From an uncultured Bacteroidota bacterium (GTDB lineage Bacteria; Bacteroidota; Bacteroidia; Bacteroidales; P3), in NCBI GenBank assembly GCA_902771735.1, contig CACXXO010000001.1, positions 1-64,000 of the forward strand: a stretch of 64,000 bases of DNA. Reading direction: 5' to 3'. Made by a program: the position numbers and the translations under genes. The first letter of the stretch is position 1. Each line of letters starts with the position of its first letter. Positions 1 to 64,000 of the stretch are shown here, piece by piece. The notes below the pieces were generated by a model. The model did not search any database. It worked only from the letters and a program-made list of their open reading frames with translations, and had not been told where the DNA came from.

Positions 1-127
1 ACTCATCATCGCCATCAACAAGGACAAGTTCGCCCCCATCTTCCAGGTGGCCGACCTCGGCATCGTGGGCGACCTCCACAAGATCGTCCCCATGCTCACT
101 GAGCGCCTGAAGACCATGCAGAAGTAA
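1..127 (+). CDS. etfA: Electron transfer flavoprotein, alpha subunit (C-terminal end only)
   Basis: Only the last 41 codons are inside the window; the reading frame is open at the left edge and ends with TAA at 125-127. The residues [20 protein letters not shown] match the conserved FAD-binding end of EtfA/FixB, followed by the typical closing helix ending in [10 protein letters not shown]. EtfA pairs with EtfB to pass electrons from acyl-CoA dehydrogenases or similar flavoenzymes; the partner would lie to the left. A strong terminator follows directly, so this is the last gene of its operon and marks the left border of the acquired region. Confidence 0.85.
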
Positions 128-147
128 CCGTCTAACGGTTCACATAC

Positions 148-184
148 AAAAGCGTCACAAAAGTGATTTTGTGACGCTTTTTTG
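148..184 (+). terminator. Intrinsic terminator after etfA
   Basis: A perfect 11-bp stem (GCGTCACAAAA at 152-162 with TTTTGTGACGC at 167-177) with a GTGA loop is preceded by A residues and followed by a T run at 178-183. It ends the etfA transcript and insulates it from the toxin-antitoxin operon. Confidence 0.9.
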
Positions 185-207
185 TTTGCTATATTAAAAT
201 TTATTCG

Positions 208-215
208 TATCTTTG
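208..215 (+). promoter_or_regulatory. Bacteroidota -7 box (TATCTTTG) for hipBA
   Basis: TATCTTTG fits the TAnnTTTG consensus and is followed by GCA, as at other promoters in this window. The predicted transcript has a leader of roughly 60 nt before the hipB start at 282. A dyad TATGC-ATAAC-GCATA at 281-295 overlaps the hipB start codon and could be an operator for autoregulation. Confidence 0.6.
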
Positions 216-281
216 CATTATATTTAATACATCATATTTTATGCATTAAATAGAAAAACAGAGAAATAAACACAATATATT

Positions 282-593
282 ATGCATAACGCATACACAT
301 TCGACCCCTACCCATTACCGGTAACCATGCAGCGGTTAGCCGAAAACATGAAAGCACGTCGGCTAGAGAGAAAACTCTCCACCAAAAGCCTGTCCGCAAT
401 AAGCGGTGTGCCGGCATCGTCAATCCAACGTTTCGAATTGAAGCATTCTATCTCGCTCGAGTCGTATGTCAAACTGGCAAAGGCATTGGGCTATTCCGAG
501 GAGCTGATGCAGCTGCTTGCGGAGCCGAAATACGACACCATGGAGGAACTCTTGGAGATAAATAAAAACAAAACACGTAAACGAGGCGTATGA
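282..593 (+). CDS. hipB: HipB-like antitoxin, XRE-family HTH protein
   Basis: The 103-aa protein has one XRE/Cro-type helix-turn-helix at about residues 17-70 (RLAENMKARRLERKLSTKSL, then SGVPASSIQRFE and a closing helix). Length and position directly before a HipA kinase are typical of HipB antitoxins, which neutralise HipA and repress their own promoter. The stop overlaps the hipA start by 4 bp (ATGA), indicating translational coupling. A TATGC/GCATA dyad covers the start codon and is a candidate operator. The family is certain at the HTH level; the antitoxin role rests on the neighbour. Confidence 0.85.
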   Translation: MHNAYTFDPYPLPVTMQRLAENMKARRLERKLSTKSLSAISGVPASSIQRFELKHSISLESYVKLAKALGYSEELMQLLAEPKYDTMEELLEINKNKTRKRGV

Positions 594-1672
594 TTAAAAA
601 TATTTTAAGCGTCATTGTGTTGTTTCATGGACGCAAGGTAGGAACATTATCCATGGGTAACCATTCGTGTTGTCAGTTCGAATATGACCGTGCTTGGCTG
701 CGAGACGGCTTTTCCATCTCTCCCTTGCAGCTGCCGCTGAAGACTGGCCTTTTCTCGGCCCAGTGGCAACCCTTCAAGGGCAATTTCGGCATCTTCGAGG
801 ACAGTCTCCCCGGAGGCTATGGCGAGTTTCTGCTCAGCAAGGTGCTGCGACGCGAGGGCATAGATTACTACGGACTTACTCCCGTGCAGAGACTCAGTCT
901 TGTTGGAAACTCCGGGATGGGAGCTCTGTGCTATGTCCCTGAGACCGTTGTCGGTGGCAATCCATCCTCACTTTCACTCGACGAGATGCAGACGCTTGCC
1001 CTTGAGGTGCTGTCCGAAAAAAAAGACACAGGATCGGAGTTGTTGCTGGCAGGCAGCGGAAATTCCGGCGGAGTGCGTCCAAAATGCATTTACAACGACG
1101 AGACCGGACACTGGCTTGTCAAGTTCCGTCACATTTTTGACCCAACTGACATTGGACAGCAGGAATACCATTACAATGAATTGGCACAGCAGGCGGGCAT
1201 TGTTGTGCCAGAATTCCGACTAATCGACGGCAAGTATTTCGCCACACGGCGATTTGACATCGATAAGCAGGGCAATCGGCTTCACGTGGCCACCGCCAGC
1301 GGCCTCCTCAACGAGCCCCTCACACCTCCCAAGATGGACTACCACAGCCTGCTGCAGCTCACAGGATACCTCACCCAGTCGCCCGAGGCTGTCGAGCAGC
1401 AATTCCGTCGTATGGTCTTCAATCACTACGCTCGCAATTTCGACGACCATGCCCGCAATTTCAGCTTCCTCTGCCGTGATGGCCGCTGGGAACTGGCGCC
1501 TGCCTACGACCTCACCAACGACCAGACCCTTGGAGAGCATGCCACCACCATCAACTTCAAAGGCTTGCCCACCGACGAGGACATGATTGTTGTCGGCACG
1601 AACACCAAGATGACCCGTCTTCGCTGCCAGCAAATCATCGACGAAGTAAAAGTCATCCTCAAAGATTTATAG
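590..1672 (+). CDS. hipA: HipA-like serine/threonine kinase toxin
   Basis: The 360-aa protein has the HipA layout: an N-terminal subdomain (about 1-125) and a kinase core. Visible motifs are the phosphate-binding segment LLLAGSGNSGGVRPK (151-165), the ATP lysine in LVKF (K178), the catalytic NFDDHARNF (283-291) and the metal-binding aspartate in APAYDLTN (D307). HipA toxins phosphorylate translation factors such as glutamyl-tRNA synthetase and induce dormancy; the actual target here is unknown. It is shorter than E. coli HipA (about 440 aa), but all catalytic motifs are present. It is coupled to hipB. A role in defence or island stability is inferred from the setting. Confidence 0.85.
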   Translation: MIKNILSVIVLFHGRKVGTLSMGNHSCCQFEYDRAWLRDGFSISPLQLPLKTGLFSAQWQPFKGNFGIFEDSLPGGYGEFLLSKVLRREGIDYYGLTPVQRLSLVGNSGMGALCYVPETVVGGNPSSLSLDEMQTLALEVLSEKKDTGSELLLAGSGNSGGVRPKCIYNDETGHWLVKFRHIFDPTDIGQQEYHYNELAQQAGIVVPEFRLIDGKYFATRRFDIDKQGNRLHVATASGLLNEPLTPPKMDYHSLLQLTGYLTQSPEAVEQQFRRMVFNHYARNFDDHARNFSFLCRDGRWELAPAYDLTNDQTLGEHATTINFKGLPTDEDMIVVGTNTKMTRLRCQQIIDEVKVILKDL

Positions 1673-1682
1673 TACATTCCCA

Positions 1683-1717
1683 CATTCTGCCTGGCTCCAT
1701 CGGAGACACGGCCTGCG
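1683..1717 (+). repeat. 35-bp dispersed repeat, copy 1
   Basis: The 35 bases beginning CATTCTGCCTGGCTCC and ending CGGCCTGCG recur exactly at 3651-3685 and with changes at 3062-3096. A second shared word, GGAGCAAACGCATTCAT, follows at 1746-1762 and again at 3741-3757. The three copies flank the DUF4143 ATPase gene and the remnant of another. Confidence 0.85.
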
Positions 1718-1775
1718 ACGTTAGCGCGGCCAAGTGCAGAGGGCTGGAGCAAACGCATTCATTTTTTGTTTTGCT

Positions 1776-1826
1776 AATTCAAATAATCTTCGTATTTTTG
1801 CACTCGATTTTGATTGAAAATCGAGT
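1776..1826 (+). promoter_or_regulatory. Promoter of the DUF4143 ATPase with adjoining palindrome
   Basis: The -7 box TATTTTTG lies at 1793-1800. It is immediately followed by a perfect 10-bp inverted repeat with a 5-nt loop (ACTCGATTTT at 1802-1811, AAAATCGAGT at 1817-1826), placed where the transcript should start. This could be a repressor operator or a 5' stem-loop. The 27 bases at 1776-1802 are repeated exactly at 3981-4007, in front of the DUF4007 operon. Confidence 0.6.
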
Positions 1827-1873
1827 TTAGAAAACAATATTTTAAATGAAATTTACGCAATAATACAGCCATC

Positions 1874-3010
1874 ATGTTACCACGTATTCTCAACCTATCC
1901 AACGAGATAGATAGCAGCATCTTTCTGTTCGGAGCCCGACAGACAGGCAAATCAACCATCCTGCGACAGCAGTTCCCCAATGCCATCTATATCGACCTGC
2001 TCGACAGCAGCATTAAAGAAAGGTATCGTCGCAACCCGACGCTCCTTTACGAAATGCTGAACGGGAAACCCGAAGGCACGCTGGTCATCATCGACGAAAT
2101 ACCAGAGATGCCCGCCCTGCTCGATGAAGTACACCGACTGATTGTCGAGAGCGGTCTCGTTTTCATCCTATGTGGCTCCAGCGCCCGGAAGTTGAAACGC
2201 AAGGGTCACAACACTCTCGGAGGACGAGCCTTCCCCGTATATCTCTATCCATTCGTCAGCGCCGAGATACCGGAGTTTGATATCGATCGGGCCGTCACTT
2301 TCGGAATGCTTCCTCCTCACTATCTTGCCAAGAACCCTTCTCGACTCCTGGCCGGATATATAAACGTTTACCTGAAAGAAGAGATAAAAGAAGAAGCCTT
2401 GGTGCGTAACCTCGACGCCTTCCAACGCTTTTTGGAAGTGGCGGCATTGACCGACGGCGAGATTGTAAACAACGCCAATATAGCACAGGATTGCGGAGTG
2501 CGTGCCACCACAGTAAACGCCTACTTCGACATCCTCGAGGATACCCTGATGGGGTATCGCATCCCCGCATTCCGAAAGGTCATGAAGCGGAGGCTGATGC
2601 AGGCGCCGAAGTTCTACTATTTCGATATCGGTGTAGCCAACCACCTGTTGCACCGCAAAGAGCTGGTGCGGGGTAGTGCCGACTACGGCCATGCCTTTGA
2701 ACACTTGGTGATACAGGAAATCTATACATGGCTGCAATACACACATTCGGAGGAAGAGTTATCCTACTGGCACACCTACACAGGCATCGAGGTGGATGCT
2801 GTCATTGGCGATGCCAGAGTGGCGATAGAGATCAAGTCAGCGGAAGAAATCCAACGACGTCACCTCAAAGGACTCAAAGCCTTTGCCGACGAATACCCCG
2901 AAAGCCGACGGATACTGGTATCCCTCGACAAACTTAGCCGAACCATCGACGGCATAGAATGCCTCTATGTCCTTGACTTCTTCAAAACGTTATGGAACAA
3001 AGGATTATAA
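1874..3010 (+). CDS. AAA ATPase with DUF4143 C-terminal domain (AAA_14)
   Basis: The 378-aa protein has a Walker A GARQTGKST (20-28) and Walker B VIIDEIPE (71-78). A winged-helix-like middle part follows, then a C-terminal DUF4143 domain that looks like a PD-(D/E)xK fold (GIEVDAVIGD then VAIEIKSAEE). Such stand-alone ATPases are common and often multiple in Bacteroidota; their function is not settled. The last codons are related to the remnant at 3471-3608 (both contain LILVSLD or ILVSLD and end in LDF then LW). A third, broken family member closes the island at 24268-25497. It has its own promoter with a palindrome. Confidence 0.85.
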   Translation: MLPRILNLSNEIDSSIFLFGARQTGKSTILRQQFPNAIYIDLLDSSIKERYRRNPTLLYEMLNGKPEGTLVIIDEIPEMPALLDEVHRLIVESGLVFILCGSSARKLKRKGHNTLGGRAFPVYLYPFVSAEIPEFDIDRAVTFGMLPPHYLAKNPSRLLAGYINVYLKEEIKEEALVRNLDAFQRFLEVAALTDGEIVNNANIAQDCGVRATTVNAYFDILEDTLMGYRIPAFRKVMKRRLMQAPKFYYFDIGVANHLLHRKELVRGSADYGHAFEHLVIQEIYTWLQYTHSEEELSYWHTYTGIEVDAVIGDARVAIEIKSAEEIQRRHLKGLKAFADEYPESRRILVSLDKLSRTIDGIECLYVLDFFKTLWNKGL

Positions 3011-3061
3011 AATCCACACATTCCCACATCCCCACATTCACACATTAAAAAAACATTCTCA

Positions 3062-3096
3062 CACTCTGCCTAGCTCTGCAGGAGACATCGCCTGCG
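3062..3096 (+). repeat. 35-bp dispersed repeat, copy 2 (diverged)
   Basis: It matches the 35-bp unit at 1683-1717 with several substitutions and is followed by GTGGTATGCCTGCGA, which also follows copy 3. It lies just downstream of the DUF4143 ATPase stop codon. Confidence 0.75.
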
Positions 3097-3470
3097 TGGT
3101 ATGCCTGCGACCCCTGAAAGTGTGATGAACACCTTGGAAATAAAACAGAATGCAGTGAATAGCACCGCTAATAATGATTATATATAGCGAGTCAGCACCG
3201 CTGAATAAAAAAAAACTAGCGAAACTACATTAAAAAAAGCATTCCCACATTTCCCCATCCCCCCCCTATCATAAGAAAAGTGTATTTTTTATTTGCCTAT
3301 TTTATAGGAAAAGTGTATTTTTTGCAGCGTGAAATTTATAGAAAAAATGTAATTATGCTATTTAAAAGATTAAAATCAAACAGAAACACATCTTATATCT
3401 TCAATAATTAATATCAAAAATCATTACTATACTCCCGAATTTCATATAAAAATCAGGAATACACTTACCC

Positions 3471-3608
3471 TGGTTCCCTTATGAGGAACATCCTGACTGC
3501 CGACTTATCCTCGTGTCGCTCGACCCCATCACACGCGGTTCCGGCGACACCGAGCTCATCTACATTCTAGACTTCTTGAAGATGCTCTGGAATGGTGAAA
3601 TATTCTAA
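3471..3608 (+). pseudogene. 3' remnant of a DUF4143 ATPase gene
   Basis: The frame tgg-ttc-cct-tat onward reads WFPYEEHPDCRLILVSLD, then ELIYILDFLKMLWNGEIF and a TAA at 3606-3608. This aligns with the end of the intact ATPase at 1874-3010 (YPESRRILVSLD, then LYVLDFFKTLWNKGL). Nothing of the ATPase domain remains upstream, so most of the gene has been deleted. The close but not identical match shows a diverged paralogue, not a recent duplication of the neighbour. Confidence 0.8.
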
Positions 3609-3650
3609 AAAGCACATTCCCGCATTCACTAACACATTCTCACATTCCCG

Positions 3651-3685
3651 CATTCTGCCTGGCTCCATCGGAGACACGGCCTGCG
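3651..3685 (+). repeat. 35-bp dispersed repeat, copy 3
   Basis: Identical over 35 bases to copy 1 at 1683-1717. As with copy 1, GGAGCAAACGCATTCAT follows (3741-3757) and then the 27-bp promoter segment (3981-4007). The intervening distance is longer here, so about 200 bases were inserted here or lost there. Confidence 0.85.
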
Positions 3686-3980
3686 TGGTATGCCTGCGAG
3701 CACCTTTGAAAATAAAAATTATTGCAGCGAGTCACCTTGTGGAGCAAACGCATTCATAAACGCATTCTTTCTCCCTTCTAGATGCCTTCTTTGTGCCTTC
3801 TTTGCCGCAATAACGTAACACTTGAGAATCAATACATTGCACACACCTCCCATAAACAACCGCAACTTCATGATTTTCAACCCAAAGTCCAACGACCTTT
3901 CGGCGACCATTCGACGGTCTCTCGGCGACCCGTTTATAACAACATTACTTTTTCTCGCACGCGCGAAACATTATTTTGTC

Positions 3981-4007
3981 AATTCAAATAATCTTCGTAT
4001 TTTTGCA
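3981..4007 (+). promoter_or_regulatory. Promoter of the phosphorothioation-type operon (duplicated 27-bp segment)
   Basis: The segment contains the -7 box TATTTTTG (3998-4005) and is identical over 27 bases to 1776-1802 upstream of the DUF4143 ATPase. The start codon of the DUF4007 gene is 24 bases downstream. The palindrome that follows the first copy is absent here, so the two genes share the core promoter but not the putative operator. Confidence 0.65.
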
Positions 4008-4031
4008 TTTTAAAAATAAAGATTAAAATAA

Positions 4032-4892
4032 ATGGCAAAATACAGCTTTTCTGGTCACGAGTCCTTTGCTTGCAAGTCGTTATGGCTCAAGAAAGGATAT
4101 GATTTTGTTGTGCAGAATCGCGATTTCAACGCACCTGATGCGGTTATATATCTCGGTGTGGGGAAAAACATGGTATCTTCTATTCGTTATTGGCTTAAAG
4201 TATGTAATATATACGATGAAAAAGGAATAACTTGGCTAGGAAACTACCTTTTCAACGACCATACTGGCAAAGACCTCTATCTTGAAGACCTAGCAACGCT
4301 CTATCTGTTGCATTTCAACCTTGTATTTTGTGGACAGGCCTCCATCTACAAGATGTTCTTCTGTGATTTTCAACGCGAACGTACACGTTTTACTAAAGAG
4401 CAATTTACGAATCATATCAAATATAAGTTGGCAGACGAGGATCTTAAAAGCCAATTCAACGAGAACACCGTCAAAAAGGACATTGATGTCCTCATCCACA
4501 ATTATGCCCTTCCTCGGAAGCCACAATCCAACGAAGACTTTTCCTCCTTGTTCATCGACCTCGACTTATTACGCATTACGGAAGACGGCAAAGAATACTA
4601 TTTCAACACCGAAGGCAAGCGCAAAGTCCCCAAAGAGATATTTCTCTATTCCCTCATGGAACTCAAAAACCGAGACAATGACAACACACTTCCATACGAC
4701 GACATTCGACACTATGTAGGCATGCCGTTCTGTATGAATGACTCTGAAATTATCGAAATGCTCAAAACACTTTCTGATCAATATTCCGATTGTATCACCT
4801 ATAGCGACGAATCCGGCATTCGGCAGCTGCAGTTCACCAAGGATATTTCAACCGAAAAAATACTGAACGATTACTATGGAACGAACATTTAA
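4032..4892 (+). CDS. DUF4007 family protein, SspB-like
   Basis: The 286-aa protein begins with YSFSGHESFACKSLWLKKGY and continues with AVIYLGVGKNMVSSIRYWL, the hallmark of the DUF4007 family. From the literature as I remember it, SspB of the single-strand phosphorothioation system belongs to this family and nicks DNA so that sulfur can be inserted. It is first in a long operon whose third core member is a PAPS-reductase-like enzyme, which fits sspB. No nuclease motif is obvious by eye. Its end overlaps the next gene by 17 bp. The family call is firm; the SspB role is inferred from context. Confidence 0.75.
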   Translation: MAKYSFSGHESFACKSLWLKKGYDFVVQNRDFNAPDAVIYLGVGKNMVSSIRYWLKVCNIYDEKGITWLGNYLFNDHTGKDLYLEDLATLYLLHFNLVFCGQASIYKMFFCDFQRERTRFTKEQFTNHIKYKLADEDLKSQFNENTVKKDIDVLIHNYALPRKPQSNEDFSSLFIDLDLLRITEDGKEYYFNTEGKRKVPKEIFLYSLMELKNRDNDNTLPYDDIRHYVGMPFCMNDSEIIEMLKTLSDQYSDCITYSDESGIRQLQFTKDISTEKILNDYYGTNI

Positions 4893-7800
4893 TTTATCGG
4901 CCAATATAGAAAATGGCTTTCCAAAAGGTGTTCGCTATATAGTAACACCCAATGCAAAGAAATCCATCGGCAATATTGTTGACAGCTTCAAGTCAGGCAT
5001 CCATTCATTCACCATCATTGGCACCTACGGCACAGGTAAATCCAGCTTTCTCCTGGCTGTTGAGTCCGACATGCAACAAGGCACTTCGAAGAATCTTTTG
5101 TTCAACCCGTCTATACTTTCAGACAAGGCCAACTTTGAGATTCTAAATATTGTAGGCGATTACTGCGACCTCGTTACCCTCTTGCAGCGTAAGTTGAACT
5201 ATGGGAAGTCTGGCGACAGCGTACTCGATGCACTCGACAGCTTCTATAAGAAATGCCGTAAGCAAGGAAAATTTCTCGTCATTGCGATAGATGAATTCGG
5301 AAAAGTCCTCGAACATGCCGCCAAGAACAATCCCGAAAAGGAACTCTATTTTCTGCAAAAGTTGGCAGAATATATCAACGAATCTTCTCGGCAGATTATT
5401 CTCCTCACCACTCTCCACCAAAACTTCGGATCCTATGCCAAGAACCTCAGTGAGGAGCAGCGTAACGAATGGAAAAAGGTGAAAGGCCGTTTCAAAGAAA
5501 TCACTTTTGTTGAGCCCATTGAGCAACTACTGCACCTTGCCTCTGTCCAACTGCAAGAAAGAGGAAAGACTCCTGCATTGACAAATGCCAAGAACCTTCA
5601 TCGCCTTGCAGTGGAGACAGGTTTTGTGGCTAAAGATTTCGACGAGCAAATCGCCACACAACTATATCCTTTGGACACTTTTTCCGCTTATGCCATCACC
5701 TCGGCCATTCAACGATATGGTCAAAACGAACGTTCCCTTTTCTCCTTCCTTGCTATGCGGGGCGAAGACTCTGTTATGGATTTTCTCCCTGCAGAACGTC
5801 AGACATACAACCTTGCAAAAGTATACGACTACATCACCTATAATTTTCAGGCCACGCTGAACGATGCCAATGCCGACACCATGACCTGGGCCTCGATGCA
5901 ACGTGCCATCGAACGCGCCGAGAGTTTGGTTTGGGAGTCCGAAAAACAGACAAATACTGCAAAATGCATCATAAAGGCGATAGGTCTAATGAATGCCTTT
6001 GGAAACGCTGGCTTCCGTCTTGATGCAAAACAGTTGTCACGCTACGCTAAATGGGCAATGGACACTCCCGACGCTGAATCTATTGTCAGCCGTCTCATCA
6101 AAATGCAGATTGTACGCTTCGCCGACTATCGCGGACGCCTTGTCCTCTTCGAGGGAACTGATGTCGACCTTGAAGGCGAATTTCATGAGGCCGGCCTTGT
6201 TGTCCCGCGTCCCATCCATTTCATTGAGAGGCTAAGTCTTCTGTTTCATCAAAGGATATCGCCTGTCAAGGCGCACTTTTACCAAAAAGGCACCCCACGT
6301 TTTTTTGACTACAAGATTCTTGATGCACCTGAGAGAATTACCCCCGACGGAGACACCGACGGATATATCGAACTGATTTTTTCCACCAAGAAGAATATCA
6401 TACAAGAACTCAAGGATGTCAGTTCCTCTTCCGGACTCGCTCTTGTCTTTGCCTACTTCAAGGACACGGACAATCTTATCACCCATCTCCACAATATCGA
6501 CAAATATGACTATCTCTTGAAAACCACCGTGGTCGAGACTGATAACATAGCTCGCGGCGAGTTCAAGAAACTGATGGAACATGAGCAAGACCTGCTGAAC
6601 AAGGAATTGAGCGACAGCCTATTCTCATACAACAACCAGGTTATATGGATATACAACGGCAAAGAGCAAAACATCTGTTCTCACCGCGACTTTAATAAAC
6701 TACTCTCTCGAGTATGTGACGAAGTTTATTTCAAAACGCCCGAATTGCGCAACGAACTCTTCAACCGTCACAAGCTCAGCGGGACAATTTCGTCTGCCAG
6801 GAAAAATTATTTGTCAGCCCTTATCGAACACAACACTAAAGAGGATTTAGGTTTCCCACCTGACAAATTCCCTCCTGAAAAAACCATCTACTATTCGCTT
6901 CTCAAAGACACAGGCTTACACATTAACGGCATCTTTGACGATACGAATGTAAAGTCCAGTTTCCGTCCTCTTTGGGATGCCTCCGAAGAATTCCTGCAAA
7001 GCACCGTCAACAAGCCTCGCCGCATATCCGAACTGACCCGAACCCTCCTCGAAAAGCCATACAAAGTAAAGCAAGGACTGCTCGACTTTTGGATTCCCAC
7101 CTACCTCTTCATCCGTCGTCAGGACTTTGCCCTCTATGATGCCTCCCGTGGTAGTTTCATTCCCAATGTCAATATGGAGTTCTTCGATCTCCTCCAGAAA
7201 CACCCTGGCGACTATCAGGTGAAAAAATTTTCGGTCGATGGTGTCAAGCTCAGTTTCTTCAACCAGTATCGCCGTTTTGTCAATCTCGGTGACGAGTTCT
7301 CCATCTCTACCCAAAGTTTCATTGAGACTATTAAGCCTTTCCTCAGTTTTTATGTCCACCTCAACGACTACACCAAGCATACCCGCAAATTCAACCACCG
7401 TTCTACTATGCGCTTCCGCGATGTTCTTGCCCAGGCCAAGGACCCAGAACAGGCTTTCTTCGAGGATTTACCCAATGCCCTCGGTTTCGACCGCGAAAAA
7501 CTCAAGGATGAACTGGCAATAAATGAATACGGACAGGTCATCGAGCGGGCCATCCGCGAACTGCGCACCTGCTACACCAACCTTATCGACCGCATTGAGG
7601 AACGTCTTGTCGATGAGTTTGGTCTCATGTCGGGCGATTATTCTGAGTATATCATCGAAATCCGTAAACGGCTAGCCAATGTGAAAACGCATCTGCTTAC
7701 CGGCAAGCAAAAGGAGTTCTACCATCATGTGATGACCGAGTACGAAAACCGCACCCTGTGGTACCAGTCCATCTGCTACACCATTCTCGACCAACGCCTC

Positions 7801-8106
7801 GACACCCTGCGCGACGAGCAGGAAGACAAGCTTGTCGACGACCTCGTCTATATGTTCCGCGAATGTGAGAAATATTCCGATATTTCCCACCGGTTGAAGG
7901 ACTCGGACAATAGTGATGCCTATTCTTTCGATATGGTGACCAACCAAGGTGCCAACATCCGCACTCAGACTTACATCCTTCCGGAGAAAGACAAGAAGAA
8001 ATCTTCCGAATTAGAAGAAAAGATAACTCGCATTCTATCCGGTAACAACAATGTTGATATCTGCACATTACTTTCAATATTGAACAAGAAAATAAACAAA
8101 CAATAA
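4876..8106 (+). CDS. Large P-loop ATPase, SspC-like
   Basis: The 1076-aa protein has Walker A GTYGTGKSS (49-57) and Walker B LVIAIDEFG (134-142), followed by TLHQNFGSYA, a sensor-like segment. The remaining 850 residues are mostly helical with no motif I recognise. Position between the DUF4007 gene and the sulfur-transfer gene matches SspC, the ATPase of the SspBCD modification complex. The start overlaps the preceding gene by 17 bp, and the stop overlaps the next start by one base (taATG). An alternative is one of the other large ATPases of defence islands such as BrxC/PglY, but no other BREX gene is present. Confidence 0.65.
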   Translation: MERTFNLSANIENGFPKGVRYIVTPNAKKSIGNIVDSFKSGIHSFTIIGTYGTGKSSFLLAVESDMQQGTSKNLLFNPSILSDKANFEILNIVGDYCDLVTLLQRKLNYGKSGDSVLDALDSFYKKCRKQGKFLVIAIDEFGKVLEHAAKNNPEKELYFLQKLAEYINESSRQIILLTTLHQNFGSYAKNLSEEQRNEWKKVKGRFKEITFVEPIEQLLHLASVQLQERGKTPALTNAKNLHRLAVETGFVAKDFDEQIATQLYPLDTFSAYAITSAIQRYGQNERSLFSFLAMRGEDSVMDFLPAERQTYNLAKVYDYITYNFQATLNDANADTMTWASMQRAIERAESLVWESEKQTNTAKCIIKAIGLMNAFGNAGFRLDAKQLSRYAKWAMDTPDAESIVSRLIKMQIVRFADYRGRLVLFEGTDVDLEGEFHEAGLVVPRPIHFIERLSLLFHQRISPVKAHFYQKGTPRFFDYKILDAPERITPDGDTDGYIELIFSTKKNIIQELKDVSSSSGLALVFAYFKDTDNLITHLHNIDKYDYLLKTTVVETDNIARGEFKKLMEHEQDLLNKELSDSLFSYNNQVIWIYNGKEQNICSHRDFNKLLSRVCDEVYFKTPELRNELFNRHKLSGTISSARKNYLSALIEHNTKEDLGFPPDKFPPEKTIYYSLLKDTGLHINGIFDDTNVKSSFRPLWDASEEFLQSTVNKPRRISELTRTLLEKPYKVKQGLLDFWIPTYLFIRRQDFALYDASRGSFIPNVNMEFFDLLQKHPGDYQVKKFSVDGVKLSFFNQYRRFVNLGDEFSISTQSFIETIKPFLSFYVHLNDYTKHTRKFNHRSTMRFRDVLAQAKDPEQAFFEDLPNALGFDREKLKDELAINEYGQVIERAIRELRTCYTNLIDRIEERLVDEFGLMSGDYSEYIIEIRKRLANVKTHLLTGKQKEFYHHVMTEYENRTLWYQSICYTILDQRLDTLRDEQEDKLVDDLVYMFRECEKYSDISHRLKDSDNSDAYSFDMVTNQGANIRTQTYILPEKDKKKSSELEEKITRILSGNNNVDICTLLSILNKKINKQ

Positions 8107-9284
8107 TGATAAGCAATATTTCAATAAAGAACTTCAAATCCGTAGTAGATGTAAGCATACCACTTGGAAGGTTCAACCTTCTTATTGGTGCAAATGGCTG
8201 TGGCAAATCAAACATCCTTGAAGGCATTGCCATAGGTGCCGCTGCCAGTTCAGACAAATTAGACTATGAGTATTTTGCCAATCGAGGAATACGTGTTGTA
8301 GATCCACGTTTTATGACACCTGCTTTTGAAGATATTGAGAATAAAACCATTACTATTAGTGCGAATGGTGAAGAGAAGTTCTCTCCCACTTTTAATATTT
8401 TTTATAGCAGTAACTCAAAACCTGCACGATGGGAAACAGATTCCAAAGACATTAATGTGGTTTTAAATGACATAAAACACTTAATTCCACAGGATCACCC
8501 ACAGGCTGGAGATGTTCTAAAATTAATAAAAAAGATTGAGCAATCTGAAAAAGACATCCCCAATCTTATAAGATTAAAGCGAGCCAACAAGGATCATGCA
8601 GAACTCATGGCGGTAAATCCTGATTTGAGACAATTCATTATTTATTCTCTCGAAGAATCGAAACTTCGCCAAGCTGACGACTCAAATCGTACCTATCCAT
8701 TGGGACGTCACGGAGAAGGTTTGTTTGCCTACTTAAAAGAGTTAGCTCAGCGGCCTGAATCTACAGCTTTTTTTGACGAAATTAAAGAAAACCTTAAGAT
8801 TCTTGATTGGTTCGGAGATATGGAGATTCCTGCCGGACAACTATCAATGGAGTTTAATTTGAAACTCAAAGACAGTTATCTGGCAGAAACCATTAATATC
8901 TTTGACCAGCGCAGCACAAACGAGGGCTTCCTTTACCTGCTTTTTTATTTCACACTTGTCATATCCGATGAGACACCACGCTTCTTTGCAATCGAGAACA
9001 TTGATACAGCCTTCAATCCCAAACTCTGCCGAGAAGTGATAAAACGGCTTGTGGCATTGGCGAAGAAACACGGTAAACAAATCATTGCCACGACCCACAA
9101 TCCTGCCATTTTGGATGGCTTAGACCTTAACGATGATGAACAGAAACTGATGGTCGTGCAACGCTCCACCGATGGATACACAAAAGTGAGGACGCTAAGG
9201 AAAGACGAGACCGTCAACAGTGACTTATCGCTATCGCAATTGTGGCTGCGTGGTTTCATTGGCGGACTGCCCAACAATTTCTAG
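8106..9284 (+). CDS. AAA ATPase (AAA_21/OLD-like), first gene of an embedded pair
   Basis: The 392-aa protein has the RecF/ABC-type ATPase layout: N-terminal ISIKNFKSV, Walker A GANGCGKS (28-35), a signature-like RSTNEGFLYLL, a Walker B variant RFFAIENID and a switch histidine in IIATTHNP. Such ATPases are paired with TOPRIM or RloB-type nucleases in OLD, Gabija, PARIS and AbiL systems. Here the next gene looks like such a partner. The pair sits inside the presumed sspC-sspD operon with a one-base overlap upstream, so it is transcribed with the modification genes. Walker B has ENID, without the usual DEP. Confidence 0.75.
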   Translation: MISNISIKNFKSVVDVSIPLGRFNLLIGANGCGKSNILEGIAIGAAASSDKLDYEYFANRGIRVVDPRFMTPAFEDIENKTITISANGEEKFSPTFNIFYSSNSKPARWETDSKDINVVLNDIKHLIPQDHPQAGDVLKLIKKIEQSEKDIPNLIRLKRANKDHAELMAVNPDLRQFIIYSLEESKLRQADDSNRTYPLGRHGEGLFAYLKELAQRPESTAFFDEIKENLKILDWFGDMEIPAGQLSMEFNLKLKDSYLAETINIFDQRSTNEGFLYLLFYFTLVISDETPRFFAIENIDTAFNPKLCREVIKRLVALAKKHGKQIIATTHNPAILDGLDLNDDEQKLMVVQRSTDGYTKVRTLRKDETVNSDLSLSQLWLRGFIGGLPNNF

Positions 9285-9295
9285 AAGAGACAATT

Positions 9296-9982
9296 ATGGC
9301 AACATACGCAATAATAAGTGAAGGAATATCAGAGAACCTTTCCATTCATGCTATCGTTGAGAAGATGAGCCTTGAAGACACCTACTTCGCCGACATTCAG
9401 CCACGCACCGACATGAATCATAGCCACGCGGTGCAAGAAGGCCCTGGTGGGTGGACAGAGGTTCTCTCGCACTGCAACACCGAAGTCTTCAAACAAGCAT
9501 TACAGAGTAATGACTATCTGATTATTCAGGTAGACACCGATAGGTGTGATGAACCATTGTTTGGCATTAAAAAGACAGACGAAAATAATCAGGCGCGTCC
9601 AGATGAGGATGTATACAACGACATTATAGACCGTATGCTGCAAGACGTTGACAAAGAATTCTACGAAACGAACAAGCATCGTATTATCTTTGCCATCTGC
9701 TTTGAAGAGATAGAATGCTGGTTCCTGCCTTTGTTTTATTCCGACAAACGAGCCTGTGCCACCACTGGTTGTATTGGCAAACTCAACCAAGAATTGAGCA
9801 AAGAAAAGGGCGGTTACTACATACCAGAGAAAGGAAAGAACGGTGCCAATGCAAGATGCACCTATCAATTCATCTTGAAAAAGATGAAACGAAAGGACAT
9901 TCCTCAAATAGCTCAATACAACTTAGGCTTCCAGCGATTCGTAAAGCAGTTGAACACAATTGACAAAGGAGCGGAAGAATGA
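9296..9982 (+). CDS. Probable TOPRIM-type (DUF4276/RloB-like) partner of the AAA ATPase
   Basis: Starting at ATG 9296, preceded by AGAAGAGA, the protein has 228 aa; an in-frame upstream ATG at 9242 would overlap the previous gene. The N-terminus reads YAIISEGISENLSIHAIVEK, resembling the acidic first motif of TOPRIM folds. YLIIQVDTDRCDE (DxD) and FEEIECWFLPL resemble the later acidic motifs of DUF4276/RloB-like proteins. The predicted role is the effector nuclease of the preceding ATPase. The fold assignment is from motif reading only. The stop overlaps the next start by 4 bp. Confidence 0.55.
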   Translation: MATYAIISEGISENLSIHAIVEKMSLEDTYFADIQPRTDMNHSHAVQEGPGGWTEVLSHCNTEVFKQALQSNDYLIIQVDTDRCDEPLFGIKKTDENNQARPDEDVYNDIIDRMLQDVDKEFYETNKHRIIFAICFEEIECWFLPLFYSDKRACATTGCIGKLNQELSKEKGGYYIPEKGKNGANARCTYQFILKKMKRKDIPQIAQYNLGFQRFVKQLNTIDKGAEE

Positions 9983-11085
9983 ATGTACGGCACATATTAG
10001 GCATCTCCGGCGGCAAAGATAGCGCTGCACTTTCGATATATCTAAAACAGAAATATCCTAATTTGAATATCGAGTATTACAATTCCGATACAGGTTGTGA
10101 ACTTGCGGAAACGGAAGCATTGATAAATCGATTGGAAGCGTACCTTGGTAAAATTGTCCGACTAAAGGCAGTAGAAGTAGAAAACAGCCCAGAACCCACA
10201 CCGTTTCATCATTACCTTAAGGCAATGGGAGGATTCTTGCCCTCTCCCCAAGCAAGATGGTGTACAAAAAAAATGAAACTGGATAGATTTGAAGAGTTTG
10301 TTGGGGAGGACTATGCCATATCATATGTAGGAATCAGGGGAGATGAAGATAGAGATGGGTATATTTCATCCAAACCAAATATTCAAGCAATATTTCCATT
10401 TAGAAAAAATATATGGAGTATTGATGTCATTAATAAAGTGCTGCATAATGACAACTTAAAACAGTTGATTGACATATACGAAAAACTATGCCCAGAAGGA
10501 ATTATGAAAGAGGATATAATGGATATTGTGAGAAAACCTCTTTCAAAAACATTCTTCTATTCAAAAAAGATGAATGCTTTACTTGATTTTGATATCAAGT
10601 TATTCAATCACGTTGTTTTTGAATACCTGAAAACGACAGATTATCCTGTGGGTAAATTAGATGAATTTCCGTTGTTGGACAATGCTGATGTTCTTGTAAA
10701 AGACGATATATTTAGGATATTGAGGGAAAGTGGAGTTGGTGTCCCTGCTTACTATGAGGAGATACCTTTTGAAGTAGATGGTAAAAAGGGCACCTATTGC
10801 CGTAGTCGCTCTGGTTGTTATTTCTGTTTTTTCCAACAGAAGATAGAATGGATATGGCTTTTAGAACAGCATCCAGACTTGTATAAAAAAGCAATGGAGT
10901 TTGAGAAAGACGGCTACACCTGGAATCAGGGAGAAAGTCTGGCTGAGCTAGCTAAACCCGAACGTGTGCGACAGATTAAACTCGATATAATCAAACGTCA
11001 GGAAGAGAACCGCCAGCAAAACAAAGGGACAACGCTGGTGGACATTCTCGGTGGTGACATCATGTGTTCAAATTGTTTCATCTGA
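9979..11085 (+). CDS. PAPS reductase-family sulfur transfer enzyme, SspD/DndC-like
   Basis: The 368-aa protein has the ATP-pyrophosphatase loop SGGKDS (10-15) at its N-terminus, as in DndC and SspD, which activate the DNA backbone with ATP before sulfur insertion. Cysteines in RWCTKK (C95) and in YCRSRSGCYFCF (C274, C280, C283) could hold an Fe-S cluster as in DndC; the protein ends in CSNCFI. It overlaps the upstream gene by 4 bp. BREX type 4 also contains a PAPS reductase-like protein, but no pglZ, brxL or methylase is present here. No cysteine desulfurase (SspA/DndA) is encoded nearby, so sulfur would come from a housekeeping enzyme. Confidence 0.8.
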   Translation: MNVRHILGISGGKDSAALSIYLKQKYPNLNIEYYNSDTGCELAETEALINRLEAYLGKIVRLKAVEVENSPEPTPFHHYLKAMGGFLPSPQARWCTKKMKLDRFEEFVGEDYAISYVGIRGDEDRDGYISSKPNIQAIFPFRKNIWSIDVINKVLHNDNLKQLIDIYEKLCPEGIMKEDIMDIVRKPLSKTFFYSKKMNALLDFDIKLFNHVVFEYLKTTDYPVGKLDEFPLLDNADVLVKDDIFRILRESGVGVPAYYEEIPFEVDGKKGTYCRSRSGCYFCFFQQKIEWIWLLEQHPDLYKKAMEFEKDGYTWNQGESLAELAKPERVRQIKLDIIKRQEENRQQNKGTTLVDILGGDIMCSNCFI

Positions 11086-11086
11086 T

Positions 11087-13411
11087 ATGGGAAACCTGCG
11101 AGAAATAGAATGGCCAAAGGGCAGGCGTTTTAAGTCGAACACGCGATGGGAGCCAGCAGGGTTCTTTAGCGATTGTTTGTGTAATTCTACACAGTTCGAC
11201 TTGATGCTTGGTTTTTTCTCTTCGTCTGCAATCAACTTATTGTCCGACAGCTTCGCCATTTTTATCGCCAATGGTGGAAGAATGCGGATGATAATAAATG
11301 ATGTCCTTTCAGATGAGGACCAGAAGGCCATTAGCAGTGGCATGAGTAACAAGTCTTTCGTCCCTGCATTTGATCTGACAAACATCGAGAACTTACTTAT
11401 GACATTAAGCGAGAGAGGTCAACATTTTTTTGATTGCCTCTCATATTTGATTCGTGAAAATAGAATAGAAATACAGATTGTTAGACCTAAAGGTGGAGGT
11501 GGAATCGCTCACAATAAGTGCGGATTGTTCTTTGATGAAGAAGGCAATAAGGTTGCATTTGAAGGTTCTTGCAATTTTTCCAGAACGGCTTTGATTGAAA
11601 ACAACGAGAGTTTCTCTGTGTTTTGTTCCTGGGACGGAGAAACAGATTGTGACCGAATTGCGGATATCGCGGAAGATTTTGATCGAACATTCTCGGGCGG
11701 AAATGAGTTTATTGAGTATATTGATCCATCCGACTTAAAAACCAGCATCCTATCGTCATACAAAAGTAAGGATTTAGCGAAACTATTGGATGACGAGAAG
11801 AAGATAATCGATAGTCGCCTTAAAACTGACTTAACACCTTCTCTTAAAAGATCACTGAAAAGAGCGAGAGACAAGGTTGAAAGACTAATGGTACTTCAAC
11901 AAAGTAAAACTGTTGCATGCGAGGATGAAAATGAATACGAGACTCCTCACTTCCCATATCCATCAGGTCCCCGTGATTACCAAAAAGAAGCTTTCGAGAA
12001 TTGGAAGAACAACAAACAGCGAGGTCTTTTCGCAATGGCCACCGGCACAGGTAAAACCCTTACTGCTCTGAATTGTTTGTTAGAGATATATCAAAGAAAA
12101 GGTTACTATAAGGCAATTATTCTGGTACCCACGTTGACACTAGTGGAGCAATGGAAGAATGAATGCCAGAAGTTTGGATATTCAAGAGTTATTAAAGTTA
12201 GCTCAAAGAATGCCTCTTGGCGCGAGGATATACGCAGAGTTCAATTTGATGAGCAACAATGTCAAGATGATGACAATGTATCATTCATTATCATTGCTAC
12301 TTATAGCTCTTTTGCCCGTCAGAATGTATTCGACATGCTGAATGGTTTCTCCCGCAGCCAGATGTTGCTGATTGCTGATGAAGCTCATAATATGGGTGCC
12401 CCTGGAATACTAAAGAAACTTGGCAGTATCAGCTACCTACGAAGAATCGGACTCTCGGCAACGCCAGAAAGACAGTTTGACGAACAAACCAACCGTAGGC
12501 TTGGACATTTCTTTGGGGCAGAAGAGAAATACACCTATGAGTATTCCATGGAGGAAGCGATTAGGAATGGCGTCCTTTGTCGATACTATTACTATCCCCA
12601 CATAGTACAGTTGACCGACGAGGAAATGGAACAATACGCTGAATTGTCATCGAAAATATCTCGATATTTCAATTTCAATAGTGGGACTTTCGACAAAAAA
12701 GATGACATCTTGATGGCTTTGTTATTGGCTCGAAAACGCATTATACATAAAGCCGCAAATAAATTACCTGCCTTCCGACAGATTATTACCGAGCATTTTG
12801 AAAAGCAGGGTTCTCTCAAATACACTCTTGTTTATGTCCCAGAAGGTACCAATCCAGACGAACAGGGAGCCGATATTTTTGAAGACCATGAAACCATAAA
12901 TGATGATCAAGATTCCGAGCACCTAATAGATATATATACACAAGCCGTATGTGAAGTGGATAAATACGTTACCGTAAGGAAATTTACAGGTGATACAAAA
13001 GATCGCGACAGAATATTAGATGACTTTGCTGCCGGAAGACTTCAGGTTCTAACCTCAATGAAGTGTTTGGATGAAGGTGTAGATGTACCTCGTAGTGAAC
13101 TCGCAATATTTTGTGCAAGTACCGGAAATCCGAGACAATTCATCCAAAGACGAGGACGTGTTCTTAGAACACACAAAGATAAAAAATACTCATATATCCA
13201 CGACTTGGTTGTGATACCAAGGGTAATGCCAGATACTCAAAGCTATCGCATGGAGCAAGCGCTTTTGGCAGGTGAACTGAAAAGAGTATATGATTTCTCA
13301 TCTATGTCCGAGAATCCATCTCAGGCGCAGATGGAATTGATTGATGTGATGAATTATTATGGATTAAACATGTTTGACAATACACATATTAACCATGACA
13401 CAGAAAGATAG
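11087..13411 (+). CDS. PLD-nuclease and SF2 helicase fusion
   Basis: From ATG 11087, two bases after the previous stop, the product has 774 aa; an earlier ATG at 11051 would overlap the sulfur-transfer gene. The N-terminal third is a phospholipase-D-type nuclease domain with AHNKCGLFFD (H142, K144) and GSCNFS. Then come the SF2 helicase motifs TGTGKT (319-324), DEAH (431-434), SATPER (457-462) and QRRGRVLR (687-694). This combination suggests a DNA-translocating nuclease, the likely restriction arm. Only one HxK motif is visible, so an active PLD enzyme would need a dimer. It may correspond to one of the SspFGH proteins, which I cannot verify by eye. Confidence 0.8.
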   Translation: MGNLREIEWPKGRRFKSNTRWEPAGFFSDCLCNSTQFDLMLGFFSSSAINLLSDSFAIFIANGGRMRMIINDVLSDEDQKAISSGMSNKSFVPAFDLTNIENLLMTLSERGQHFFDCLSYLIRENRIEIQIVRPKGGGGIAHNKCGLFFDEEGNKVAFEGSCNFSRTALIENNESFSVFCSWDGETDCDRIADIAEDFDRTFSGGNEFIEYIDPSDLKTSILSSYKSKDLAKLLDDEKKIIDSRLKTDLTPSLKRSLKRARDKVERLMVLQQSKTVACEDENEYETPHFPYPSGPRDYQKEAFENWKNNKQRGLFAMATGTGKTLTALNCLLEIYQRKGYYKAIILVPTLTLVEQWKNECQKFGYSRVIKVSSKNASWREDIRRVQFDEQQCQDDDNVSFIIIATYSSFARQNVFDMLNGFSRSQMLLIADEAHNMGAPGILKKLGSISYLRRIGLSATPERQFDEQTNRRLGHFFGAEEKYTYEYSMEEAIRNGVLCRYYYYPHIVQLTDEEMEQYAELSSKISRYFNFNSGTFDKKDDILMALLLARKRIIHKAANKLPAFRQIITEHFEKQGSLKYTLVYVPEGTNPDEQGADIFEDHETINDDQDSEHLIDIYTQAVCEVDKYVTVRKFTGDTKDRDRILDDFAAGRLQVLTSMKCLDEGVDVPRSELAIFCASTGNPRQFIQRRGRVLRTHKDKKYSYIHDLVVIPRVMPDTQSYRMEQALLAGELKRVYDFSSMSENPSQAQMELIDVMNYYGLNMFDNTHINHDTER

Positions 13412-13637
13412 AATGTTGCAATTGGTGCTCAATAATGAGCAACTAATGAAGCAGTATGGTTATACTGCTGAGCAAATAAATGACATCGATTTGCAAGAGG
13501 CGTTGCATAGCGATAACGCTGTTATTGCGAGTGTGGCCCGTATTATACGTGAACTGGACGGTTCGATGGATTCCTCCAAGCAGAAAGAGGTTTACAAGAA
13601 AGTATTTACCCATTTGAATAATAACTTGTTCCTATGA
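13395..13637 (+). CDS. Small unrecognised protein in the restriction module
   Basis: The chosen start gives 80 aa and overlaps the helicase gene by 17 bp; the stop overlaps the SMC gene by 4 bp. The protein is predicted to be mostly helical and charged (MTQKDRMLQLVLNNEQLM at the start, VYKKVFTHLNNNLFL at the end). No family was recognised. Tight overlaps on both sides argue that it is translated and works with its neighbours, perhaps as a bridging subunit. It does not resemble DndE by eye. Confidence 0.6.
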   Translation: MTQKDRMLQLVLNNEQLMKQYGYTAEQINDIDLQEALHSDNAVIASVARIIRELDGSMDSSKQKEVYKKVFTHLNNNLFL

Positions 13638-15799
13638 TAATCAAGAATATTTCAATCGAGAACTTCCGAAGCTATTATGGAAGTAACAGCATGGATGTCG
13701 GAGAAGGTCTTACTCTGATTATTGGTGCTAATGGCGATGGAAAAACAACGCTTTTCGAGGCATTGGAATGGTTGTTTGACACTGTTGACAACAAACCTAA
13801 AGTTGACACAAAATATATCTCGAAGAAAAAGATTGCCGAGATGATGCCTGATGAATCAGCAGTAGTCAAAGTTTCGATGACATACGAAAGCGAACGCAAT
13901 GAAAAGATAGTAGAGAAGTCGTTCAAGTTCACAAAAGCACAGGATGGCTCTGTTTCAACATCAAACTATATGCATTGTCTTTTTGTTCAGAATGGTAGCG
14001 AGAAAGAGGTGCGTGAAGGTGATGCAGCAAAAAGACTGTTTGATATTGATTTCTCTGCATCAATTAGAAAATATTGCTTATTCAAAGGCGAGCAAGAACT
14101 GAATATTTTCAATAAAGAGGAAGCAATGAGCTACCTGGTAGAAACATTCAGTAAGATACGCGATTTTGACCCATATATCGACTTTACAGGGAAGACTCAA
14201 AAATGGTCTCAGGATGCAGCTGACAACGCAATGAAGGCTGACCGGAAGAATAGTAAAGAGGCTGAACGGTTAAGATCCCTGATAAAGAATGAATCGGATT
14301 TCATTAGGGACAGAAGCGAAGAATTGAAAAATTCACAGAAAGAAGCCGTCAACTTCGCGACATTGCTTGACGAATTAGAGAAAAATAAGGAGTCGTCGGA
14401 GTTGCTTAATTCGACCAATAACAGGATAGCGACTTTAAAAGAAAAGATAGCGAAAGCATATCATGGAATTTCTGAGAATTACACATTTCGCTTACTTGAC
14501 GAGATGTGGATTTTGATGGGATTTGAACCCATTGCTCGCGAATATGGTGATATGGTTGCAACGCTCGACAAAGAGCAACGTCGCATGGAGAGGGAATACC
14601 AACGTGAACAGGGCGCGAAGAAAATGGCCGGGAAAATGCAGGAGGAAATAAACCAAGGATTTGTTCCTCTTGCATTGAATATTCCTGACGAGAATACTAT
14701 GCGAGAGATGTTGCATGATGAAGTGTGTAAAGTTTGCGGCACCCCTGCCCCCAAAGGGTCGGCTGCATATAATACAATGAAGAAACACCTTGATGACTAT
14801 TTGGCTTCCTTGAAAGATACCCATAATAACGAAGAAGAGGAAGAAGACACTCTTTTCAAACGGGAGTTTATCCGAGAGCTGGTTAACCGTTATACCGTAT
14901 TGCATAATGGAATGAACTGGCTTACTCGCTTGCCCTTAATCATTCAGACAGAGATTGAGAAGAATAGAAGCAATCACCAGATAGCTGATGGCTTGCAGGC
15001 AAAACTCGAACAAGAGGAAGAACAAAAACGTAAGATTTTGGCTCAGACAGATGGTCTTACTGAGGAACAACTAATATCCGCTTTTAACAATATCTCTGAA
15101 TGGTGGAAGCAGAAGAATAACGCTGAGAACAAATCTGATTACTTAAAACGCCAAATCGACGAACATCGCAAGAAATTAGAAGGATATCAGGAAGAGTATA
15201 GTCAGATTTCTGAAGAATCTGTGGCTGCAACATATGCTCGTACCAGCATCGCCATGCAGCGAATAGCAGAAGCTTTTTTGTCTGCCAAAGTGCGTAACAA
15301 ACGAGAGTTCTTGGCCCAACTGGAGAGTACTACCAACAAGTATCTGGAACGGCTTAATCGTGGAGACTTCCGTGGCCAGGCCCATATTGTAGAGAAAGCC
15401 GATGAAAGTGCTGAGCTGATGCTGATTGATACCGACGGTACTCGTATCTACAATCCCAATACAGCACTTAAAACCACTATGTATATGTCGTTGCTCTTTG
15501 CTGTGGCTGAACTTACTACAATAAAACATGAGGATGACTATCCTCTGATTTTTGATGCTCCTACCTCGTCGTTTACTGCTGCCAAAGAAAGCGACTTCTT
15601 TGGTGTAATTGGCGAAATAAACAAACAAACAATTATTGTCACAAAGAGCTTCCTTAACGAGAACGCTGACGGCTCATCATCAATCGACACGAAACGGCTT
15701 AAGTCAATCAAAGGTAAGAAATACCGTATTGAGAAGAAACGTCCGTTCGACGAAAAGAACCTGGCTACGATTGAAACCAGAATTGAACCGATTAATTAG
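13634..15799 (+). CDS. SMC/DndD-like ATPase with zinc-hook-like motif
   Basis: The 721-aa protein has the RecN/SMC layout: ISIENFRSYYG, Walker A GANGDGKTT (31-39), a long coiled-coil region (about 195-560), a CxxC hook (VCKVCGTPAP, C365 and C368) and a C-terminal Walker B LIFDAPTSSF. DndD of the double-strand phosphorothioation system has this architecture, as do several defence nuclease partners. It overlaps the small gene before it by 4 bp and is followed after 13 bp by the 202-aa gene. It is assigned here to the restriction part, because the modification core already has its own ATPase. Confidence 0.8.
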   Translation: MIIKNISIENFRSYYGSNSMDVGEGLTLIIGANGDGKTTLFEALEWLFDTVDNKPKVDTKYISKKKIAEMMPDESAVVKVSMTYESERNEKIVEKSFKFTKAQDGSVSTSNYMHCLFVQNGSEKEVREGDAAKRLFDIDFSASIRKYCLFKGEQELNIFNKEEAMSYLVETFSKIRDFDPYIDFTGKTQKWSQDAADNAMKADRKNSKEAERLRSLIKNESDFIRDRSEELKNSQKEAVNFATLLDELEKNKESSELLNSTNNRIATLKEKIAKAYHGISENYTFRLLDEMWILMGFEPIAREYGDMVATLDKEQRRMEREYQREQGAKKMAGKMQEEINQGFVPLALNIPDENTMREMLHDEVCKVCGTPAPKGSAAYNTMKKHLDDYLASLKDTHNNEEEEEDTLFKREFIRELVNRYTVLHNGMNWLTRLPLIIQTEIEKNRSNHQIADGLQAKLEQEEEQKRKILAQTDGLTEEQLISAFNNISEWWKQKNNAENKSDYLKRQIDEHRKKLEGYQEEYSQISEESVAATYARTSIAMQRIAEAFLSAKVRNKREFLAQLESTTNKYLERLNRGDFRGQAHIVEKADESAELMLIDTDGTRIYNPNTALKTTMYMSLLFAVAELTTIKHEDDYPLIFDAPTSSFTAAKESDFFGVIGEINKQTIIVTKSFLNENADGSSSIDTKRLKSIKGKKYRIEKKRPFDEKNLATIETRIEPIN

Positions 15800-15812
15800 A
15801 AAGGAGTAAAAC

Positions 15813-16421
15813 ATGGCAGTAAAGAATAGTAAATTCGACAGCGAGAGATTCGTCTCACTATTTGAGCTTTGGGGACGTAAGAATCCATCGTACGAAAAGC
15901 ACTACGATGACGAAGTGATTAAAAAGTTATGCGACTTTGGTAAAGGTACGAATGAGGCTTCTGATTCAAAAGCAAAGATTCTCGGAGCTGGATACGAGGC
16001 TTTGATTATGGCTTTCTTCATCGGTCTCTATTCCAACAAGAAGTTGGCACTGAACGAAGACCTTGATATCAAAGACCTTGGACAACCCATCCAGTTCTGG
16101 GGTAATTTAGATTCAAAAAAAGGTCGTCGCGCTTATCCCAAACTAAGAGAGTATATGTTTATCGCTTTAGTGGCGAAAACGCCTGAGATTAATTGGTATG
16201 AACTGGATAAAGGTCGTTGGACACCTAATGAAACGGTGAATGCACTAATGATGACCATGGAGGAGTATATCAACTATGGTCTTATGGTTATCAAGGAGAA
16301 ACTTGATGAAGACGAATCACACTTCCTCAACCAAGATGCTTTCCTCAACCTCATTCAGAGCATTGTTCACCCACGTGCTAAAAATTATTCATCAGTAGAT
16401 CAACCAGAGTCGTTGGATTAA
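15813..16421 (+). CDS. 202-aa unrecognised protein of the island
   Basis: The start is preceded by AGAAAGGAGT, an unusually good Shine-Dalgarno sequence for this phylum. The protein is helical, with segments such as FVSLFELWGRKNPSYEKHY, ILGAGYEALIMAFFIGLYSN and FLNLIQSIVHPRAKNY. I do not recognise the family. Its place after the SMC-like ATPase suggests that it is the last member of the helicase/small protein/SMC module. It has no signal peptide or clear membrane segment. Confidence 0.6.
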   Translation: MAVKNSKFDSERFVSLFELWGRKNPSYEKHYDDEVIKKLCDFGKGTNEASDSKAKILGAGYEALIMAFFIGLYSNKKLALNEDLDIKDLGQPIQFWGNLDSKKGRRAYPKLREYMFIALVAKTPEINWYELDKGRWTPNETVNALMMTMEEYINYGLMVIKEKLDEDESHFLNQDAFLNLIQSIVHPRAKNYSSVDQPESLD

Positions 16422-16434
16422 AAATAGAATTGAT

Positions 16435-17538
16435 ATGAAATACTCAATTAAAGAAATAACCATTTCGCAATTGATTGATTGGATAAAGAAAGATATAATC
16501 AATCTTCATCCACCATATCAGAGAAATTTCATTTGGTCGTCTAAAGATCAAAAATTATTGATTGATTCTATCATGAAAGGATATCCTTTGCCCAATTTCT
16601 TTATTTACAAAAAGAAAGATGACACCTATGATATGGTTGATGGCCAACAGAGAGCTACAACTATCAGCAAATACGTTAAAGGAGATTTTGCAGATTCGGG
16701 TAAAAATTTTTATCAGGACATTGATCAGGATAAATTCATGTCATATATACTTAATGTAACAGAATTGTATGATATTGATACATCAAATGGCGAATCTCTT
16801 GAAGATTTCTATAGTCTTGTAAACAAGCGTGGTGTCCATTTGAATCCTGCAGAGGTCAATAAGGCACAATACCACGATGCTCCCTTTATGGTATTGGTCA
16901 ATGAGTTAATGGATTTGCAAGGGCTATCAGATTTGGACATATTCTCTACAAAGACTGTCCAAAGGATGAATGATAGAAGCTTGATAGAGGAACTTGTTGC
17001 ATATTTGTTCAAAGGAAATGTAACAGATAAGAGAAAGGCAGTTGAAGAATTATTGGAATCCACACTTGAAACTGCTAAAGTAGAACAAGTTCGTGATGAG
17101 TTCAAATCAATATTGGAAATCCTTTGCCAGTTGAATGTAGTCAAACCAATAAAAGAGACAAGGTTTAAGCAAAGAAATGATTTCTATACATTGTTCTGTT
17201 TTATCGCTAAACATAAAGAATTTTCTGTGAATGTTCTTTCCGAACAATATCGTTTTTTGGTATTTGTTGATGAACATGAATACATCAGACCTACAAATGA
17301 TGATTGTGAGACTTTCAAGGAGTATGCATATCATTGCGTGACCCAGTCTAATTCTAAAACAGCAAGATTAACGAGACTGTCAATTTTGGAAGAAATACTT
17401 ATTGTTAAGAATGTGGAGGAGAAGTCTCATCATCTGGCAGATGTTTGTGAATATTTGGAAAGCGAATACGATATCGATGATATAGCATTTGCCGAGATTG
17501 AAGGTTGGAAGATTATTGATACGAAACAATTTAGTTAG
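16435..17538 (+). CDS. DUF262 domain protein (SspE/GmrS N-domain-like) without an HNH domain
   Basis: The 367-aa protein has the DUF262 features: HPPYQRNFIW (25-34), LPNFFIYKK and MVDGQQRATT (67-76, with DGQQR at 69-73). In SspE and GmrSD, a DUF262 domain senses or hydrolyses NTP and is fused to a DUF1524 HNH nuclease. Here the remaining 200 residues are helical and contain no HNH-type motif, so the protein may need a separate nuclease or act through the kinase encoded 5 bp downstream. Context suggests a phosphorothioate-dependent effector; the missing nuclease makes this uncertain. Confidence 0.75.
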   Translation: MKYSIKEITISQLIDWIKKDIINLHPPYQRNFIWSSKDQKLLIDSIMKGYPLPNFFIYKKKDDTYDMVDGQQRATTISKYVKGDFADSGKNFYQDIDQDKFMSYILNVTELYDIDTSNGESLEDFYSLVNKRGVHLNPAEVNKAQYHDAPFMVLVNELMDLQGLSDLDIFSTKTVQRMNDRSLIEELVAYLFKGNVTDKRKAVEELLESTLETAKVEQVRDEFKSILEILCQLNVVKPIKETRFKQRNDFYTLFCFIAKHKEFSVNVLSEQYRFLVFVDEHEYIRPTNDDCETFKEYAYHCVTQSNSKTARLTRLSILEEILIVKNVEEKSHHLADVCEYLESEYDIDDIAFAEIEGWKIIDTKQFS

Positions 17539-17543
17539 ACATT

Positions 17544-18512
17544 ATGGATATAAAATGTGATTTCCTTTTTCACAAGCCCATTTTACAAATCTCAGAAATT
17601 CGAACTGAAAATTATCTGAGATTAGATGATGTGGACTATTTTGTATCGTACCTTAATTCAGAATTCAAGTCTAACAAAGGTGGTAATTCTTTTGTTTTTG
17701 CATTATATGTTGCTCAAACATACGATGAGGATGCAATACCTGAAAGAGTAATAAAGATATCAAAATACCCCGAGCCATATAAAAATGACAAAATAAGGCC
17801 TAAAAACATAAACAAAAGATTTAGACAAGAAATAGATGCATTATATGATTGCAAACAACGAAATGTTGGTAATGTTATAAATATTTCCTTTGATGGCAAC
17901 TTGGTTTGTCGAACTTGCGAGGATGAAAATTACGAAGTCTCTTTTCCTTTTTATGTGATGGAGTATGCTGAATATGATTTAAAAAGTTTTTTAGAAGAGG
18001 AGAACGAAATGTATGATGAAGCCTCACGAGTTGAATTGTGTCTCCAAATTGCTCAAGGCATAAAAGAACTTAATGATCTTGGGTATTATCATCGTGACAT
18101 CAAACCTGATAATATTTTCATGATTAATGGCACATGGAAAGTAGGTGATTTAGGACTCATACAAATGAGAAATAAACCAAGCCTTGACAAAGAAGGAGAA
18201 TTGCTTGGGCCACGTGGATGGCTATCTCCAGAAGCAATGAATAAATACTTATCAGAGAAAGTTGAAGGGAAAAACTTCGATTGCAATATAGACCATCAGT
18301 CAGATTTGTTCCAATTAGCAAAAGTCTTTTGGTATATATTGCAAGGAAATGCTCCAATAGGATGCGTTAAGGAATCGGACTTCTTGCTTAGGAATACATC
18401 TCTCTATTCATTAATAAAACAGATGCTGAATCATTCTAAAAAAAGAAGACCTGCGTCAGTTGATATTGTCATTGATGAATTACAAAAGATTGTCAACAAA
18501 TATTATAAATAA
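17544..18512 (+). CDS. Eukaryotic-type Ser/Thr protein kinase
   Basis: The 322-aa protein has kinase motifs in order: a glycine-containing loop (NKGGNSFVF), the ATP lysine in RVIKIS (K71), the hinge YVMEYAEYDL, the catalytic loop YYHRDIKPDN (181-190), the metal-binding GDLG (DLG in place of DFG, 202-204) and the substrate-lobe PRGWLSPEA. All catalytic residues are present. No membrane segment or extracellular domain follows, so it is cytoplasmic. It starts 5 bp after the DUF262 gene. Kinases occur in defence systems such as BREX type 2 (PglW) and Stk2, where they phosphorylate partners or cause abortive infection. The substrate is unknown. Confidence 0.85.
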   Translation: MDIKCDFLFHKPILQISEIRTENYLRLDDVDYFVSYLNSEFKSNKGGNSFVFALYVAQTYDEDAIPERVIKISKYPEPYKNDKIRPKNINKRFRQEIDALYDCKQRNVGNVINISFDGNLVCRTCEDENYEVSFPFYVMEYAEYDLKSFLEEENEMYDEASRVELCLQIAQGIKELNDLGYYHRDIKPDNIFMINGTWKVGDLGLIQMRNKPSLDKEGELLGPRGWLSPEAMNKYLSEKVEGKNFDCNIDHQSDLFQLAKVFWYILQGNAPIGCVKESDFLLRNTSLYSLIKQMLNHSKKRRPASVDIVIDELQKIVNKYYK

Positions 18513-18524
18513 CTATTTCATTAG

Positions 18525-18611
18525 AGAGTCTTTATTGCTTACAGATATTCCGATGAACCTCATGAGTGCAACGCATTATATGAGCTGGCCAAATTAATTA
18601 TTCCGGATTAA
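18525..18611 (+). pseudogene. Possible 3' gene remnant in the kinase-STAND gap
   Basis: After an in-frame TAG, 28 codons read RVFIAYRYSDEPHECNALYE then LAKLIIPD and a TAA at 18609-18611. The composition looks protein-like but there is no start codon. It could be the last part of a deleted gene, or chance. Nothing else is visible between the kinase and the STAND ATPase. Confidence 0.25.
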
Positions 18612-18652
18612 ATCTGTTCTCTAAATGGTGCGTTATTTGTATAATAATAACA

Positions 18653-21600
18653 ATGATGATAGACAACGCACAGTTCACGCCAAGACAAGTAACAACTCCT
18701 AATGATATTCAGGATGAAAAATCGAATATATTCATTAGGACACTGTTTGTTGGTACTCGGGCAATTGCCTATGAGGTGAAATGTCATGACAAATCACCGA
18801 ATACTGATGGCTATATTGAACTTGTTGATGAAAAGAATCACCCCGTTGGAAAATTGACAATACAGGCAAAATCATATAAATCGAAATATAAAGGAAAAGA
18901 CAAGGCCGAGATTCCGGCATATTATGTCGCCTATGCTGACAGAATGCGCAATGAAGTATGCTTGTTCTTTTCGGTTGATGCTGACTCACAGAGAATATAT
19001 TGGAAATATATTTCTGACGATTATATTCAGGAGTTTAAGAAGGCAGGGAATCGAACCAGTCAAACCTATAAATTCGCTAAAGATGAGATTTTAAGTAAGG
19101 GTAATCTTAATCTCACATTGGACAAATGGAAAAGACTATTTGAAGAAAAACTGGCTTCGTTCTCCCAAATCAAAAAAGACTCGGCAGAAATCATCTCGGA
19201 GAATCGTGTTGCTTTCCATACAATAAACGCCACTTTCAACAATCTGCCAAATTCCCTTATAGAGAGAAGAGAAATCGGCCAGTTGTACAATTGGGTTAAA
19301 AAAGACTTGGCGGAAAATGTACCCAATATTATGTTGCTTGTGGGCAATGCCGGAACAGGGAAGAGTGTTGTGATAAAGCAATTGATTGAAAGATTGGAAC
19401 ACGATGAAATAAAATGCTTTGCCATCAAAGCCGACAGACTTCACTTTCCTCAGGGACAACCATGCAACGAACAATTGGAGATGCTGACCAAAACATTCTC
19501 CGGTTTGATCCAAGAGAAGAAAGCCGTCCTCATAGTAGACCAAATAGATGCGCTATCACAATATATCACAAAAGACAGGAACAAACTTGTCAACGTGGTA
19601 ACATTGATAAAACAATTCACCTCTGATGACAGGCTGAGAAATGTGAGGATTATCGTTTCCAGTCGTGCTTTCGATTTGGAATTTGACCCGAAATTGAGTG
19701 AATTGAGCAATGCCCCCCAAATCAAATTAGGGCTATTGGATAAAGCAAATGTGGAGACGGTTTTGAATCGTTTGCAAAAAGGGTTGTATCAAACAATGGA
19801 TGAGAAAACCTTAACCCTAATGCAAACGCCGCAACATCTTAATCTCTTCTGTAGAGTTTTTGTCAGAAACAAGGGGAAGCAGTACACTTCTATAACCGAA
19901 CTTTACGATGAACTATGGAGGCAGACTATTGACATGGCTAATGTTGATATTGACAAAAGTGCCGCAGAAGAAATCCTCTATACTCTGGCTCAAAAAATAT
20001 TTGATGAAGAAACTCTGGCTCCACGATGGAATCCCGACACGAAACATGTCAAGGAAGCAATCTATCTTAGAAGTCAAGGACTGATAGAATATGTGAACGA
20101 TGGAACCATGTTTTTCCATCAGAGCATGTATGATTATGTGTTTGCCCGTTATTATACCCAGAATGGAGGTTCGTTCATAGATGATTTACTGAAGGAGAAG
20201 AAGCACCAGGGACTGTTTATGCGTTCAACCGTGAACCTTGTGCTGGATTATGAAAGGGCAAAAAACATAAAGCAGTATAGGGAAGATGTTGTGACGATTC
20301 TTTTATCGGGCCAAATAAGACCGCATATACAACTCATGTTCTTGTGGGCTTTAGCCAATAGGGTGGACATTCTTCCATTTGAAAAGAGATGTATCAGAGA
20401 ACTGTATTCTTGCAACAAAATTCTATTCTGTTCTTTTATCCGACGGACTGGGAGCAAAGAATGGTACAATGTGATTAAAAGAATCATCTTGAATGTTGTC
20501 AAGGATTTGAGGGTTGGGGATGCTGTGTATGATGATGTTTTAGCGTTTATGTGGAATCATGTTCAATCCAGCACGGAAGATGTCTATGGATTGGTCGATT
20601 GTATCAAAGACAAGGACACAAGGAGTGTTGTCGCCCAAAGGCTATTGTATGCCACTTCGGATTATTCGTTAAATATTGTTACGAAATGGTATAAAGTGTT
20701 ATGTGACACTTTTGAAAAGAAAGTCGATTTTCTGGAGAGTGCTATGAAGAATAACGTCCAGTTTGTGTTGGACAATATTGCCGAGGTATTTGATTGTATC
20801 ATGGATTCCCAAGGGATTGCTAATCACATAGAACAGTCTTTCTTTGAGAATGTCTGCACTCCGCTAAAAGAGAAATGCCCAGAAGCACTCTACTCTATTT
20901 TGAGAGATAGAATACTGAATGCTATCAACAACCATCATGTACATACTTGGAGAGAAGTGGTGGGCTCAAATTCAATATTTCCTTCGTTGATGAGTCACCA
21001 TCATAATACTTATGCCATACACGAGTTATTTGAAGAGCTGTTGGTGGAAGGGATTAAGCAGGAACATGCTTGTATTGTTGCTGATGTCAGATTGTTGTTG
21101 TGCAAAAAGGAATCCAGCTGTTATGAGTTTGCATTCAAAGCAATGATAGAAAAACCATTGCTGTTCTCTGATGATATTATTGCCATCCTCAAAGACAGCA
21201 AGTTGGTCGATGAGCTACTGGATTTTGGAAATGTGGAGTATTATTTTCTTGAACTGATTAGAGGTTGGCTCGCTCTGGTTGACGGGTCAACTTTATCAAA
21301 GTGTCAAGATATCATATATGATTTCAAATCAGCATCAGATTCGCTCTCAGACAAGGATAGGAAATACACAGTATTGCTTTACCCACATTGGGGATACAAT
21401 CAAAGAAAACTCATTTGGGCCATACCAGAAAACCTTAGAGATAAACGTGTCAGAAAAAAATATCAAGAGCTAAACAGACGTTTTGGCAATAAATGGGACA
21501 ACACGAAGCCTAATCATAATGTTGCCATGGCACACGTCTGTGGAGGTTTGATGACGTTAGAGAGGTACAGAACTATTTCAATAAAAGATTGGTTGCATTC

Positions 21601-22957
21601 ATTCCGTGGAATTCAAAGCTATGTGAATGGAAAAGATCGTTACTTTGATGCAAGGACTCATGCAGACGCGTTTAAGCAATGTGTAAGCGAACGTCCGCAA
21701 GACTTCGCTGGCTTTGTGTTTGAGATGTTTGATGACAAAAGCATTCCTGCGATATACAAATTATCGGGTCTCGATGGTTTGGTAACAGGCAATTATCCGA
21801 CAGACCAAGTTCTTCCGTTTGTGTGGAAATGCATCGACGCATTTGATGAACTGTCAAAAAAAAGCGAAGGATATAGATTCTGTGAATTGCTGAACAATAT
21901 TGTGACGATTGACGGCCAACATATTGACAGAATCAGCACATTCTTGAATACAGTTGTCCTTTCCAACTACGAGTCGAAATATAAACCTGATGTGGAAAAT
22001 GTGTTTGGTAGTGACTCGGCTGTTAATGACATGCTGACGACAGGCATCAATAATATACAAGGATATGCCATTCATACCTTGGCTTTGATTGGGAAGCATC
22101 CTCGATGGAAAACAAAAGTTTATGAATTCTTTGTGAAGGCTGGGCATAGTTTGAACCTTGAGCACCAGCTGGCAGCAATGATGTATTTGCAGCAGGAGTG
22201 TTACGACAATGTTTTATACAACGAGTTGATGTTCAGTTATGCTTCCCGTCCAATATCCGACTATTTGTATTTGAATGTAGATAGAATGCATTGGTTCTGG
22301 TGCAATAATCCAGAAAGAATATTGCCATATTTTGAGATGATAAAGGATAAGAAACGAGCCAAACCGATTTTGGCTCAGATTATGTTCTTAGGAATGCAGT
22401 ATGAAAAATCTAAAAACATCTCAAAAGTCATGTTTGATGTACTGTTGGAGCAAAATGAAGAAGAAGTGATTAAGAAGATTGTTCCACTGGCGTATGATCA
22501 TCTATCGGACGAAACTTACAGAGAACAAAGCGAGGAATTCCTTAGAAGATATGCCAAGGATAGTCGAAAAGAAGTTAGGGATGCATATCTTATGGGATGT
22601 CATAGAATGTCGGAGCATGACATTGGTCTGTTCGTGGAACTGTTACAGTCATGGCTATCTACATCGATTTCGGATGTGGGCATATATGATATAATCAGTT
22701 ATATGGAGAAATGTTGCAATACCTATCCGTATGAATGTTATCAATGTATAAAGCTCATTGTTGGGCAGGAATCCATGAGGACATACCATAATGAGGAAAG
22801 AGTATTCAAGATGCTGCTTTCCTGTTACCGTAACTTTATGGACGAGGAGGACATGGAGAAAGCTGATGAAGTCATGGATGTCTTTGATGAAATGATGTTA
22901 AAACCAGGCACCATGAGAATGGATGAGATCATAAAACAAGTTGATAACTATGTGTAA
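18653..22957 (+). CDS. STAND ATPase with N-terminal DUF4365-like nuclease domain (Avs-like)
   Basis: The 1434-aa protein has three parts. Residues 1-170 resemble DUF4365: NTDGYIELVDE (D52) followed by KLTIQAKSY (QxK, Q71 and K73), a PD-(D/E)xK-type active site. Residues 205-520 form a NACHT/STAND NTPase with Walker A GNAGTGKS (231-238), Walker B VLIVDQID (291-298) and NVRIIVSSRAFDL. The remaining 900 residues are helical repeats, presumably the sensor. This is the plan of Avs (antiviral STAND) proteins, which bind a phage protein, oligomerise and cut DNA. It has no overlap with the kinase gene (140-bp gap), so it may be an independent one-gene system. Confidence 0.75.
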   Translation: MMIDNAQFTPRQVTTPNDIQDEKSNIFIRTLFVGTRAIAYEVKCHDKSPNTDGYIELVDEKNHPVGKLTIQAKSYKSKYKGKDKAEIPAYYVAYADRMRNEVCLFFSVDADSQRIYWKYISDDYIQEFKKAGNRTSQTYKFAKDEILSKGNLNLTLDKWKRLFEEKLASFSQIKKDSAEIISENRVAFHTINATFNNLPNSLIERREIGQLYNWVKKDLAENVPNIMLLVGNAGTGKSVVIKQLIERLEHDEIKCFAIKADRLHFPQGQPCNEQLEMLTKTFSGLIQEKKAVLIVDQIDALSQYITKDRNKLVNVVTLIKQFTSDDRLRNVRIIVSSRAFDLEFDPKLSELSNAPQIKLGLLDKANVETVLNRLQKGLYQTMDEKTLTLMQTPQHLNLFCRVFVRNKGKQYTSITELYDELWRQTIDMANVDIDKSAAEEILYTLAQKIFDEETLAPRWNPDTKHVKEAIYLRSQGLIEYVNDGTMFFHQSMYDYVFARYYTQNGGSFIDDLLKEKKHQGLFMRSTVNLVLDYERAKNIKQYREDVVTILLSGQIRPHIQLMFLWALANRVDILPFEKRCIRELYSCNKILFCSFIRRTGSKEWYNVIKRIILNVVKDLRVGDAVYDDVLAFMWNHVQSSTEDVYGLVDCIKDKDTRSVVAQRLLYATSDYSLNIVTKWYKVLCDTFEKKVDFLESAMKNNVQFVLDNIAEVFDCIMDSQGIANHIEQSFFENVCTPLKEKCPEALYSILRDRILNAINNHHVHTWREVVGSNSIFPSLMSHHHNTYAIHELFEELLVEGIKQEHACIVADVRLLLCKKESSCYEFAFKAMIEKPLLFSDDIIAILKDSKLVDELLDFGNVEYYFLELIRGWLALVDGSTLSKCQDIIYDFKSASDSLSDKDRKYTVLLYPHWGYNQRKLIWAIPENLRDKRVRKKYQELNRRFGNKWDNTKPNHNVAMAHVCGGLMTLERYRTISIKDWLHSFRGIQSYVNGKDRYFDARTHADAFKQCVSERPQDFAGFVFEMFDDKSIPAIYKLSGLDGLVTGNYPTDQVLPFVWKCIDAFDELSKKSEGYRFCELLNNIVTIDGQHIDRISTFLNTVVLSNYESKYKPDVENVFGSDSAVNDMLTTGINNIQGYAIHTLALIGKHPRWKTKVYEFFVKAGHSLNLEHQLAAMMYLQQECYDNVLYNELMFSYASRPISDYLYLNVDRMHWFWCNNPERILPYFEMIKDKKRAKPILAQIMFLGMQYEKSKNISKVMFDVLLEQNEEEVIKKIVPLAYDHLSDETYREQSEEFLRRYAKDSRKEVRDAYLMGCHRMSEHDIGLFVELLQSWLSTSISDVGIYDIISYMEKCCNTYPYECYQCIKLIVGQESMRTYHNEERVFKMLLSCYRNFMDEEDMEKADEVMDVFDEMMLKPGTMRMDEIIKQVDNYV

Positions 22958-22975
22958 TTATGCAATAGATGAATT

Positions 22976-23016
22976 GGTGACACATTTTCGGTTTTTGGAT
23001 ACTAATGAGATGTAAG
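22976..23016 (+). repeat. 40-bp direct repeat flanking yhcG, left copy
   Basis: The sequence from GGTGACACATTTTCGGTTTT to ATGAGATGTAAG recurs at 24171-24210 with one gap and a few substitutions. Both copies lie about 50-60 bases before a start codon (yhcG at 23065 and the broken ATPase at 24268), so they may be shared leader regions instead of element ends. Confidence 0.85.
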
Positions 23017-23064
23017 ATGGAAGATGTGATAATAATACAAAGAATCAAAACGTTAGAATAATAT

Positions 23065-24096
23065 ATGGCAAACGATTTAACTACAGCAAATGGTTTATTG
23101 CAAACCGAGGATTCGGAATATGTGAGACTTGTCTCACTTATTTCAGGATTGTGGGATAAGGCTAAAGAAAATGCTGCTCTTGCCGTTAACACAGAGTTGC
23201 TTGATGCAAGCTGGGCAACTGGCAGGTACATCGTGGAGTTTGAACAAGGTGGGAAAGCCAAAGCTCGCTACGGGGAACAGTTGATAACGAACCTCGCCAA
23301 AGACTTGACCAAAATGCGAGGGCGGGGATTCAGCCGTTCTAACCTTGTCTATATGCGTAAGTTCTATCTGACCTTCCCAAAAAGTGAGACGCTGTCTCAC
23401 CAATTGACGTGGAGCCACTATTTTGAACTACTAAAGTGTGACGACCCGTTGGAGATGCAGTTCTATCTGAAGGAGTGTATTAAAGAAGGATGGAAGGTCC
23501 GAGAACTGAAACGCCAAATCAATTCATCGTTGTTCCAGCGCCTTGCGTTGAGTACAGATAAAGAGGGCGTACTGGCTCTTGCAAACGAAGGACATCGGGT
23601 GCAGTCAGCGGCGGACATCATTCGCGACCCGTTTGTTCTGGAGTTTGCAGGACTCCCAAAGCAGAGACGATACAAGGAAAAAGACCTGGAAGATGCGCTG
23701 AAGGCCCACATGGAGCAATTCCTGCTGGAACTGGGACGTGGTTTTGCCTTTATTGGCCGGCAATATGTCGTTCCAATCGGTAGCCGCCGTTTCAAGGTGG
23801 ACTTGGTGTTCTATCATGCCATCTTGAAATGCTATGTGCTAATCGATTTGAAGCGCTCAGAGATAAAGCACGGCGATATCGGACAGATGAATCTCTATCT
23901 GAACTATTTCAAGAATGAAATATGCCAGCCGGATGACAATCCTCCCATTGGAATTGTACTAGGAGCCAGGAAAGACGAGTTGTTAATGGAATATGCCCTG
24001 CAAGGAATAGACAATCAACTCTTTGCCGCCCGGTATCAGCTTTATCTGCCTAACCGCGAGGAACTACAGGCTCAACTAGACCGGCTGTTGGGATAA
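23065..24096 (+). CDS. YhcG/DUF1016 family PD-(D/E)xK nuclease
   Basis: The 343-aa protein matches the DUF1016 family along its length: an N-terminal helical domain (WATGRYIVEFEQ, GFSRSNLVYMRKFY, LTWSHYFELL) and a C-terminal PD-(D/E)xK domain with FKVDLVFYH (D246) and VLIDLKR (D261, K263), followed by IGQMNLYLNYF. Both parts are complete. The family is frequent in defence and type I restriction loci; its exact role is not established. It is framed by 40-bp direct repeats at 22976-23016 and 24171-24210, suggesting a mobile or swappable cassette. Confidence 0.85.
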   Translation: MANDLTTANGLLQTEDSEYVRLVSLISGLWDKAKENAALAVNTELLDASWATGRYIVEFEQGGKAKARYGEQLITNLAKDLTKMRGRGFSRSNLVYMRKFYLTFPKSETLSHQLTWSHYFELLKCDDPLEMQFYLKECIKEGWKVRELKRQINSSLFQRLALSTDKEGVLALANEGHRVQSAADIIRDPFVLEFAGLPKQRRYKEKDLEDALKAHMEQFLLELGRGFAFIGRQYVVPIGSRRFKVDLVFYHAILKCYVLIDLKRSEIKHGDIGQMNLYLNYFKNEICQPDDNPPIGIVLGARKDELLMEYALQGIDNQLFAARYQLYLPNREELQAQLDRLLG

Positions 24097-24170
24097 TGAT
24101 TTTAAATTGCAGGTGAAAGATAGGACACAGAAACAGGCACCTATCCCACACCAACAGTGAGGAAATATTA

Positions 24171-24210
24171 GGTGACACATTTTCGGTTTTGGCCACTAAT
24201 AAGATGTAAG
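24171..24210 (+). repeat. 40-bp direct repeat flanking yhcG, right copy
   Basis: Close match to 22976-23016 in direct orientation. It lies 57 bases upstream of the start codon of the disrupted DUF4143 ATPase gene, mirroring the spacing of the left copy to yhcG. Confidence 0.85.
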
Positions 24211-24267
24211 AAAGAAGAGGTAATATGTGAAATGATTTGAGTAACATTGCAAAAAATAAAACAAAAT

Positions 24268-25497
24268 ATGTCTAAACAAGACCTCATAGAACGCAAGCAA
24301 TACATGCAACTGCTGCGAAACTTGAAAGACCAGAATATTATCAAGGTCATTTCTGGAGTGCGGCGCTGCGGTAAATCGACTTTGCTGATGATGTTCGCTG
24401 ATGAACTGATTAGAAATGGTATATAAGAAAATCAGATTCAATTCTATAATTTTGAAGATCTTGATACATTAGCTATTGGCGACATCTATCAAATCCACGC
24501 TCATATCAAGAATCTATTGGTCGAAAACAGGCCAAACTATATCTTTTTGGATGAGGTTCAGAACATCAAAGAGTTCCAACGACTTGTCGACAGTCTCTAT
24601 ATCAAGTCCAATGTGGATATCTACATCACTGGTTCCAATGCCTATATGCTCTCCGGCGAGTTGGCCACATTGCTGACTGGACGTTATGTAGAAATCAACC
24701 TTCTGCCACTTCAATTTACTGAATACAATGATTTTATACACACAAAATCGCCAAACTTGTCAAAAATCGAAACTTTGGCGAATTTCATACACTATGGCAG
24801 TGTACCTGAATACGTTAAACAACTGCAGATTGGAGAAAAACAAGCTGACCTGTTTGCTGACAGTATTCTGAAAACCATTGTAGAGAAAGACATCTTCCAA
24901 CGACTGAATATAACCAACAGACACGATTTCAACAAAATACTTGATTTTATTTTCGATTCGGTGGGTTCATACGTCTCACCGCGCTCCATTTCTGACACCC
25001 TGCGTTCAAATGGTACTGTGATTGACAAGCAAACTGTTGCCAAATACTTGGATGCCATGTGCGACGCATATTTAATTTACAAAGTGCCACGTTATGAGAT
25101 ACAAGGAAAAGGATTGCTCCAAACACTAAACAAATACTACGTTGTTGACCCCTGTTTTGCCAAAGTCAGACTGAAGAAGAAAATGTTAAAGGACCGCTCA
25201 CATTGGCTTGAAAATATGGTATACCTTGAGCTTGTCCGACGCAACAAGGATGTATTCATCGGCAAGCGCAACAACCTAGAAGTTGATTTTGTTGTCGTTG
25301 ACAGTGACGGATACACCGCCTATTATCAAGTGGCATGGACAACCGAAAATCCAGAGACATTGGAACGGGAACTCGCCTCGCTTAGGGCCATCAAAGACTC
25401 CAATCCCAAGTACCTGTTGACAACGGACAATGACTTTAACCCCGTATACGATGGAATCCGGAAACTGAATGTGATTGAATGGATGTTGCGACCATAA
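24268..25497 (+). pseudogene. DUF4143 AAA ATPase disrupted by a nonsense codon
   Basis: From ATG 24268 the frame reads SKQDLIERKQYMQLLRNLKD and then SGVRRCGKSTLLMMF, a complete Walker A. A TAA occurs at codon 53 (24424-24426). The same frame continues without further interruption through Walker B YIFLDEVQ, a GSNAYMLSGE sensor segment and the DUF4143 domain (NNLEVDFVVVD) to 25497. An internal ATG at 24517 could give a 326-aa product, but it would lack Walker A. This is a recent inactivation by one base change, or a sequencing error. It is only distantly similar to the ATPase at 1874-3010. Confidence 0.85.
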
Positions 25498-25541
25498 TAT
25501 AATCATTTGAAGCATAGACTTCTAAAGGAAGGAAATGAAAC

Positions 25542-25638
25542 GGTTACAAATTGTAACCAGTTGAAATTAATATGACAAAGAAGCAAGCGATACAGCTGTT
25601 TGAAGAAAAGAAAACACGAAAGCGTTACAATCTGTAAC
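25542..25638 (+). pseudogene. Short BRO/DinD-like N-terminal remnant between two GTTACA dyads
   Basis: The ORF at 25572-25637 encodes MTKKQAIQLFEEKKTRKRYN and ends LTAA. The first residues resemble the start of Bacteroidota BRO-N/DinD-like proteins, which usually begin with a KxAIxxFExKKxR segment. The frame ends after 21 codons at the second of two dyads, GTTACA-n3-TGTAAC, at 25543-25557 and 25624-25638. The rest of the gene is missing. The remnant reading is tentative. The paired dyads could be operator sites. Confidence 0.35.
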
Positions 25639-25702
25639 ACTTTCAAACTACAGACTAAGGCAATTAACGCATTATCCTGGATGTAATTTAGCATCGAAAA
25701 AC

Positions 25703-25775
25703 ATGACTTTTTTGGAATCTATTCCCAAAAAGTCATAACTTTTTTGGAGTTAATTCCAAAAAAGTTGTATATTTG
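25703..25775 (+). promoter_or_regulatory. Two tandem palindromes and -7 box upstream of the SGNH gene
   Basis: The first dyad (25703-25736) has 16-bp arms with one mismatch (ATGACTTTTTTGGAAT, then CT, then ATTCCCAAAAAGTCAT). The second (25737-25766) has perfect 12-bp arms AACTTTTTTGGA and TCCAAAAAAGTT. They touch each other and lie directly before the -7 box TATATTTG (25768-25775). They resemble repressor sites, or leftovers of the promoter of a lost island gene now driving the SGNH hydrolase. Confidence 0.55.
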
Positions 25776-25794
25776 CAGCGTAAAACACACCTAT

Positions 25795-26463
25795 ATGAAG
25801 AAAACAACGCTTATCATACTTTTTACAATCATGACTTTATCAGGCTTCGCACAGGGGGATTGGTGTGGCTTTGAACGCTACAGGGCCGACAATGAACGCA
25901 TCATCGCCAGCGGCGAGTTCCCGGAGGTGGTGTTTATGGGCAACTCCATCACCGAATACTGGGCGCTCTACCACCCCGAGTTCTTCAAGCAGCACAACTA
26001 CTGCGGCCGAGGCATCGGCGGACAGACATCGACCCAGATGCTGGCACGCTTCACGGCCGACGTCGTCAACCTGCACCCCAAGGCGGTGGTCATCATGGCC
26101 GGCACCAACGATGTGGCGCACAACCCCTACTGGATGGAGCCCGACAAGGTGGTGGAGAACGTGGTGGCCATGTGCCAGCTGGCGCGTGCCAACGGCATCG
26201 TGCCGCTCATCAGTTCCATCCCGCCCTGCGCCTCGTTTGTGTGGAACCCCGACATCAAAGACGCCGCCCAGACCATCGTAGGCATCAACAAGCGCCTGCA
26301 GGCCTATGCCGAAGCCAACGACATCGCCTATGTGGACTACCACTCCGCACTCGCCGACAAACAAGGCGGCCTACCTAAAACGTTCAGCGACGACGGCTGC
26401 CACCCCAAGCCCGACACCTACTATATCATGGAAAAGATTGTGAAAGAGACACTTCACCATTAA
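25795..26463 (+). CDS. SGNH/GDSL-type esterase, secreted
   Basis: Start 25795 gives a clean signal peptide (MKKTTLIILFTIMTLSGFAQ); an upstream in-frame ATG at 25744 lies inside the palindrome and before the predicted transcript start. The 222-aa product shows the SGNH blocks: FMGNSITEYW (serine block), GRGIGGQT, VVIMAGTNDV and DGCHP (catalytic Asp and His). The likely role is removing acetyl or similar esters from glycans outside the cytoplasm. It is the first GC-rich gene after the island, so the right border lies in the preceding gap. Confidence 0.85.
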   Translation: MKKTTLIILFTIMTLSGFAQGDWCGFERYRADNERIIASGEFPEVVFMGNSITEYWALYHPEFFKQHNYCGRGIGGQTSTQMLARFTADVVNLHPKAVVIMAGTNDVAHNPYWMEPDKVVENVVAMCQLARANGIVPLISSIPPCASFVWNPDIKDAAQTIVGINKRLQAYAEANDIAYVDYHSALADKQGGLPKTFSDDGCHPKPDTYYIMEKIVKETLHH

Positions 26464-26473
26464 CGACAATATT

Positions 26474-27031
26474 ATGACCGAATACGAGAAGATGCTTAAT
26501 AATTTGCCGTATGACTATACGGATGCGGAGATACAGGCGCGGATTGTGCACACCTATGAGGCGATGCGGGCGCTGAACCAGTGCGGGGCGTGGGACATGG
26601 AGGAATTCAGGCGTTGCCTGAAGGCACTGCTGCCCAACGCGCACCCGTCGGCGCTGGTCATACCGCCGTTCCATTGCGACCACGGCGAGCGCATCACCCT
26701 CGGCGAGGGGGTGGTGGTGAATTTCAATGGCGTGTTCCTCGACGGTGGCGGCATCACCATAGGGAACCACACACTGATAGGTCCCAACTGCCAGCTGCTG
26801 ACGCCCGACCATCCCCACGACTACGTGGAACGCCGTAAAACCATCGAGACCGGGCTGCCTATCCGCATCGGCGACGACTGCTGGCTGGGCGGCGGCGTGA
26901 CGGTGTGTCCGGGAGTGACCATCGGCAACCGCGTGATTGTGGGTGCCGGCAGCGTGGTGACACACGACATACCTGACGATGTTGTTGTGGCCGGCAATCC
27001 TGCAAAAATAATCAAGAACAACGCTGTGTAA
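26474..27031 (+). CDS. Sugar O-acetyltransferase (maltose/galactoside acetyltransferase family)
   Basis: The 185-aa protein has the N-terminal helical Mac region (MTEYEKMLNNLPYDYTDAEI) and a left-handed beta-helix of hexapeptide repeats (ITLGEGVVVNFN, ITIGNHTLIGPN, IRIGDDCWLGGGVTV). It has the conserved loop LLTPDHPHD with the catalytic histidine and ends in VVVAGNPAKII. It transfers acetyl from acetyl-CoA to a sugar hydroxyl. It follows the SGNH esterase by 10 bp, so the two may have opposing acetylation roles. Confidence 0.85.
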   Translation: MTEYEKMLNNLPYDYTDAEIQARIVHTYEAMRALNQCGAWDMEEFRRCLKALLPNAHPSALVIPPFHCDHGERITLGEGVVVNFNGVFLDGGGITIGNHTLIGPNCQLLTPDHPHDYVERRKTIETGLPIRIGDDCWLGGGVTVCPGVTIGNRVIVGAGSVVTHDIPDDVVVAGNPAKIIKNNAV

Positions 27032-27043
27032 AACAACATACCA

Positions 27044-27328
27044 ATGGAATACATTACCGAAAAGAACAGGATTGCGGTCATCGAGGACGGCGAGGAGGTG
27101 GGCGAGGTGACGTTTCCCGAACGCGACGGCGTGTATGTCATCAACCACACCTATGTCGACGACCGTCTGCGGGGACAAGGAATTGCCTCGGAGCTGGTGA
27201 GAAGGGCTGTGGAGGAAATAGAACGTCGCGGCGGCCGTGTGAAGGCGACGTGCAGCTATGCGCAACTGTGGCTTGCAAGGAACCGTGGCTGCGAGCTCAC
27301 AAGTCCATTGCACTGTCCAATTAAATAA
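27044..27328 (+). CDS. Small GNAT-like N-acetyltransferase (YjdJ type), paralogue 1
   Basis: The 94-aa protein belongs to the short acetyltransferase group with the acetyl-CoA loop RGQGIASELVRRA and the end motif ATCSYAQLWLAR. It starts with MEYITEKNRI, as does a closely similar second gene at 29779-30093, so the two are local paralogues. It has a 12-bp gap after the O-acetyltransferase and probably shares its operon. Substrate unknown. Confidence 0.8.
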   Translation: MEYITEKNRIAVIEDGEEVGEVTFPERDGVYVINHTYVDDRLRGQGIASELVRRAVEEIERRGGRVKATCSYAQLWLARNRGCELTSPLHCPIK

Positions 27329-27367
27329 ATGATAACAAAATAATTTAAAAAGCAAAACATCTATAAA

Positions 27368-28057
27368 ATGAAACGCACAAGCAAAATCATCGGCGGCATC
27401 GCCCTCGTGGCCTTCGGCATCGTCTGGGCCTTAGAACTCCTCAATGTCATCCACATCAGCCTCGACGGCTGGTGGGCCCTCTTCGTCATCGTCCCCTGCT
27501 TCGTCAACATCTTCAGCGACAAGAATAAGGCCGGCGCCATCATCGGCTGCGGCATCGGCGTCCTGCTCCTCCTCGCCGCCCGCTCCGTCATCCCTTGGAA
27601 CGACATCTGGAAATACATGCTCTGCCTCGTTGCCGTTGTGTGGGGCCTCTCGCTCCTCTTCTTCAACAAGAAGAGTTCCTCCGGCCACAGCCACTCCACC
27701 GAGCACCCCGACCCCGTCGTCCTCGACGGCAGCAAGATGCACAAGATCGACGTCAGCTTCAGCAAGCAAGACTATAACTTCGACGGGCAGCCGTTTGTGG
27801 GGGCCGACGTGCGCACCTCCTTCGGCTTTGCCTACCTCGACCTGCGCCATGCCGACATCTGCGACGGTGCCGTCGTCAATGTCGACTGCAGCTTCGGCGG
27901 CATCGAGATCCGTGTCGACAAGGACGTCTGTGTCGTGAACAACATCGACGCCACCTTCGCCGGCGTCGACTGCGACTGCTGCACCCCGCCCACCGACGGA
28001 GCCAAGACCCTCTACCTCAAAGGCCACTGCAACTTCGGCGGGATAGAGCTCAAGTAG
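27368..28057 (+). CDS. LiaF-like membrane protein
   Basis: The 229-aa protein starts with four hydrophobic segments (SKIIGGIALVAFGIVWALEL, WWALFVIVPCFVNIF, AGAIIGCGIGVLLLLAA, YMLCLVAVVWGLSLLFF). A soluble C-terminal domain of about 100 residues follows, rich in beta strands (FGFAYLDLRHADICDG, FGGIEIRVDKDV), as in LiaF/DUF5668 and cell-wall-active-antibiotic response proteins. These modulate envelope-stress signalling in Gram-positives; the role in Bacteroidota is unclear. A terminator follows. Confidence 0.75.
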   Translation: MKRTSKIIGGIALVAFGIVWALELLNVIHISLDGWWALFVIVPCFVNIFSDKNKAGAIIGCGIGVLLLLAARSVIPWNDIWKYMLCLVAVVWGLSLLFFNKKSSSGHSHSTEHPDPVVLDGSKMHKIDVSFSKQDYNFDGQPFVGADVRTSFGFAYLDLRHADICDGAVVNVDCSFGGIEIRVDKDVCVVNNIDATFAGVDCDCCTPPTDGAKTLYLKGHCNFGGIELK

Positions 28058-28080
28058 CCACCATCTAAACACAAATAGTT

Positions 28081-28122
28081 AGCGGCCCACAGATTCACTG
28101 TGGGCCGCTGGCATTTTTTTTT
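28081..28122 (+). terminator. Intrinsic terminator after the LiaF-like gene
   Basis: A perfect 12-bp stem (AGCGGCCCACAG at 28081-28092, CTGTGGGCCGCT at 28098-28109) with loop ATTCA is followed by GGCA and a long T run. It lies in the gap between convergent genes. Confidence 0.85.
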
Positions 28123-28126
28123 GTTG

Positions 28127-28822
28127 TTACTTACGCACGGCGCGTACCGATTGTCCCGATTTGCGGAGAGCACCGAAAAGCACATTCATACTGTTCTTGC
28201 CGAATTGGACGTATTCCGGCATACAGGGGTCGTAGCTGGAAAGCGTCGAAGCCCAATAGCCACCGCTTTTTCCAACGAGTTCCATGGAAGTGTCTTTATG
28301 GTAGCCGGCGGCGGGCAGGAAGATGCTGTTGCCGTTGTCGGCGGTAAACGTGCGACCGCCGATGCCGTTCACGGTGTCCCACTGGGCGGTAGTGTTGCGG
28401 ATGAGTTCCTCCCAGTCGGCGGATGTGGGCATACGTGCACCGTTGCCGAGGGCCGCCGTGGCGGCATCGTCCATGGCCTCAAGGGTGAAGAGGCTGTCAG
28501 GGGTGCCGTAGTCGGCCGAGAAGTTGTACTTGGTCAGGGTCAGCAGATCGCCTTCGGCATCGACGGTGCAATACTTGTAGGCGCTCCATGAGTAGACCTC
28601 CTTCGGCCGGGTCTCGCCCCAGGCGTAGTAGTCGCCGTACTCCTCGGGGCTCGTGGCGCCGAGATTACAATTGGCCCACAGCAGACCCGAGGGGAGTCCC
28701 AGATCGACCCATTCCACATTGTCTGCGTTGCCGCCATTGTCGTTTTCTTCTTTCTGGCACGAGGCAAAAGTCACCCCTGCCGCCATGGCCACAAGGGCCA
28801 GTAACTTGATTGTTCTCTTCAT
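28127..28822 (-). CDS. FISUMP-domain lipoprotein
   Basis: The chosen start gives a 231-aa product with a lipoprotein signal (MKRTIKLLALVAMAAGVTFA then SCQKEEN). The mature part carries the Fibrobacter succinogenes major paralogous domain, with VDLGLPSGLLWANCNLGATS, YYAWGE, RMPTSADWEEL and a C-terminal SVRAVRK. Such proteins are common surface or periplasmic proteins of gut Bacteroidales; the function is unknown. The upstream -7 box TATTTTTG is at 28866-28873 on the minus strand. Confidence 0.85.
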   Translation of the reverse strand: MKRTIKLLALVAMAAGVTFASCQKEENDNGGNADNVEWVDLGLPSGLLWANCNLGATSPEEYGDYYAWGETRPKEVYSWSAYKYCTVDAEGDLLTLTKYNFSADYGTPDSLFTLEAMDDAATAALGNGARMPTSADWEELIRNTTAQWDTVNGIGGRTFTADNGNSIFLPAAGYHKDTSMELVGKSGGYWASTLSSYDPCMPEYVQFGKNSMNVLFGALRKSGQSVRAVRK

Positions 28823-28865
28823 ATTATATAAAATTAAAGTTTTTTCTGTTGACTTATTTCGGCTG

Positions 28866-28873
28866 CAAAAATA
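28866..28873 (-). promoter_or_regulatory. -7 box for the FISUMP lipoprotein gene
   Basis: Read on the minus strand this is TATTTTTG followed by GCA, about 44 bases before the start codon at 28822. Confidence 0.6.
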
Positions 28874-29005
28874 CGAAAAAATATTGGATTCTATCCAGTT
28901 CCCTGCCATCAACGCCATTGCACAGTTGCGGATGAAGTATAGCCGGCACCGTGCACCTTCCAGTCACATTCTGAAAAATAGTTTTGCCAGTCCCCGAAGA
29001 ATTCG

Positions 29006-29013
29006 TATCTTTG
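29006..29013 (+). promoter_or_regulatory. -7 box TATCTTTG for the small gene at 29035
   Basis: TATCTTTG followed by GCA, 21 bases before the ATG at 29035. It forms a divergent arrangement with the FISUMP promoter. Confidence 0.6.
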
Positions 29014-29034
29014 CAGTTTGAAATAATCCATAAA

Positions 29035-29381
29035 ATGGACAACAACACCACCATCCGCGAAGAAGAAATAAAGAACGCCATGCGCGACAAAGGCACAAGC
29101 CACAGGATCCCCTTCATCGAAGTCGAGGTTGGAGCACAGAACAACTTTGGCAGCCACTTTATGAGCGAATACGGTTTCCTGAAGTAAATATTCACCCGCA
29201 TGACGACACTCACCTTAATACTACTATCAAAAGTCGGAATGCCATATTCGACAACGCCAATTTGGCCAAGGCCGATTTCTCTTATGCCGATCTCGACCAC
29301 ACTTCATTCAGAGGAGCCAATATGAAATACTGCAACTATTGTGGCTGCGAAATTACGGGAATGCTAAATTATAAAAGGTAG
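29035..29381 (+). pseudogene. Frameshifted small gene with pentapeptide-repeat-like end
   Basis: Frame 1 from ATG 29035 gives 50 aa ending FMSEYGFLK and a stop at 29185-29187. At the TTTCCTGAAG sequence (about 29177) the other frame continues as FPEVNIHPHDDTHLNTTIKS and then NAIFDNANLAKADFSYADLD, a pentapeptide-repeat pattern, up to TAG 29379-29381. Adding one T to the run would join the frames into about 115 aa. Either a real frameshift mutation or a sequencing error. No known full-length family was recognised. Confidence 0.5.
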
Positions 29382-29386
29382 ATTAA

Positions 29387-29731
29387 ATGGAGATTCAAAA
29401 CCTGATGACATTCGAGGACCGGGCAGGGCTGCGGCGGTGGATGGAGGAGAACCACGGACAGGAGAGGGAATGCTGGGTGGCCTGTTATCGGGGGAAGGTG
29501 GTTATGGCAGGGGCACTGCCGTATGTCGAGGTGGTGTTGGAGGCGTTGTGCTTCGGGTGGATAGACTCCACCGTCAAGAAGATGCCAGACGGACGGCTGG
29601 CACAGCGCATCTCGCCGCGCCGCAAAAACAGCCACTGGACAGACCTCAACATCCGCCGCTGCCAAGAGCTGGAGCACCAAGGGCTGATGACCGCCGCCGG
29701 ACGACATGCCCTATCCAACAAACACAAATGA
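29387..29731 (+). CDS. YdeI/OmpD-associated family protein (short form)
   Basis: The 114-aa protein shows the first two thirds of the YdeI family: LRRWMEENHGQERECWVACY, a VEVVLEALCFGWIDS motif, RLAQRISPRRKNSHW and LEHQGLMTAAGRHA. Usual members are near 190 aa, so the C-terminal DUF1905/helical part is missing; the gene ends normally in KHK and a stop. Family members have been linked to protection against peptides; the function of this short form is unknown. Confidence 0.7.
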   Translation: MEIQNLMTFEDRAGLRRWMEENHGQERECWVACYRGKVVMAGALPYVEVVLEALCFGWIDSTVKKMPDGRLAQRISPRRKNSHWTDLNIRRCQELEHQGLMTAAGRHALSNKHK

Positions 29732-29778
29732 ATAAACACACCTACGCATTAACGCAATAACACAATAACTCATTCACA

Positions 29779-30093
29779 ATGGAATACATCACAGAAAAGA
29801 ACAGGATATACGCCGTCGAGGGCGGCGAGGAGGTGGGCGAGGTGACGTTCGCTCCACAAGGTCGCGGGCCACAGCACCCCGAGCGCGACAGCGCATTTGT
29901 CATTACTCATACTTATGTGGACGATCGCCACCGTGGGCAGGGTATCGCATCGGAACTGGTGAGAAGGGCTGTGGAGGAAATTGAAAGCCGCGGTGGACAT
30001 GTGGAGGCCACCTGCTCGTATGCAGTGCTCTGGCTGGCACGCAACCGTGGCTGCGAGATTACAAGCCCGTTGAGCTGCCCACTAACACATTAA
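29779..30093 (+). CDS. Small GNAT-like N-acetyltransferase (YjdJ type), paralogue 2
   Basis: The 104-aa protein is nearly the same as that at 27044-27328 (MEYITEKNRI, HRGQGIASELVRRAVEEIE, ATCSYAVLWLARNRGCE) with a 10-residue insertion after EVTF (APQGRGPQHP). Two copies 2.7 kb apart point to a local duplication with the intervening genes gained later. The acetyl-CoA loop is intact. Confidence 0.8.
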   Translation: MEYITEKNRIYAVEGGEEVGEVTFAPQGRGPQHPERDSAFVITHTYVDDRHRGQGIASELVRRAVEEIESRGGHVEATCSYAVLWLARNRGCEITSPLSCPLTH

Positions 30094-30113
30094 CGCACTA
30101 ACACATTACCCAA

Positions 30114-31286
30114 ATGACACAATACAACTTTGACGAGATTATCGAACGTCGGGGCACCGACTGCTTCAAGTGGGATGCGCTCCAGGCCATGTACGGCCGC
30201 GCAGATTTGACGCCCATGTGGGTGGCGGACATGGACTTCCGCTCGCCCGACTTCGTGATGGAGGCCATCCGCCGCCGCTGCGACCACGAGGTGCTGGGCT
30301 ATACCATGCCCTCCGAAGCCTACTGGCAAGCCGTCACCGCATGGCTCGAAAAACACTACAGCATACAGACCACCAAAGAGAGCCTGCATTTCATCCCCGG
30401 CATCGTGGCGGGCATCGCCTACGCCCTGATGGCGCTGACGGAGCCCGGCGACAAGTTACTGGTGACGACGCCCGTCTACCCGCCCTTCCTCAACCTGCCG
30501 AAGAACAGCGGCCGCGAGCTCGTATGCTCGCCGCTACGCATCACCAACGGCCGCTTTGAGATAGACTTTTACGACTTCGAGCAGCGCATAGAGGGCTGCA
30601 AGGTCTTCATCCTGAGCAACCCCCACAATCCCGCGGGTACAATATGGGGCGAGGAGGTACTGCGTAAAGTCGCCGACATCTGCAAGCGCCACAACGTCCT
30701 CGTCATCAGCGACGAGATCCATGCCGACCTCACGCTCCCCGGCCACAAGCACGTGAGCTACAGCACCGTCTCCCCCTCCGCCGCCAACCACAGCATCACT
30801 TTCATGGCGCCCAGCAAGACCTTCAACATTGCAGGTCTTGGGAGCTCGGTGTGCTATGTCGCCGACGACGACCTGCGCAAGCGCTTCTTCGGCTGGCTCA
30901 ACGCGCTGGAGGTGGCCAACGGCAACATCTTCGCCTTCACCGCCGCCGAAGCCGCCTTCGCCAATGGCGAGGAGTGGCTGCGGCAGATGCTGGAATACCT
31001 GAACGCGAACGTCCAAGCGTTGGACAACCACCTGAAGACCCGAATGCCGAAGGTGAAAGCCGTGCTACCCGAGGCCTCCTACCTCGCCTGGCTCGACTTC
31101 AGCAACTATGGCCTCACCCACGAGCAGTTGAAAGACAAACTACTCAACGAGGCCAAGGTGGCGCTCAACGACGGCATCACCTTTGGTGGGAAAAACTATG
31201 AATGCTGCTTCCGTCTCAACCTCGGCTGCCCCAAACAGCAACTCCTCGACGCTCTCGACCGAATCGAAAAGGCTCTGAAATGTTAA
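30114..31286 (+). CDS. MalY/PatB-type PLP aminotransferase or cystathionine beta-lyase
   Basis: The 390-aa protein has the fold-type I PLP enzyme pattern of the MalY/PatB group: RRGTDCFKWD at the start, PMWVADMDF, TTPVYPPFL, ILSNPHNPAGT, VISDEIHADL and the PLP lysine in MAPSKTFNIAGL. C-terminal RLNLGCP holds the carboxylate-binding arginine. It likely cleaves cystathionine or cysteine-type C-S bonds; an aminotransferase role cannot be excluded. Length is typical. Confidence 0.9.
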   Translation: MTQYNFDEIIERRGTDCFKWDALQAMYGRADLTPMWVADMDFRSPDFVMEAIRRRCDHEVLGYTMPSEAYWQAVTAWLEKHYSIQTTKESLHFIPGIVAGIAYALMALTEPGDKLLVTTPVYPPFLNLPKNSGRELVCSPLRITNGRFEIDFYDFEQRIEGCKVFILSNPHNPAGTIWGEEVLRKVADICKRHNVLVISDEIHADLTLPGHKHVSYSTVSPSAANHSITFMAPSKTFNIAGLGSSVCYVADDDLRKRFFGWLNALEVANGNIFAFTAAEAAFANGEEWLRQMLEYLNANVQALDNHLKTRMPKVKAVLPEASYLAWLDFSNYGLTHEQLKDKLLNEAKVALNDGITFGGKNYECCFRLNLGCPKQQLLDALDRIEKALKC

Positions 31287-31387
31287 AAAATGACCCTGTT
31301 TGTAGAGATTTGACATTTTTTCTGTTATATATATAGTAGAGGCGCGGCCTGCCGCGTCTCCCAGAAAAAGACAAAAAACATTGCATC

Positions 31388-32218
31388 ATGAAACAGTCAC
31401 TTTTCCTCCTCCCCACCCTGCTGTTCCTCGCCCTTGGCGGCTGTACGCAGACACCGAGTAGCGAAATAATAGACACACAGGACGAAGAACTGATAATAAA
31501 CGAAGACACAGAGGTCCAATACCAGTGTCCCTATTGCGTCCATGAATATGAGCCCGAGTTCCCCGGCGGCATGGAGGCCCTGTACGCCTACCTCGACAGC
31601 GCAGTGCGCTACCCGCAGGTGGCGCTGGACCATCGCATCGAGGGCAAGCTCTACCTCCACTTCGTCGTGGAGACCGACGGCAGCATCACCCACCCACAGG
31701 TGCTATGCGGCCTGCCCGGCGGATGCTGCCGTGCGGCAATCGACGCCGTCAGGCACATGCCCCGCTGGAAACCCGGTCGGAAGTTTAACCACTCCGACAG
31801 CACCTGGATACCCGTTCGCTCAGAGTTCAACCTCCCCGTCAAATTCCAGCTCGACCCTCAGCAGCCCCGCACCGTCGGCGGCGGCAAAGAGGGTGACAAG
31901 GAGATTATTCCCACCTACCCCGGTGGTGTCGAGGCCCTCTACCGCTACCTGGCTGGCACCATCGACCGTCCTCGCGAGGAATGGGTCGGCAAGAAGAACC
32001 CGGGCATCGGTTTCGACAGCGTGGGCAATATCGTCAGCGTCTGCCGCCTCGACTATGACGACTCCCCCATGGCCGACGCAGTGCACAAAGCCTTCCACTC
32101 CATGCCCCGATGGAACATGCCCACCCTGGAATTCGACAGACTCCTCGTCATCCCCATCGACCTCCCTTATCTACTCGAATTGCGAGATAAACAAACAAAT
32201 AAACACCCATTGCCATGA
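31388..32218 (+). CDS. Lipoprotein with two TonB C-terminal-like domains
   Basis: The 276-aa product has a lipoprotein signal (MKQSLFLLPTLLFLALGG then C). It has a TonB-C-like domain with EPEFPGGMEALYAYLDSAVR, YPQVALDHRIEGKLYLHFVV and HMPRWKPG, and a second shorter repeat beginning with YPGGVEALYRYLAGTIDRP. TonB-C domains normally contact outer-membrane transporters; free forms like this are common in Bacteroidales and uncharacterised. It overlaps its paralogue downstream by 4 bp. Confidence 0.75.
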   Translation: MKQSLFLLPTLLFLALGGCTQTPSSEIIDTQDEELIINEDTEVQYQCPYCVHEYEPEFPGGMEALYAYLDSAVRYPQVALDHRIEGKLYLHFVVETDGSITHPQVLCGLPGGCCRAAIDAVRHMPRWKPGRKFNHSDSTWIPVRSEFNLPVKFQLDPQQPRTVGGGKEGDKEIIPTYPGGVEALYRYLAGTIDRPREEWVGKKNPGIGFDSVGNIVSVCRLDYDDSPMADAVHKAFHSMPRWNMPTLEFDRLLVIPIDLPYLLELRDKQTNKHPLP

Positions 32219-33408
32219 AACCCACTTTCATCCTCCTCGCCGCCCTGCTGCTGCTACCCTTCGGTGCAAAGGCGCAAAATGAAGACACGCACATCTTTTG
32301 CCCCGCAGAGAAGGAGCCCGAATTCCCCGGCGGCATGAAAGCGTTGTATAACTACTTTGGGGAAAAATTACGCTACCCCGAAGAGGCTTTGGATTATCAC
32401 ATCGAGGGCAAGCTCTACGCCACCTTCGTCGTCGACAGCCTCGGCTTCGTCCACCATCCGCGCATCCTCCTCGGCCTCCCCGGCGGCTGCAACCAGGCCG
32501 CCCTCAACGCCATCGAGCACATGCCGCGTTGGGAACCCGGCCGCCAGCATAGAGACGGCAAATGGGTGCCCGTTGACGTGCAGTTCAATCTGCCCGTCAA
32601 TTTCAGCCTTGCGGACGACACCATCTCGCCCCGTCACCGAGGCGATGTCGTCGACGACACCCTCCTACCCTCCTACCCCGGCGGCACCGGCGCCCTCTAC
32701 CGCTACCTGGCTGGCACCATCGACCGTCCGCGCGAGGAGTGGGTCGGGAAGGAGTCCCCCCGCATCGATCTCGACAGCTTGGGCAACGTGATCGAGGTCC
32801 GCCGCCTCGGCGCCTCGCCCATGGACAGCGCCATCCAACAGGCCCTCCTCCACATGCCCCGCTGGCACGTGAACAAAGACATCCATGGAATCAACATCCC
32901 CATGGACCTCCCCCTGCTCCTCTCCATGCGCGACACCCTGCTGCGCACGCATAAGATGCGTGGCTCGGTCTATCAAGACAACCAATGGGATCTTATCCTG
33001 CGCCATGAGTCCTACTTCCGCGCCCTCCTCTCCGTCGACGACAGCCTCGCCGCCGGATTCCACGTCCCTGCCAGTCGCCTCCAGGCCCTCATGCCCCGCG
33101 ACCGCGAGACCTTCCTCGTGCTTTTCTCCCTTGATGACTATAACACATCATACTATTTCCCCGTCATCTACGACACAATGGCCAATTTGGCCCTTGCAGA
33201 CAGTCTCGACATGATGGACCGCTTCCTCGCCCTCCTCCAATGGAGCGACGGATGGGTCAGCGAGTTCCTCTTCGACTACGCCCTCAAGATTGACCGCCAA
33301 CATCCCAAGAAATTCCGGAAAGTCATGCGTAAGTACAAGAAAGAGTGGGAGGAATATCAAGACTACAAGAAGGCTCTCGAAGAGTGGGAATCAGGAATAC
33401 AGGACTAA
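32215..33408 (+). CDS. Secreted protein with two TonB C-terminal-like domains
   Basis: The 397-aa product starts with a signal peptide (MKPTFILLAALLLLPFGAKA then Q) and repeats the double-domain arrangement of the preceding gene (EPEFPGGMKALYNYFG, YHIEGKLYATFVV, HMPRWEPG; then YPGGTGALYRYLAGTIDRP). An extra 150-residue helical C-terminal part is absent from the upstream paralogue. Both share a REEWVGK segment, so this is a tandem duplication followed by extension. The end overlaps the convergent gene by 4 bp. Confidence 0.75.
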   Translation: MKPTFILLAALLLLPFGAKAQNEDTHIFCPAEKEPEFPGGMKALYNYFGEKLRYPEEALDYHIEGKLYATFVVDSLGFVHHPRILLGLPGGCNQAALNAIEHMPRWEPGRQHRDGKWVPVDVQFNLPVNFSLADDTISPRHRGDVVDDTLLPSYPGGTGALYRYLAGTIDRPREEWVGKESPRIDLDSLGNVIEVRRLGASPMDSAIQQALLHMPRWHVNKDIHGINIPMDLPLLLSMRDTLLRTHKMRGSVYQDNQWDLILRHESYFRALLSVDDSLAAGFHVPASRLQALMPRDRETFLVLFSLDDYNTSYYFPVIYDTMANLALADSLDMMDRFLALLQWSDGWVSEFLFDYALKIDRQHPKKFRKVMRKYKKEWEEYQDYKKALEEWESGIQD

Positions 33409-33845
33409 AACCAAGGGGTGAGGACAAGCAGTCCTGAGGTGACAATGTATCGCACGGCCTTGCCCAGCAGCATGATCAGCATGGTCCACCAGGGATTCAA
33501 CCGCATGAAACCCATGGCAATGGCCAGTGGGTCGCCCACGATGGGCAGCCAGGTGAGCAGTGCCGCCCAAACCCCATATTTCTCGATATGGCTACGGAAA
33601 CGCTCGAGTTTCTCACGCTTGATTTTGAAGTATTTCTCCAACCATTCCCATTTGCAGAGCCACCCCATCCAGAAGCTTATCATGCCGCCGGCGGTGTTAC
33701 CCAACGTGGCGACGACCACGATAGCCCAGCGCTGATAGCCCAAGGCCAGGGCGCCCGCCACAATGGCCTCCGACGAGAAGGGAATGATGGTGGCCGACAG
33801 CAGGCAGGCTAAGAAAAGGCCGAAAAGTCCGAGGTTCTCCAACAT
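33405..33845 (-). CDS. YqaA/DedA-family membrane protein (VTT domain)
   Basis: The 146-aa protein has the SNARE-associated/VTT domain of small YqaA proteins: ATIIPFSSEAIVAGALALGY, TLGNTAGGMISFWMGW and LTWLPIVGDPLAIAMGF, with several membrane segments. DedA relatives act in lipid or ion homeostasis of the inner membrane. It is convergent with the gene before and divergent from the next. Confidence 0.8.
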   Translation of the reverse strand: MLENLGLFGLFLACLLSATIIPFSSEAIVAGALALGYQRWAIVVVATLGNTAGGMISFWMGWLCKWEWLEKYFKIKREKLERFRSHIEKYGVWAALLTWLPIVGDPLAIAMGFMRLNPWWTMLIMLLGKAVRYIVTSGLLVLTPWF

Positions 33846-33923
33846 AACAAACGTATTAACGCAAAAGGTATATCAAATATTGTGCCACACAATAAATCTG
33901 CCATTTAGGCGTTAATTTTTACT

Positions 33924-35018
33924 ATGAACACGACAATAAGACACTCCACTCCCGACGACATCGACCTCATTTTGCAGATGTACGACCATTCGCGCGGCGT
34001 GATGCGCGCCGACGGCAACACCGCCCAATGGGAAGGCTATCCCTTGCGCGAAGACGTCGAGGAGGACATCCGCCGGGGAGTGTCGTATGTTATTGAAGGT
34101 ATCGGCACCTTTGCCCTTGTGCCGGGCATTGAACCCACCTACGGCTACATCGACCACGGCCGTTGGATCGACACCGTCTCCCCCTACTCCACTCTCCACC
34201 GCCTCGCCGCTCTGCAAGGCACCAATGGCGTGGCCGACATCGCCTTTGCTTTCGCCAAGAAGCAAGCCGACCACCTGCGTGTGGACACCCACCACACCAA
34301 CCGTCCCATGCGCCATATCCTTGAGAAACAAGGCTTCGTTTACTGCGGCATCATCTACATGCCCGACGGCGGCCCGCGCGACGCCTACGAATGGTGGCGC
34401 TACGATTGTGTTCCTGCCGACCTGAAAGAATACGTCGAGACCGAGATTCTTCCCCGCCACATGCAATACGACAGCGCCCACCGGCCAGACCATATCCGAC
34501 GCGTGATAGCCCGTAGCATGATGCTACAACCATCAGCTATGACCTATGCGACGGCAGCCATGCACGACATAGGCATCTGCGAGGGACGCGAGGTGCACCA
34601 TCTGGCGTCGGGCCGCATCATCCGTGCCGACCGGAACCTTCGTCGCTGGTTCACCGAAGAGGAAATCGAGACCATTGCCCAGGCTGCCGAAGACCACCGC
34701 GCCTCGGCCACCACAAAGCCCCGTTCCCTGCTGGGATGCATCATCTCCGAGGCCGACCGCGATATCGAGCCCGAGACCATCGTGCGCCGCACCGTGGAAT
34801 ACGGCCTCAGCCACTATCCCGAACTCGACCGCGAGGGTCATTGGCAGCGCACCCTCGAGCACCTGCACGAGAAATACGCCGAAGGCGGATACATCAAACT
34901 CTGGATGGGCGACGCCTCCCCCAATGCCGCCCCCTTGGCGGACCTCCGCGCCCTCATCAAAGACGAGAAAAAACTAAGAGCCCTCTTCAACGACCTCTTC
35001 AACACCCTGAAACCCTAA
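33924..35018 (+). CDS. GNAT acetyltransferase fused to an HD-domain hydrolase
   Basis: The 364-aa protein has an N-terminal GNAT half (MNTTIRHSTPDDIDLILQMY, FAKKQADHLRVDTHHTNRPM, ILEKQGFVYCGIIYM). The C-terminal half, from about residue 170, shows HD-domain features: HRPDHIRRVIARSM, AAMHDIGICEGREVHH, AAEDHRAS and EADRD. Each half resembles common stand-alone families: the GNAT half acts on a small molecule or amino group, the HD half on a phosphate ester. The fusion implies a shared substrate or pathway. No frameshift is present. Confidence 0.8.
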   Translation: MNTTIRHSTPDDIDLILQMYDHSRGVMRADGNTAQWEGYPLREDVEEDIRRGVSYVIEGIGTFALVPGIEPTYGYIDHGRWIDTVSPYSTLHRLAALQGTNGVADIAFAFAKKQADHLRVDTHHTNRPMRHILEKQGFVYCGIIYMPDGGPRDAYEWWRYDCVPADLKEYVETEILPRHMQYDSAHRPDHIRRVIARSMMLQPSAMTYATAAMHDIGICEGREVHHLASGRIIRADRNLRRWFTEEEIETIAQAAEDHRASATTKPRSLLGCIISEADRDIEPETIVRRTVEYGLSHYPELDREGHWQRTLEHLHEKYAEGGYIKLWMGDASPNAAPLADLRALIKDEKKLRALFNDLFNTLKP

Positions 35019-35028
35019 ACCTTAAAAT

Positions 35029-35520
35029 ATGGACATCTTCCTCATCATCATGGCTTTCGTATGCCTGCTGACAGGCATTGTCGGTTCGATTGTACCCGGT
35101 CTGCCGGGACCGCCCATCAGCTGGCTGGGCCTCCTGTTGGCGGGATTCACGCCCTGGGTGGAGAACACGCCCATGCTGCTCGTCGTCACAGGTGTCGTGG
35201 CGGCTGTCATCACGGTGCTCGACTATGTGGTGCCGTCGTTGACCACCAAACGCTTTGGCGGCTCTAAATATGGTATCTGGGGCTGCAACATCGGGCTGGT
35301 CATCTCCATCGTCGGCCTGCCCTTCGGTCCCACAGGACTGCTGGGTATCATCTTCTGGCCCTTCGTGGGCGCCTTTGTGGGCGAATACATCAAGCAGCAA
35401 GACTTCAGTCCCTCGCTCCGTGCTGCCGTGGGCGCCTTTGTCGGTTTCCTCACTGGCACGTTCCTCAAGCTGGCCTACTGCATCGCCCTCCTCGTGGTGG
35501 TCGTCGCAGCATTCCTCTAA
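35029..35520 (+). CDS. DUF456 family membrane protein
   Basis: The 163-aa protein is almost entirely hydrophobic, with the DUF456 pattern GIVGSIVPGLPGPPISWLGL near the N-terminus, a central DYVVPSLTTKRFGGSKYGIW, GLPFGPTGLLGIIFWPFVGAFVGE and a closing membrane helix. Function unknown. It starts 10 bp after the GNAT-HD gene and likely shares its transcript. Confidence 0.85.
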   Translation: MDIFLIIMAFVCLLTGIVGSIVPGLPGPPISWLGLLLAGFTPWVENTPMLLVVTGVVAAVITVLDYVVPSLTTKRFGGSKYGIWGCNIGLVISIVGLPFGPTGLLGIIFWPFVGAFVGEYIKQQDFSPSLRAAVGAFVGFLTGTFLKLAYCIALLVVVVAAFL

Positions 35521-35523
35521 AGT

Positions 35524-36087
35524 CTATTCCACCCCTTCGAGGCGCATCAGTGCATGCACCGGGGCAACGCCTTCCAGCAGTTTGCGGCCGCCCAAGGCGG
35601 GCAGCTCCACCAGGAAGATGAACTCCTTGATGCGTATCTTTTTGCCGTCGATGGTCTGCTGCTGCAGCGAGTCGACGATGCCTTTCACGGTGCCGCCGGT
35701 GGCCAGCAGGTCGTCGAAAAGCGTGATGTCGATATAATCGCCGGTGGCCTCGCAGGCGGCGAAGTCGCTGAGGCGGTAGAAGAGCTCGTCGCTGCCGTAT
35801 TCCTTCTCTATCTCCACCCTCACCAGGTCGCCTTCGGCATGGGGCAGCTTGCCCTTCTTGCGGAAGGGGACGAGGGTCTTCACATGCTCGCTCACCGATA
35901 GCAACGGAGCCCCGAAGAGGAAGCCACGTGCCTCGACAGTAGCCATATTGGGTGCCGTCGAAAGGCGGTCAATCTCGTTCACTGCCTGACGGAAAGCCTC
36001 CTTGTCCTGCAGGAAAGGCAGCACATCGATGAAGTCGATTCCCGGCTTGGGAAAATCGGGATAGTGTTTGATAACGTTCTCGAACAT
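35524..36087 (-). CDS. apt: Adenine phosphoribosyltransferase
   Basis: The 187-aa protein has DFPKPGIDFIDVLPFL at the N-terminus, EARGFLFGAPL, PFRKKGKLPH and the PRPP-binding loop FDDLLATGGT. It converts adenine and PRPP to AMP for purine salvage. Length and motifs are typical. It is the last gene of a minus-strand run (phosphatase, AtoE transporter, apt). Confidence 0.9.
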   Translation of the reverse strand: MFENVIKHYPDFPKPGIDFIDVLPFLQDKEAFRQAVNEIDRLSTAPNMATVEARGFLFGAPLLSVSEHVKTLVPFRKKGKLPHAEGDLVRVEIEKEYGSDELFYRLSDFAACEATGDYIDITLFDDLLATGGTVKGIVDSLQQQTIDGKKIRIKEFIFLVELPALGGRKLLEGVAPVHALMRLEGVE

Positions 36088-36114
36088 AGCTCTTAATTCT
36101 TAATTCATAACTCA

Positions 36115-37461
36115 TTATAGCGCCCAGACGACCAGACCGCCGCAGATGATGAGGCCGGTGATGAGCAGGTCGACCAGGCAGTAGCCCATGATGTCGCGTG
36201 CCGAGAGTTTGGCGATGGCCAGTGCCGGCAGGGCCCAGAAAGGTTGGATGAGGTTGGTCCATGCGTCGCCCCAGGCGATGGCCGTGCCCGTCAAGCCCGC
36301 GTCGACGCCCAAATCGGCTCCGGCGGTGAACATGATGGGCGCCTGTATGGCCCAATGGCCGCCGCCCGACGGGACAAACATGTTAAGCACTGCCGCGCAA
36401 AGGAACGTGAACAAGGGATAGGTGACCGAGTTGCTGATGTCGATGAAACCGTTGGCGATGACGGTACCCATGCAGATGCCGCTCTCACCCACACCGGTGA
36501 TGATACCCATGATGCCGGCATAGAAAGGGAACTGCAGGATGATGCCCGACGCCCCCGTGGCAGCCTTGCCGAAGGCGCGGACATAGGCCAGCGGCGTGCC
36601 GTGAAGCATCAGGCCCAGCGAAAGGAAAATCATGATGACGATGCCGAGGTCGAGCGTGGCGCCGCGGAAGACGAGCTTCACCACGAGGTAGGCCACAATG
36701 AGCAACGCGATGGCCCATGAGAGCACGGGGGAGTTCTCCATGCGCTGGGCAGGGGTATAATCTGATTTTTCAGAGTTTTCAGAATATCCCGAATCATCAG
36801 CGAGCAATTGCGGGTCTACCGTCACGGCGTCTTTCTTCGGATGCATCAGCGTGTTGGCCACGGTGATGGCCACGATGACCAGCAGCACCATGACGAGATT
36901 GTAGGGGTTGAGAATGGTCTCGCCAACGGGCACCGGCTCGGTGAGGACACCATTGGTGGCCTTGGCGAGGGCCTCGCCGGGGGTGGCCATGGTGAGCGGG
37001 ATGGAGCCCGAAAGACCCGCATGCCACACCACGAAGCCGCTGTAGGCCGAGGCTATGAGCAACCGGTAGTCGACACCGGCCATCTGACGTGCAATCTCCT
37101 TGGCGAAGACCACGCCCACAATGAGGCCGAAACCCCAGTTGAGCCAGCAGGCCAAGGCGGAAACGACTGTCACCAGCGCTATTGCGCCGGCAGGGCTCTT
37201 GGGGATGCGTGCCAAAGCAGCGATGCCGCGCTTCACCGTCGGCGCCGCCGCCAACGCGCTGCCGCACACCAGCACCAGTGCCATCTGCATGGCGAAAGCC
37301 AGCAGATTCCACACTCCCCCGCCCCAATGCTCGATGACCTCCAGCGGTGTCTGACGGCACACAGGCATGGCCACTGCCACCGCCACGAAGGTGAGGAGTA
37401 TAGCGAAGATGAACGGCTCGGGAAGCCACCGTTGCACCAATCTAACACAAAACTTGATCAT
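36115..37461 (-). CDS. atoE: Short-chain fatty acid transporter, AtoE family
   Basis: The 448-aa protein has about 12 membrane segments and AtoE features: WLPEPFIFAILLTFVAV, WNLLAFAMQMALVLVCG, ACWLNWGFGLIVGVVFAKE, SGFVVWHAGLSGSIPLTMAT and FVPSGGGHWAIQAPIM. The family moves short-chain fatty acids such as butyrate or acetoacetate across the inner membrane. It lies between the phosphatase gene and apt on the same strand, 27 bp before apt. Confidence 0.85.
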   Translation of the reverse strand: MIKFCVRLVQRWLPEPFIFAILLTFVAVAVAMPVCRQTPLEVIEHWGGGVWNLLAFAMQMALVLVCGSALAAAPTVKRGIAALARIPKSPAGAIALVTVVSALACWLNWGFGLIVGVVFAKEIARQMAGVDYRLLIASAYSGFVVWHAGLSGSIPLTMATPGEALAKATNGVLTEPVPVGETILNPYNLVMVLLVIVAITVANTLMHPKKDAVTVDPQLLADDSGYSENSEKSDYTPAQRMENSPVLSWAIALLIVAYLVVKLVFRGATLDLGIVIMIFLSLGLMLHGTPLAYVRAFGKAATGASGIILQFPFYAGIMGIITGVGESGICMGTVIANGFIDISNSVTYPLFTFLCAAVLNMFVPSGGGHWAIQAPIMFTAGADLGVDAGLTGTAIAWGDAWTNLIQPFWALPALAIAKLSARDIMGYCLVDLLITGLIICGGLVVWAL

Positions 37462-37496
37462 ACCACTATTGCTTGGACAATTCTAACAGCCGTTGA

Positions 37497-38648
37497 TCAC
37501 AATTCCATCAACCAGCGAATCTTCATCGGGATGTCGGTATTCTGCTGGATGCCGGAGAAATAGTGGGCGCCGGGGCCCACGGCGAAGACCGGCACCATGC
37601 AGCCCGTATGGCTGCCCCAGAGGAACTTCACCTCGTTACGGCCTTGCTCGATGTTGCCGTCGGGCAGCGTCACGCCGCCGGTCTCGTGGTCGGCGGTGAC
37701 CACCACGAGGGTGTGGCCGTCGCGCTGCGCGAAGTCGAGGACGGCATGCAGCATCTGCTCGAAGTCGGCCAACTCGGCGCGCAGATAGGCCGTGTCGTTG
37801 TTGTGGCAGGCCCAGTCGATTTGAGAGCCTTCAATCATCAGGGCGAAACCGTTCTCGTTGCGGTTGAGCATGGCGATGGCCTTCTTGGCGCCCTGCGTCA
37901 GCATGTTGCCGCGGGCAGGGGCCTTGTCGGGGTCGCCGTCATAGAGGAAGGCCACCAGGCGGTCGCCCCTGAAACGGTTCATGCTGTCGAGACTGTACAC
38001 CACGGTGTAGCCGCGGCTTGCCAGGGTGTCGAGGGGCGCGAGACCGTCCTTGCGGTTCTCCGGGCGGAAATATTTGCCACCGCCACCAATCATCACACTG
38101 TGCTGGCACTGAGCCATCTGCAGACTCAGCGTGTCGAACATCTTCCTATAGGGCACATGGCCGTAGGTGGAGGCCGGCGTGGCATCCAGCACACTGGAAG
38201 TCACCACAAAGCCGGTGCTCATGCCCGCGGCTATGGCATCGTCGAAAATGGTATTGTAGCGCGTCGAGTCGGGTCCCCAGTTCACATGGTAGTTGTCCAC
38301 CTTCTGGCCCGTGGTGAGGGCCGTGCCGCCGGCCGACGAGTCGGTGCGGTAGTGGTTGCGCGAGTAGGTGCGCGAGAAACCGCTGTAGGGGAACCGCAGG
38401 AAAGCCGAATTGTTGCCTATGGCGCCCACCACCGAGGCATAGACCTGGGGCACTCCCATGCCGTCGCCAATGATAAGAATCACATTGCGGGGCACCTGCA
38501 TCTCGCCCGCATCCGCAACCTGTTCCTGGCCGTCGGCTTGCTGCTCGAGGGTCTGCAGGCCGCCTTCTGCCGCCACCATCGACACACACCCGCTCAGCAT
38601 CACCGTGGCGCTCAGAAGCATTCCCAACATTATCTTTCTAATTTTCAT
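37497..38648 (-). CDS. Alkaline phosphatase, lipoprotein form
   Basis: The 383-aa product has a lipoprotein signal (MKIRKIMLGMLLSATVMLSG then C). It shows the PhoA-family motifs VILIIGDGMGVPQ (metal), TDSSAGGTAL (catalytic serine), GSQIDWACHNND, VVTADHETGG and SHTGCMVPVF. It probably releases phosphate outside the inner membrane. An upstream -7 box is at 38685-38692. It heads the minus-strand run with atoE and apt. The crown and arginine regions of E. coli PhoA are reduced, as in short bacterial forms. Confidence 0.85.
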   Translation of the reverse strand: MKIRKIMLGMLLSATVMLSGCVSMVAAEGGLQTLEQQADGQEQVADAGEMQVPRNVILIIGDGMGVPQVYASVVGAIGNNSAFLRFPYSGFSRTYSRNHYRTDSSAGGTALTTGQKVDNYHVNWGPDSTRYNTIFDDAIAAGMSTGFVVTSSVLDATPASTYGHVPYRKMFDTLSLQMAQCQHSVMIGGGGKYFRPENRKDGLAPLDTLASRGYTVVYSLDSMNRFRGDRLVAFLYDGDPDKAPARGNMLTQGAKKAIAMLNRNENGFALMIEGSQIDWACHNNDTAYLRAELADFEQMLHAVLDFAQRDGHTLVVVTADHETGGVTLPDGNIEQGRNEVKFLWGSHTGCMVPVFAVGPGAHYFSGIQQNTDIPMKIRWLMEL

Positions 38649-38684
38649 ATCGATAAATAAAAATACAATTTCTTGTCAAAAATG

Positions 38685-38692
38685 CAAATATA
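38685..38692 (-). promoter_or_regulatory. -7 box TATATTTG for the alkaline phosphatase gene
   Basis: Read on the minus strand as TATATTTG followed by GCA, about 37 bases before the start codon. Confidence 0.6.
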
Positions 38693-38740
38693 CGAAAAAA
38701 AATCCAAACACCAAAATGCCTCATTTTCCGCACACTCCTG

Positions 38741-38838
38741 CCACCAACTCCCACCCATCTCCCCATCTCCTCCCCTCCTCCTCCGGGCCATCGCCCGCGA
38801 CGGTGGGAGATGGCAGGACGGTGGCAGGGTGTAGGTCG
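38741..38838. repeat. Palindromic intergenic repeat, copy A (diverged)
   Basis: Contains CCACCAACTCCCACCCATCT on one side and GGTGGGAGATGGCAGGACGG on the other, so it can fold into a long imperfect hairpin. It shares these parts with copies B (49710-49821) and C (58266-58371), but its centre (GGGCCATCGCCCGCGA) differs. Confidence 0.65.
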
Positions 38839-39027
38839 GCAAATGTTAAATCTTTCTAATTTGTCATTTTCCACTTGACATGTTACCGTTTCCGGATTAT
38901 ATTATATAGTGACATTGATTTTTCAACGCGAATGATACGAATTTGGCGAATGGCTACGCAGGTCTATATTATAGTAATTCGCTTAATTAGTTTAATTCGC
39001 CGTTAAAACAACAAATAATAAGCAGTT

Positions 39028-39849
39028 ATGGCAAAGCAACAATTTGGAATCAACGACGGCTACCGAGGGAGCGTCGGGACGGTTATAGGCTATCAGTGGC
39101 GCGGGCAGTGGTGCCTCAGGGCGCGGCCCCGGTTTGTACACAATCCGCGCACGGAGCGGCAGCAGCAGAACCGGCTGTTGTTCAAGGCTGTGTGGAACTT
39201 CGCCACGCAGCTGCGCATGCCCCTGCGTTTCGGCCTGAGGCAGACGGCCATGGAGAGCCACATGACAGAGTGCAACCGTTTTCTGCGCCTCAACAAAGGG
39301 CTTTTCGCCCTCGATACCGAGGGGCGCTTGAGGGTTGACTACGGGAACCTTGCAGTGAGCGAAGGGCCGGTGGCGCCGATAGGGTTCGAGGAACCCGTGG
39401 TGGAGGGGAACACCGTCACCATTCCCTTCGAGAAAAACCCGTTGCACCGCCAAGCCAACGGCGACGACGAGGTCTACGTGCTGGCGCTATGCCCCGGCCT
39501 GGAGGACAACCGTCTGTCGGCCTCGGCCTACCGCCGACAGAAAAGCATAAGCATCACGTTGCCAGACGACTGGCAGGGTCACGAGGTGCACCTCTACGGC
39601 TTTGTGGTCGACTATGCGGGTCGCGCGTCGGAGAGTGCCTATATCGGGTGCTTAGTGGACGGGGCTGGCAATGAGGGCGAGACGGATGGCAGGGCCGAAC
39701 TCGCGCTCGAAGATGTCACGTCTAACGATACGGTAGTGTGGGTCGTAAGCGGCCTTGAAGGCGGCGCTGTGGCTCATAACGTACTTGGCGTCAGGAGTAA
39801 CCATACCCTTGGCGCTGCGAAGGACGGCGGAGACGAGCTCAGGGAGTGA
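39028..39849 (+). CDS. DUF6266 family protein, with run-on C-terminus
   Basis: The 273-aa protein begins as DUF6266 proteins do (MAKQQFGINDGYRGSVGTVI, then GYQWRGQWCLRARP and NPRTERQQQNR) and shows the two beta-rich domains up to YGFVVDYAGRASESAYIGCL at about residue 209. Family members normally end here. The last 60 residues are read antisense to the 3' end of the minus-strand gene at 39652-40209 and look non-native (GGAVAHNVLGVRSNHT), so the original stop appears lost. Function of the family is unknown; it is restricted to Bacteroidota. Confidence 0.75.
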   Translation: MAKQQFGINDGYRGSVGTVIGYQWRGQWCLRARPRFVHNPRTERQQQNRLLFKAVWNFATQLRMPLRFGLRQTAMESHMTECNRFLRLNKGLFALDTEGRLRVDYGNLAVSEGPVAPIGFEEPVVEGNTVTIPFEKNPLHRQANGDDEVYVLALCPGLEDNRLSASAYRRQKSISITLPDDWQGHEVHLYGFVVDYAGRASESAYIGCLVDGAGNEGETDGRAELALEDVTSNDTVVWVVSGLEGGAVAHNVLGVRSNHTLGAAKDGGDELRE

Positions 39850-40209
39850 GATGATGCCGCGTTTGACAAGGATGAGGTTCACCCGCACGAAGTTGCTGTC
39901 GCACAGCGTGTATTCGTAGAGCGGGAAGGGGCCGTCGTGGATGTCGTGGAGGTATTCGGGATAGGCCGCGTCGCTCATCTGCGCCACCTCGGAGGAGATG
40001 TAGCGCACGGCGGCCAGCGAGTCGGTGAGCAGGTGGCCGGGGCCGTAGAGGTCCTGGAAGACAAGTTTGTAGCAGTCCTGCGCCTCGGCGGCGGGATAGC
40101 GCTGCGCATATTGCATCAGGGCCTCGGCACACTGGGCATGGGCCGAATTGAAAAATGACAATTGACAATTGACAATTGAAACAAGCGCTACAAGAATGAG
40201 TTTTTTCAT
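39652..40209 (-). CDS. Conserved hypothetical exported protein downstream of tatC
   Basis: Starting at 40209 gives 185 aa with a signal peptide (MKKLILVALVSIVNCQLSFF then NSAHAQ); the longer frame upstream overlaps tatC and is not protein-like. The mature part contains CYKLVFQDLYGPGHLLTDSL and VNLILVKRGIISLPELV. No family was recognised. The start overlaps the tatC stop by 4 bp. Its 3' end lies antisense to the run-on tail of the DUF6266 gene; the better signal and composition favour this frame as coding. Confidence 0.65.
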   Translation of the reverse strand: MKKLILVALVSIVNCQLSFFNSAHAQCAEALMQYAQRYPAAEAQDCYKLVFQDLYGPGHLLTDSLAAVRYISSEVAQMSDAAYPEYLHDIHDGPFPLYEYTLCDSNFVRVNLILVKRGIISLPELVSAVLRSAKGMVTPDAKYVMSHSAAFKAAYDPHYRIVRRDIFEREFGPAIRLALIASPVH

Positions 40210-40898
40210 GCTTCCACTTTTTTGACAATCAATATACTGAGTTCCCAAAGGAGGTAGACGGGCACGGCGACGAGCGAGAGTGTGAAGGGATCGCCGGTGG
40301 GTGTGATGACGGCGCCGAGGATGAGAATAACAACCATGGTGTGGCGGCGATAGCGGCGCATGAAGGCGCTCTTCAGGATGCCAAAGCGGCCTAAAAGCCA
40401 ACACACTATGGGCAATTCAAAGACGGCACCCATGAGCAGGCTCATGACGGTGAGCAGCGAGATGTAGGAGGAGAGGGAAATCTGGTTTGGCACCTCGGCC
40501 GAGACCTGGTAGGTACCCAGGAACTGAACCGCGAAGGGAAAGACAATGAAATAGTTGAGCAGCACGCCGGCAATGAACAGCAAGTAGCCTCCCCCCGCGG
40601 CGCAGAGCGCCATGCGGCGCTCGAGGGCATAGAGGCCGGGAGCCACGAAAGCGAAAATTTGGTAGAGTATATAGGGCGACACAAGAAGGATGCCAGCCCA
40701 GAGAGCCACTCTCATGTGGGTGAGGAACTGTTGCGTAATCTCGATATTGACGAGGTGGATGTTGTCGCCCTTGGGGGCGAGGACGATGGCGAAGAGCGTC
40801 TCTTTGAAACAGAAACAGACCACCATGGCCACCAACGCGACCACCAGCACACGCCACAGGCGCGAGCGCAACTCGTCGAGGTGCTCCCAAAAGGTCAT
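40206..40898 (-). CDS. tatC: Sec-independent protein translocase TatC
   Basis: The 230-aa protein starts TFWEHLDELRSRLWRVL, the conserved TatC N-terminus, and has six membrane segments including FLTHMRVALWAGILLVSPYI, YQIFAFVAPGLYALERR and AVITPTGDPFTL. It forms the receptor for twin-arginine signal peptides in the inner membrane. It overlaps tatA by 4 bp and follows a Tat substrate gene, so the export machine and its cargo are co-expressed. Confidence 0.95.
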   Translation of the reverse strand: MTFWEHLDELRSRLWRVLVVALVAMVVCFCFKETLFAIVLAPKGDNIHLVNIEITQQFLTHMRVALWAGILLVSPYILYQIFAFVAPGLYALERRMALCAAGGGYLLFIAGVLLNYFIVFPFAVQFLGTYQVSAEVPNQISLSSYISLLTVMSLLMGAVFELPIVCWLLGRFGILKSAFMRRYRRHTMVVILILGAVITPTGDPFTLSLVAVPVYLLWELSILIVKKVEA

Positions 40899-41128
40899 GC
40901 TTTCTTGTCAGAGGCGTCGGAGGGGTCGGCCTTGTCGGACGGCTCCACTCCGTTCGCTCCACGATGGTCGCGGTCAGCGTTTTCGACGCCGTTCATGCCG
41001 TCCTTGAAGCTCTTGACGCCTTTGCCGATGCCGTGCATGAGCTCGGGAATCTTCTTTCCGCCGAAGAGCAGCAGAATCGCAAGGACGATGACAATAATTT
41101 CCCAGGTGCCGATAAAAAGCAGGTTCAT
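40895..41128 (-). CDS. tatA: Sec-independent translocase subunit TatA
   Basis: The 77-aa protein has one N-terminal membrane helix (WEIIVIVLAILLLFGGKKIP) followed by the amphipathic helix ELMHGIGKGVKSFKDGM and an acidic tail, as in TatA. TatB would be longer. It overlaps tatC and the reductase gene by 4 bp each. Only one TatA/B-type gene is present here, which is usual for minimal TatAC systems. Confidence 0.9.
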   Translation of the reverse strand: MNLLFIGTWEIIVIVLAILLLFGGKKIPELMHGIGKGVKSFKDGMNGVENADRDHRGANGVEPSDKADPSDASDKKA

Positions 41129-42519
41129 ACCAGTGAATCTTTAAGTTTGTTGGTGTAATCTTCAATCATGTGCATCTTCTCGGGTATCTTGATGCTCTGC
41201 GGGCAGTGCTTGAGGCATTCGCCACAGTCGATGCAGTGGTCGGCCTGGCGCAGGCGTGCGATGTTTTTGTCGTAGGAGGTGAGGAAGGCGCGGCGGGCGC
41301 GACGGAACTCGCGCTGCTCGACGGTGCCCTCGGTGGCTATGTTGCCTTCGGTGAGGCACTTGTTGTAGTGGGCGAAGATGCCCGGGATGTCAAGTCCGTA
41401 GGGGCACGGCATGCAGTACTGGCACGAGGTGCAGGGGATGGCGGGGAAGTGGGCGAACTCGTCGGCCACGCGGTCGAGGAGGGCCAGCTCGTCGGCGTTC
41501 AGCGGTTCCAGAGGCGCGCAGGAGCGGATGTTGTCCTGCAGATGCTCCATGAGGTTCATGCCGCTGAGGGCAGTGAGGATGCGCGGATACATGCCCAGAT
41601 GGCGCCACGACCAGGAGGCGAGGGAGCGGTTGGGTTCGCGCTCCTTGAGCATGGAGGCCATGTGGTCGTTGAGCGTCCCCAGGCGGCCGCCGAGGAGGGG
41701 CTCCATGATGACGATGGGAATCTCGCGGCGGTCGAGTTCGGTGTAGAGGTGCTCGGCGTTGACATTTTCGGGCTCAATCTCGTGGGCGTAGTGCCAGTCG
41801 ACATAGTTCATCTGAATCTGGGCAAAGTCCCAATGGTATTTGTCGTGGAGAGCCACCACTTTGTCGAATTCGCTCTGCTCGCCGTGGAACGACCATCCGA
41901 GGTTGCGGATACGGCCGGCCTCGCGCTCCTTGACGAGGAAGTCGAGGACACCGTTGTCGACAAAACGTTTCTCGAAGTCGCTCTTGCCGGTCTCCTTGTC
42001 GACGCCTCCAAAGGAGTGGAGGAGGTAGTAGTCGATGTGGTCGACCTGGAGGTATTCGAACGAGTGATGATACATCTCGATGCTGGCCTCATAGGACCAA
42101 TCGCGGAAGTTGCTCATTTTGGTGGCCACGAGCCAACGGTCGCGCGGATGACGTGCAAGAGCGATGCCGGTGGCAGCCTCTGACATGCCGCGGAGATAGA
42201 CAGGAGCTGTGTCGAAATAGTTGACACCATGCTCGATGGCATAGTCCACCATCTGGTTGATAGCCTCCTGGTCGAGTTTGGCATTGGGGTTGCTGCGGAG
42301 GTCGCCGCCGCCCTCGACGGGCAGGCGCATCATGCCGAAGCCAAGGAAGGAGACCTGCTGGCCGTGGGAATCGGTGCGCATGGACATCTTGTCGGTGGGC
42401 ACCACGCCGGGGGTGTAGCCTTCGGCGATGACGGCATTGGGATGGTCGCAGCCCGCCGCCACGGCGGCTCCGGCCACGACAGCTCCCGAGAGACCTTTGA
42501 GAAATTGTCTTCTGTCCAT
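41125..42519 (-). CDS. Tat-exported aldo/keto reductase with 4Fe-4S ferredoxin domain
   Basis: The 464-aa protein starts with a twin-arginine signal MDRRQFLKGLSGAVVAGAAV ending in AAGC (C24), so it may also be lipidated. An aldo/keto reductase barrel follows (FGMMRLPVEGGG, VNYFDTAPVY, HIDYYLLHSFGG, IPIVIMEPLLGGRL). The C-terminus has two cysteine clusters: CTSCQYCMPCPYG and CIDCGECLKHCPQS. Similar Fe-S aldo/keto reductases are frequent in anaerobes, usually without export. It is encoded just before tatA/tatC. Confidence 0.85.
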   Translation of the reverse strand: MDRRQFLKGLSGAVVAGAAVAAGCDHPNAVIAEGYTPGVVPTDKMSMRTDSHGQQVSFLGFGMMRLPVEGGGDLRSNPNAKLDQEAINQMVDYAIEHGVNYFDTAPVYLRGMSEAATGIALARHPRDRWLVATKMSNFRDWSYEASIEMYHHSFEYLQVDHIDYYLLHSFGGVDKETGKSDFEKRFVDNGVLDFLVKEREAGRIRNLGWSFHGEQSEFDKVVALHDKYHWDFAQIQMNYVDWHYAHEIEPENVNAEHLYTELDRREIPIVIMEPLLGGRLGTLNDHMASMLKEREPNRSLASWSWRHLGMYPRILTALSGMNLMEHLQDNIRSCAPLEPLNADELALLDRVADEFAHFPAIPCTSCQYCMPCPYGLDIPGIFAHYNKCLTEGNIATEGTVEQREFRRARRAFLTSYDKNIARLRQADHCIDCGECLKHCPQSIKIPEKMHMIEDYTNKLKDSLV

Positions 42520-42562
42520 TATATCTATGGGTTTAATGGGCTTAATGGTGTTAATAGGCGTT

Positions 42563-43555
42563 TTATCGTTTGTCCACTATTTCTTTGCGGGCTTTGCGCT
42601 TCTTGCCGGAGGACCAGTAGCCGTAGACCTCGCTGACATTGCCAGCGGTGGAGAAGGCCTCGATCTTCTCATCCTTCATCCAGGCCAGAATCTTGCTGAA
42701 TTCGTCCTTGCTGAGCAGCACCTCGAGCTCGATGCTCTTCTCGCCGGAGTAGCCGCCGGTGACCTCGTAGAGGGTGCAGCCGCGATGGAGCTCGTTGATG
42801 ATGTACTGGCGGATGCGCTCGTAGTCTTTCGACACGATGCAGAGGCGCTTGTGGTTGTTGAGGGTGGCGGTGAAGTAGTCGACCACGAGGCCGTTGATCC
42901 AGGTGCCGATGAGGCCGATGATGACCATGCGGAAGGGGTTGATGGCGAAAGCGGTGCAGCAGATGACGGCGCCGGCCACAGAGACGGAAGCGCCGATGTC
43001 GAAGTGGAGATACTTGTTGACGATCTTGGCCAGGATGTCGAGGCCGCCGGTGGAGGCGTTGATGCTGAACATGAGGGCCTGCGAGGCGGAGAGGAGCAGG
43101 ACGAAGCAGCAGAGGTCGAGCCAGGGGTCACCCATGACGGAGTAGTCCTTGATGACATCGTTGTAGGATGCCAGGATGTACTCGCCGGCGGAATTCTTGA
43201 TATTCCAGGGGAAGATCCAATCCCAGAAGTCGGTCAGAGGACCGAGGATGAGGGCGGTGAAGACCGTCTTGAAGCCAAACTCGCGGTCGATGAGGATGAA
43301 GGCGAGGATGAGCAGGATGATGTTGATGATCATGATGAGGGTACCAAGGCTGAGGACGTTGCCCATCAGCTGGTTGAGTACGATGGAGAGACCGGAGATG
43401 GTGCCGATGATGAGTTTGGAGGGCACCAGGAAATAGTAGACAGCGGCGGCACAAACCATCATGCCGAGGATCATAATGACAAGTTCTTTCCAGAACTTCC
43501 AAGTGCCGACATAACGGACGGCTTCGTTGAATTTTTCAGAGACATTGATGCTCAT
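42563..43555 (-). CDS. YitT family membrane protein (DUF161 and DUF2179)
   Basis: The 330-aa protein has about five membrane helices (LVIMILGMMVCAAAVYYFLV, TISGLSIVLNQLMG, MIINIILLILAFILI) followed by the C-terminal DUF2179 domain (HRGCTLYEVTGGYSGEKSIE, then WMKDEKIEAFSTAGNVSEVY). The family is widespread and of unknown function; the soluble domain resembles nucleotide-binding regulators. It lies in the Tat-centred operon. Confidence 0.85.
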   Translation of the reverse strand: MSINVSEKFNEAVRYVGTWKFWKELVIMILGMMVCAAAVYYFLVPSKLIIGTISGLSIVLNQLMGNVLSLGTLIMIINIILLILAFILIDREFGFKTVFTALILGPLTDFWDWIFPWNIKNSAGEYILASYNDVIKDYSVMGDPWLDLCCFVLLLSASQALMFSINASTGGLDILAKIVNKYLHFDIGASVSVAGAVICCTAFAINPFRMVIIGLIGTWINGLVVDYFTATLNNHKRLCIVSKDYERIRQYIINELHRGCTLYEVTGGYSGEKSIELEVLLSKDEFSKILAWMKDEKIEAFSTAGNVSEVYGYWSSGKKRKARKEIVDKR

Positions 43556-43599
43556 AGTGGGATAGTTTTTTTATTGTTTTATCGTTTTTTATTAATTTC

Positions 43600-44955
43600 T
43601 TAGATTTCAACGTGGCGCTCGCGGCCTTCGACATAGATGGCGGTCATGGGGCGTGCGGGACAGTAGTACTCGCAGGCACCGCAGCCGAGGCAGCGGCTCT
43701 CGTTGACGGCGGGTCGTCCGTCGACCATCATAATGGCCTCGGAGGGACAATGGCGTGCACAGGCACCGCAGCCGATGCAGTTGTCTGGCAGCACTACGGC
43801 ATGACCGATAGAGATGGCGGTCTTCTGTTCTTTGTCGATATGCTGGATGGCTCCGGTGGGACACACTTCGCTGCAGCGGGTGCAGGCAGTGCGGCAGTAG
43901 CCTTGGTCGAAAGCCATGTAGGGTTGCATGAGCGACGAGAGGTCGGTGGATGGGCGCAGCACCTTCTCGGGGCACTTGCCTACACAAAGCTGGCAAGCGG
44001 TGCAGCGGTTCTCGAAATTCTTCAGGCTGATGGCTCCAGCAGGCTTCAGCGGAAGGTTACGTTTGGGGACCTGCTTGTCTTCAATGGCAGCGAGTCCTCC
44101 GTCGAGTTTCTTCTCCTGTGCGGAGAGAGCCGTGGCAGCACCCATAGCGGCGCTGACGGCAATGAACTTGCGGCGCGAGGGATCTTTAAGGGCTTTAGGA
44201 TCCTTAGGGTCTTTAAGGACCTTAAGGTCTATGGCTCCAGCCTTGCAGTTGGCCAGACAGGCCCAGCAGTCGACACAACGGGAGTGGTCGACGGTATGAT
44301 TGTCGATATCGATGCACATGGCCTTGCAGCCCTTCTCACATTTGCGGCAGCCGCCACACTTGGAGGCGTCGATCTTGATGCCGAAGAGACGGTATTTGCT
44401 GACGAGGCTCAGCAAGGAGCCCACGGGGCAGAGCGTGTTGCACCACAGGCGTCCCCAAACGAAGCTCATCACGCCCACGCAGCAGAGCGTGGCGATGGCC
44501 ACCCAATGCACCAAGCCAGTGCCATGGATATTGGCCACCATCCGGGCATAGGCACTATAGGGAGCCACAAGGGTGGCGATGCCGTTGAGCCCGAAGACCA
44601 TCAGCAGGACGAAGAGCGCCAGCACCGTGTAGCGCAGCCAATTCTGGGGCTTGCGATAGCGGAAGGGACGCTTCTTGCCGAAGATGAGCTTGTGGAACCA
44701 TGTGAAGATGTCCTGGAAGATGCCCATGGGGCAGACGATGGAGCAGTAGAGACGGCCTATGAAGAAAGTGACCAGCAGGATGGCCACGACAACCACCACA
44801 TTGAGTGCCAGAATGGCGGGCAGCAGTTGCACCTTGGGCATCCAGCCCAACCAATGGCGAAGGACGGCGCCTTCGGTAGTGTCGAGAATCAGCGCAGTAA
44901 TGCAGAAAAGCACTACGACTGCCAATACAATTCGGATGTATTTCAATGACTTCAT
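43600..44955 (-). CDS. NapH-type membrane polyferredoxin with internal twin-arginine segment
   Basis: The 451-aa protein has an N-terminal membrane half with two CxxxCP sites (LYCSIVCPMG and LWCNTLCPVG) as in NapH/NosR. Two ferredoxin clusters follow (CGGCRKCEKGC and CVDCWACLANC, 200-237). A segment DPSRRKFIAVSAAMGAATAL (259-278) then looks like a Tat signal inside the chain, followed by four more clusters (CTACQLCVGKC, CTRCSEVC, CIGCGACARHC, CLGCGACEYYC). This suggests a cytoplasmic and a periplasmic ferredoxin module in one chain, passing electrons across the membrane. The nearby tatAC fits this. Confidence 0.8.
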   Translation of the reverse strand: MKSLKYIRIVLAVVVLFCITALILDTTEGAVLRHWLGWMPKVQLLPAILALNVVVVVAILLVTFFIGRLYCSIVCPMGIFQDIFTWFHKLIFGKKRPFRYRKPQNWLRYTVLALFVLLMVFGLNGIATLVAPYSAYARMVANIHGTGLVHWVAIATLCCVGVMSFVWGRLWCNTLCPVGSLLSLVSKYRLFGIKIDASKCGGCRKCEKGCKAMCIDIDNHTVDHSRCVDCWACLANCKAGAIDLKVLKDPKDPKALKDPSRRKFIAVSAAMGAATALSAQEKKLDGGLAAIEDKQVPKRNLPLKPAGAISLKNFENRCTACQLCVGKCPEKVLRPSTDLSSLMQPYMAFDQGYCRTACTRCSEVCPTGAIQHIDKEQKTAISIGHAVVLPDNCIGCGACARHCPSEAIMMVDGRPAVNESRCLGCGACEYYCPARPMTAIYVEGRERHVEI

Positions 44956-44959
44956 GGGG

Positions 44960-45796
44960 TTAGTTTTTCTTTAACATAGCGTAGACCGCCAAGCCGGCGA
45001 CACTCTTGATGCCGGTCTTGCGGGTGATGCTTTTGCGGTGGGTATTGACGGTATTGACGGCGATGTTGAGACGCGAGGAGATCTCCTTACTGCTCAACCC
45101 TTGAGCCACCAGTTCAAGGACATCCATCTCGCGGTCACTGAGGTTGTAATCTTCCTGCGGGACGAGCAGCAGTTCCTCAATCATGGCGTGTTTCTCCAAG
45201 TCGCGACTGAGCTGAAGGATATCGAAGACCAGCTCCATCATTTCCTCGTTGAGCCGCTCGCCGGGGAGGTATTTGTAGATAATCTGAGTGAGGTCGCTGA
45301 GGCGGTCGCGGATATTGTCGTGGCTCTGCATATAATGGCTGAGCGAATGTGTGGAGGCGTTGCTCAATATCTGATCCAGATTCTTCTCTTCCTTGCGCAC
45401 ATGCTCGCGCACCTCACGGCAGTAGTCGGCATAATATTTGCGGAGGATCTCGCCACTCTGGCCGGCTTTCTCGGTGATATGGTCCAGGTGGTGCTGCAGG
45501 TGGGGCAGGCGCTCCTCAAGATAGTAGCGATGCGAGGCTCGGAGATGCTCGGCCACCAACCGGTTGTCAATGCGGGAAACGTCCTCACTGTCGGGACGGT
45601 AGTCGTCAAAAGTGTAGATATTGCAAACCGTGAGGAAAAAATGGTCGTCGACGCCACAGTCGCGACACACCTCCTTGACGCTCTTCTCGCCAAAACCCAG
45701 AGGAATGCCAAACCGTGGCAGCATAAGGATTAGGTCGTAGTTCGATGCAATCATCTCTGCCATCTTCAAACGGCCTGTAAAAAGGGTTCTATTCAT
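44960..45796 (-). CDS. Hemerythrin-like sensor with LuxR-type DNA-binding domain
   Basis: Start 45796 (MNRTLFTGRLKMAEM) fits the promoter; the longer frame runs through it. The 278-aa protein has a helical region with hemerythrin/YtfE-type residues (HLRASHRYYLEERLPHLQHH and CREVREHVRKEEKN) and a C-terminal LuxR helix-turn-helix (LSDREMDVLELVAQGLSSKE then VNTVNTHRKSI). An HHE metal site would sense oxygen, NO or iron, suitable for controlling the downstream Fe-S and Tat genes. It is first in the minus-strand operon. Confidence 0.8.
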   Translation of the reverse strand: MNRTLFTGRLKMAEMIASNYDLILMLPRFGIPLGFGEKSVKEVCRDCGVDDHFFLTVCNIYTFDDYRPDSEDVSRIDNRLVAEHLRASHRYYLEERLPHLQHHLDHITEKAGQSGEILRKYYADYCREVREHVRKEEKNLDQILSNASTHSLSHYMQSHDNIRDRLSDLTQIIYKYLPGERLNEEMMELVFDILQLSRDLEKHAMIEELLLVPQEDYNLSDREMDVLELVAQGLSSKEISSRLNIAVNTVNTHRKSITRKTGIKSVAGLAVYAMLKKN

Positions 45797-45800
45797 GCTG

Positions 45801-45808
45801 CAAAAGTA
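45801..45808 (-). promoter_or_regulatory. -7 box TACTTTTG for the hemerythrin-LuxR operon
   Basis: On the minus strand it reads TACTTTTG-CAGC-ATG, so only four bases separate the box from the start codon at 45796. Transcription would begin at or next to the ATG, giving a leaderless mRNA. Confidence 0.55.
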
Positions 45809-45838
45809 CGAAAAAAAATTGATATAATATATTTTTTG

Positions 45839-45846
45839 TATCTTTG
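45839..45846 (+). promoter_or_regulatory. -7 box TATCTTTG for the GH3-GH29 operon
   Basis: TATCTTTG-CATT-ATG places the box four bases before the start codon at 45851, again predicting a leaderless transcript. The two divergent boxes are 30 bases apart. Confidence 0.55.
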
Positions 45847-45850
45847 CATT

Positions 45851-47977
45851 ATGAAAAAAGGATTTCACACCCTCGTTATTTGCATATTAGCAATGTGTGG
45901 CTCAACCGTTTGGGCGCAGCAATACCCGTGGCAGGACACCACCAAGAGCCTCGACGGGCGCGTGGAGTGGCTCATCAACAACCTGACCCTCGACGAGAAA
46001 CTCTCGCTCATGGTGCACCAGAATCCAGCCATCCCGCGCGTGGGGCTGCCGGCCTACAGCTGGTGGAACGAGGCGCTGCACGGCGTAGGACGCGCCGGCG
46101 AGGCCAGGGTCTACCCCATGCCCATCGCCCTGGCCGCCACCTTCGACCCCGGCAGCGTGGAGTTCATGTTCACCCTCGTCGCCAACGAAGCGCGCAGCAA
46201 ATACCACATGGCGCAGGACACCGGCGGCACCGGCGACTACACGGGCCTCACCTTCTTCACCCCCAACATCAACATCTTCCGCGACCCGCGGTGGGGACGC
46301 GGCATGGAGACCTATGGCGAGGATCCCTGCCTCACCGCCCTGATGGGGCGCGCCTGTGTGAAAGGTCTGCAGCATGCATGGGCCGAGAACTATGTGGGCA
46401 ACCCGCTCATCACCGCCGCCTGCCTCAAGCACTTCGCTGTCCACAGCGGCCCCGAGGGCACGCGCCACGAGTTCGACAGTCGCGTCAGCGAGCGCGACCT
46501 GCGCAGCACCTACCTGCCAGCCTTCGAGTACATCATCAAGAACAGCGACGTCCAGCAGGTGATGTGTGGCTACAACCGCCTCAACGGCGAGCCCTGCTGC
46601 ACCAACCGCCGCCTCTTCGATATTCTGAGGAACGAATGGCAGTACGACGGCATCCTCGTCACCGACTGCTGGGCCTTGAACGATGCCTACGAGACCGACA
46701 CCGTCATCCCGCGTCACCGCACCCACGCCACCGCCGCCGCGGCCTACGGCGACGCCTTCGGCCGCGAGGTGGACCTCGAGTGCGGCAGCGGGCTCCCTGC
46801 CCTGCGCGAGGCCGTGCAACAAGGGTTGGTGCCCGAGAGCAAGGTCGACGAACATGTGCACCGCATCCTGCGCACCCGCCTGGCGGTGACCGACGAGCCC
46901 AAAGAATCGGAAGATCAGACCGAGTATAGAATCGACATCCTCGGTTTCTACACCCAAAGCATGGTGCTGCTGAAAAATGAAGGCATCCTGCCTCTCAGGA
47001 TAGATGACAGCCTGCGCCTCGAAGGACCCAACATGTGGGACAGCCTCATGCCCCTGGGCAACTACAACGGCACACCCCGTCACACCGTCACCATAGGCGA
47101 AGGCCTGCAAAGAAAACCCTATTGCCACCGCAAGCTTGAGACGCTGGAGCACGAAGCGGGAAGAGGCCGCATACTGATCTACGCCGGCGGCCTCAATCCC
47201 CAGCTCGAGGGCGAGGAACTGCCCGTGGAGAAAGAAGGTTTTTATAAGGGCGACCGCACCTTGATAGAGCTTCCCAAAGAGCAGGTGGAAGAGATCAAGG
47301 CCTTCAAAGCCCAAGGCTACCGCGTGGTGTTGGTGCTATGTACCGGTTCGGCGATAGCCCTCGAGAATGTCATCGACGACTGTGAAGCTGTGCTGGTGGG
47401 TTGGTACGGCGGTGAACAGATGGGCGATGCTGTACGCGAACTGCTCTACGGCTGCCGCGACGACTTCGGCCGCCTGCCTGTCACCTTCTACCGCTCCACC
47501 GACGACCTGCCCCCCTTCGACGACTACGACATGCAGGGACGCACCTACCGCTATGCCGACCGCTCACGCGTGGAGTTCCCCTTCGGCTACGGCCTCAGCT
47601 ACAGCTACCACCAGCTCTGGGGCGCCCCCACCGTCGACGAGGCCAACTTCACCGTCTCCGGCCTCGTCAGCCAATGCCACACCGACTGCAAAGCCCTCAG
47701 ACACCGCACCGTCGTCCAGGTCTACCTGAAAAACGAAAACGACCCCGACGCCCCTGTCAAACAACTGATAGCCGTGAAACCGATATGGACCGTTTCGTTC
47801 GACGAGAAAGTGCCTTTCAAGATAGAGCTCGACCCCTTCTGGTTCCGCCAGTTCAACCCCGAAACCGGCCTCCTCGAAGAGCCTAAGGACGGCACCGAGT
47901 TCACCCTGCAGATCGGTTTCTCCTCCGACGACCGCGACCTCATTGATTTACCATTCAAATATCACAACAGGAAATGA
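45851..47977 (+). CDS. Glycoside hydrolase family 3 (beta-xylosidase/beta-glucosidase type)
   Basis: The 708-aa product has a signal peptide (MKKGFHTLVICILAMCGSTV then WAQ). The GH3 barrel shows YSWWNEALHGVGRAG, DPRWGRGMETYGEDP, CLKHFAVHSGPEGTRH and the nucleophile region GILVTDCWALND. The C-terminal alpha/beta and fibronectin-like domains follow (VGWYGGEQMGDAVRELLYG, then VEFPFGYGLSYS). The WWNEALHG motif is typical of xylosidase-like members. It probably cleaves xylo- or gluco-oligosaccharides in the periplasm. It overlaps the GH29 gene by 4 bp. Confidence 0.9.
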   Translation: MKKGFHTLVICILAMCGSTVWAQQYPWQDTTKSLDGRVEWLINNLTLDEKLSLMVHQNPAIPRVGLPAYSWWNEALHGVGRAGEARVYPMPIALAATFDPGSVEFMFTLVANEARSKYHMAQDTGGTGDYTGLTFFTPNINIFRDPRWGRGMETYGEDPCLTALMGRACVKGLQHAWAENYVGNPLITAACLKHFAVHSGPEGTRHEFDSRVSERDLRSTYLPAFEYIIKNSDVQQVMCGYNRLNGEPCCTNRRLFDILRNEWQYDGILVTDCWALNDAYETDTVIPRHRTHATAAAAYGDAFGREVDLECGSGLPALREAVQQGLVPESKVDEHVHRILRTRLAVTDEPKESEDQTEYRIDILGFYTQSMVLLKNEGILPLRIDDSLRLEGPNMWDSLMPLGNYNGTPRHTVTIGEGLQRKPYCHRKLETLEHEAGRGRILIYAGGLNPQLEGEELPVEKEGFYKGDRTLIELPKEQVEEIKAFKAQGYRVVLVLCTGSAIALENVIDDCEAVLVGWYGGEQMGDAVRELLYGCRDDFGRLPVTFYRSTDDLPPFDDYDMQGRTYRYADRSRVEFPFGYGLSYSYHQLWGAPTVDEANFTVSGLVSQCHTDCKALRHRTVVQVYLKNENDPDAPVKQLIAVKPIWTVSFDEKVPFKIELDPFWFRQFNPETGLLEEPKDGTEFTLQIGFSSDDRDLIDLPFKYHNRK

Positions 47978-49227
47978 AAAAAACTATTTTTATATGCCTT
48001 ATGGGCTTAATGGGTTTAATGGGCAGTGTGAAAGCCCAGCACGACTCTATCCCCGAGAGCGACCCCGCCATTTTGGAGCGCATCTCCGAATGGCAGGACC
48101 TGAAGTTCGGCTTCATGATGCACTGGGGCATCTACGCCCAGTGGGGCATCGTGGAGAGCTGGAATATCTGCAATGAGCCTTGGATCAACCGAGGCGGTGC
48201 CAACTACGAGGACTACAAGCGCGCCTATTGGGCACTCAACAAGACATTCAATCCCAAGCACTTCACCCCCAAAAGCTGGGCCACAGCCGCCAAGGGTGCG
48301 GGCATGAAGTACGTGGTCTTCACCACCAAGCACCACGACGGTTTCTGCATGTTCGACAGCAAGTACACCGACTACACCAGCCTCCACAGCCCGGCGAAGA
48401 CCGACTTCACACGCGGTGTGGTCGACGCCTTCCGCGGCCAAGGGTTCTGGACGGGTCTCTATTTCAGCAAGCCCGACTGGCATTGCGACGACTACTGGGC
48501 CCACGAATGGGCCACCCCGGACCGCAACGTGAACTACTCCATCGCCGACCATCCTGACCGCTGGAAAAACTATCAAGAGTTCACCTACAACCAAATACAC
48601 GAACTCACCCACAACTACGGCCCCATCGATATCCTCTGGCTCGACGGCGGATGGGTGCGCCCCGCATGGAGTGTCAACGACGAGACGCGTCCCTGGCTCG
48701 GCTGCAGCGGACAGGTGCAGGAACTCGACATGCACCGCCTCGCCTCCATCGCCCGCGAGCGCAACCCGCAAACCATCATCGTCGACCGCTCCGTGGGCGG
48801 CCGCTACGAGAACTACCGCACCCCCGAGAAGCAGGTGCCCGACACCCTCCTCCCCTACCCCTGGGAGACCTGCATGACCATGGGCGACAGCTGGAGCTAC
48901 GTGCCCAACGACAACTACAAGAGCGTCAAGACACTGATACACATGCTCTGCGACGTAGTGGCCAAGGGCGGCAACCTGTTGCTCAACGTGGGCCCCGACG
49001 CCGACGGAAACCTGCCGCCACAGGCCCTGGAGCGCATGGAGGCCATCGGCAAGTGGCTGGAAAAGAACGGCTACGCCATCTACGGCACCCGCCCGCTCTA
49101 CCCCTACTGCGAAGGGAATATAAGATATACCCAGAGCAAGGACGGCAAGCACCAGTACGCGATAACACTGACCGACGAAGCCCCTTATGCCACCGTCAAG
49201 GAACTTAAAGGCAAAAAACGCAAATGA
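47974..49227 (+). CDS. Alpha-L-fucosidase, GH29
   Basis: The 417-aa product has a signal peptide (MKKTIFICLMGLMGLMGSVK then AQ) and GH29 motifs: KFGFMMHWGIYAQWG, YVVFTTKHHDGFCMF, GLYFSKPDWH and the nucleophile in DILWLDGGW, followed by PWETCMTMGDSW and GGNLLLNVGPDADG. It removes fucose from host or plant glycans. Coupled to GH3 before it and fRMsr after it by 4-bp overlaps. Confidence 0.9.
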   Translation: MKKTIFICLMGLMGLMGSVKAQHDSIPESDPAILERISEWQDLKFGFMMHWGIYAQWGIVESWNICNEPWINRGGANYEDYKRAYWALNKTFNPKHFTPKSWATAAKGAGMKYVVFTTKHHDGFCMFDSKYTDYTSLHSPAKTDFTRGVVDAFRGQGFWTGLYFSKPDWHCDDYWAHEWATPDRNVNYSIADHPDRWKNYQEFTYNQIHELTHNYGPIDILWLDGGWVRPAWSVNDETRPWLGCSGQVQELDMHRLASIARERNPQTIIVDRSVGGRYENYRTPEKQVPDTLLPYPWETCMTMGDSWSYVPNDNYKSVKTLIHMLCDVVAKGGNLLLNVGPDADGNLPPQALERMEAIGKWLEKNGYAIYGTRPLYPYCEGNIRYTQSKDGKHQYAITLTDEAPYATVKELKGKKRK

Positions 49228-49667
49228 ACAAGGAAGAACACTACAAAAGCCTGCTGCCGCAGGTGAAAGCCCTCTGCGAGGGCGAGACCGACATCATCGC
49301 TAAGATGGCCAACGTCAGCGCATTGCTGCACAACGAGCTTGGATTCTGGTGGACCGGATTCTACCGCGTCATTGACAATGAATTGCTGCTGGGGCCCTTC
49401 CAAGGGCCGATAGCCTGCGTGCACATCGCCTACGGACGCGGAGTGTGCGGCACGGCGTGGAAAGAGCGTCGAACGCTGGTAGTGCCTGACGTCGAGGAAT
49501 TTCCAGGCCATATAGCCTGTAGCAGCGAGAGCCGCAGCGAGATTGTTGTACCGGTGTTCCGGGGCGACGAGATTATCGCCGTCCTCGACATCGACAGCCG
49601 CGAACTGTCCACCTTCGACGACACCGACCGGCGGTGGCTCGAAGAGGCCGTCAAATACATCCCCTGA
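49224..49667 (+). CDS. msrC: Free methionine-(R)-sulfoxide reductase (GAF type)
   Basis: The 147-aa GAF-domain protein has the fRMsr motifs FWWTGFYR, GPFQGPIACVHIAYGRGVCG and HIACSSESRSEIVVP with the catalytic cysteines, and an AVLDIDS end. It reduces free methionine sulfoxide in the cytoplasm. It is cotranscribed with two secreted glycosidases, an unusual pairing. The stop codon lies in the stem of the following terminator. Confidence 0.9.
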   Translation: MNKEEHYKSLLPQVKALCEGETDIIAKMANVSALLHNELGFWWTGFYRVIDNELLLGPFQGPIACVHIAYGRGVCGTAWKERRTLVVPDVEEFPGHIACSSESRSEIVVPVFRGDEIIAVLDIDSRELSTFDDTDRRWLEEAVKYIP

Positions 49668-49688
49668 GCAATCAGGGGATTTTTTTTT
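49659..49688 (+). terminator. Intrinsic terminator of the GH3-GH29-msrC operon
   Basis: Perfect 9-bp stem ATCCCCTGA (49659-49667) and TCAGGGGAT (49672-49680), loop GCAA, then eight T residues. The stem includes the msrC stop codon. Confidence 0.9.
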
Positions 49689-49709
49689 GCCCCTACCTCG
49701 CCCCATATT

Positions 49710-49821
49710 CCTACAACCGCCCTACCACCGCCCTATCATCTCCCACCGTGGTCGGACATGGGTCGGAGTTGGGTGGGAGATAGGTGGGAGTTGATAGGGA
49801 GTTTGGGCTAAGTATCAGGCA
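49710..49821. repeat. Palindromic intergenic repeat, copy B
   Basis: Its reverse complement matches copy C (58266-58371) at nearly every position over about 100 bases, including CTGATACTTAGC, CTCCCTATCAACTCCCAC, CTCCGACCCATGTCCGACCA and GGTGGGAGATGATAGGG. It lies between two convergent genes and their terminators. Internal complementary arms (CATCTCCCACC and GGTGGGAGAT) allow a hairpin. Confidence 0.85.
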
Positions 49822-49843
49822 GTTATATAGCACGAAAAAAGGA

Positions 49844-49874
49844 CAAAAAAAGGCACCGTTGCAAAAAACGGTGC
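49844..49874 (-). terminator. Intrinsic terminator for the minus-strand barrel gene
   Basis: On the minus strand: stem GCACCGTT (49874-49867), loop TTTTGC, AACGGTGC (49860-49853), then CTTTTTTT. It lies downstream of the gene ending at 49905. Confidence 0.8.
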
Positions 49875-49904
49875 TTATGATTTACATTACTATGAATCAA
49901 CACC

Positions 49905-50579
49905 TTACAGGCGAACTCCGACGCCGAAAGAAATCTTGAAGGGGTAGACGTAGGTGCCGGGGGTCTCGAGGTTGAGGATGTCGGTGAGGGCAAATTTGCC
50001 GTCGAGCTGGACAACCCACCGCTGGGCGAACTCGTAGCCGATGGTGGCACAGAGGCCGGCATGGATGTCGCTCATGGCGAAGTAGGATTTGCCGGTGACG
50101 GGGTCGATGCGGATGCGGCGGCTATAGAGGTTGATGCCTTCGGTGGCGGCGGAATAGGGCACGAAATGGCAGTAGGGGCCGAGGGCGAAGAGCAGATTGC
50201 CTTCGCGCCAGGGGTGGCGATAGAAGACCGAGAGGCCCAGATCGATGCCGATGGTGAGCATGTGGCTGTGGTGGTCGTTGTAGCGGAGGGTGGACTGCTC
50301 GAGGGCACCGCCACCGAAGAACTGGAGATACCAGCGGTCGGTGATATGATAGTCGAGGAAAAAGCCGAGGCTCATACCCGTGGCCGGCAGCGAGTTGAGG
50401 ACGGTGTCGGCAATGAGGGTGTCGCGCAGCAGGGGGTCGACCCTCATGATATAGGACGAGAGGTTGGGGCCGCCCACGATGCCCCAGCTGACATACTGGC
50501 GTTGCTCCTGGGCGTGGGATATTGAGAATTGGAAACTGATAATTGAGACTATCGCGGCTATAACCAATATCTTTTTCAT
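49905..50579 (-). CDS. Outer-membrane beta-barrel protein
   Basis: The 224-aa product has a signal peptide (MKKILVIAAIVSIISFQFSI then SHAQ). Its alternating hydrophobic strands (YVSWGIVGGPNLSSYIM, WYLQFFGGGALEQSTL, LTIGIDLGLSVFYRH) end in an aromatic/GVGVRL terminus, as in small OmpW/PorT-like barrels. It lies 22 bp after the DUF5686 gene and probably shares its transcript. The exact family was not recognised. Confidence 0.7.
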   Translation of the reverse strand: MKKILVIAAIVSIISFQFSISHAQEQRQYVSWGIVGGPNLSSYIMRVDPLLRDTLIADTVLNSLPATGMSLGFFLDYHITDRWYLQFFGGGALEQSTLRYNDHHSHMLTIGIDLGLSVFYRHPWREGNLLFALGPYCHFVPYSAATEGINLYSRRIRIDPVTGKSYFAMSDIHAGLCATIGYEFAQRWVVQLDGKFALTDILNLETPGTYVYPFKISFGVGVRL

Positions 50580-50601
50580 AACTCTTAATTATTAATTCGA
50601 C

Positions 50602-53193
50602 TTACAGCTGGAATTTGAGGTCGATGCGGATAAACCAGCGGTCCCATCCCTCGAGGCCTTCGAGGTAGGTGAGGCGGCGCACGAAATCGACACGCAAGAA
50701 CTTGAGAATGTTCTCGATGCCGAGGCTATACTCCATGTAGGGGGCAGTGCCGAAAGGCTTGGTGCCTTCGGGCATGCGGTAGAGGCCAGTGGGGTCGTTG
50801 AAGGGGTCGTTGCGGGTGGAGAGGCCGCCATAGAGGAAGTTGAAGCCCACCACCTCGCGCAGGCGCAAGCGGTTGATGAGGGGTATGCGGTTGAGTATCC
50901 AGCCCTTGAGGTGATAGGTGGCGAAGAAGGCCACGTACTGGTCCATGATGAACTCCATGGGTTGCATGGTGTTGAAGGCGTTGTTGGAGATGTAGAGGCT
51001 CGAGTTGCCGGAAGGGATGTAGAGGCGGGTGTAGGGGGCGCGGTTCCAAATGACACCGGAAACGAGTTTGGCGTCGATGTGGCCGAAGGAGGAGAGCCAG
51101 AAGCGCTTGTCGGCCGAGAAGGCTGTGCTCTGGATGAGGAGGTCGCCGTCGACAAGGTTGACGTTGTGAGAGAGCGAGATGGTGGGGGCGTCGCGACGGA
51201 GGTTCGACTGGGTCTCGCGGCGGCGGGTGCCGGCGGCGAAGTTGGGGGTGAAGCTGACGCCGGTGTGCCATTCGAGTTCGGTGAAGTAGTCTACCTTTTT
51301 AAGAGAGCCGTCGGCCTGATACTGAAGGTATTCGAGGCTTCCGGCGGGTTCGTAGTGTCGTGCCGCCACCCAGGTGTCGAACCTCAGGTGGCTCTTCCAT
51401 TCCTTGCGGAAACGCAGCAAACCCTGGGCCACATACTGGACATTCATCACCTTGTTGGACGACGACATGATGTTGTCGCGGTCGAAGTTGTCGTAGCTCT
51501 GGCCAGGGGTCTCGAGCTCGTAGGTGGCATTGAGGCTCACGCTGCTGTAGGGGCCTTCGTGGACGTGGCGGTCCTTGTCGTCGAAGGTGTAGGTGTAGGT
51601 GAGGTTGGTTTTGGGTCTCTGGTCGCGGAAACCATAGGCCACATAACCCTCGAGGAAGTGGCGCGGGCTGAGGTTGGCCTTAGTCATGCCGCCGAGGCGT
51701 ATGCGCCAGCCTTCCTGGTGGTTGTGGCTGATGATGTTGAACACGGGTCCGATGTCGAACTTGCTGTCGGCACGCTTGCGCGAAGTGGGGACATAGCCGC
51801 TGGCCAGCACTTCGCCGGTGGCTTTGAGGAAACGGAATTCGGGCAGGCGGCGGAGCTCGACCCACATGCTGTCGAGCACCGTCTCCTTGGCGCTGAGCTT
51901 CACGGGGCGGAGCTCATTGAACTCGCTCTTGAAACGCATGAGGTCCTTGCGCGGAAGGACGACCTCGTGCTCGAAGACCGAGAAAAGGCTGTCGGGCAGC
52001 ATCTGGGCGGTGTCGCTGAGGTCGTAGTTGGTGTAGACGCGCATCTGGTGGACGTAGAGCTCCTGTATGCGCTTGGAAATGTACATGCGGCCATAGGTGT
52101 CGCAGCGGTAGGGCAGGTAGCGCCCCGTGGAATCGCGGTGGAAGGTTTGGACGATGGAGAGGTCGCGCACAAAGTTGAGATTGACGTGCGGCGAGACGGT
52201 CATCACATATTTCGTCAAGGCGAAGGTGCTGTCGGGGTCGAGCGCGACATACATGCGGCCGGTGAAGCCGTAGCTCTGCTGGTTGGCAGGCACGAAACTC
52301 AACTCCACGCACTTCTGCCCGTCGACATAGGTGGTGTCGGTGATGTAGTATTTGTAGAATGTGACGGCCAGCAGAGGCGAGAGTGGCGAGGTGAAATGGT
52401 TGAGCATAAGTTCGATGTCGCCATCATAGATGTCCACCGGTGTGAACATGGCCTGGATATTGGCATCCATGCCCTCGTCCTCCATCACTTCGTCGAGGCC
52501 TTCCATACGCTTGCCGGTCACCAAACGGCGTCGCTGCGAGGGACTTTTTCGATAGCTCTCCTCAGCCAAGGCTTCGCGCATCGAAATACAGAGGATGGGG
52601 GTGGCGTCGAACTCCGTCTCGTCGATGTACTTCTCGAGGAAACTGACCTTCTTCCATAGCCAATGGTTTTCGAAGTCGGGGTTGAAATCGTCGAGCGACA
52701 TGGAAAGGCGCTCGTAGACATCGCGGTGCCATTGGTCGGCACTCTCTATGCGGTTCTGCTCCTTGTGGTCGATGACTTTCTTCACCAGCTCGACGGCCGG
52801 GTTGTGCTTACGAGAGTATTTGTTCTTGCCCTTCTTGGCGGTGATTTCCACCGTCTGGAGCGTCTTGCCGCGTGGCACCATCTTGATGGTCACTCTTTTC
52901 TTTGTCTTCCCCTTCTCAGCCTTGAAACTCTGGGGTTCATAGCCCATCATGCGGAACTGGAGTTTCGTGAGCCCCTTGTCGTTGGAAAGTGAGAAACGTC
53001 CGTCCATGTCGGTCTCGGTGCCTGTCGTTGAGCCCTCAAAAACAACCTGCACAAAAGGCATGGGTTCATTCGTCTCAGCATCGCGCACACGGCCCTGCAC
53101 CGTCGTGGTTGACTTCACCTGCGCCTCCGCCACAACTGGCAGAAGCAACAGAAGAAACACTACAATCTTTCTATATCTCAATAAAATACGCAT
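50602..53193 (-). CDS. DUF5686 family outer-membrane protein with carboxypeptidase-regulatory-like domain
   Basis: Start 53193 gives 863 aa with a signal peptide (MRILLRYRKIVVFLLLLLPV then VAEAQ). An 80-residue CarboxypepD_reg-like domain follows (VQGRVRDAETNEPMPFVQVV then DGRFSLSNDKG, and MMGYEPQ). The rest fits DUF5686: KYSRKHNPAVELVKKVIDHK, YERLSMSLDDF and a large C-terminal barrel ending FIRIDLKFQL. The family is found in the outer membrane of Bacteroidota; function unknown. A -7 box TATATTTG lies at 53218-53225. Confidence 0.8.
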   Translation of the reverse strand: MRILLRYRKIVVFLLLLLPVVAEAQVKSTTTVQGRVRDAETNEPMPFVQVVFEGSTTGTETDMDGRFSLSNDKGLTKLQFRMMGYEPQSFKAEKGKTKKRVTIKMVPRGKTLQTVEITAKKGKNKYSRKHNPAVELVKKVIDHKEQNRIESADQWHRDVYERLSMSLDDFNPDFENHWLWKKVSFLEKYIDETEFDATPILCISMREALAEESYRKSPSQRRRLVTGKRMEGLDEVMEDEGMDANIQAMFTPVDIYDGDIELMLNHFTSPLSPLLAVTFYKYYITDTTYVDGQKCVELSFVPANQQSYGFTGRMYVALDPDSTFALTKYVMTVSPHVNLNFVRDLSIVQTFHRDSTGRYLPYRCDTYGRMYISKRIQELYVHQMRVYTNYDLSDTAQMLPDSLFSVFEHEVVLPRKDLMRFKSEFNELRPVKLSAKETVLDSMWVELRRLPEFRFLKATGEVLASGYVPTSRKRADSKFDIGPVFNIISHNHQEGWRIRLGGMTKANLSPRHFLEGYVAYGFRDQRPKTNLTYTYTFDDKDRHVHEGPYSSVSLNATYELETPGQSYDNFDRDNIMSSSNKVMNVQYVAQGLLRFRKEWKSHLRFDTWVAARHYEPAGSLEYLQYQADGSLKKVDYFTELEWHTGVSFTPNFAAGTRRRETQSNLRRDAPTISLSHNVNLVDGDLLIQSTAFSADKRFWLSSFGHIDAKLVSGVIWNRAPYTRLYIPSGNSSLYISNNAFNTMQPMEFIMDQYVAFFATYHLKGWILNRIPLINRLRLREVVGFNFLYGGLSTRNDPFNDPTGLYRMPEGTKPFGTAPYMEYSLGIENILKFLRVDFVRRLTYLEGLEGWDRWFIRIDLKFQL

Positions 53194-53217
53194 ATCTGCA
53201 TTACTATTTAAGCAATG

Positions 53218-53225
53218 CAAATATA
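53218..53225 (-). promoter_or_regulatory. -7 box TATATTTG for the DUF5686 gene
   Basis: Read on the minus strand followed by GCA, 25 bases before the start codon at 53193. It lies just after the stop codon of the upstream oxidoreductase gene. Confidence 0.6.
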
Positions 53226-53254
53226 CGTATTTTTTTCGAAATGAAAGCGCTTGT

Positions 53255-56200
53255 TTACTTGAAAGCGTTCTCGCTGAGACCATGGCCACTGAGGGCGAGG
53301 TCTTTCATGTAGCCGGGCACTTCGCGGCCGAGGTACTTGTCGACATAGAGTTTGGCAAGGTACTGGCCGAGCATGAATCCGTGGCCGCGGAGACCGGTGA
53401 GGAGGCCCACCTCGGGGTCGACGATGTATCGTGGCTCGGTGTAGCGGCCGGCCCAGCAGGCCAGGAAGCTGACATCCTTCAGGCTGGGCAGCCATTCGGC
53501 AAACACTTGGCTCACAATCTCCAGGAATTCCTTGCTGTTGTACTTGATGTTCTGGCGCGTCTCGTAGGCGTCGGTGTCGGGGCTGGCGCAACCGATAATC
53601 TGGCCAGTGTGTTCGAACTGCTGTCCATAGACGGCGCTGAAGCCCTTGTAGTGGCGACGGTCGATAACCATGTCGAGCGGGCCGCCGTTGGGTCCCATCA
53701 TAGGCAGACGGCGTGTGATAAATGCCTGGTGCTTCACAGGATACAGGCCGGTGTCGATACCCAGCATGTCGGTGAACTTCTCTGCGCCCCAACCCATAGC
53801 GTTGACAAAGTGGCCACAGGTATACTCGATATATTTTCCCTCGTGGTTGCGCACCAGGGCAACCACCTTGTCGCCCTTGCGCCAGACGCTGAGCAACTCA
53901 GTATCCTCATAGTAGCGGCCGCCGAGCGAGACACCGATATCACGGATATAGTCGATGACACGGCCTGGAGTGGCCTGCCAGCAGTCGCGGGTAATCAGAG
54001 CATGGCTGTAGGTGTCGCGGGTGTCGTCCCACAGCGGTGAAATCTCCTTCTTGAAGTCCTTGCGGTCGATCATGTAGGCGTCGCTCCACGCACGGCTGGC
54101 GTCGAGAGCCTTATAGGTAGCCTCGTCGTGGACGAGGTTTACATAGTGCGTAGGCTTGTAGTTGATATTGTGTACCTTCTGGATGCCCTTGAATATCTCG
54201 TGGCTATGCTGAGCGATGTCGGCGATATCGGGGTTCGAGAATGCCGGACGGCCGCCACCGATGTTGCGCCAGGAAGCGCCGCGGCTCCAGTTCACCATCA
54301 CGGGTTTCATGCCCGCCTCCGAGAAGTAGCGGAAGAGGCCGCTGCCCGAAATACCGCCGCCGGCGATGAACACCTTCACCTCCTCATGCTGCACGTCGTT
54401 GCCCTTCGGGAAGACATACACCTCCTTGCGGCCTTCGGTATAGACGTCGCCGAGGGTCACCTGGTTGCTCAACGGTGCACGCGGCGTGGCATCGCCCGTG
54501 AGTTCGATACCATGGCTGCGCAGCAGCTGCCGTGCACGTGCGATGCAACGCTTTCCGCGGCAGGGGCCCATACCCATGCGAGTGATGTGCTTCAACTCGT
54601 CGACCGAGATATACTTGCGGTCACCCACCACGTTGAGTATCTGCTCGTCGGTGATATCTTCGCAGTGGCAGATGTAGGTGGGCTCTTTCTGAGTATTCTG
54701 GGTATTCTGAGTACTCAGAGCATTCGGATATTTCTCTTTTACGATGAAGCCCTTGATGTCGGTCATCTGGCCGTCGACCTGAGCCACGAAGACACGTGCC
54801 ACATTGGTCTTGTTGTCTTTCTTGAGCACCTTCTCCACCTTGCCCTCGCCAATCTTCTTGCCGTTGTTGTCAACCAGGTATACTTCGGCGCCGTCGGCCA
54901 CCTCGTACTCGATAGGCAGGAAGCAGCAGTTCTTCGCCAGGTCGTAGCCGAAGATGGCCAATCCCGGGCAATGGTTCACACAAGCCATGCAGCCGATGCA
55001 CTTGTCGTAGTTGACAGTGGGGGTGCTCGAGGTGGTGGGCTTGCTGATGGCGCCCTGAGGGCAGCTGAAGGTGCAGGGGTTGCAGGCGAAACCATAGAGG
55101 CAGTCGAGTTGCACAAAAGGCTTCATCGCCATGCGTTCCATGCTCGGCAAGTTGGGCTTCTCAAGCAGACGTATCGGGTGCTGTTGCGAGTCGATATACT
55201 GGCGCGAAACCTCCAGATAGTCATCATAGTTGAACCTCAACCCCAGCTCCTGGGCAATCTCGTAGGCCGACTGCTTGCCACGGAGCACGGCACTCGTGCC
55301 CTCGCCTATTCTCACGGCGTCGCCCACACCATAGACATGGCTCCCGAAGAGTTCCTTGCCCTTGGTGAGCAGTTGGTTGTCGGGCACCAGGCCGGTGCAT
55401 ATATTAATGATGTCGATGTCCTCTATCACCTGTTCGGTGCCGGGGATGGGTTTGAAATTCTCGCATTTGGCGATGACGGCACCCTTGATGCCGGTGTAGT
55501 CGTCGTTGGGGATGGCGCGCAGCAGCACATAGCCCGTCATGATGGGGATGCCCAGACGGCGCACACGGTTGGCCTGCACGGGGAAGCCGCCCTCGCGGGG
55601 CATGGCCTCGATGATGGCCTTGATTTCGGCGCCCGCCTGCATGCCCTGGTAGGAAGTAAGGTAGCCGATATTGCCGGCGCCCACCGTCAGCACACGCTTG
55701 CCCAGCAGGGTATGCTCCTGATTCATCATCTTCTGGAACACGGCGGCGGTGTATACACCCGGCACGTCGTCGTTCTCGAAGGGTGGCATGAATGGCACGG
55801 CACCCGTAGCCACCACGAGGAACTGTGCGTCGACATAGGCCATCTCGCTGGTGACGCTGTTCTTGATGGCGATTCTCGGGCCCTCAAGAATATCCCAAAC
55901 AGTGTAGTTCAGCAGGATGCCGTCCTGATTGTCGCCGGCAAGGGTCTTGGCGATGTCGAAGCCGCGCATGCCGCCGTATTTCTTCTCTTTCTCGAAGAAG
56001 AAGAACTGGTGGGTCTGCATGTTGAACTGGCCTCCGATGCGGGGATTGGCGTCCACCACCAGGCAGTCGATGCCGAAAGCCTGCAACTGCTCGCGGCAGG
56101 CCAGACCTGCGGGACCGGCACCGATGATGGCCACCGTGGTCTTGAATATCTTCAATGCGTTCACCTCCTGCGGCTTGGCAGGAGCCTCGAAAGTAACACC

Positions 56201-56500
56201 CGGAAGGTCGGCTTCATGCGTAATGATGCGTACCTCCTTCACTCCGTCGACAGGCGTGATGCAGATGCGGCGCACGCGGCCGTCGACCAACATTTCGCAG
56301 GCTCCGCATTTGCCGATGCCGCACTCCAGCGAGCGCTTGCGTCCCTGCAGACTGTGGCTGTGCACAGGAAAACCGGCCTCGTGCAATGCCTTGGCGATGG
56401 TGTAGCCCTTGGTGGCTTGCACCTTGTGGCCTTCAAACATAAATTCAACAATCTCTCCTTGAGGGATGTCCAGAATAGGGTGTTTTTCGATTCTGTACAT
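53255..56500 (-). CDS. Multidomain FAD/Fe-S oxidoreductase resembling fused HcnA-HcnB-HcnC
   Basis: The 1081-aa protein contains in order: a 2Fe-2S domain (C60, C65, C68 and C80 in LECGIGKCGACEMLVDG then RRIC); an FAD/NAD domain with AIIGAGPAGLACREQLQAFG (124-143); a 4Fe-4S part (CNPCTFSCPQG and CIGCMACVNHCPG); a BFD-like 2Fe-2S domain (ICHCEDITDEQI, GPCRGKRC); and a DAO-type FAD domain (VFIAGGGISGSGLFRYF, GLRGHGFMLGQYLAK). HcnABC, octopine oxidase and proline dehydrogenase complexes carry these domains on separate chains. The likely role is amino-acid oxidation, but the substrate is unknown. Confidence 0.8.
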   Translation of the reverse strand: MYRIEKHPILDIPQGEIVEFMFEGHKVQATKGYTIAKALHEAGFPVHSHSLQGRKRSLECGIGKCGACEMLVDGRVRRICITPVDGVKEVRIITHEADLPGVTFEAPAKPQEVNALKIFKTTVAIIGAGPAGLACREQLQAFGIDCLVVDANPRIGGQFNMQTHQFFFFEKEKKYGGMRGFDIAKTLAGDNQDGILLNYTVWDILEGPRIAIKNSVTSEMAYVDAQFLVVATGAVPFMPPFENDDVPGVYTAAVFQKMMNQEHTLLGKRVLTVGAGNIGYLTSYQGMQAGAEIKAIIEAMPREGGFPVQANRVRRLGIPIMTGYVLLRAIPNDDYTGIKGAVIAKCENFKPIPGTEQVIEDIDIINICTGLVPDNQLLTKGKELFGSHVYGVGDAVRIGEGTSAVLRGKQSAYEIAQELGLRFNYDDYLEVSRQYIDSQQHPIRLLEKPNLPSMERMAMKPFVQLDCLYGFACNPCTFSCPQGAISKPTTSSTPTVNYDKCIGCMACVNHCPGLAIFGYDLAKNCCFLPIEYEVADGAEVYLVDNNGKKIGEGKVEKVLKKDNKTNVARVFVAQVDGQMTDIKGFIVKEKYPNALSTQNTQNTQKEPTYICHCEDITDEQILNVVGDRKYISVDELKHITRMGMGPCRGKRCIARARQLLRSHGIELTGDATPRAPLSNQVTLGDVYTEGRKEVYVFPKGNDVQHEEVKVFIAGGGISGSGLFRYFSEAGMKPVMVNWSRGASWRNIGGGRPAFSNPDIADIAQHSHEIFKGIQKVHNINYKPTHYVNLVHDEATYKALDASRAWSDAYMIDRKDFKKEISPLWDDTRDTYSHALITRDCWQATPGRVIDYIRDIGVSLGGRYYEDTELLSVWRKGDKVVALVRNHEGKYIEYTCGHFVNAMGWGAEKFTDMLGIDTGLYPVKHQAFITRRLPMMGPNGGPLDMVIDRRHYKGFSAVYGQQFEHTGQIIGCASPDTDAYETRQNIKYNSKEFLEIVSQVFAEWLPSLKDVSFLACWAGRYTEPRYIVDPEVGLLTGLRGHGFMLGQYLAKLYVDKYLGREVPGYMKDLALSGHGLSENAFK

Positions 56501-56598
56501 ACTTGTAAGTGTTTTAGGATTAATTTATTATAGTATTAATTATTGTCCAATGAACACCACAAAATTAATCATCTTTTCGCAAAGATGCAAATATTTTT

Positions 56599-58161
56599 TT
56601 AAAATATCATCAACCGATTTCTGTCGGGATAGAATATCAACGTCATCTTGCCCCGTTTCCAACGCCAACGTTGCTTGACGGTGACATGGTGGGGTCCGCA
56701 GAGGGCGTCGAGGCGGGCAATCATGGCCGCCGCCTGGCGTGCCTCCCAAGCCTCACGCTCTTCCCGTTCGTTGTGGTTCCAGTCGTGACGGGGCTTCGTC
56801 CCCCACGACATGAAATGCTGAGGCTGATAGAAATCGAAGAACAGCGCCGCAACGCGACGGTCGTTCCTGCGCACACAATATTCAATACTCATATTGTAGA
56901 GTGTGTCCACGCGCTTGCACATGCGCAAGTTGCGGCTATTGGCGTCGGTGAGGCCTATGTCATTGAAATAGCCGTTGCGCAACGAATCCTCCTCGAGGAA
57001 CACGCCGCCGTGGGCACGCTCGAAAGCAATTGCCATACTGTCATCGATGCTTCCCCAGCCTGCCTCGAGAAAAGCCAGCAATGTGTCCAATCCATCGGCT
57101 GCGCAAATGGGCAATGTATCGATAATAAGACTGATATTGAGCACATTGACCCTCCCTTCCCCTACATCAATCAGTCCTGCGTTGAGGGCATCCTGCTGGA
57201 AAGGCACCACAAGACGGTTGGTACGAATATTCCCGCAAACGCTTAGAGTTTGGACATCAACGCCATAGCGTCTACCAAGAGCCACTATTGTCTGCAACTC
57301 GTTGCGACCCGAGATACGCATCAACACTGTGCCGTCGGGCCTGTCAACGAGCAGCACCAGACTGTCTCCCACAACCACCGACCCCACTATCACCGTGTCG
57401 TGATACTGACCGATGTAGCTCAACCATCCTTCATACCGGGGGTCGACATAGAGGGTGTCGGCCCTGAGCCACGGGCTTTTGTCCCTGCCGGCAGCAAAGT
57501 AGTCGGCCTTGGCCTGGCGGTGGTTGGTAGTGCTGGGCGTGGCCGTATCAATCTGGCTGAACGTCACGCTCCTCACCATGTCGGGCTCGACAACAAAGAA
57601 CCGCCCGCCCGCTCTCCGCACAGCGCCGAGCCCCACGAGCGCACATTCCTTGTTCCCACGGCGGTCGTGGAACCACATCGACTGCCCCCACTCGCCGTTG
57701 TCCACCTCGTAGACACCGACGTCATCGTCCTCATACACCAGCTCGACCAGTTTTGGACATTCAACCCATTGAACATCAGCGGTGTCGAACCAAAAGTCGT
57801 GCTTCTCCCACGAGCCATAGATGTCCAAGAACAGTGTGTCGTGGCGCACAAAGAGATCATCCTTGTAATGGCCAAACTCCTTCGGGCAAGGCAGTTGCAC
57901 TGCCTCGAGCGTGCGGCTGTCAATAGCGAAGAGCAACTCACTGTAGTGCCTCGAAAAAAGACCTGTGCTGAAAGTGAACATGCAATAGTAGCGGCCATGG
58001 TATTCCGTCACCTTCCGCAGCCGTGCGTGCCCTTGCACACCCACCTGCTCGCGGATGTCGAGCGCCACCGTGCGCTCCCCTTCCACCGTCCATCCGCTCT
58101 GGGCATAGCCCTCAAATGCCACAAAAGACGCCAATAATAGCAGCAACAATCTCATATCCAC
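56599..58161 (-). CDS. Unrecognised exported protein
   Basis: The 520-aa product has a signal peptide (MDMRLLLLLLASFVAFEGYA then Q). The body shows repeated beta-strand segments (FWFDTADVQWVECPKLVELV, DTLYVDPRYEGWLSYIGQYH, GTVLMRISGRNELQTIVALG) that could form a propeller, similar to Bacteroidales 6-bladed propeller proteins; this is a guess. The C-terminus is basic (VKQRWRWKRGKMTLIFYPD). No catalytic motif was recognised. Confidence 0.6.
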   Translation of the reverse strand: MDMRLLLLLLASFVAFEGYAQSGWTVEGERTVALDIREQVGVQGHARLRKVTEYHGRYYCMFTFSTGLFSRHYSELLFAIDSRTLEAVQLPCPKEFGHYKDDLFVRHDTLFLDIYGSWEKHDFWFDTADVQWVECPKLVELVYEDDDVGVYEVDNGEWGQSMWFHDRRGNKECALVGLGAVRRAGGRFFVVEPDMVRSVTFSQIDTATPSTTNHRQAKADYFAAGRDKSPWLRADTLYVDPRYEGWLSYIGQYHDTVIVGSVVVGDSLVLLVDRPDGTVLMRISGRNELQTIVALGRRYGVDVQTLSVCGNIRTNRLVVPFQQDALNAGLIDVGEGRVNVLNISLIIDTLPICAADGLDTLLAFLEAGWGSIDDSMAIAFERAHGGVFLEEDSLRNGYFNDIGLTDANSRNLRMCKRVDTLYNMSIEYCVRRNDRRVAALFFDFYQPQHFMSWGTKPRHDWNHNEREEREAWEARQAAAMIARLDALCGPHHVTVKQRWRWKRGKMTLIFYPDRNRLMIF

Positions 58162-58265
58162 CGTTTTTGTATTTTATAACGCAAAACAAAAGTCTTTATT
58201 GCCATCCTTAATTCGTTTTTTTTATACAAGCCAAAAAAACGCCATTTTTCCACCTCTGCAACTAA

Positions 58266-58371
58266 CTGATACTTAGCACCAACTCCCTATCAACTCCCAC
58301 CCATCTCCCACCCATCTCCGACCCATGTCCGACCATGGTGGGAGATGATAGGGTGGTGGTAGGGGGATGGA
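58266..58371. repeat. Palindromic intergenic repeat, copy C
   Basis: Near-identical to copy B in inverted orientation. The left half (CACCAACTCCCTATCAACTC, then CATCTCCCACC) can pair with the right half (GGTGGGAGATGATAGGGTGG). Confidence 0.85.
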
Positions 58372-58488
58372 TGGTAGAAAAACGAAGGTGTCCCTTAAGC
58401 CTCCTCAGATGCTGCGGGGACTTATGACCACATACGCGGGGTGTTGGATGAATTTTTTTGTTTTTTTTGTTTTTTTTTTATTTTTGCA

Positions 58489-58496
58489 TTTCCAAA
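58489..58496 (+). promoter_or_regulatory. -7 box TATTTTTG behind poly-T tracts
   Basis: The box is directly preceded by tracts of seven, eight and nine T residues separated by single G residues (58453-58489) and lies 16 bases before the start at 58513. Slippage in these tracts would change promoter spacing. Confidence 0.55.
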
Positions 58497-58512
58497 TTGT
58501 ATTAAAGATCCT

Positions 58513-59736
58513 ATGAAGAAAATTAATATATTACTGGCCATACCAAAATTATGCATCATAACAGTGTTTTTTTTGAGCACTCCATTGTCATGGTGCCAGA
58601 CTGGCTATTGGGATTGCTATCCTACTTTAAAAGGGGATGGCATAATATCCAGAGTTACTAATAATGGACAATATGGAATAACTTGCTATACTTCAACTCA
58701 TAATATTAGCAGTTTTGTTGTAACCAATGGTAATATAAGTATCAATTATCCCACCTCGAACTATGTGGTAAGTAATCCATTTGACCCCAACCCCACCCTA
58801 AACCATGGTTACTCCATCAGAGACATGAAGATTGTTGGTGATACCTGCTGGATATGTGGGACGTATTGGAGGGAGACTGGGCAATGGAAGTATAACATGC
58901 AGGGATTATTGTATTGGGAAATATTGTATGATGGATTTGTGGGATACGTCTTGTTGTCAGATATGATCAACCAGTCTTGCCCTGTAAAATATATTTCTGT
59001 ACCCTTTGTACAGTATTTAAACAAATTAATTGTTTATCAAGATAAAATTGCAGCAATAGGGGAATATGAGACAGATGAGGGTCGATTTGTGGAAATAACG
59101 AGGTTAAACGATGCTCAATGGAATTTTACCGTAGGACAAACAACATGTTCGGAGGAGCAATTCAAAGGAATCACATATACTGGGGGGAAGGTGGTTGTTC
59201 TTTCGCGATTCAATGATCCACTGCATGTTATGTACTACAAACACGGAATAGGCTTACGCTATGGTACATTAGGCTCCTTTTTATCTACAAGCCAAAAGAT
59301 TTATTGCTATTCTACCCGAGATGCAGATGGAACTTCCGATTTTGATTTTTGGCCTACGGCTCCGCTGATTTTTGACAAGGCCAATACAACCGGCAGTGTT
59401 GTTGTTGGTTATATCTGCAATCCGACGGAACCAATGGATCAATATTGGGGCAGATTGGTTTACTACTATTTTAATCTTGAAAATGACCACCATCCTGTTT
59501 GTATATATAATGATGACAATAAGAGGTATAGTTCAATAAAGGATTTTAGCTATCATGGATCAGATCAAACTGTAGCCCTGTTGGAAGGTAGCTCAACCAG
59601 AATTACATGCAATAGTTATTATCCTACCCGCGACAGTGTTATGACTGTAATCTATAGTGAAACGACTGCTGTGAAAACAATGAAATTCTATCCCAGTTCT
59701 ACTCTTTCAGAGAGAGTATGTACCGATTTGAATTGA
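58513..59736 (+). CDS. AT-rich secreted protein of unknown function
   Basis: Start 58513 gives 407 aa with a signal peptide (MKKINILLAIPKLCIITVFF then LSTPLSWCQ). The body is rich in beta strands and aromatic residues (GYSIRDMKIVGDTCWICGTY, IAAIGEYETDEGRFVEITRL), resembling Bacteroidales surface proteins with propeller-like repeats. It has no T9SS tail. Base composition is much more AT-rich than its neighbours, which suggests transfer. A six-base gap separates it from the T9SS cargo gene. Confidence 0.65.
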   Translation: MKKINILLAIPKLCIITVFFLSTPLSWCQTGYWDCYPTLKGDGIISRVTNNGQYGITCYTSTHNISSFVVTNGNISINYPTSNYVVSNPFDPNPTLNHGYSIRDMKIVGDTCWICGTYWRETGQWKYNMQGLLYWEILYDGFVGYVLLSDMINQSCPVKYISVPFVQYLNKLIVYQDKIAAIGEYETDEGRFVEITRLNDAQWNFTVGQTTCSEEQFKGITYTGGKVVVLSRFNDPLHVMYYKHGIGLRYGTLGSFLSTSQKIYCYSTRDADGTSDFDFWPTAPLIFDKANTTGSVVVGYICNPTEPMDQYWGRLVYYYFNLENDHHPVCIYNDDNKRYSSIKDFSYHGSDQTVALLEGSSTRITCNSYYPTRDSVMTVIYSETTAVKTMKFYPSSTLSERVCTDLN

Positions 59737-59742
59737 AATTGA

Positions 59743-61014
59743 ATGTTTATGAAAAAGTTGTTTTTTTTAGGAATAAGTTTGTGGATGGGTTCCGGTCTTT
59801 CGGCGCAGTCGGTGGGCATGGACACGCTGGTTGGGCTTTCGCCGAGGTACGGGGCGTTCGACAACTACCAGGAGTGCGACAAGTTTCAGACCTGCCCTGC
59901 CGAGTGGCTCGACCGCAATTACTTCTGGCTCGATTACTATACCGGACGTGGCGACAGCACGGAGGTGTTTGTCACCAAGGCCGTTACCGACCGCCGCTTG
60001 GCAATCAAGGGCGTTGCGGTGATGACGCTGAACGGCACGAGCGAATTGAACCCGAATCATTTCCCTGTGGGCTCACGCGACATGGAGCATCAGGAGGAGT
60101 CTATCATGATATGGAACGCCGACTCGCTATTCGGGCAGTCGCCGACCGTCGTCGCCACCTGGCATGAGAAGCCGGGCAGCATGATCAACGTCGCGGTTCC
60201 GCAGTGCCTGCAGACGATGGCCGACAGCCTTCCTTCGCAGTATCTTCACTTCGGATTGGAGGAGGTGTGTTTCGACCGCGCGGTGGGTGTCGACTCGGTC
60301 TTTTTCATCGGCGGCACACTGAAAAACAATGCGATGGTTACCGATGGACACGGCAACAGCACCTTCCTTCACAGCCCCACACGCTATGCCTACATTGCGG
60401 AAAGCCATCCCGACATATGCTCCACATGCGCCTACGAACCTGGACATTACATAGGGCACAACACGCCGGATGGCGGGTGGCAGCGAGTGGGAGGCGGCAG
60501 TTTGTGGTCGGGGCCTTTCTTCGTGATTCTCGACACCAGCCATTATCGCCTGACGGCTGAAACCAACGACACGACGTGGGGGTCGGTGACGGGCAGCGGC
60601 ATCTACGAACCGCTGGCGGAGGTGGTCTGCGAGGCTACGCCTGCCACCGGCTACCGTTTTGTGCGCTGGAGCGACGGCGAGAGGAACAATCCCCGTGTAG
60701 TGGAGGTGGCCTGCGACACAACACTGACGGCCATCTTCCGCGACATGAACGACACAACAGGCATCGACCCCTGTAACCTCTCATCTATAACCTGTAACCT
60801 TTATCCCAATCCCGTACAGGAGGAGCTGATGGTGAGCACCTCAGAAGAGGGGCCACTGGAGCTGACGATTTACGACGCTTCGGGGCGTGTGCTGCTGCGG
60901 CAGACCTTCGCTGCGCAGGCGCGGGTCGACGTGAGCCTCCTCGCGGCAGGGCAGTATTACCTGATGGTGACCAGCGGCAGAGGATCGCACATCGAGGCTT
61001 TTGTCAAACGTTAA
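59743..61014 (+). CDS. T9SS-exported protein with InlB-like repeat and type A sorting domain
   Basis: The 423-aa product starts with a signal peptide (MKKLFFLGISLWMGSGLSAQ from a second ATG at 59749). After an unrecognised N-terminal region comes a divergent InlB-type repeat (VVCEATPATGYRFVRWSDGE then TLTAIF) and a C-terminal T9SS tail (CNLYPNPVQEELMVS, LTIYDASGRVLLRQTF, LAAGQYYLMVTS). T9SS moves such proteins to the cell surface. The N-terminal part resembles the next gene's product (both have EIKGVAVM or AIKGVAVM). Confidence 0.8.
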   Translation: MFMKKLFFLGISLWMGSGLSAQSVGMDTLVGLSPRYGAFDNYQECDKFQTCPAEWLDRNYFWLDYYTGRGDSTEVFVTKAVTDRRLAIKGVAVMTLNGTSELNPNHFPVGSRDMEHQEESIMIWNADSLFGQSPTVVATWHEKPGSMINVAVPQCLQTMADSLPSQYLHFGLEEVCFDRAVGVDSVFFIGGTLKNNAMVTDGHGNSTFLHSPTRYAYIAESHPDICSTCAYEPGHYIGHNTPDGGWQRVGGGSLWSGPFFVILDTSHYRLTAETNDTTWGSVTGSGIYEPLAEVVCEATPATGYRFVRWSDGERNNPRVVEVACDTTLTAIFRDMNDTTGIDPCNLSSITCNLYPNPVQEELMVSTSEEGPLELTIYDASGRVLLRQTFAAQARVDVSLLAAGQYYLMVTSGRGSHIEAFVKR

Positions 61015-61027
61015 AAGACGGTGGATT

Positions 61028-61876
61028 ATGAAAAGATTATTCTTCATTGCAATCATATCAGTCCTCAGCTGCCATCTGTCGTTTTCCCAGTCGGGCGACA
61101 CCATCTTCGGGCGCAATCCCAATTACCATTATTATGGGTGGTATGACGGATGCTTCCGATACCAAGACGAGGACAATGATTTTACTCTCAGACATTTCTA
61201 TTCAAGATCGGCCTTGGCGGGCGACGCCTATGCCAATCAAGTTTTGGTAGAGGAACAGTATTCGCCAGGGACTTTGGAAATCAAAGGTGTGGCGGTGATG
61301 GTGGCCATTGCCCCAGGGGAAGACTCGTTACTAAACCTGTATATGCCCTCGACCGACAGCCTCAAAATGCCAGAGTATGTGTATCTCTACCAAGGAGGTC
61401 CCACGGTGCCGGGTTTGCCGGATTACTATTATCCTCATCAACTGACGCTGTTGGATTCGGTGCGGTGGGACACGGCTGCGCCCAAGGTGATGGCATTGCC
61501 CAGCAACGCCGCAGGCGACAGCATGCTCTACTGCCATGTATATGAGGCTTTTTTCGATTCGACCATCATCGTGGAGGATACGTTCTACATCCTGGGTACC
61601 TATCGCAGCAATCTCTTCGATTATGTGGAAGATACGGTGTACGATGAGTATGACAGTACGTCCTACTATTTGAACCGTGCCTGTCACTATCGGCATTTCC
61701 CCACCGATTATGTGGTGGTGTGGGACCACTTCAGCGACCAGTGCAACAAATGTGCGGTGGAGGATCGCTTGTTTTTCTGCTATTATCCTCCACAAGAGGA
61801 GGTAATGGAAGTGTACAACTGGTTATGGTTCATGGCGGGGCCCTTCCTGCCCATCGTCAACCGGAGCAACGAGTGA
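61028..61876 (+). CDS. Secreted paralogue of the preceding protein, without T9SS tail
   Basis: Start 61028 gives 282 aa with a signal peptide (MKRLFFIAIISVLSCHLSFS then Q). The arrangement matches the N-terminal domain of its neighbour: a GRNPNYHYYGWYD opening, ATG-proximal aromatic segment, LEIKGVAVMVAI, LYCHVYEAFFDSTIIVEDTF then YILGTY, and CNKCAVED near the end. The chain stops at FLPIVNRSNE, so the repeat and sorting domain of the neighbour are missing. Its localisation is probably periplasmic. Confidence 0.65.
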   Translation: MKRLFFIAIISVLSCHLSFSQSGDTIFGRNPNYHYYGWYDGCFRYQDEDNDFTLRHFYSRSALAGDAYANQVLVEEQYSPGTLEIKGVAVMVAIAPGEDSLLNLYMPSTDSLKMPEYVYLYQGGPTVPGLPDYYYPHQLTLLDSVRWDTAAPKVMALPSNAAGDSMLYCHVYEAFFDSTIIVEDTFYILGTYRSNLFDYVEDTVYDEYDSTSYYLNRACHYRHFPTDYVVVWDHFSDQCNKCAVEDRLFFCYYPPQEEVMEVYNWLWFMAGPFLPIVNRSNE

Positions 61877-61933
61877 TTCAGGCAATTTGCCGTTTTTTTT
61901 TCTGGTGTTTGTATGTAATTCGAGATTTTTGTG

Positions 61934-61941
61934 TATCTTTG
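61934..61941 (+). promoter_or_regulatory. -7 box TATCTTTG for the metallopeptidase gene
   Basis: TATCTTTG followed by GCA, 46 bases before the start codon at 61988. Confidence 0.65.
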
Positions 61942-61987
61942 CACCCAGATTAATATGTAATGTATCATTAATAAAAAAAGAAAGAAT

Positions 61988-62845
61988 ATGAATCTCAACG
62001 GAAGAAGACAAAGCTCAAATGTGGACGACCGTCGCCGCACAGGCAAGAAGGTCGCCATCGGTGGTGGTCTCGGAGCCGTCGTCATTGCAGCCATTATGAC
62101 CCTGCTCAACGGTGGCAACATGGGCGACGTGGTACAGCAGGTGGCTAACAACGCCTTGAGCGGCCAGACCGAGAACTACACCCCCACGGCCCAGGAGGAG
62201 GAATTCGCCGTGTTTGCCAAACAGATCCTCGCCTCGACCGAGGATGTGTGGACTGCCGAGTTCAAGAAACTGGGCCGCACCTACAAGGCGCCGACCATGG
62301 TGCTGTTCCACAGCTCGGTGCAGAGCGGCTGCGGTGCTGCCAGCTCGGCCATGGGTCCCTTCTACTGCTCGGCCGACGAGTGCCTATACCTCGACCTCGA
62401 TTTCTTCAACGAGATGCCCAAGAGCCTCGGCGCCGGCGGCGACTTTGCCTACGCCTACGTCATCGCCCACGAGGTGGGTCACCATGTGGAGCACCTGCTG
62501 GGCATCCTCGACGAGGCCCACAGCACCATGAGCCGACAGAACGAGACCGAGAAGAACAAAACCAGTGTACGTATCGAGCTGCTGGCCGACTACTATGCCG
62601 GAGTGTGGGGCTACCACGAGAACAAGATGTTCGGCTCGCTCGAGGACGGCGACCTGCAGGAAGCCATCGATGCCGCACAAAAGATTGGCGACGACTATCT
62701 CCAGAAGCGCGCCCGCGGCTCGGTCTCGCCCGAGAGCTTCACCCACGGCACCTCGGCCCAGCGTATGCGCTGGCTGAAGAAGGGATTGCAGACTGGCGAC
62801 GTGCGTGGCGGCGACACCTTCTCGCCAAACTACAACAGCCTGTAG
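61988..62845 (+). CDS. ypfJ: YpfJ-type neutral zinc metallopeptidase
   Basis: The 285-aa protein has the family N-terminus (MNLNGRRQSSNVDDRRR), one membrane helix (KKVAIGGGLGAVVIAAIMTL), VQSGCGAASSAMGPFYCSAD, and the zinc site VIAHEVGHHVEHLLG with a third ligand in ELLADYYAGVWG. Family members are anchored in the inner membrane; their substrates are unknown. Length and motifs are typical. Confidence 0.9.
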   Translation: MNLNGRRQSSNVDDRRRTGKKVAIGGGLGAVVIAAIMTLLNGGNMGDVVQQVANNALSGQTENYTPTAQEEEFAVFAKQILASTEDVWTAEFKKLGRTYKAPTMVLFHSSVQSGCGAASSAMGPFYCSADECLYLDLDFFNEMPKSLGAGGDFAYAYVIAHEVGHHVEHLLGILDEAHSTMSRQNETEKNKTSVRIELLADYYAGVWGYHENKMFGSLEDGDLQEAIDAAQKIGDDYLQKRARGSVSPESFTHGTSAQRMRWLKKGLQTGDVRGGDTFSPNYNSL

Positions 62846-62875
62846 AGCAACACTCCCCTTCACGGAAGGACAAAA

Positions 62876-62911
62876 AAAAGCCCCGCGCAGATAGTTCTAC
62901 GCGGGGCTTTT
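62876..62911. terminator. Bidirectional terminator between ypfJ and the barrel gene
   Basis: A perfect 12-bp stem AAAAGCCCCGCG (62876-62887) and CGCGGGGCTTTT (62900-62911) has A residues on the left and T residues on both reading directions, fitting the convergent genes on each side. Confidence 0.85.
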
Positions 62912-62926
62912 AAGTTTTTTCTATTG

Positions 62927-64000
62927 TCAATCGCTGCAGCTCGGGCTCCAATGGGCCGGCTGGCGGTAGCGCGTGGTGTTGGTGCCGAAGTTGTAGATGT
63001 AGCCAAGGGTGATGGAGGGGAGACCCACCCACACCACATTGTAGCCGAACATGCCGGGCAACGGGCCTTCGGGACCCACGCCGCCACCGATGCGCGGCGG
63101 CACCATGAGATACTTGAAGTCGGCATAGAGGTCGCTGTGGCGGCCGATGTAGTAGCGCAACATCAGGCCGAAGTCGGCACCCATGTCGAATCGCGGATTG
63201 TCGAAACGCCACACCAAGCCGGCACCCAGGTAGGGCAGCACGTTGAGTTTCCTGCCACGGGTGAACTTGAGGGCATGGGTAAGGTTGAGCATCACGTCGG
63301 TATGCAGCATGGAGAAGGTGTAGGCTTCGCCAGGCTCCTGATTGATAGTGTCGAAGGGAGCGTGGCCGGTGAGACCGGTGAGCTGGAAGCGGATGGTCCA
63401 GAAATTGCTGAAGTTGCGGCCAAACATAACCTCAGGCGCCACACCATACATGCCCAATTCATCAACATGCTCGAAGGTGAACGAAGAGAAGTTGGGACCG
63501 ATGCCGATACCGAAGAACCAATCCTCGAAGACGTCGCGCGATTCGTGCTCAGTGCGACGGAGGAAGGGCGACTCGGTGAACTGGCGAGTAACTCCGAGGA
63601 GGGCCGAATGGAGATAGACGCCATTGCCTTGGGCAAGGGCCTCGGAGAAGAAGTTGCACTTGTACTCCATGAAGATATCCCACCCTTTGGAGATGCGCCA
63701 GTTGAGCTGTCCGCCCAACATGACCTGGAACTCACGGTCGGTGCCATTGTTGGCCACAGCCTGACGGAACGACATGCCGAGGCCAATCATGGGGTAGAAA
63801 TCGGGGATATACCACTGATGGTGGCGGATGCGGAAGAAGGTGGAGGTGAAGTCCCACAGGAATTCGGCATTGGCCATGGCAAAGTTGGCCGTATTGTTGC
63901 TGCCGAGGATGCCGTTGGGGATGGTCATCATGTCGAAACTGACACGGAAAGCCAGCGGGCTGACAATCCACTTACCGACTGAGATGCCACCCGAGAAACC
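62927..64000 (-). CDS. Outer-membrane beta-barrel protein (N-terminus beyond the window)
   Basis: The frame stays open to the right edge (the last codons read GFSGGISVGKWIVSPLAFRV upstream of an internal Met), so the start is outside. The visible 357 residues are amphipathic strands typical of Bacteroidales barrels (FYPMIGLGMSFRQAV, FQVMLGGQLNWRISKGWDIF, VLPYLGAGLVWRFDN, GLMLRYYIGRHSDLYADFKY) ending in ITLGYIYNFG and a polar tail. No periplasmic OmpA-like domain follows. Exact family not recognised. Confidence 0.65.
   Translation of the reverse strand, partial: GFSGGISVGKWIVSPLAFRVSFDMMTIPNGILGSNNTANFAMANAEFLWDFTSTFFRIRHHQWYIPDFYPMIGLGMSFRQAVANNGTDREFQVMLGGQLNWRISKGWDIFMEYKCNFFSEALAQGNGVYLHSALLGVTRQFTESPFLRRTEHESRDVFEDWFFGIGIGPNFSSFTFEHVDELGMYGVAPEVMFGRNFSNFWTIRFQLTGLTGHAPFDTINQEPGEAYTFSMLHTDVMLNLTHALKFTRGRKLNVLPYLGAGLVWRFDNPRFDMGADFGLMLRYYIGRHSDLYADFKYLMVPPRIGGGVGPEGPLPGMFGYNVVWVGLPSITLGYIYNFGTNTTRYRQPAHWSPSCSD

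Follow-up and report, generated by a model that had tools for sequence, protein, structure and literature searches.

The window, i.e., the whole stretch of 64,000 nucleotides that was analyzed, contains a run of 11 open reading frames, all on the + strand, between positions 4032 and 18512 of its ORF listing (Table 1). The re-reading agreed with the first-pass annotation, which had described eleven same-strand frames with short overlaps: sspB and sspC overlap by 17 bp, sspC and the AAA gene by 1 bp, and the TOPRIM-like gene and sspD, as well as pbeB and pbeC, by 4 bp each, and no intergenic gap in the run exceeds 13 bp. Three start sites probably differ from those listed. The PDC-M31B-type gene, listed from 9242, more likely begins at ATG 9296; pbeA probably begins at ATG 11087, 1 bp after sspD, rather than at the listed GTG 11051; and pbeB probably begins at ATG 13395, giving an 80-aa product (MTQKD...), in agreement with the start of its counterpart in locus L086. 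The G+C content is 40.8% for 4032-18512 compared to 56.7% for 25700-64000. Other defence-type genes are present in the island around the operon; the AAA/STAND-like NTPase gene downstream is a neighbour in this low-GC island and is not counted in the system.

Table 1. Features of the cluster and its downstream neighbour
Feature	Position	Strand	Support
SspB (DUF4007), DNA-binding subunit of Ssp phosphorothioation	4032..4892	+	PADLOC SspB 296 bits; Pfam DUF4007 263 bits
SspC, modification-module large ATPase	4876..8106	+	PADLOC SspC 1204 bits, BrxC 206 bits; Pfam: no match
AAA_15/AAA_21 ATPase, PADLOC candidate PDC-M31A	8106..9284	+	PDC-M31A 238 bits, AriA 84 bits; Pfam AAA_21, AAA_15
PDC-M31B-type protein, TOPRIM-like	9296..9982	+	PDC-M31B 34 bits; Pfam: no match
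SspD, PP-loop/PAPS-reductase-like sulfurtransferase, SGGKDS motif	9979..11085	+	PADLOC SspD 290 bits vs DndC 23
PbeA, SF2 helicase with a fused PLD/HKD-type nuclease domain	11087..13411	+	PADLOC PbeA 1056 bits
PbeB, 80-aa small protein	13395..13637	+	blastp to L059 gene; position between pbeA and pbeC
PbeC, ABC ATPase of DndD/CxC kind, CKVC hook	13634..15799	+	PADLOC PbeC 58 bits, LmuB 61
PbeD, 202 aa, probable DndE-fold partner of PbeC	15813..16421	+	structure model
DUF262 protein (GmrSD_N, ParB/sulfiredoxin-like NTPase), DGQQR motif	16435..17538	+	Pfam GmrSD_N 76 bits
Ser/Thr protein kinase, Lys + HRD + DLG motifs	17544..18512	+	Pfam PK_Tyr_Ser-Thr 5e-17
AAA/STAND-like NTPase, 140 bp downstream of operon	18653..22957	+	Pfam AAA 3e-7; 39.1% G+C

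By sequence, the core of the cluster consists of sspB, sspC and sspD, as had been proposed from the letters alone; the PADLOC profile search bore out all three matches, with E-values of 6e-89 for SspB, 0 for SspC and 6e-87 for SspD, and SspB contains DUF4007 (Pfam, E 4e-78). The 11-gene cluster lacks sspA, and no cysteine desulfurase is encoded among the 11 genes, in line with the earlier reading; a full-length Aminotran_5 gene (477 bits), which may serve instead, lies elsewhere in the same genome, on contig C11. One could regard the cluster as a decaying assembly of defence genes without a working system, given the other defence-type genes of the island and the absent sspA. This is highly improbable: all 11 frames are open, the overlaps are kept, and the catalytic motifs of PbeA, the kinase, the DUF262 protein and SspD are present.

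The helicase-nuclease, 80-aa, SMC-like and 202-aa genes had not been recognized in the first pass as those of a known restriction module, namely pbeA, pbeB, pbeC and pbeD, respectively. PbeA, PbeB and PbeC follow one another in this order according to profiles, position and homology. The score of PbeA against TIGR04095 (DNA phosphorothioation system restriction enzyme) is 401 bits, under the cut-off of 600, and that against Pfam PLDc_2 is 21 bits, also under the cut-off; its HxK and SxN residues are invariant in 9 of 9 aligned proteins, and the motif pattern occurs in 47 of 50. PbeB has no family match among PADLOC, Pfam and TIGR-type profiles; it resembles the gene in the same position of L059 (blastp, E 3e-6), and a gene of 72-88 aa lies between pbeA and pbeC in L086, L087, L088, L094, L095, L182, L187, L189, L191 and L208. 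The PADLOC score of PbeC is weak when taken alone, and the assignment draws on position, on homology to the genes that follow pbeA in L059 and L060 (blastp, 335 and 308 bits) and on the hook, which is found in the middle of PbeC in 51 of 51 proteins (CxxC in 22, CxC in 29). For the predicted structure of PbeD, the best structural matches are DndE, suggesting that PbeD is a probable DndE-fold partner of PbeC. The statement that the cluster lacks dndE holds by sequence, in comparison with two presumed DndE proteins, but the PbeD model resembles DndE in fold, and the absence of a DndE-type protein was, judging from this model, probably wrong. A DndC/DndD/DndE modification partner was not found among the 11 genes, where SspD scores far above DndC (Table 1) and there is no second DndD-type gene.

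The association of Ssp with Pbe recurs across genomes. Within the window's phylum, SspC (at least 300 bits) occurs in 22 of 395 genomes and PbeA (at least 250 bits) in 10 of 395, and in 7, including the window's own, the two lie within ~15 kb (hypergeometric P 6.5e-8). A GTDB scan yielded 56 PbeA loci, of which 20 are Ssp-linked, 12 Dnd-linked and 24 neither; conversely, Pbe is present in 12 of the 29 SspC regions read. The 7-gene run SspBCD-PbeABCD was found in L086, in L191, where a YhcG-like gene follows, and in the viral contig L208. Because L086 and L208 have these seven genes without the AAA/TOPRIM-like and DUF262-kinase genes, the 11 genes of the window are not one 11-part machine. Plasmid CP099618 carries, as one run, a desulfurase, DUF4007, SspC, PAPS reductase, helicase, small gene, AAA ATPase and small gene, the six larger of which were confirmed with the profiles of this analysis; in NZ_CP140639, both halves are present and convergent. 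On the PbeA tree, at least four changes between Ssp and Dnd partners are required, and the Ssp label changes 6 times, compared to 19.2 times when the labels were shuffled (none of 500 shuffles gave so low a number). In L102 and L109, a BrxP-like protein is found alongside SspB, SspC, desulfurase and Pbe.

Under an option considered by Rakesh et al., PbeABCD would be a stand-alone suicide-type nuclease system, and Ssp a separate neighbouring modification system; cleavage of self DNA is one of the options proposed in the sections consulted of PMC10853773 (NAR 2024), and the 24 PbeA loci without Ssp or Dnd genes are compatible with it. We consider this quite improbable for the present locus, considering the one-base spacing between sspD and pbeA, the single run in L086, L191, L208 and CP099618, and the clustering of the Ssp label on the PbeA tree; furthermore, haloarchaeal Pbe needed phosphorothioation to protect, according to the part of PMC6459918 consulted.

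Two further gene pairs accompany the Ssp and Pbe genes. The AAA gene and the PDC-M31B-type gene sit between sspC and sspD. The latter encodes TOPRIM-like acidic motifs (read by eye), and the former scores 73 bits against NsnB versus 238 bits against PDC-M31A (PADLOC). With a profile built from this single AAA protein, no counterpart was detected in the comparison loci scanned. By inference, this pair would act as a nested backup defence.

The second pair comprises the DUF262 protein and the kinase. The DUF262 protein, of 367 aa, matches GmrSD_N only, with no HNH nuclease domain DUF1524 in Pfam; its profile matches the DUF262 chain 7p9k (BrxU) at 1.7e-7, and it contains a P-x-Y-Q loop in addition to the DGQQR motif. 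In the kinase, K, HRD, N and D-x-G are invariant in 8 of 8 sequences. The pair could be an independent defence module that merely shares the island; its relatives would then be DUF262 proteins of the NsnA type (Menshen) and defence kinases such as MAD6 and PD-T4-6. Indeed, the best PADLOC families are NsnA for the DUF262 protein (97 bits over the first 230 residues) and mad6 for the kinase (81 bits), and the G+C content of both genes is lower. The Menshen system comprises NsnA and NsnB; here, six other genes lie between the NsnA-like DUF262 gene and the NsnB-like AAA gene, which matches PDC-M31A far better. We nevertheless hold an independent module to be rather unlikely, given the recurrence of the pair with Ssp genes. 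The pair accompanies them in the window, L071, L074, L095 and plasmids L178, L179 and L181. By taxon, it shares a cluster with Ssp genes in four loci of the Bacteroidota type and on two plasmids of Asticcacaulis; in Pseudanabaena, ~13 kb separate SspC from the pair, which lies there together with an FtsK-type gene and a desulfurase. Additionally, the kinase is next to sspD in L180 and L304. In a search of 736 plasmid records with the Asticcacaulis DUF262 protein, the query was covered at 78% or more in 5 (one being its own record), and all 5 carry Ssp genes; around the control, the first hit below the coverage gap (H66), no Ssp gene is annotated within 8 kb. The kinase scores 399 bits at its own locus versus at most 108 bits for any other kinase among the 295 genomes searched from the window's order, and within 8 kb of the three lower-ranked kinase hits that were opened (H5, H9, H10), the annotation likewise lists no Ssp gene.

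The kinase might instead be a regulator or off-switch of restriction that keeps Pbe or Ssp proteins in check through phosphorylation when marking is incomplete, by analogy with the phage Ser/Thr/Tyr kinase that disables DndFGH by phosphorylation (cited in the discussion of PMC11662687). This is unlikely: in L071, L074, L179 and L181, the pair accompanies SspBCD in stretches where the profiles of this analysis detected no Pbe gene, and therefore Pbe is not a required target of the pair. A bolder reading, which we rate at clearly less than even odds, is that the pair is a new kind of phosphorothioate-gated effector, in which an SspE-type sensor would lead to protein phosphorylation rather than DNA cutting. 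Such a sensor would work as a plug-in whose outputs can be exchanged (a fused HNH in SspE and DndI, the kinase here and on plasmids, a SIR2 protein in L186), riding on SspBCD with a Pbe module exchanged by Ssp and Dnd systems.

Among described systems (compared with the sections consulted of each source), DndCDEA-PbeABCD of Haloterrigena jeotgali A29 (PMC6459918) shares the pbeABCD order of helicase, small protein, ABC ATPase and small protein, whereas it has DndCDE in place of SspBCD, and the cluster of the window includes no desulfurase. The order sspB, sspC, sspD is common to SspABCD-SspE and SspABCD-SspFGH (PMC8092258), from which the gene order otherwise departs, as first remarked: there is no DUF262-DUF1524 fusion and no FtsK-like SspH (no Pfam match to an SspH-type FtsK/SpoIIIE-like C-terminus in the 11 proteins), PbeABCD takes the restriction place, the nested pair splits sspC from sspD, and sspA is missing. 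With the CxC ABC-ATPase/DndE-anchored systems (PMC10853773), the locus shares the HKD-SF2 helicase, the small protein, the ABC ATPase with its hook and, probably, the DndE cognate; those systems are described as coupled to Dnd genes or cytosine methylases, and coupling to SspBCD is not described in the sections covered. BREX type 4 (PMC12839542) also has DUF4007, a BrxC/SspC-type ATPase and a PAPS-reductase; however, the ATPase of the window fits SspC far better than BrxC (Table 1), and neither PglZ nor BrxL is among the PADLOC families listed for the 11 cluster proteins and for 6 encoded in the flanks. The DUF262-DUF1524 sensors SspE and DndI (PMC11662687) share the DGQQR motif and P-x-Y-Q loop with the DUF262 protein, which differs in its length, in having no HNH domain found and in its kinase partner.

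Taken together, we assign a probability of about 0.7 to the locus being a phosphorothioate-based restriction system, with SspBCD modification, PbeABCD restriction and two add-ons. Identities, motifs, the best structural matches of the PbeD model, the layout of the operon and the repeated occurrence of the pairings are observations, and all activities are predictions. By homology, SspB would recognize sites, SspC would do the ATPase work, and SspD would deliver sulfur taken from a chromosomal cysteine desulfurase, so that one host strand would carry the mark. As in haloarchaeal Pbe, the hook-bearing ABC ATPase PbeC would scan DNA together with PbeD, its probable DndE-fold partner, and PbeA, with its helicase and HKD-type nuclease, would act on unmarked DNA. 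The DUF262 protein and the kinase would form a second effector, in which the ParB-like NTPase pocket reads the mark, as in SspE and DndI, and switches a Ser/Thr kinase in place of a nuclease.

Neither the Ssp-Pbe pairing nor the pairing of DUF262-kinase with Ssp was found in the literature searched. According to the parts consulted of the two papers, 165 of 553 PbeAC pairs have no nearby modification partner (PMC6459918), and of 2,678 sspBCD clusters, 196 have sspFGH beside them, 199 have sspE and 36 more have both (PMC8092258). The recurrent Ssp-Pbe pairing may partly answer both gaps. It predicts that a single-strand mark licenses Pbe and raises the question of whether such marks can be read by a scanner of the DndE type. 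The operon joins sulfur-marking Ssp genes to the Pbe attack module and to a recurrent sensor-kinase pair, through which, if the proposed reading is true, an epigenetic mark on DNA would lead to protein phosphorylation as part of bacterial immunity.

The genes sspBCD and pbeABCD lie in one operon of eleven genes, all on the forward strand and overlapping or abutting, in an A+T-rich region (G+C 40.8%, versus 56.7% for window positions 25700-64000).

Features of the operon and related loci; operon proteins were assigned to families by PADLOC, Pfam and NCBIfam scans
Feature	Coordinates	Assignment or content
Upstream genes	window 282-3010	HTH, HipA-like, AAA_14/DUF4143
Operon	window 4032-18512 (+)	the eleven genes below, in order
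sspB		SspB, PADLOC 296 bits
sspC		SspC, PADLOC 1204 bits; BrxC 206
AAA gene		AAA_15/21 ATPase; PDC-M31A 238 bits; AriA 84
TOPRIM-like gene		PDC-M31B, 34 bits; TOPRIM-like acidic motifs, judged by eye
sspD		SspD, 290 bits; DndC 23
pbeA		PbeA, PADLOC 1056 bits
pbeB		small gene; no family match in the three scans
pbeC		ABC ATPase
pbeD		202 aa; no family match in the three scans
DUF262 gene		Pfam GmrSD_N, without DUF1524
Kinase gene		Ser/Thr kinase
Downstream genes	window 18653-24096	AAA/STAND-like NTPase (1434 aa) and YhcG/PDC-S02 nuclease, same low-GC stretch
Seven-gene run, L207 and L208	4837-15265	SspBCD-PbeABCD; both classed as viral
L186	7522-9409	DUF262 gene (Pfam 68 bits), then SIR2 gene (94 bits), next after sspD
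L087	3306-8872	sspC absent between short sspB and sspD; instead SIR2-domain, 352-aa and methyltransferase-like proteins

The association of Ssp with Pbe is a recurrent pairing. Using cut-offs of at least 300 bits for SspC and 250 bits for PbeA in 395 genomes of the phylum, we found SspC in 22 and PbeA in 10; both lay in one stretch in 7 of these 10, the window's own included, a co-occurrence with a chance probability of 6.5e-8 if genomes are taken as independent. Among the other three PbeA genomes, two loci (L065, L067; L-numbers denote loci of relatives) are Dnd-linked, and L066 shows neither Ssp nor Dnd. SspC was detected at E<=1e-60 in 12 of 295 genomes of the order, with PbeA adjoining in six, again including the window's own, and Pbe was present in 12 of the 29 SspC regions examined overall. 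Scanning GTDB with an alignment of PbeA retained 80 loci, of which 56 had PbeA at 250 bits or more on the profile built here: 20 Ssp-linked, 12 Dnd-linked and 24 neither. Among the Ssp-linked loci are some from Bacteroidota and Bacillota and from one genome each of Methanobrevibacter, Acidobacteriales and Rhodobacteraceae. A cysteine desulfurase gene lies directly upstream of pbeA in L059, L060, L062, L091 and L102, among others.

The complete SspBCD-PbeABCD run of seven genes was found in L086 and L191 and also on viral contig L208, to which L207 is near-identical by profile matches. Because the run sits on contigs classed as viral, phages or prophages may be vehicles of Ssp-Pbe systems. Partial PbeA matches (56-58%) were also present in two fecal phage records that lack annotation. 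The Sphingomonadaceae plasmid CP099618 carries a single run of desulfurase, DUF4007, SspC, PAPS reductase, helicase, small gene, AAA ATPase and small gene; the six larger genes, but not the two small ones, were confirmed by their own profiles. Both halves are present, convergently, in NZ_CP140639 (Rhizobium indigoferae), whereas Pbe follows a Dnd run in Ruegeria NZ_CP045388 and a methyltransferase in Aurantiacibacter NZ_CP015441.

A quick tree was built of 57 PbeA proteins, of which 31 are Ssp-linked, 12 Dnd-linked and 14 neither. The Ssp label clusters on it, changing 6 times versus 19.2 under shuffling (none of 500 shuffles reached so low a count), and at least four switches between Ssp and Dnd partners are needed. 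Therefore, the partnership is stable inside clades, yet exchanged.

A further variant is represented by L102 (Lachnospiraceae), with the run BrxP-like protein, SspB, SspC, SspA/DndA, PbeA, small gene, PbeC and small gene, and by L109 (Methanobrevibacter), with the same order. The BrxP profile scores 258 bits in L102, compared to 51 for SspD, and 262 bits in L109. Because this PP-loop protein is BrxP-like in both, the modification half looks, by its profile matches, closer to BREX type 4, and would be a BREX4-like half joined to a Pbe half. Neither PglZ nor BrxL was noticed among the genes scanned in the L102/L109 stretch. DUF4007, SspC-type ATPase, desulfurase and PbeA occur together in nine loci (L102, L104, L108, L109, L111, L118, L130, L131, L132) from Bacillota, Methanobrevibacter and one further bacterium; both loci profiled among them, L102 and L109, encode the BrxP-like protein.

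The DUF262-kinase pair is clustered with Ssp genes in the window (downstream of pbeD), L071 and L074 (downstream of sspD in both) and L095, where it lies downstream of sspD, convergent with pbeD, and sspC is only a contig-edge fragment. A plasmid search with the kinase matched 128 records, and eight were examined among the 20 matches listed. Two Asticcacaulis plasmids have the pair facing genes for PAPS reductase, SspC, DUF4007 and desulfurase. A run of these four genes adjoins the kinase in two Sphingopyxis records; directly ahead of the kinase a Tn3-family transposase is annotated, and the larger part of a DUF262 gene lies about 38 kb off. In Pseudanabaena, the pair has an FtsK-type gene on one side and a desulfurase on the other, and SspC is about 13 kb distant. 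The three other records, with weaker kinase matches, have no DUF262 or Ssp genes annotated nearby. The Asticcacaulis DUF262 matched 736 plasmid records; the five with at least 78% coverage, the query's own counted, were these Asticcacaulis, Sphingopyxis and Pseudanabaena plasmids, and the next match (64%) had no Ssp gene annotated inside 8 kb. Across the 295 genomes of the order, the window kinase scored 399 bits and the next-best 108. Kinase motifs are conserved in 8 of 8 proteins, and DGQQR in 6 of 6 DUF262 proteins. The L186 arrangement, directly after sspD, appears as if a SIR2 effector had replaced the kinase.

In SspE and DndI, as described in excerpts of PMC11662687, DUF262 reads phosphorothioate via a hydrophobic pocket, in which a tyrosine is key, and controls the HNH nickase fused to it. 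The window's DUF262 protein likewise retains the P-x-Y-Q-R loop and DGQQR but, unlike SspE and DndI, has no HNH domain that we could find; the tyrosine is phenylalanine in four of six family members. This protein would read the mark and relay a signal to the kinase. Protection by haloarchaeal Pbe requires phosphorothioation and is lost against a PT-modified virus (excerpts of PMC6459918), and by analogy Pbe here would depend on the mark supplied by Ssp. The sulfur source may be a chromosomal desulfurase (477 bits, on C11, another contig of the genome).

The Pbe study surveyed PbeAC surroundings for dndCD and methyltransferases (PMC6459918), and the SspFGH study surveyed SspBCD surroundings for SspE and SspFGH (PMC8092258), in the sections accessible. 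Within the available portions of the openly licensed literature, SspBCD and PbeABCD appear together only in PMC8053081, which treats them as separate systems, and a DUF262-kinase pairing in phosphorothioation was found neither in the excerpts of PMC11662687 nor in those of PMC12707154, on Pbe and Ssp.

A protein of about 500 to 860 aa lies close to SspBCD in 8 of the 29 SspC regions (L071, L073, L074, L075, L078, L183, L186, L190); both members profiled contain a weakly matching HATPase_c_3 (GHKL) domain. Genes resembling those of L087 adjoin sspC in L094 and L075. In the window, sspC and sspD enclose the AAA/TOPRIM-like pair, which overlaps its neighbors at either end; no counterpart of its ATPase was found by profile in the other loci of the comparison set. 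Cargo in neighboring spots varies: a 740-aa gene and others (L187) or three genes (L189) lie between sspD and pbeA, and a SIR2 gene occupies the place of sspC in L087. The operon seems to act as a carrier for extra genes.
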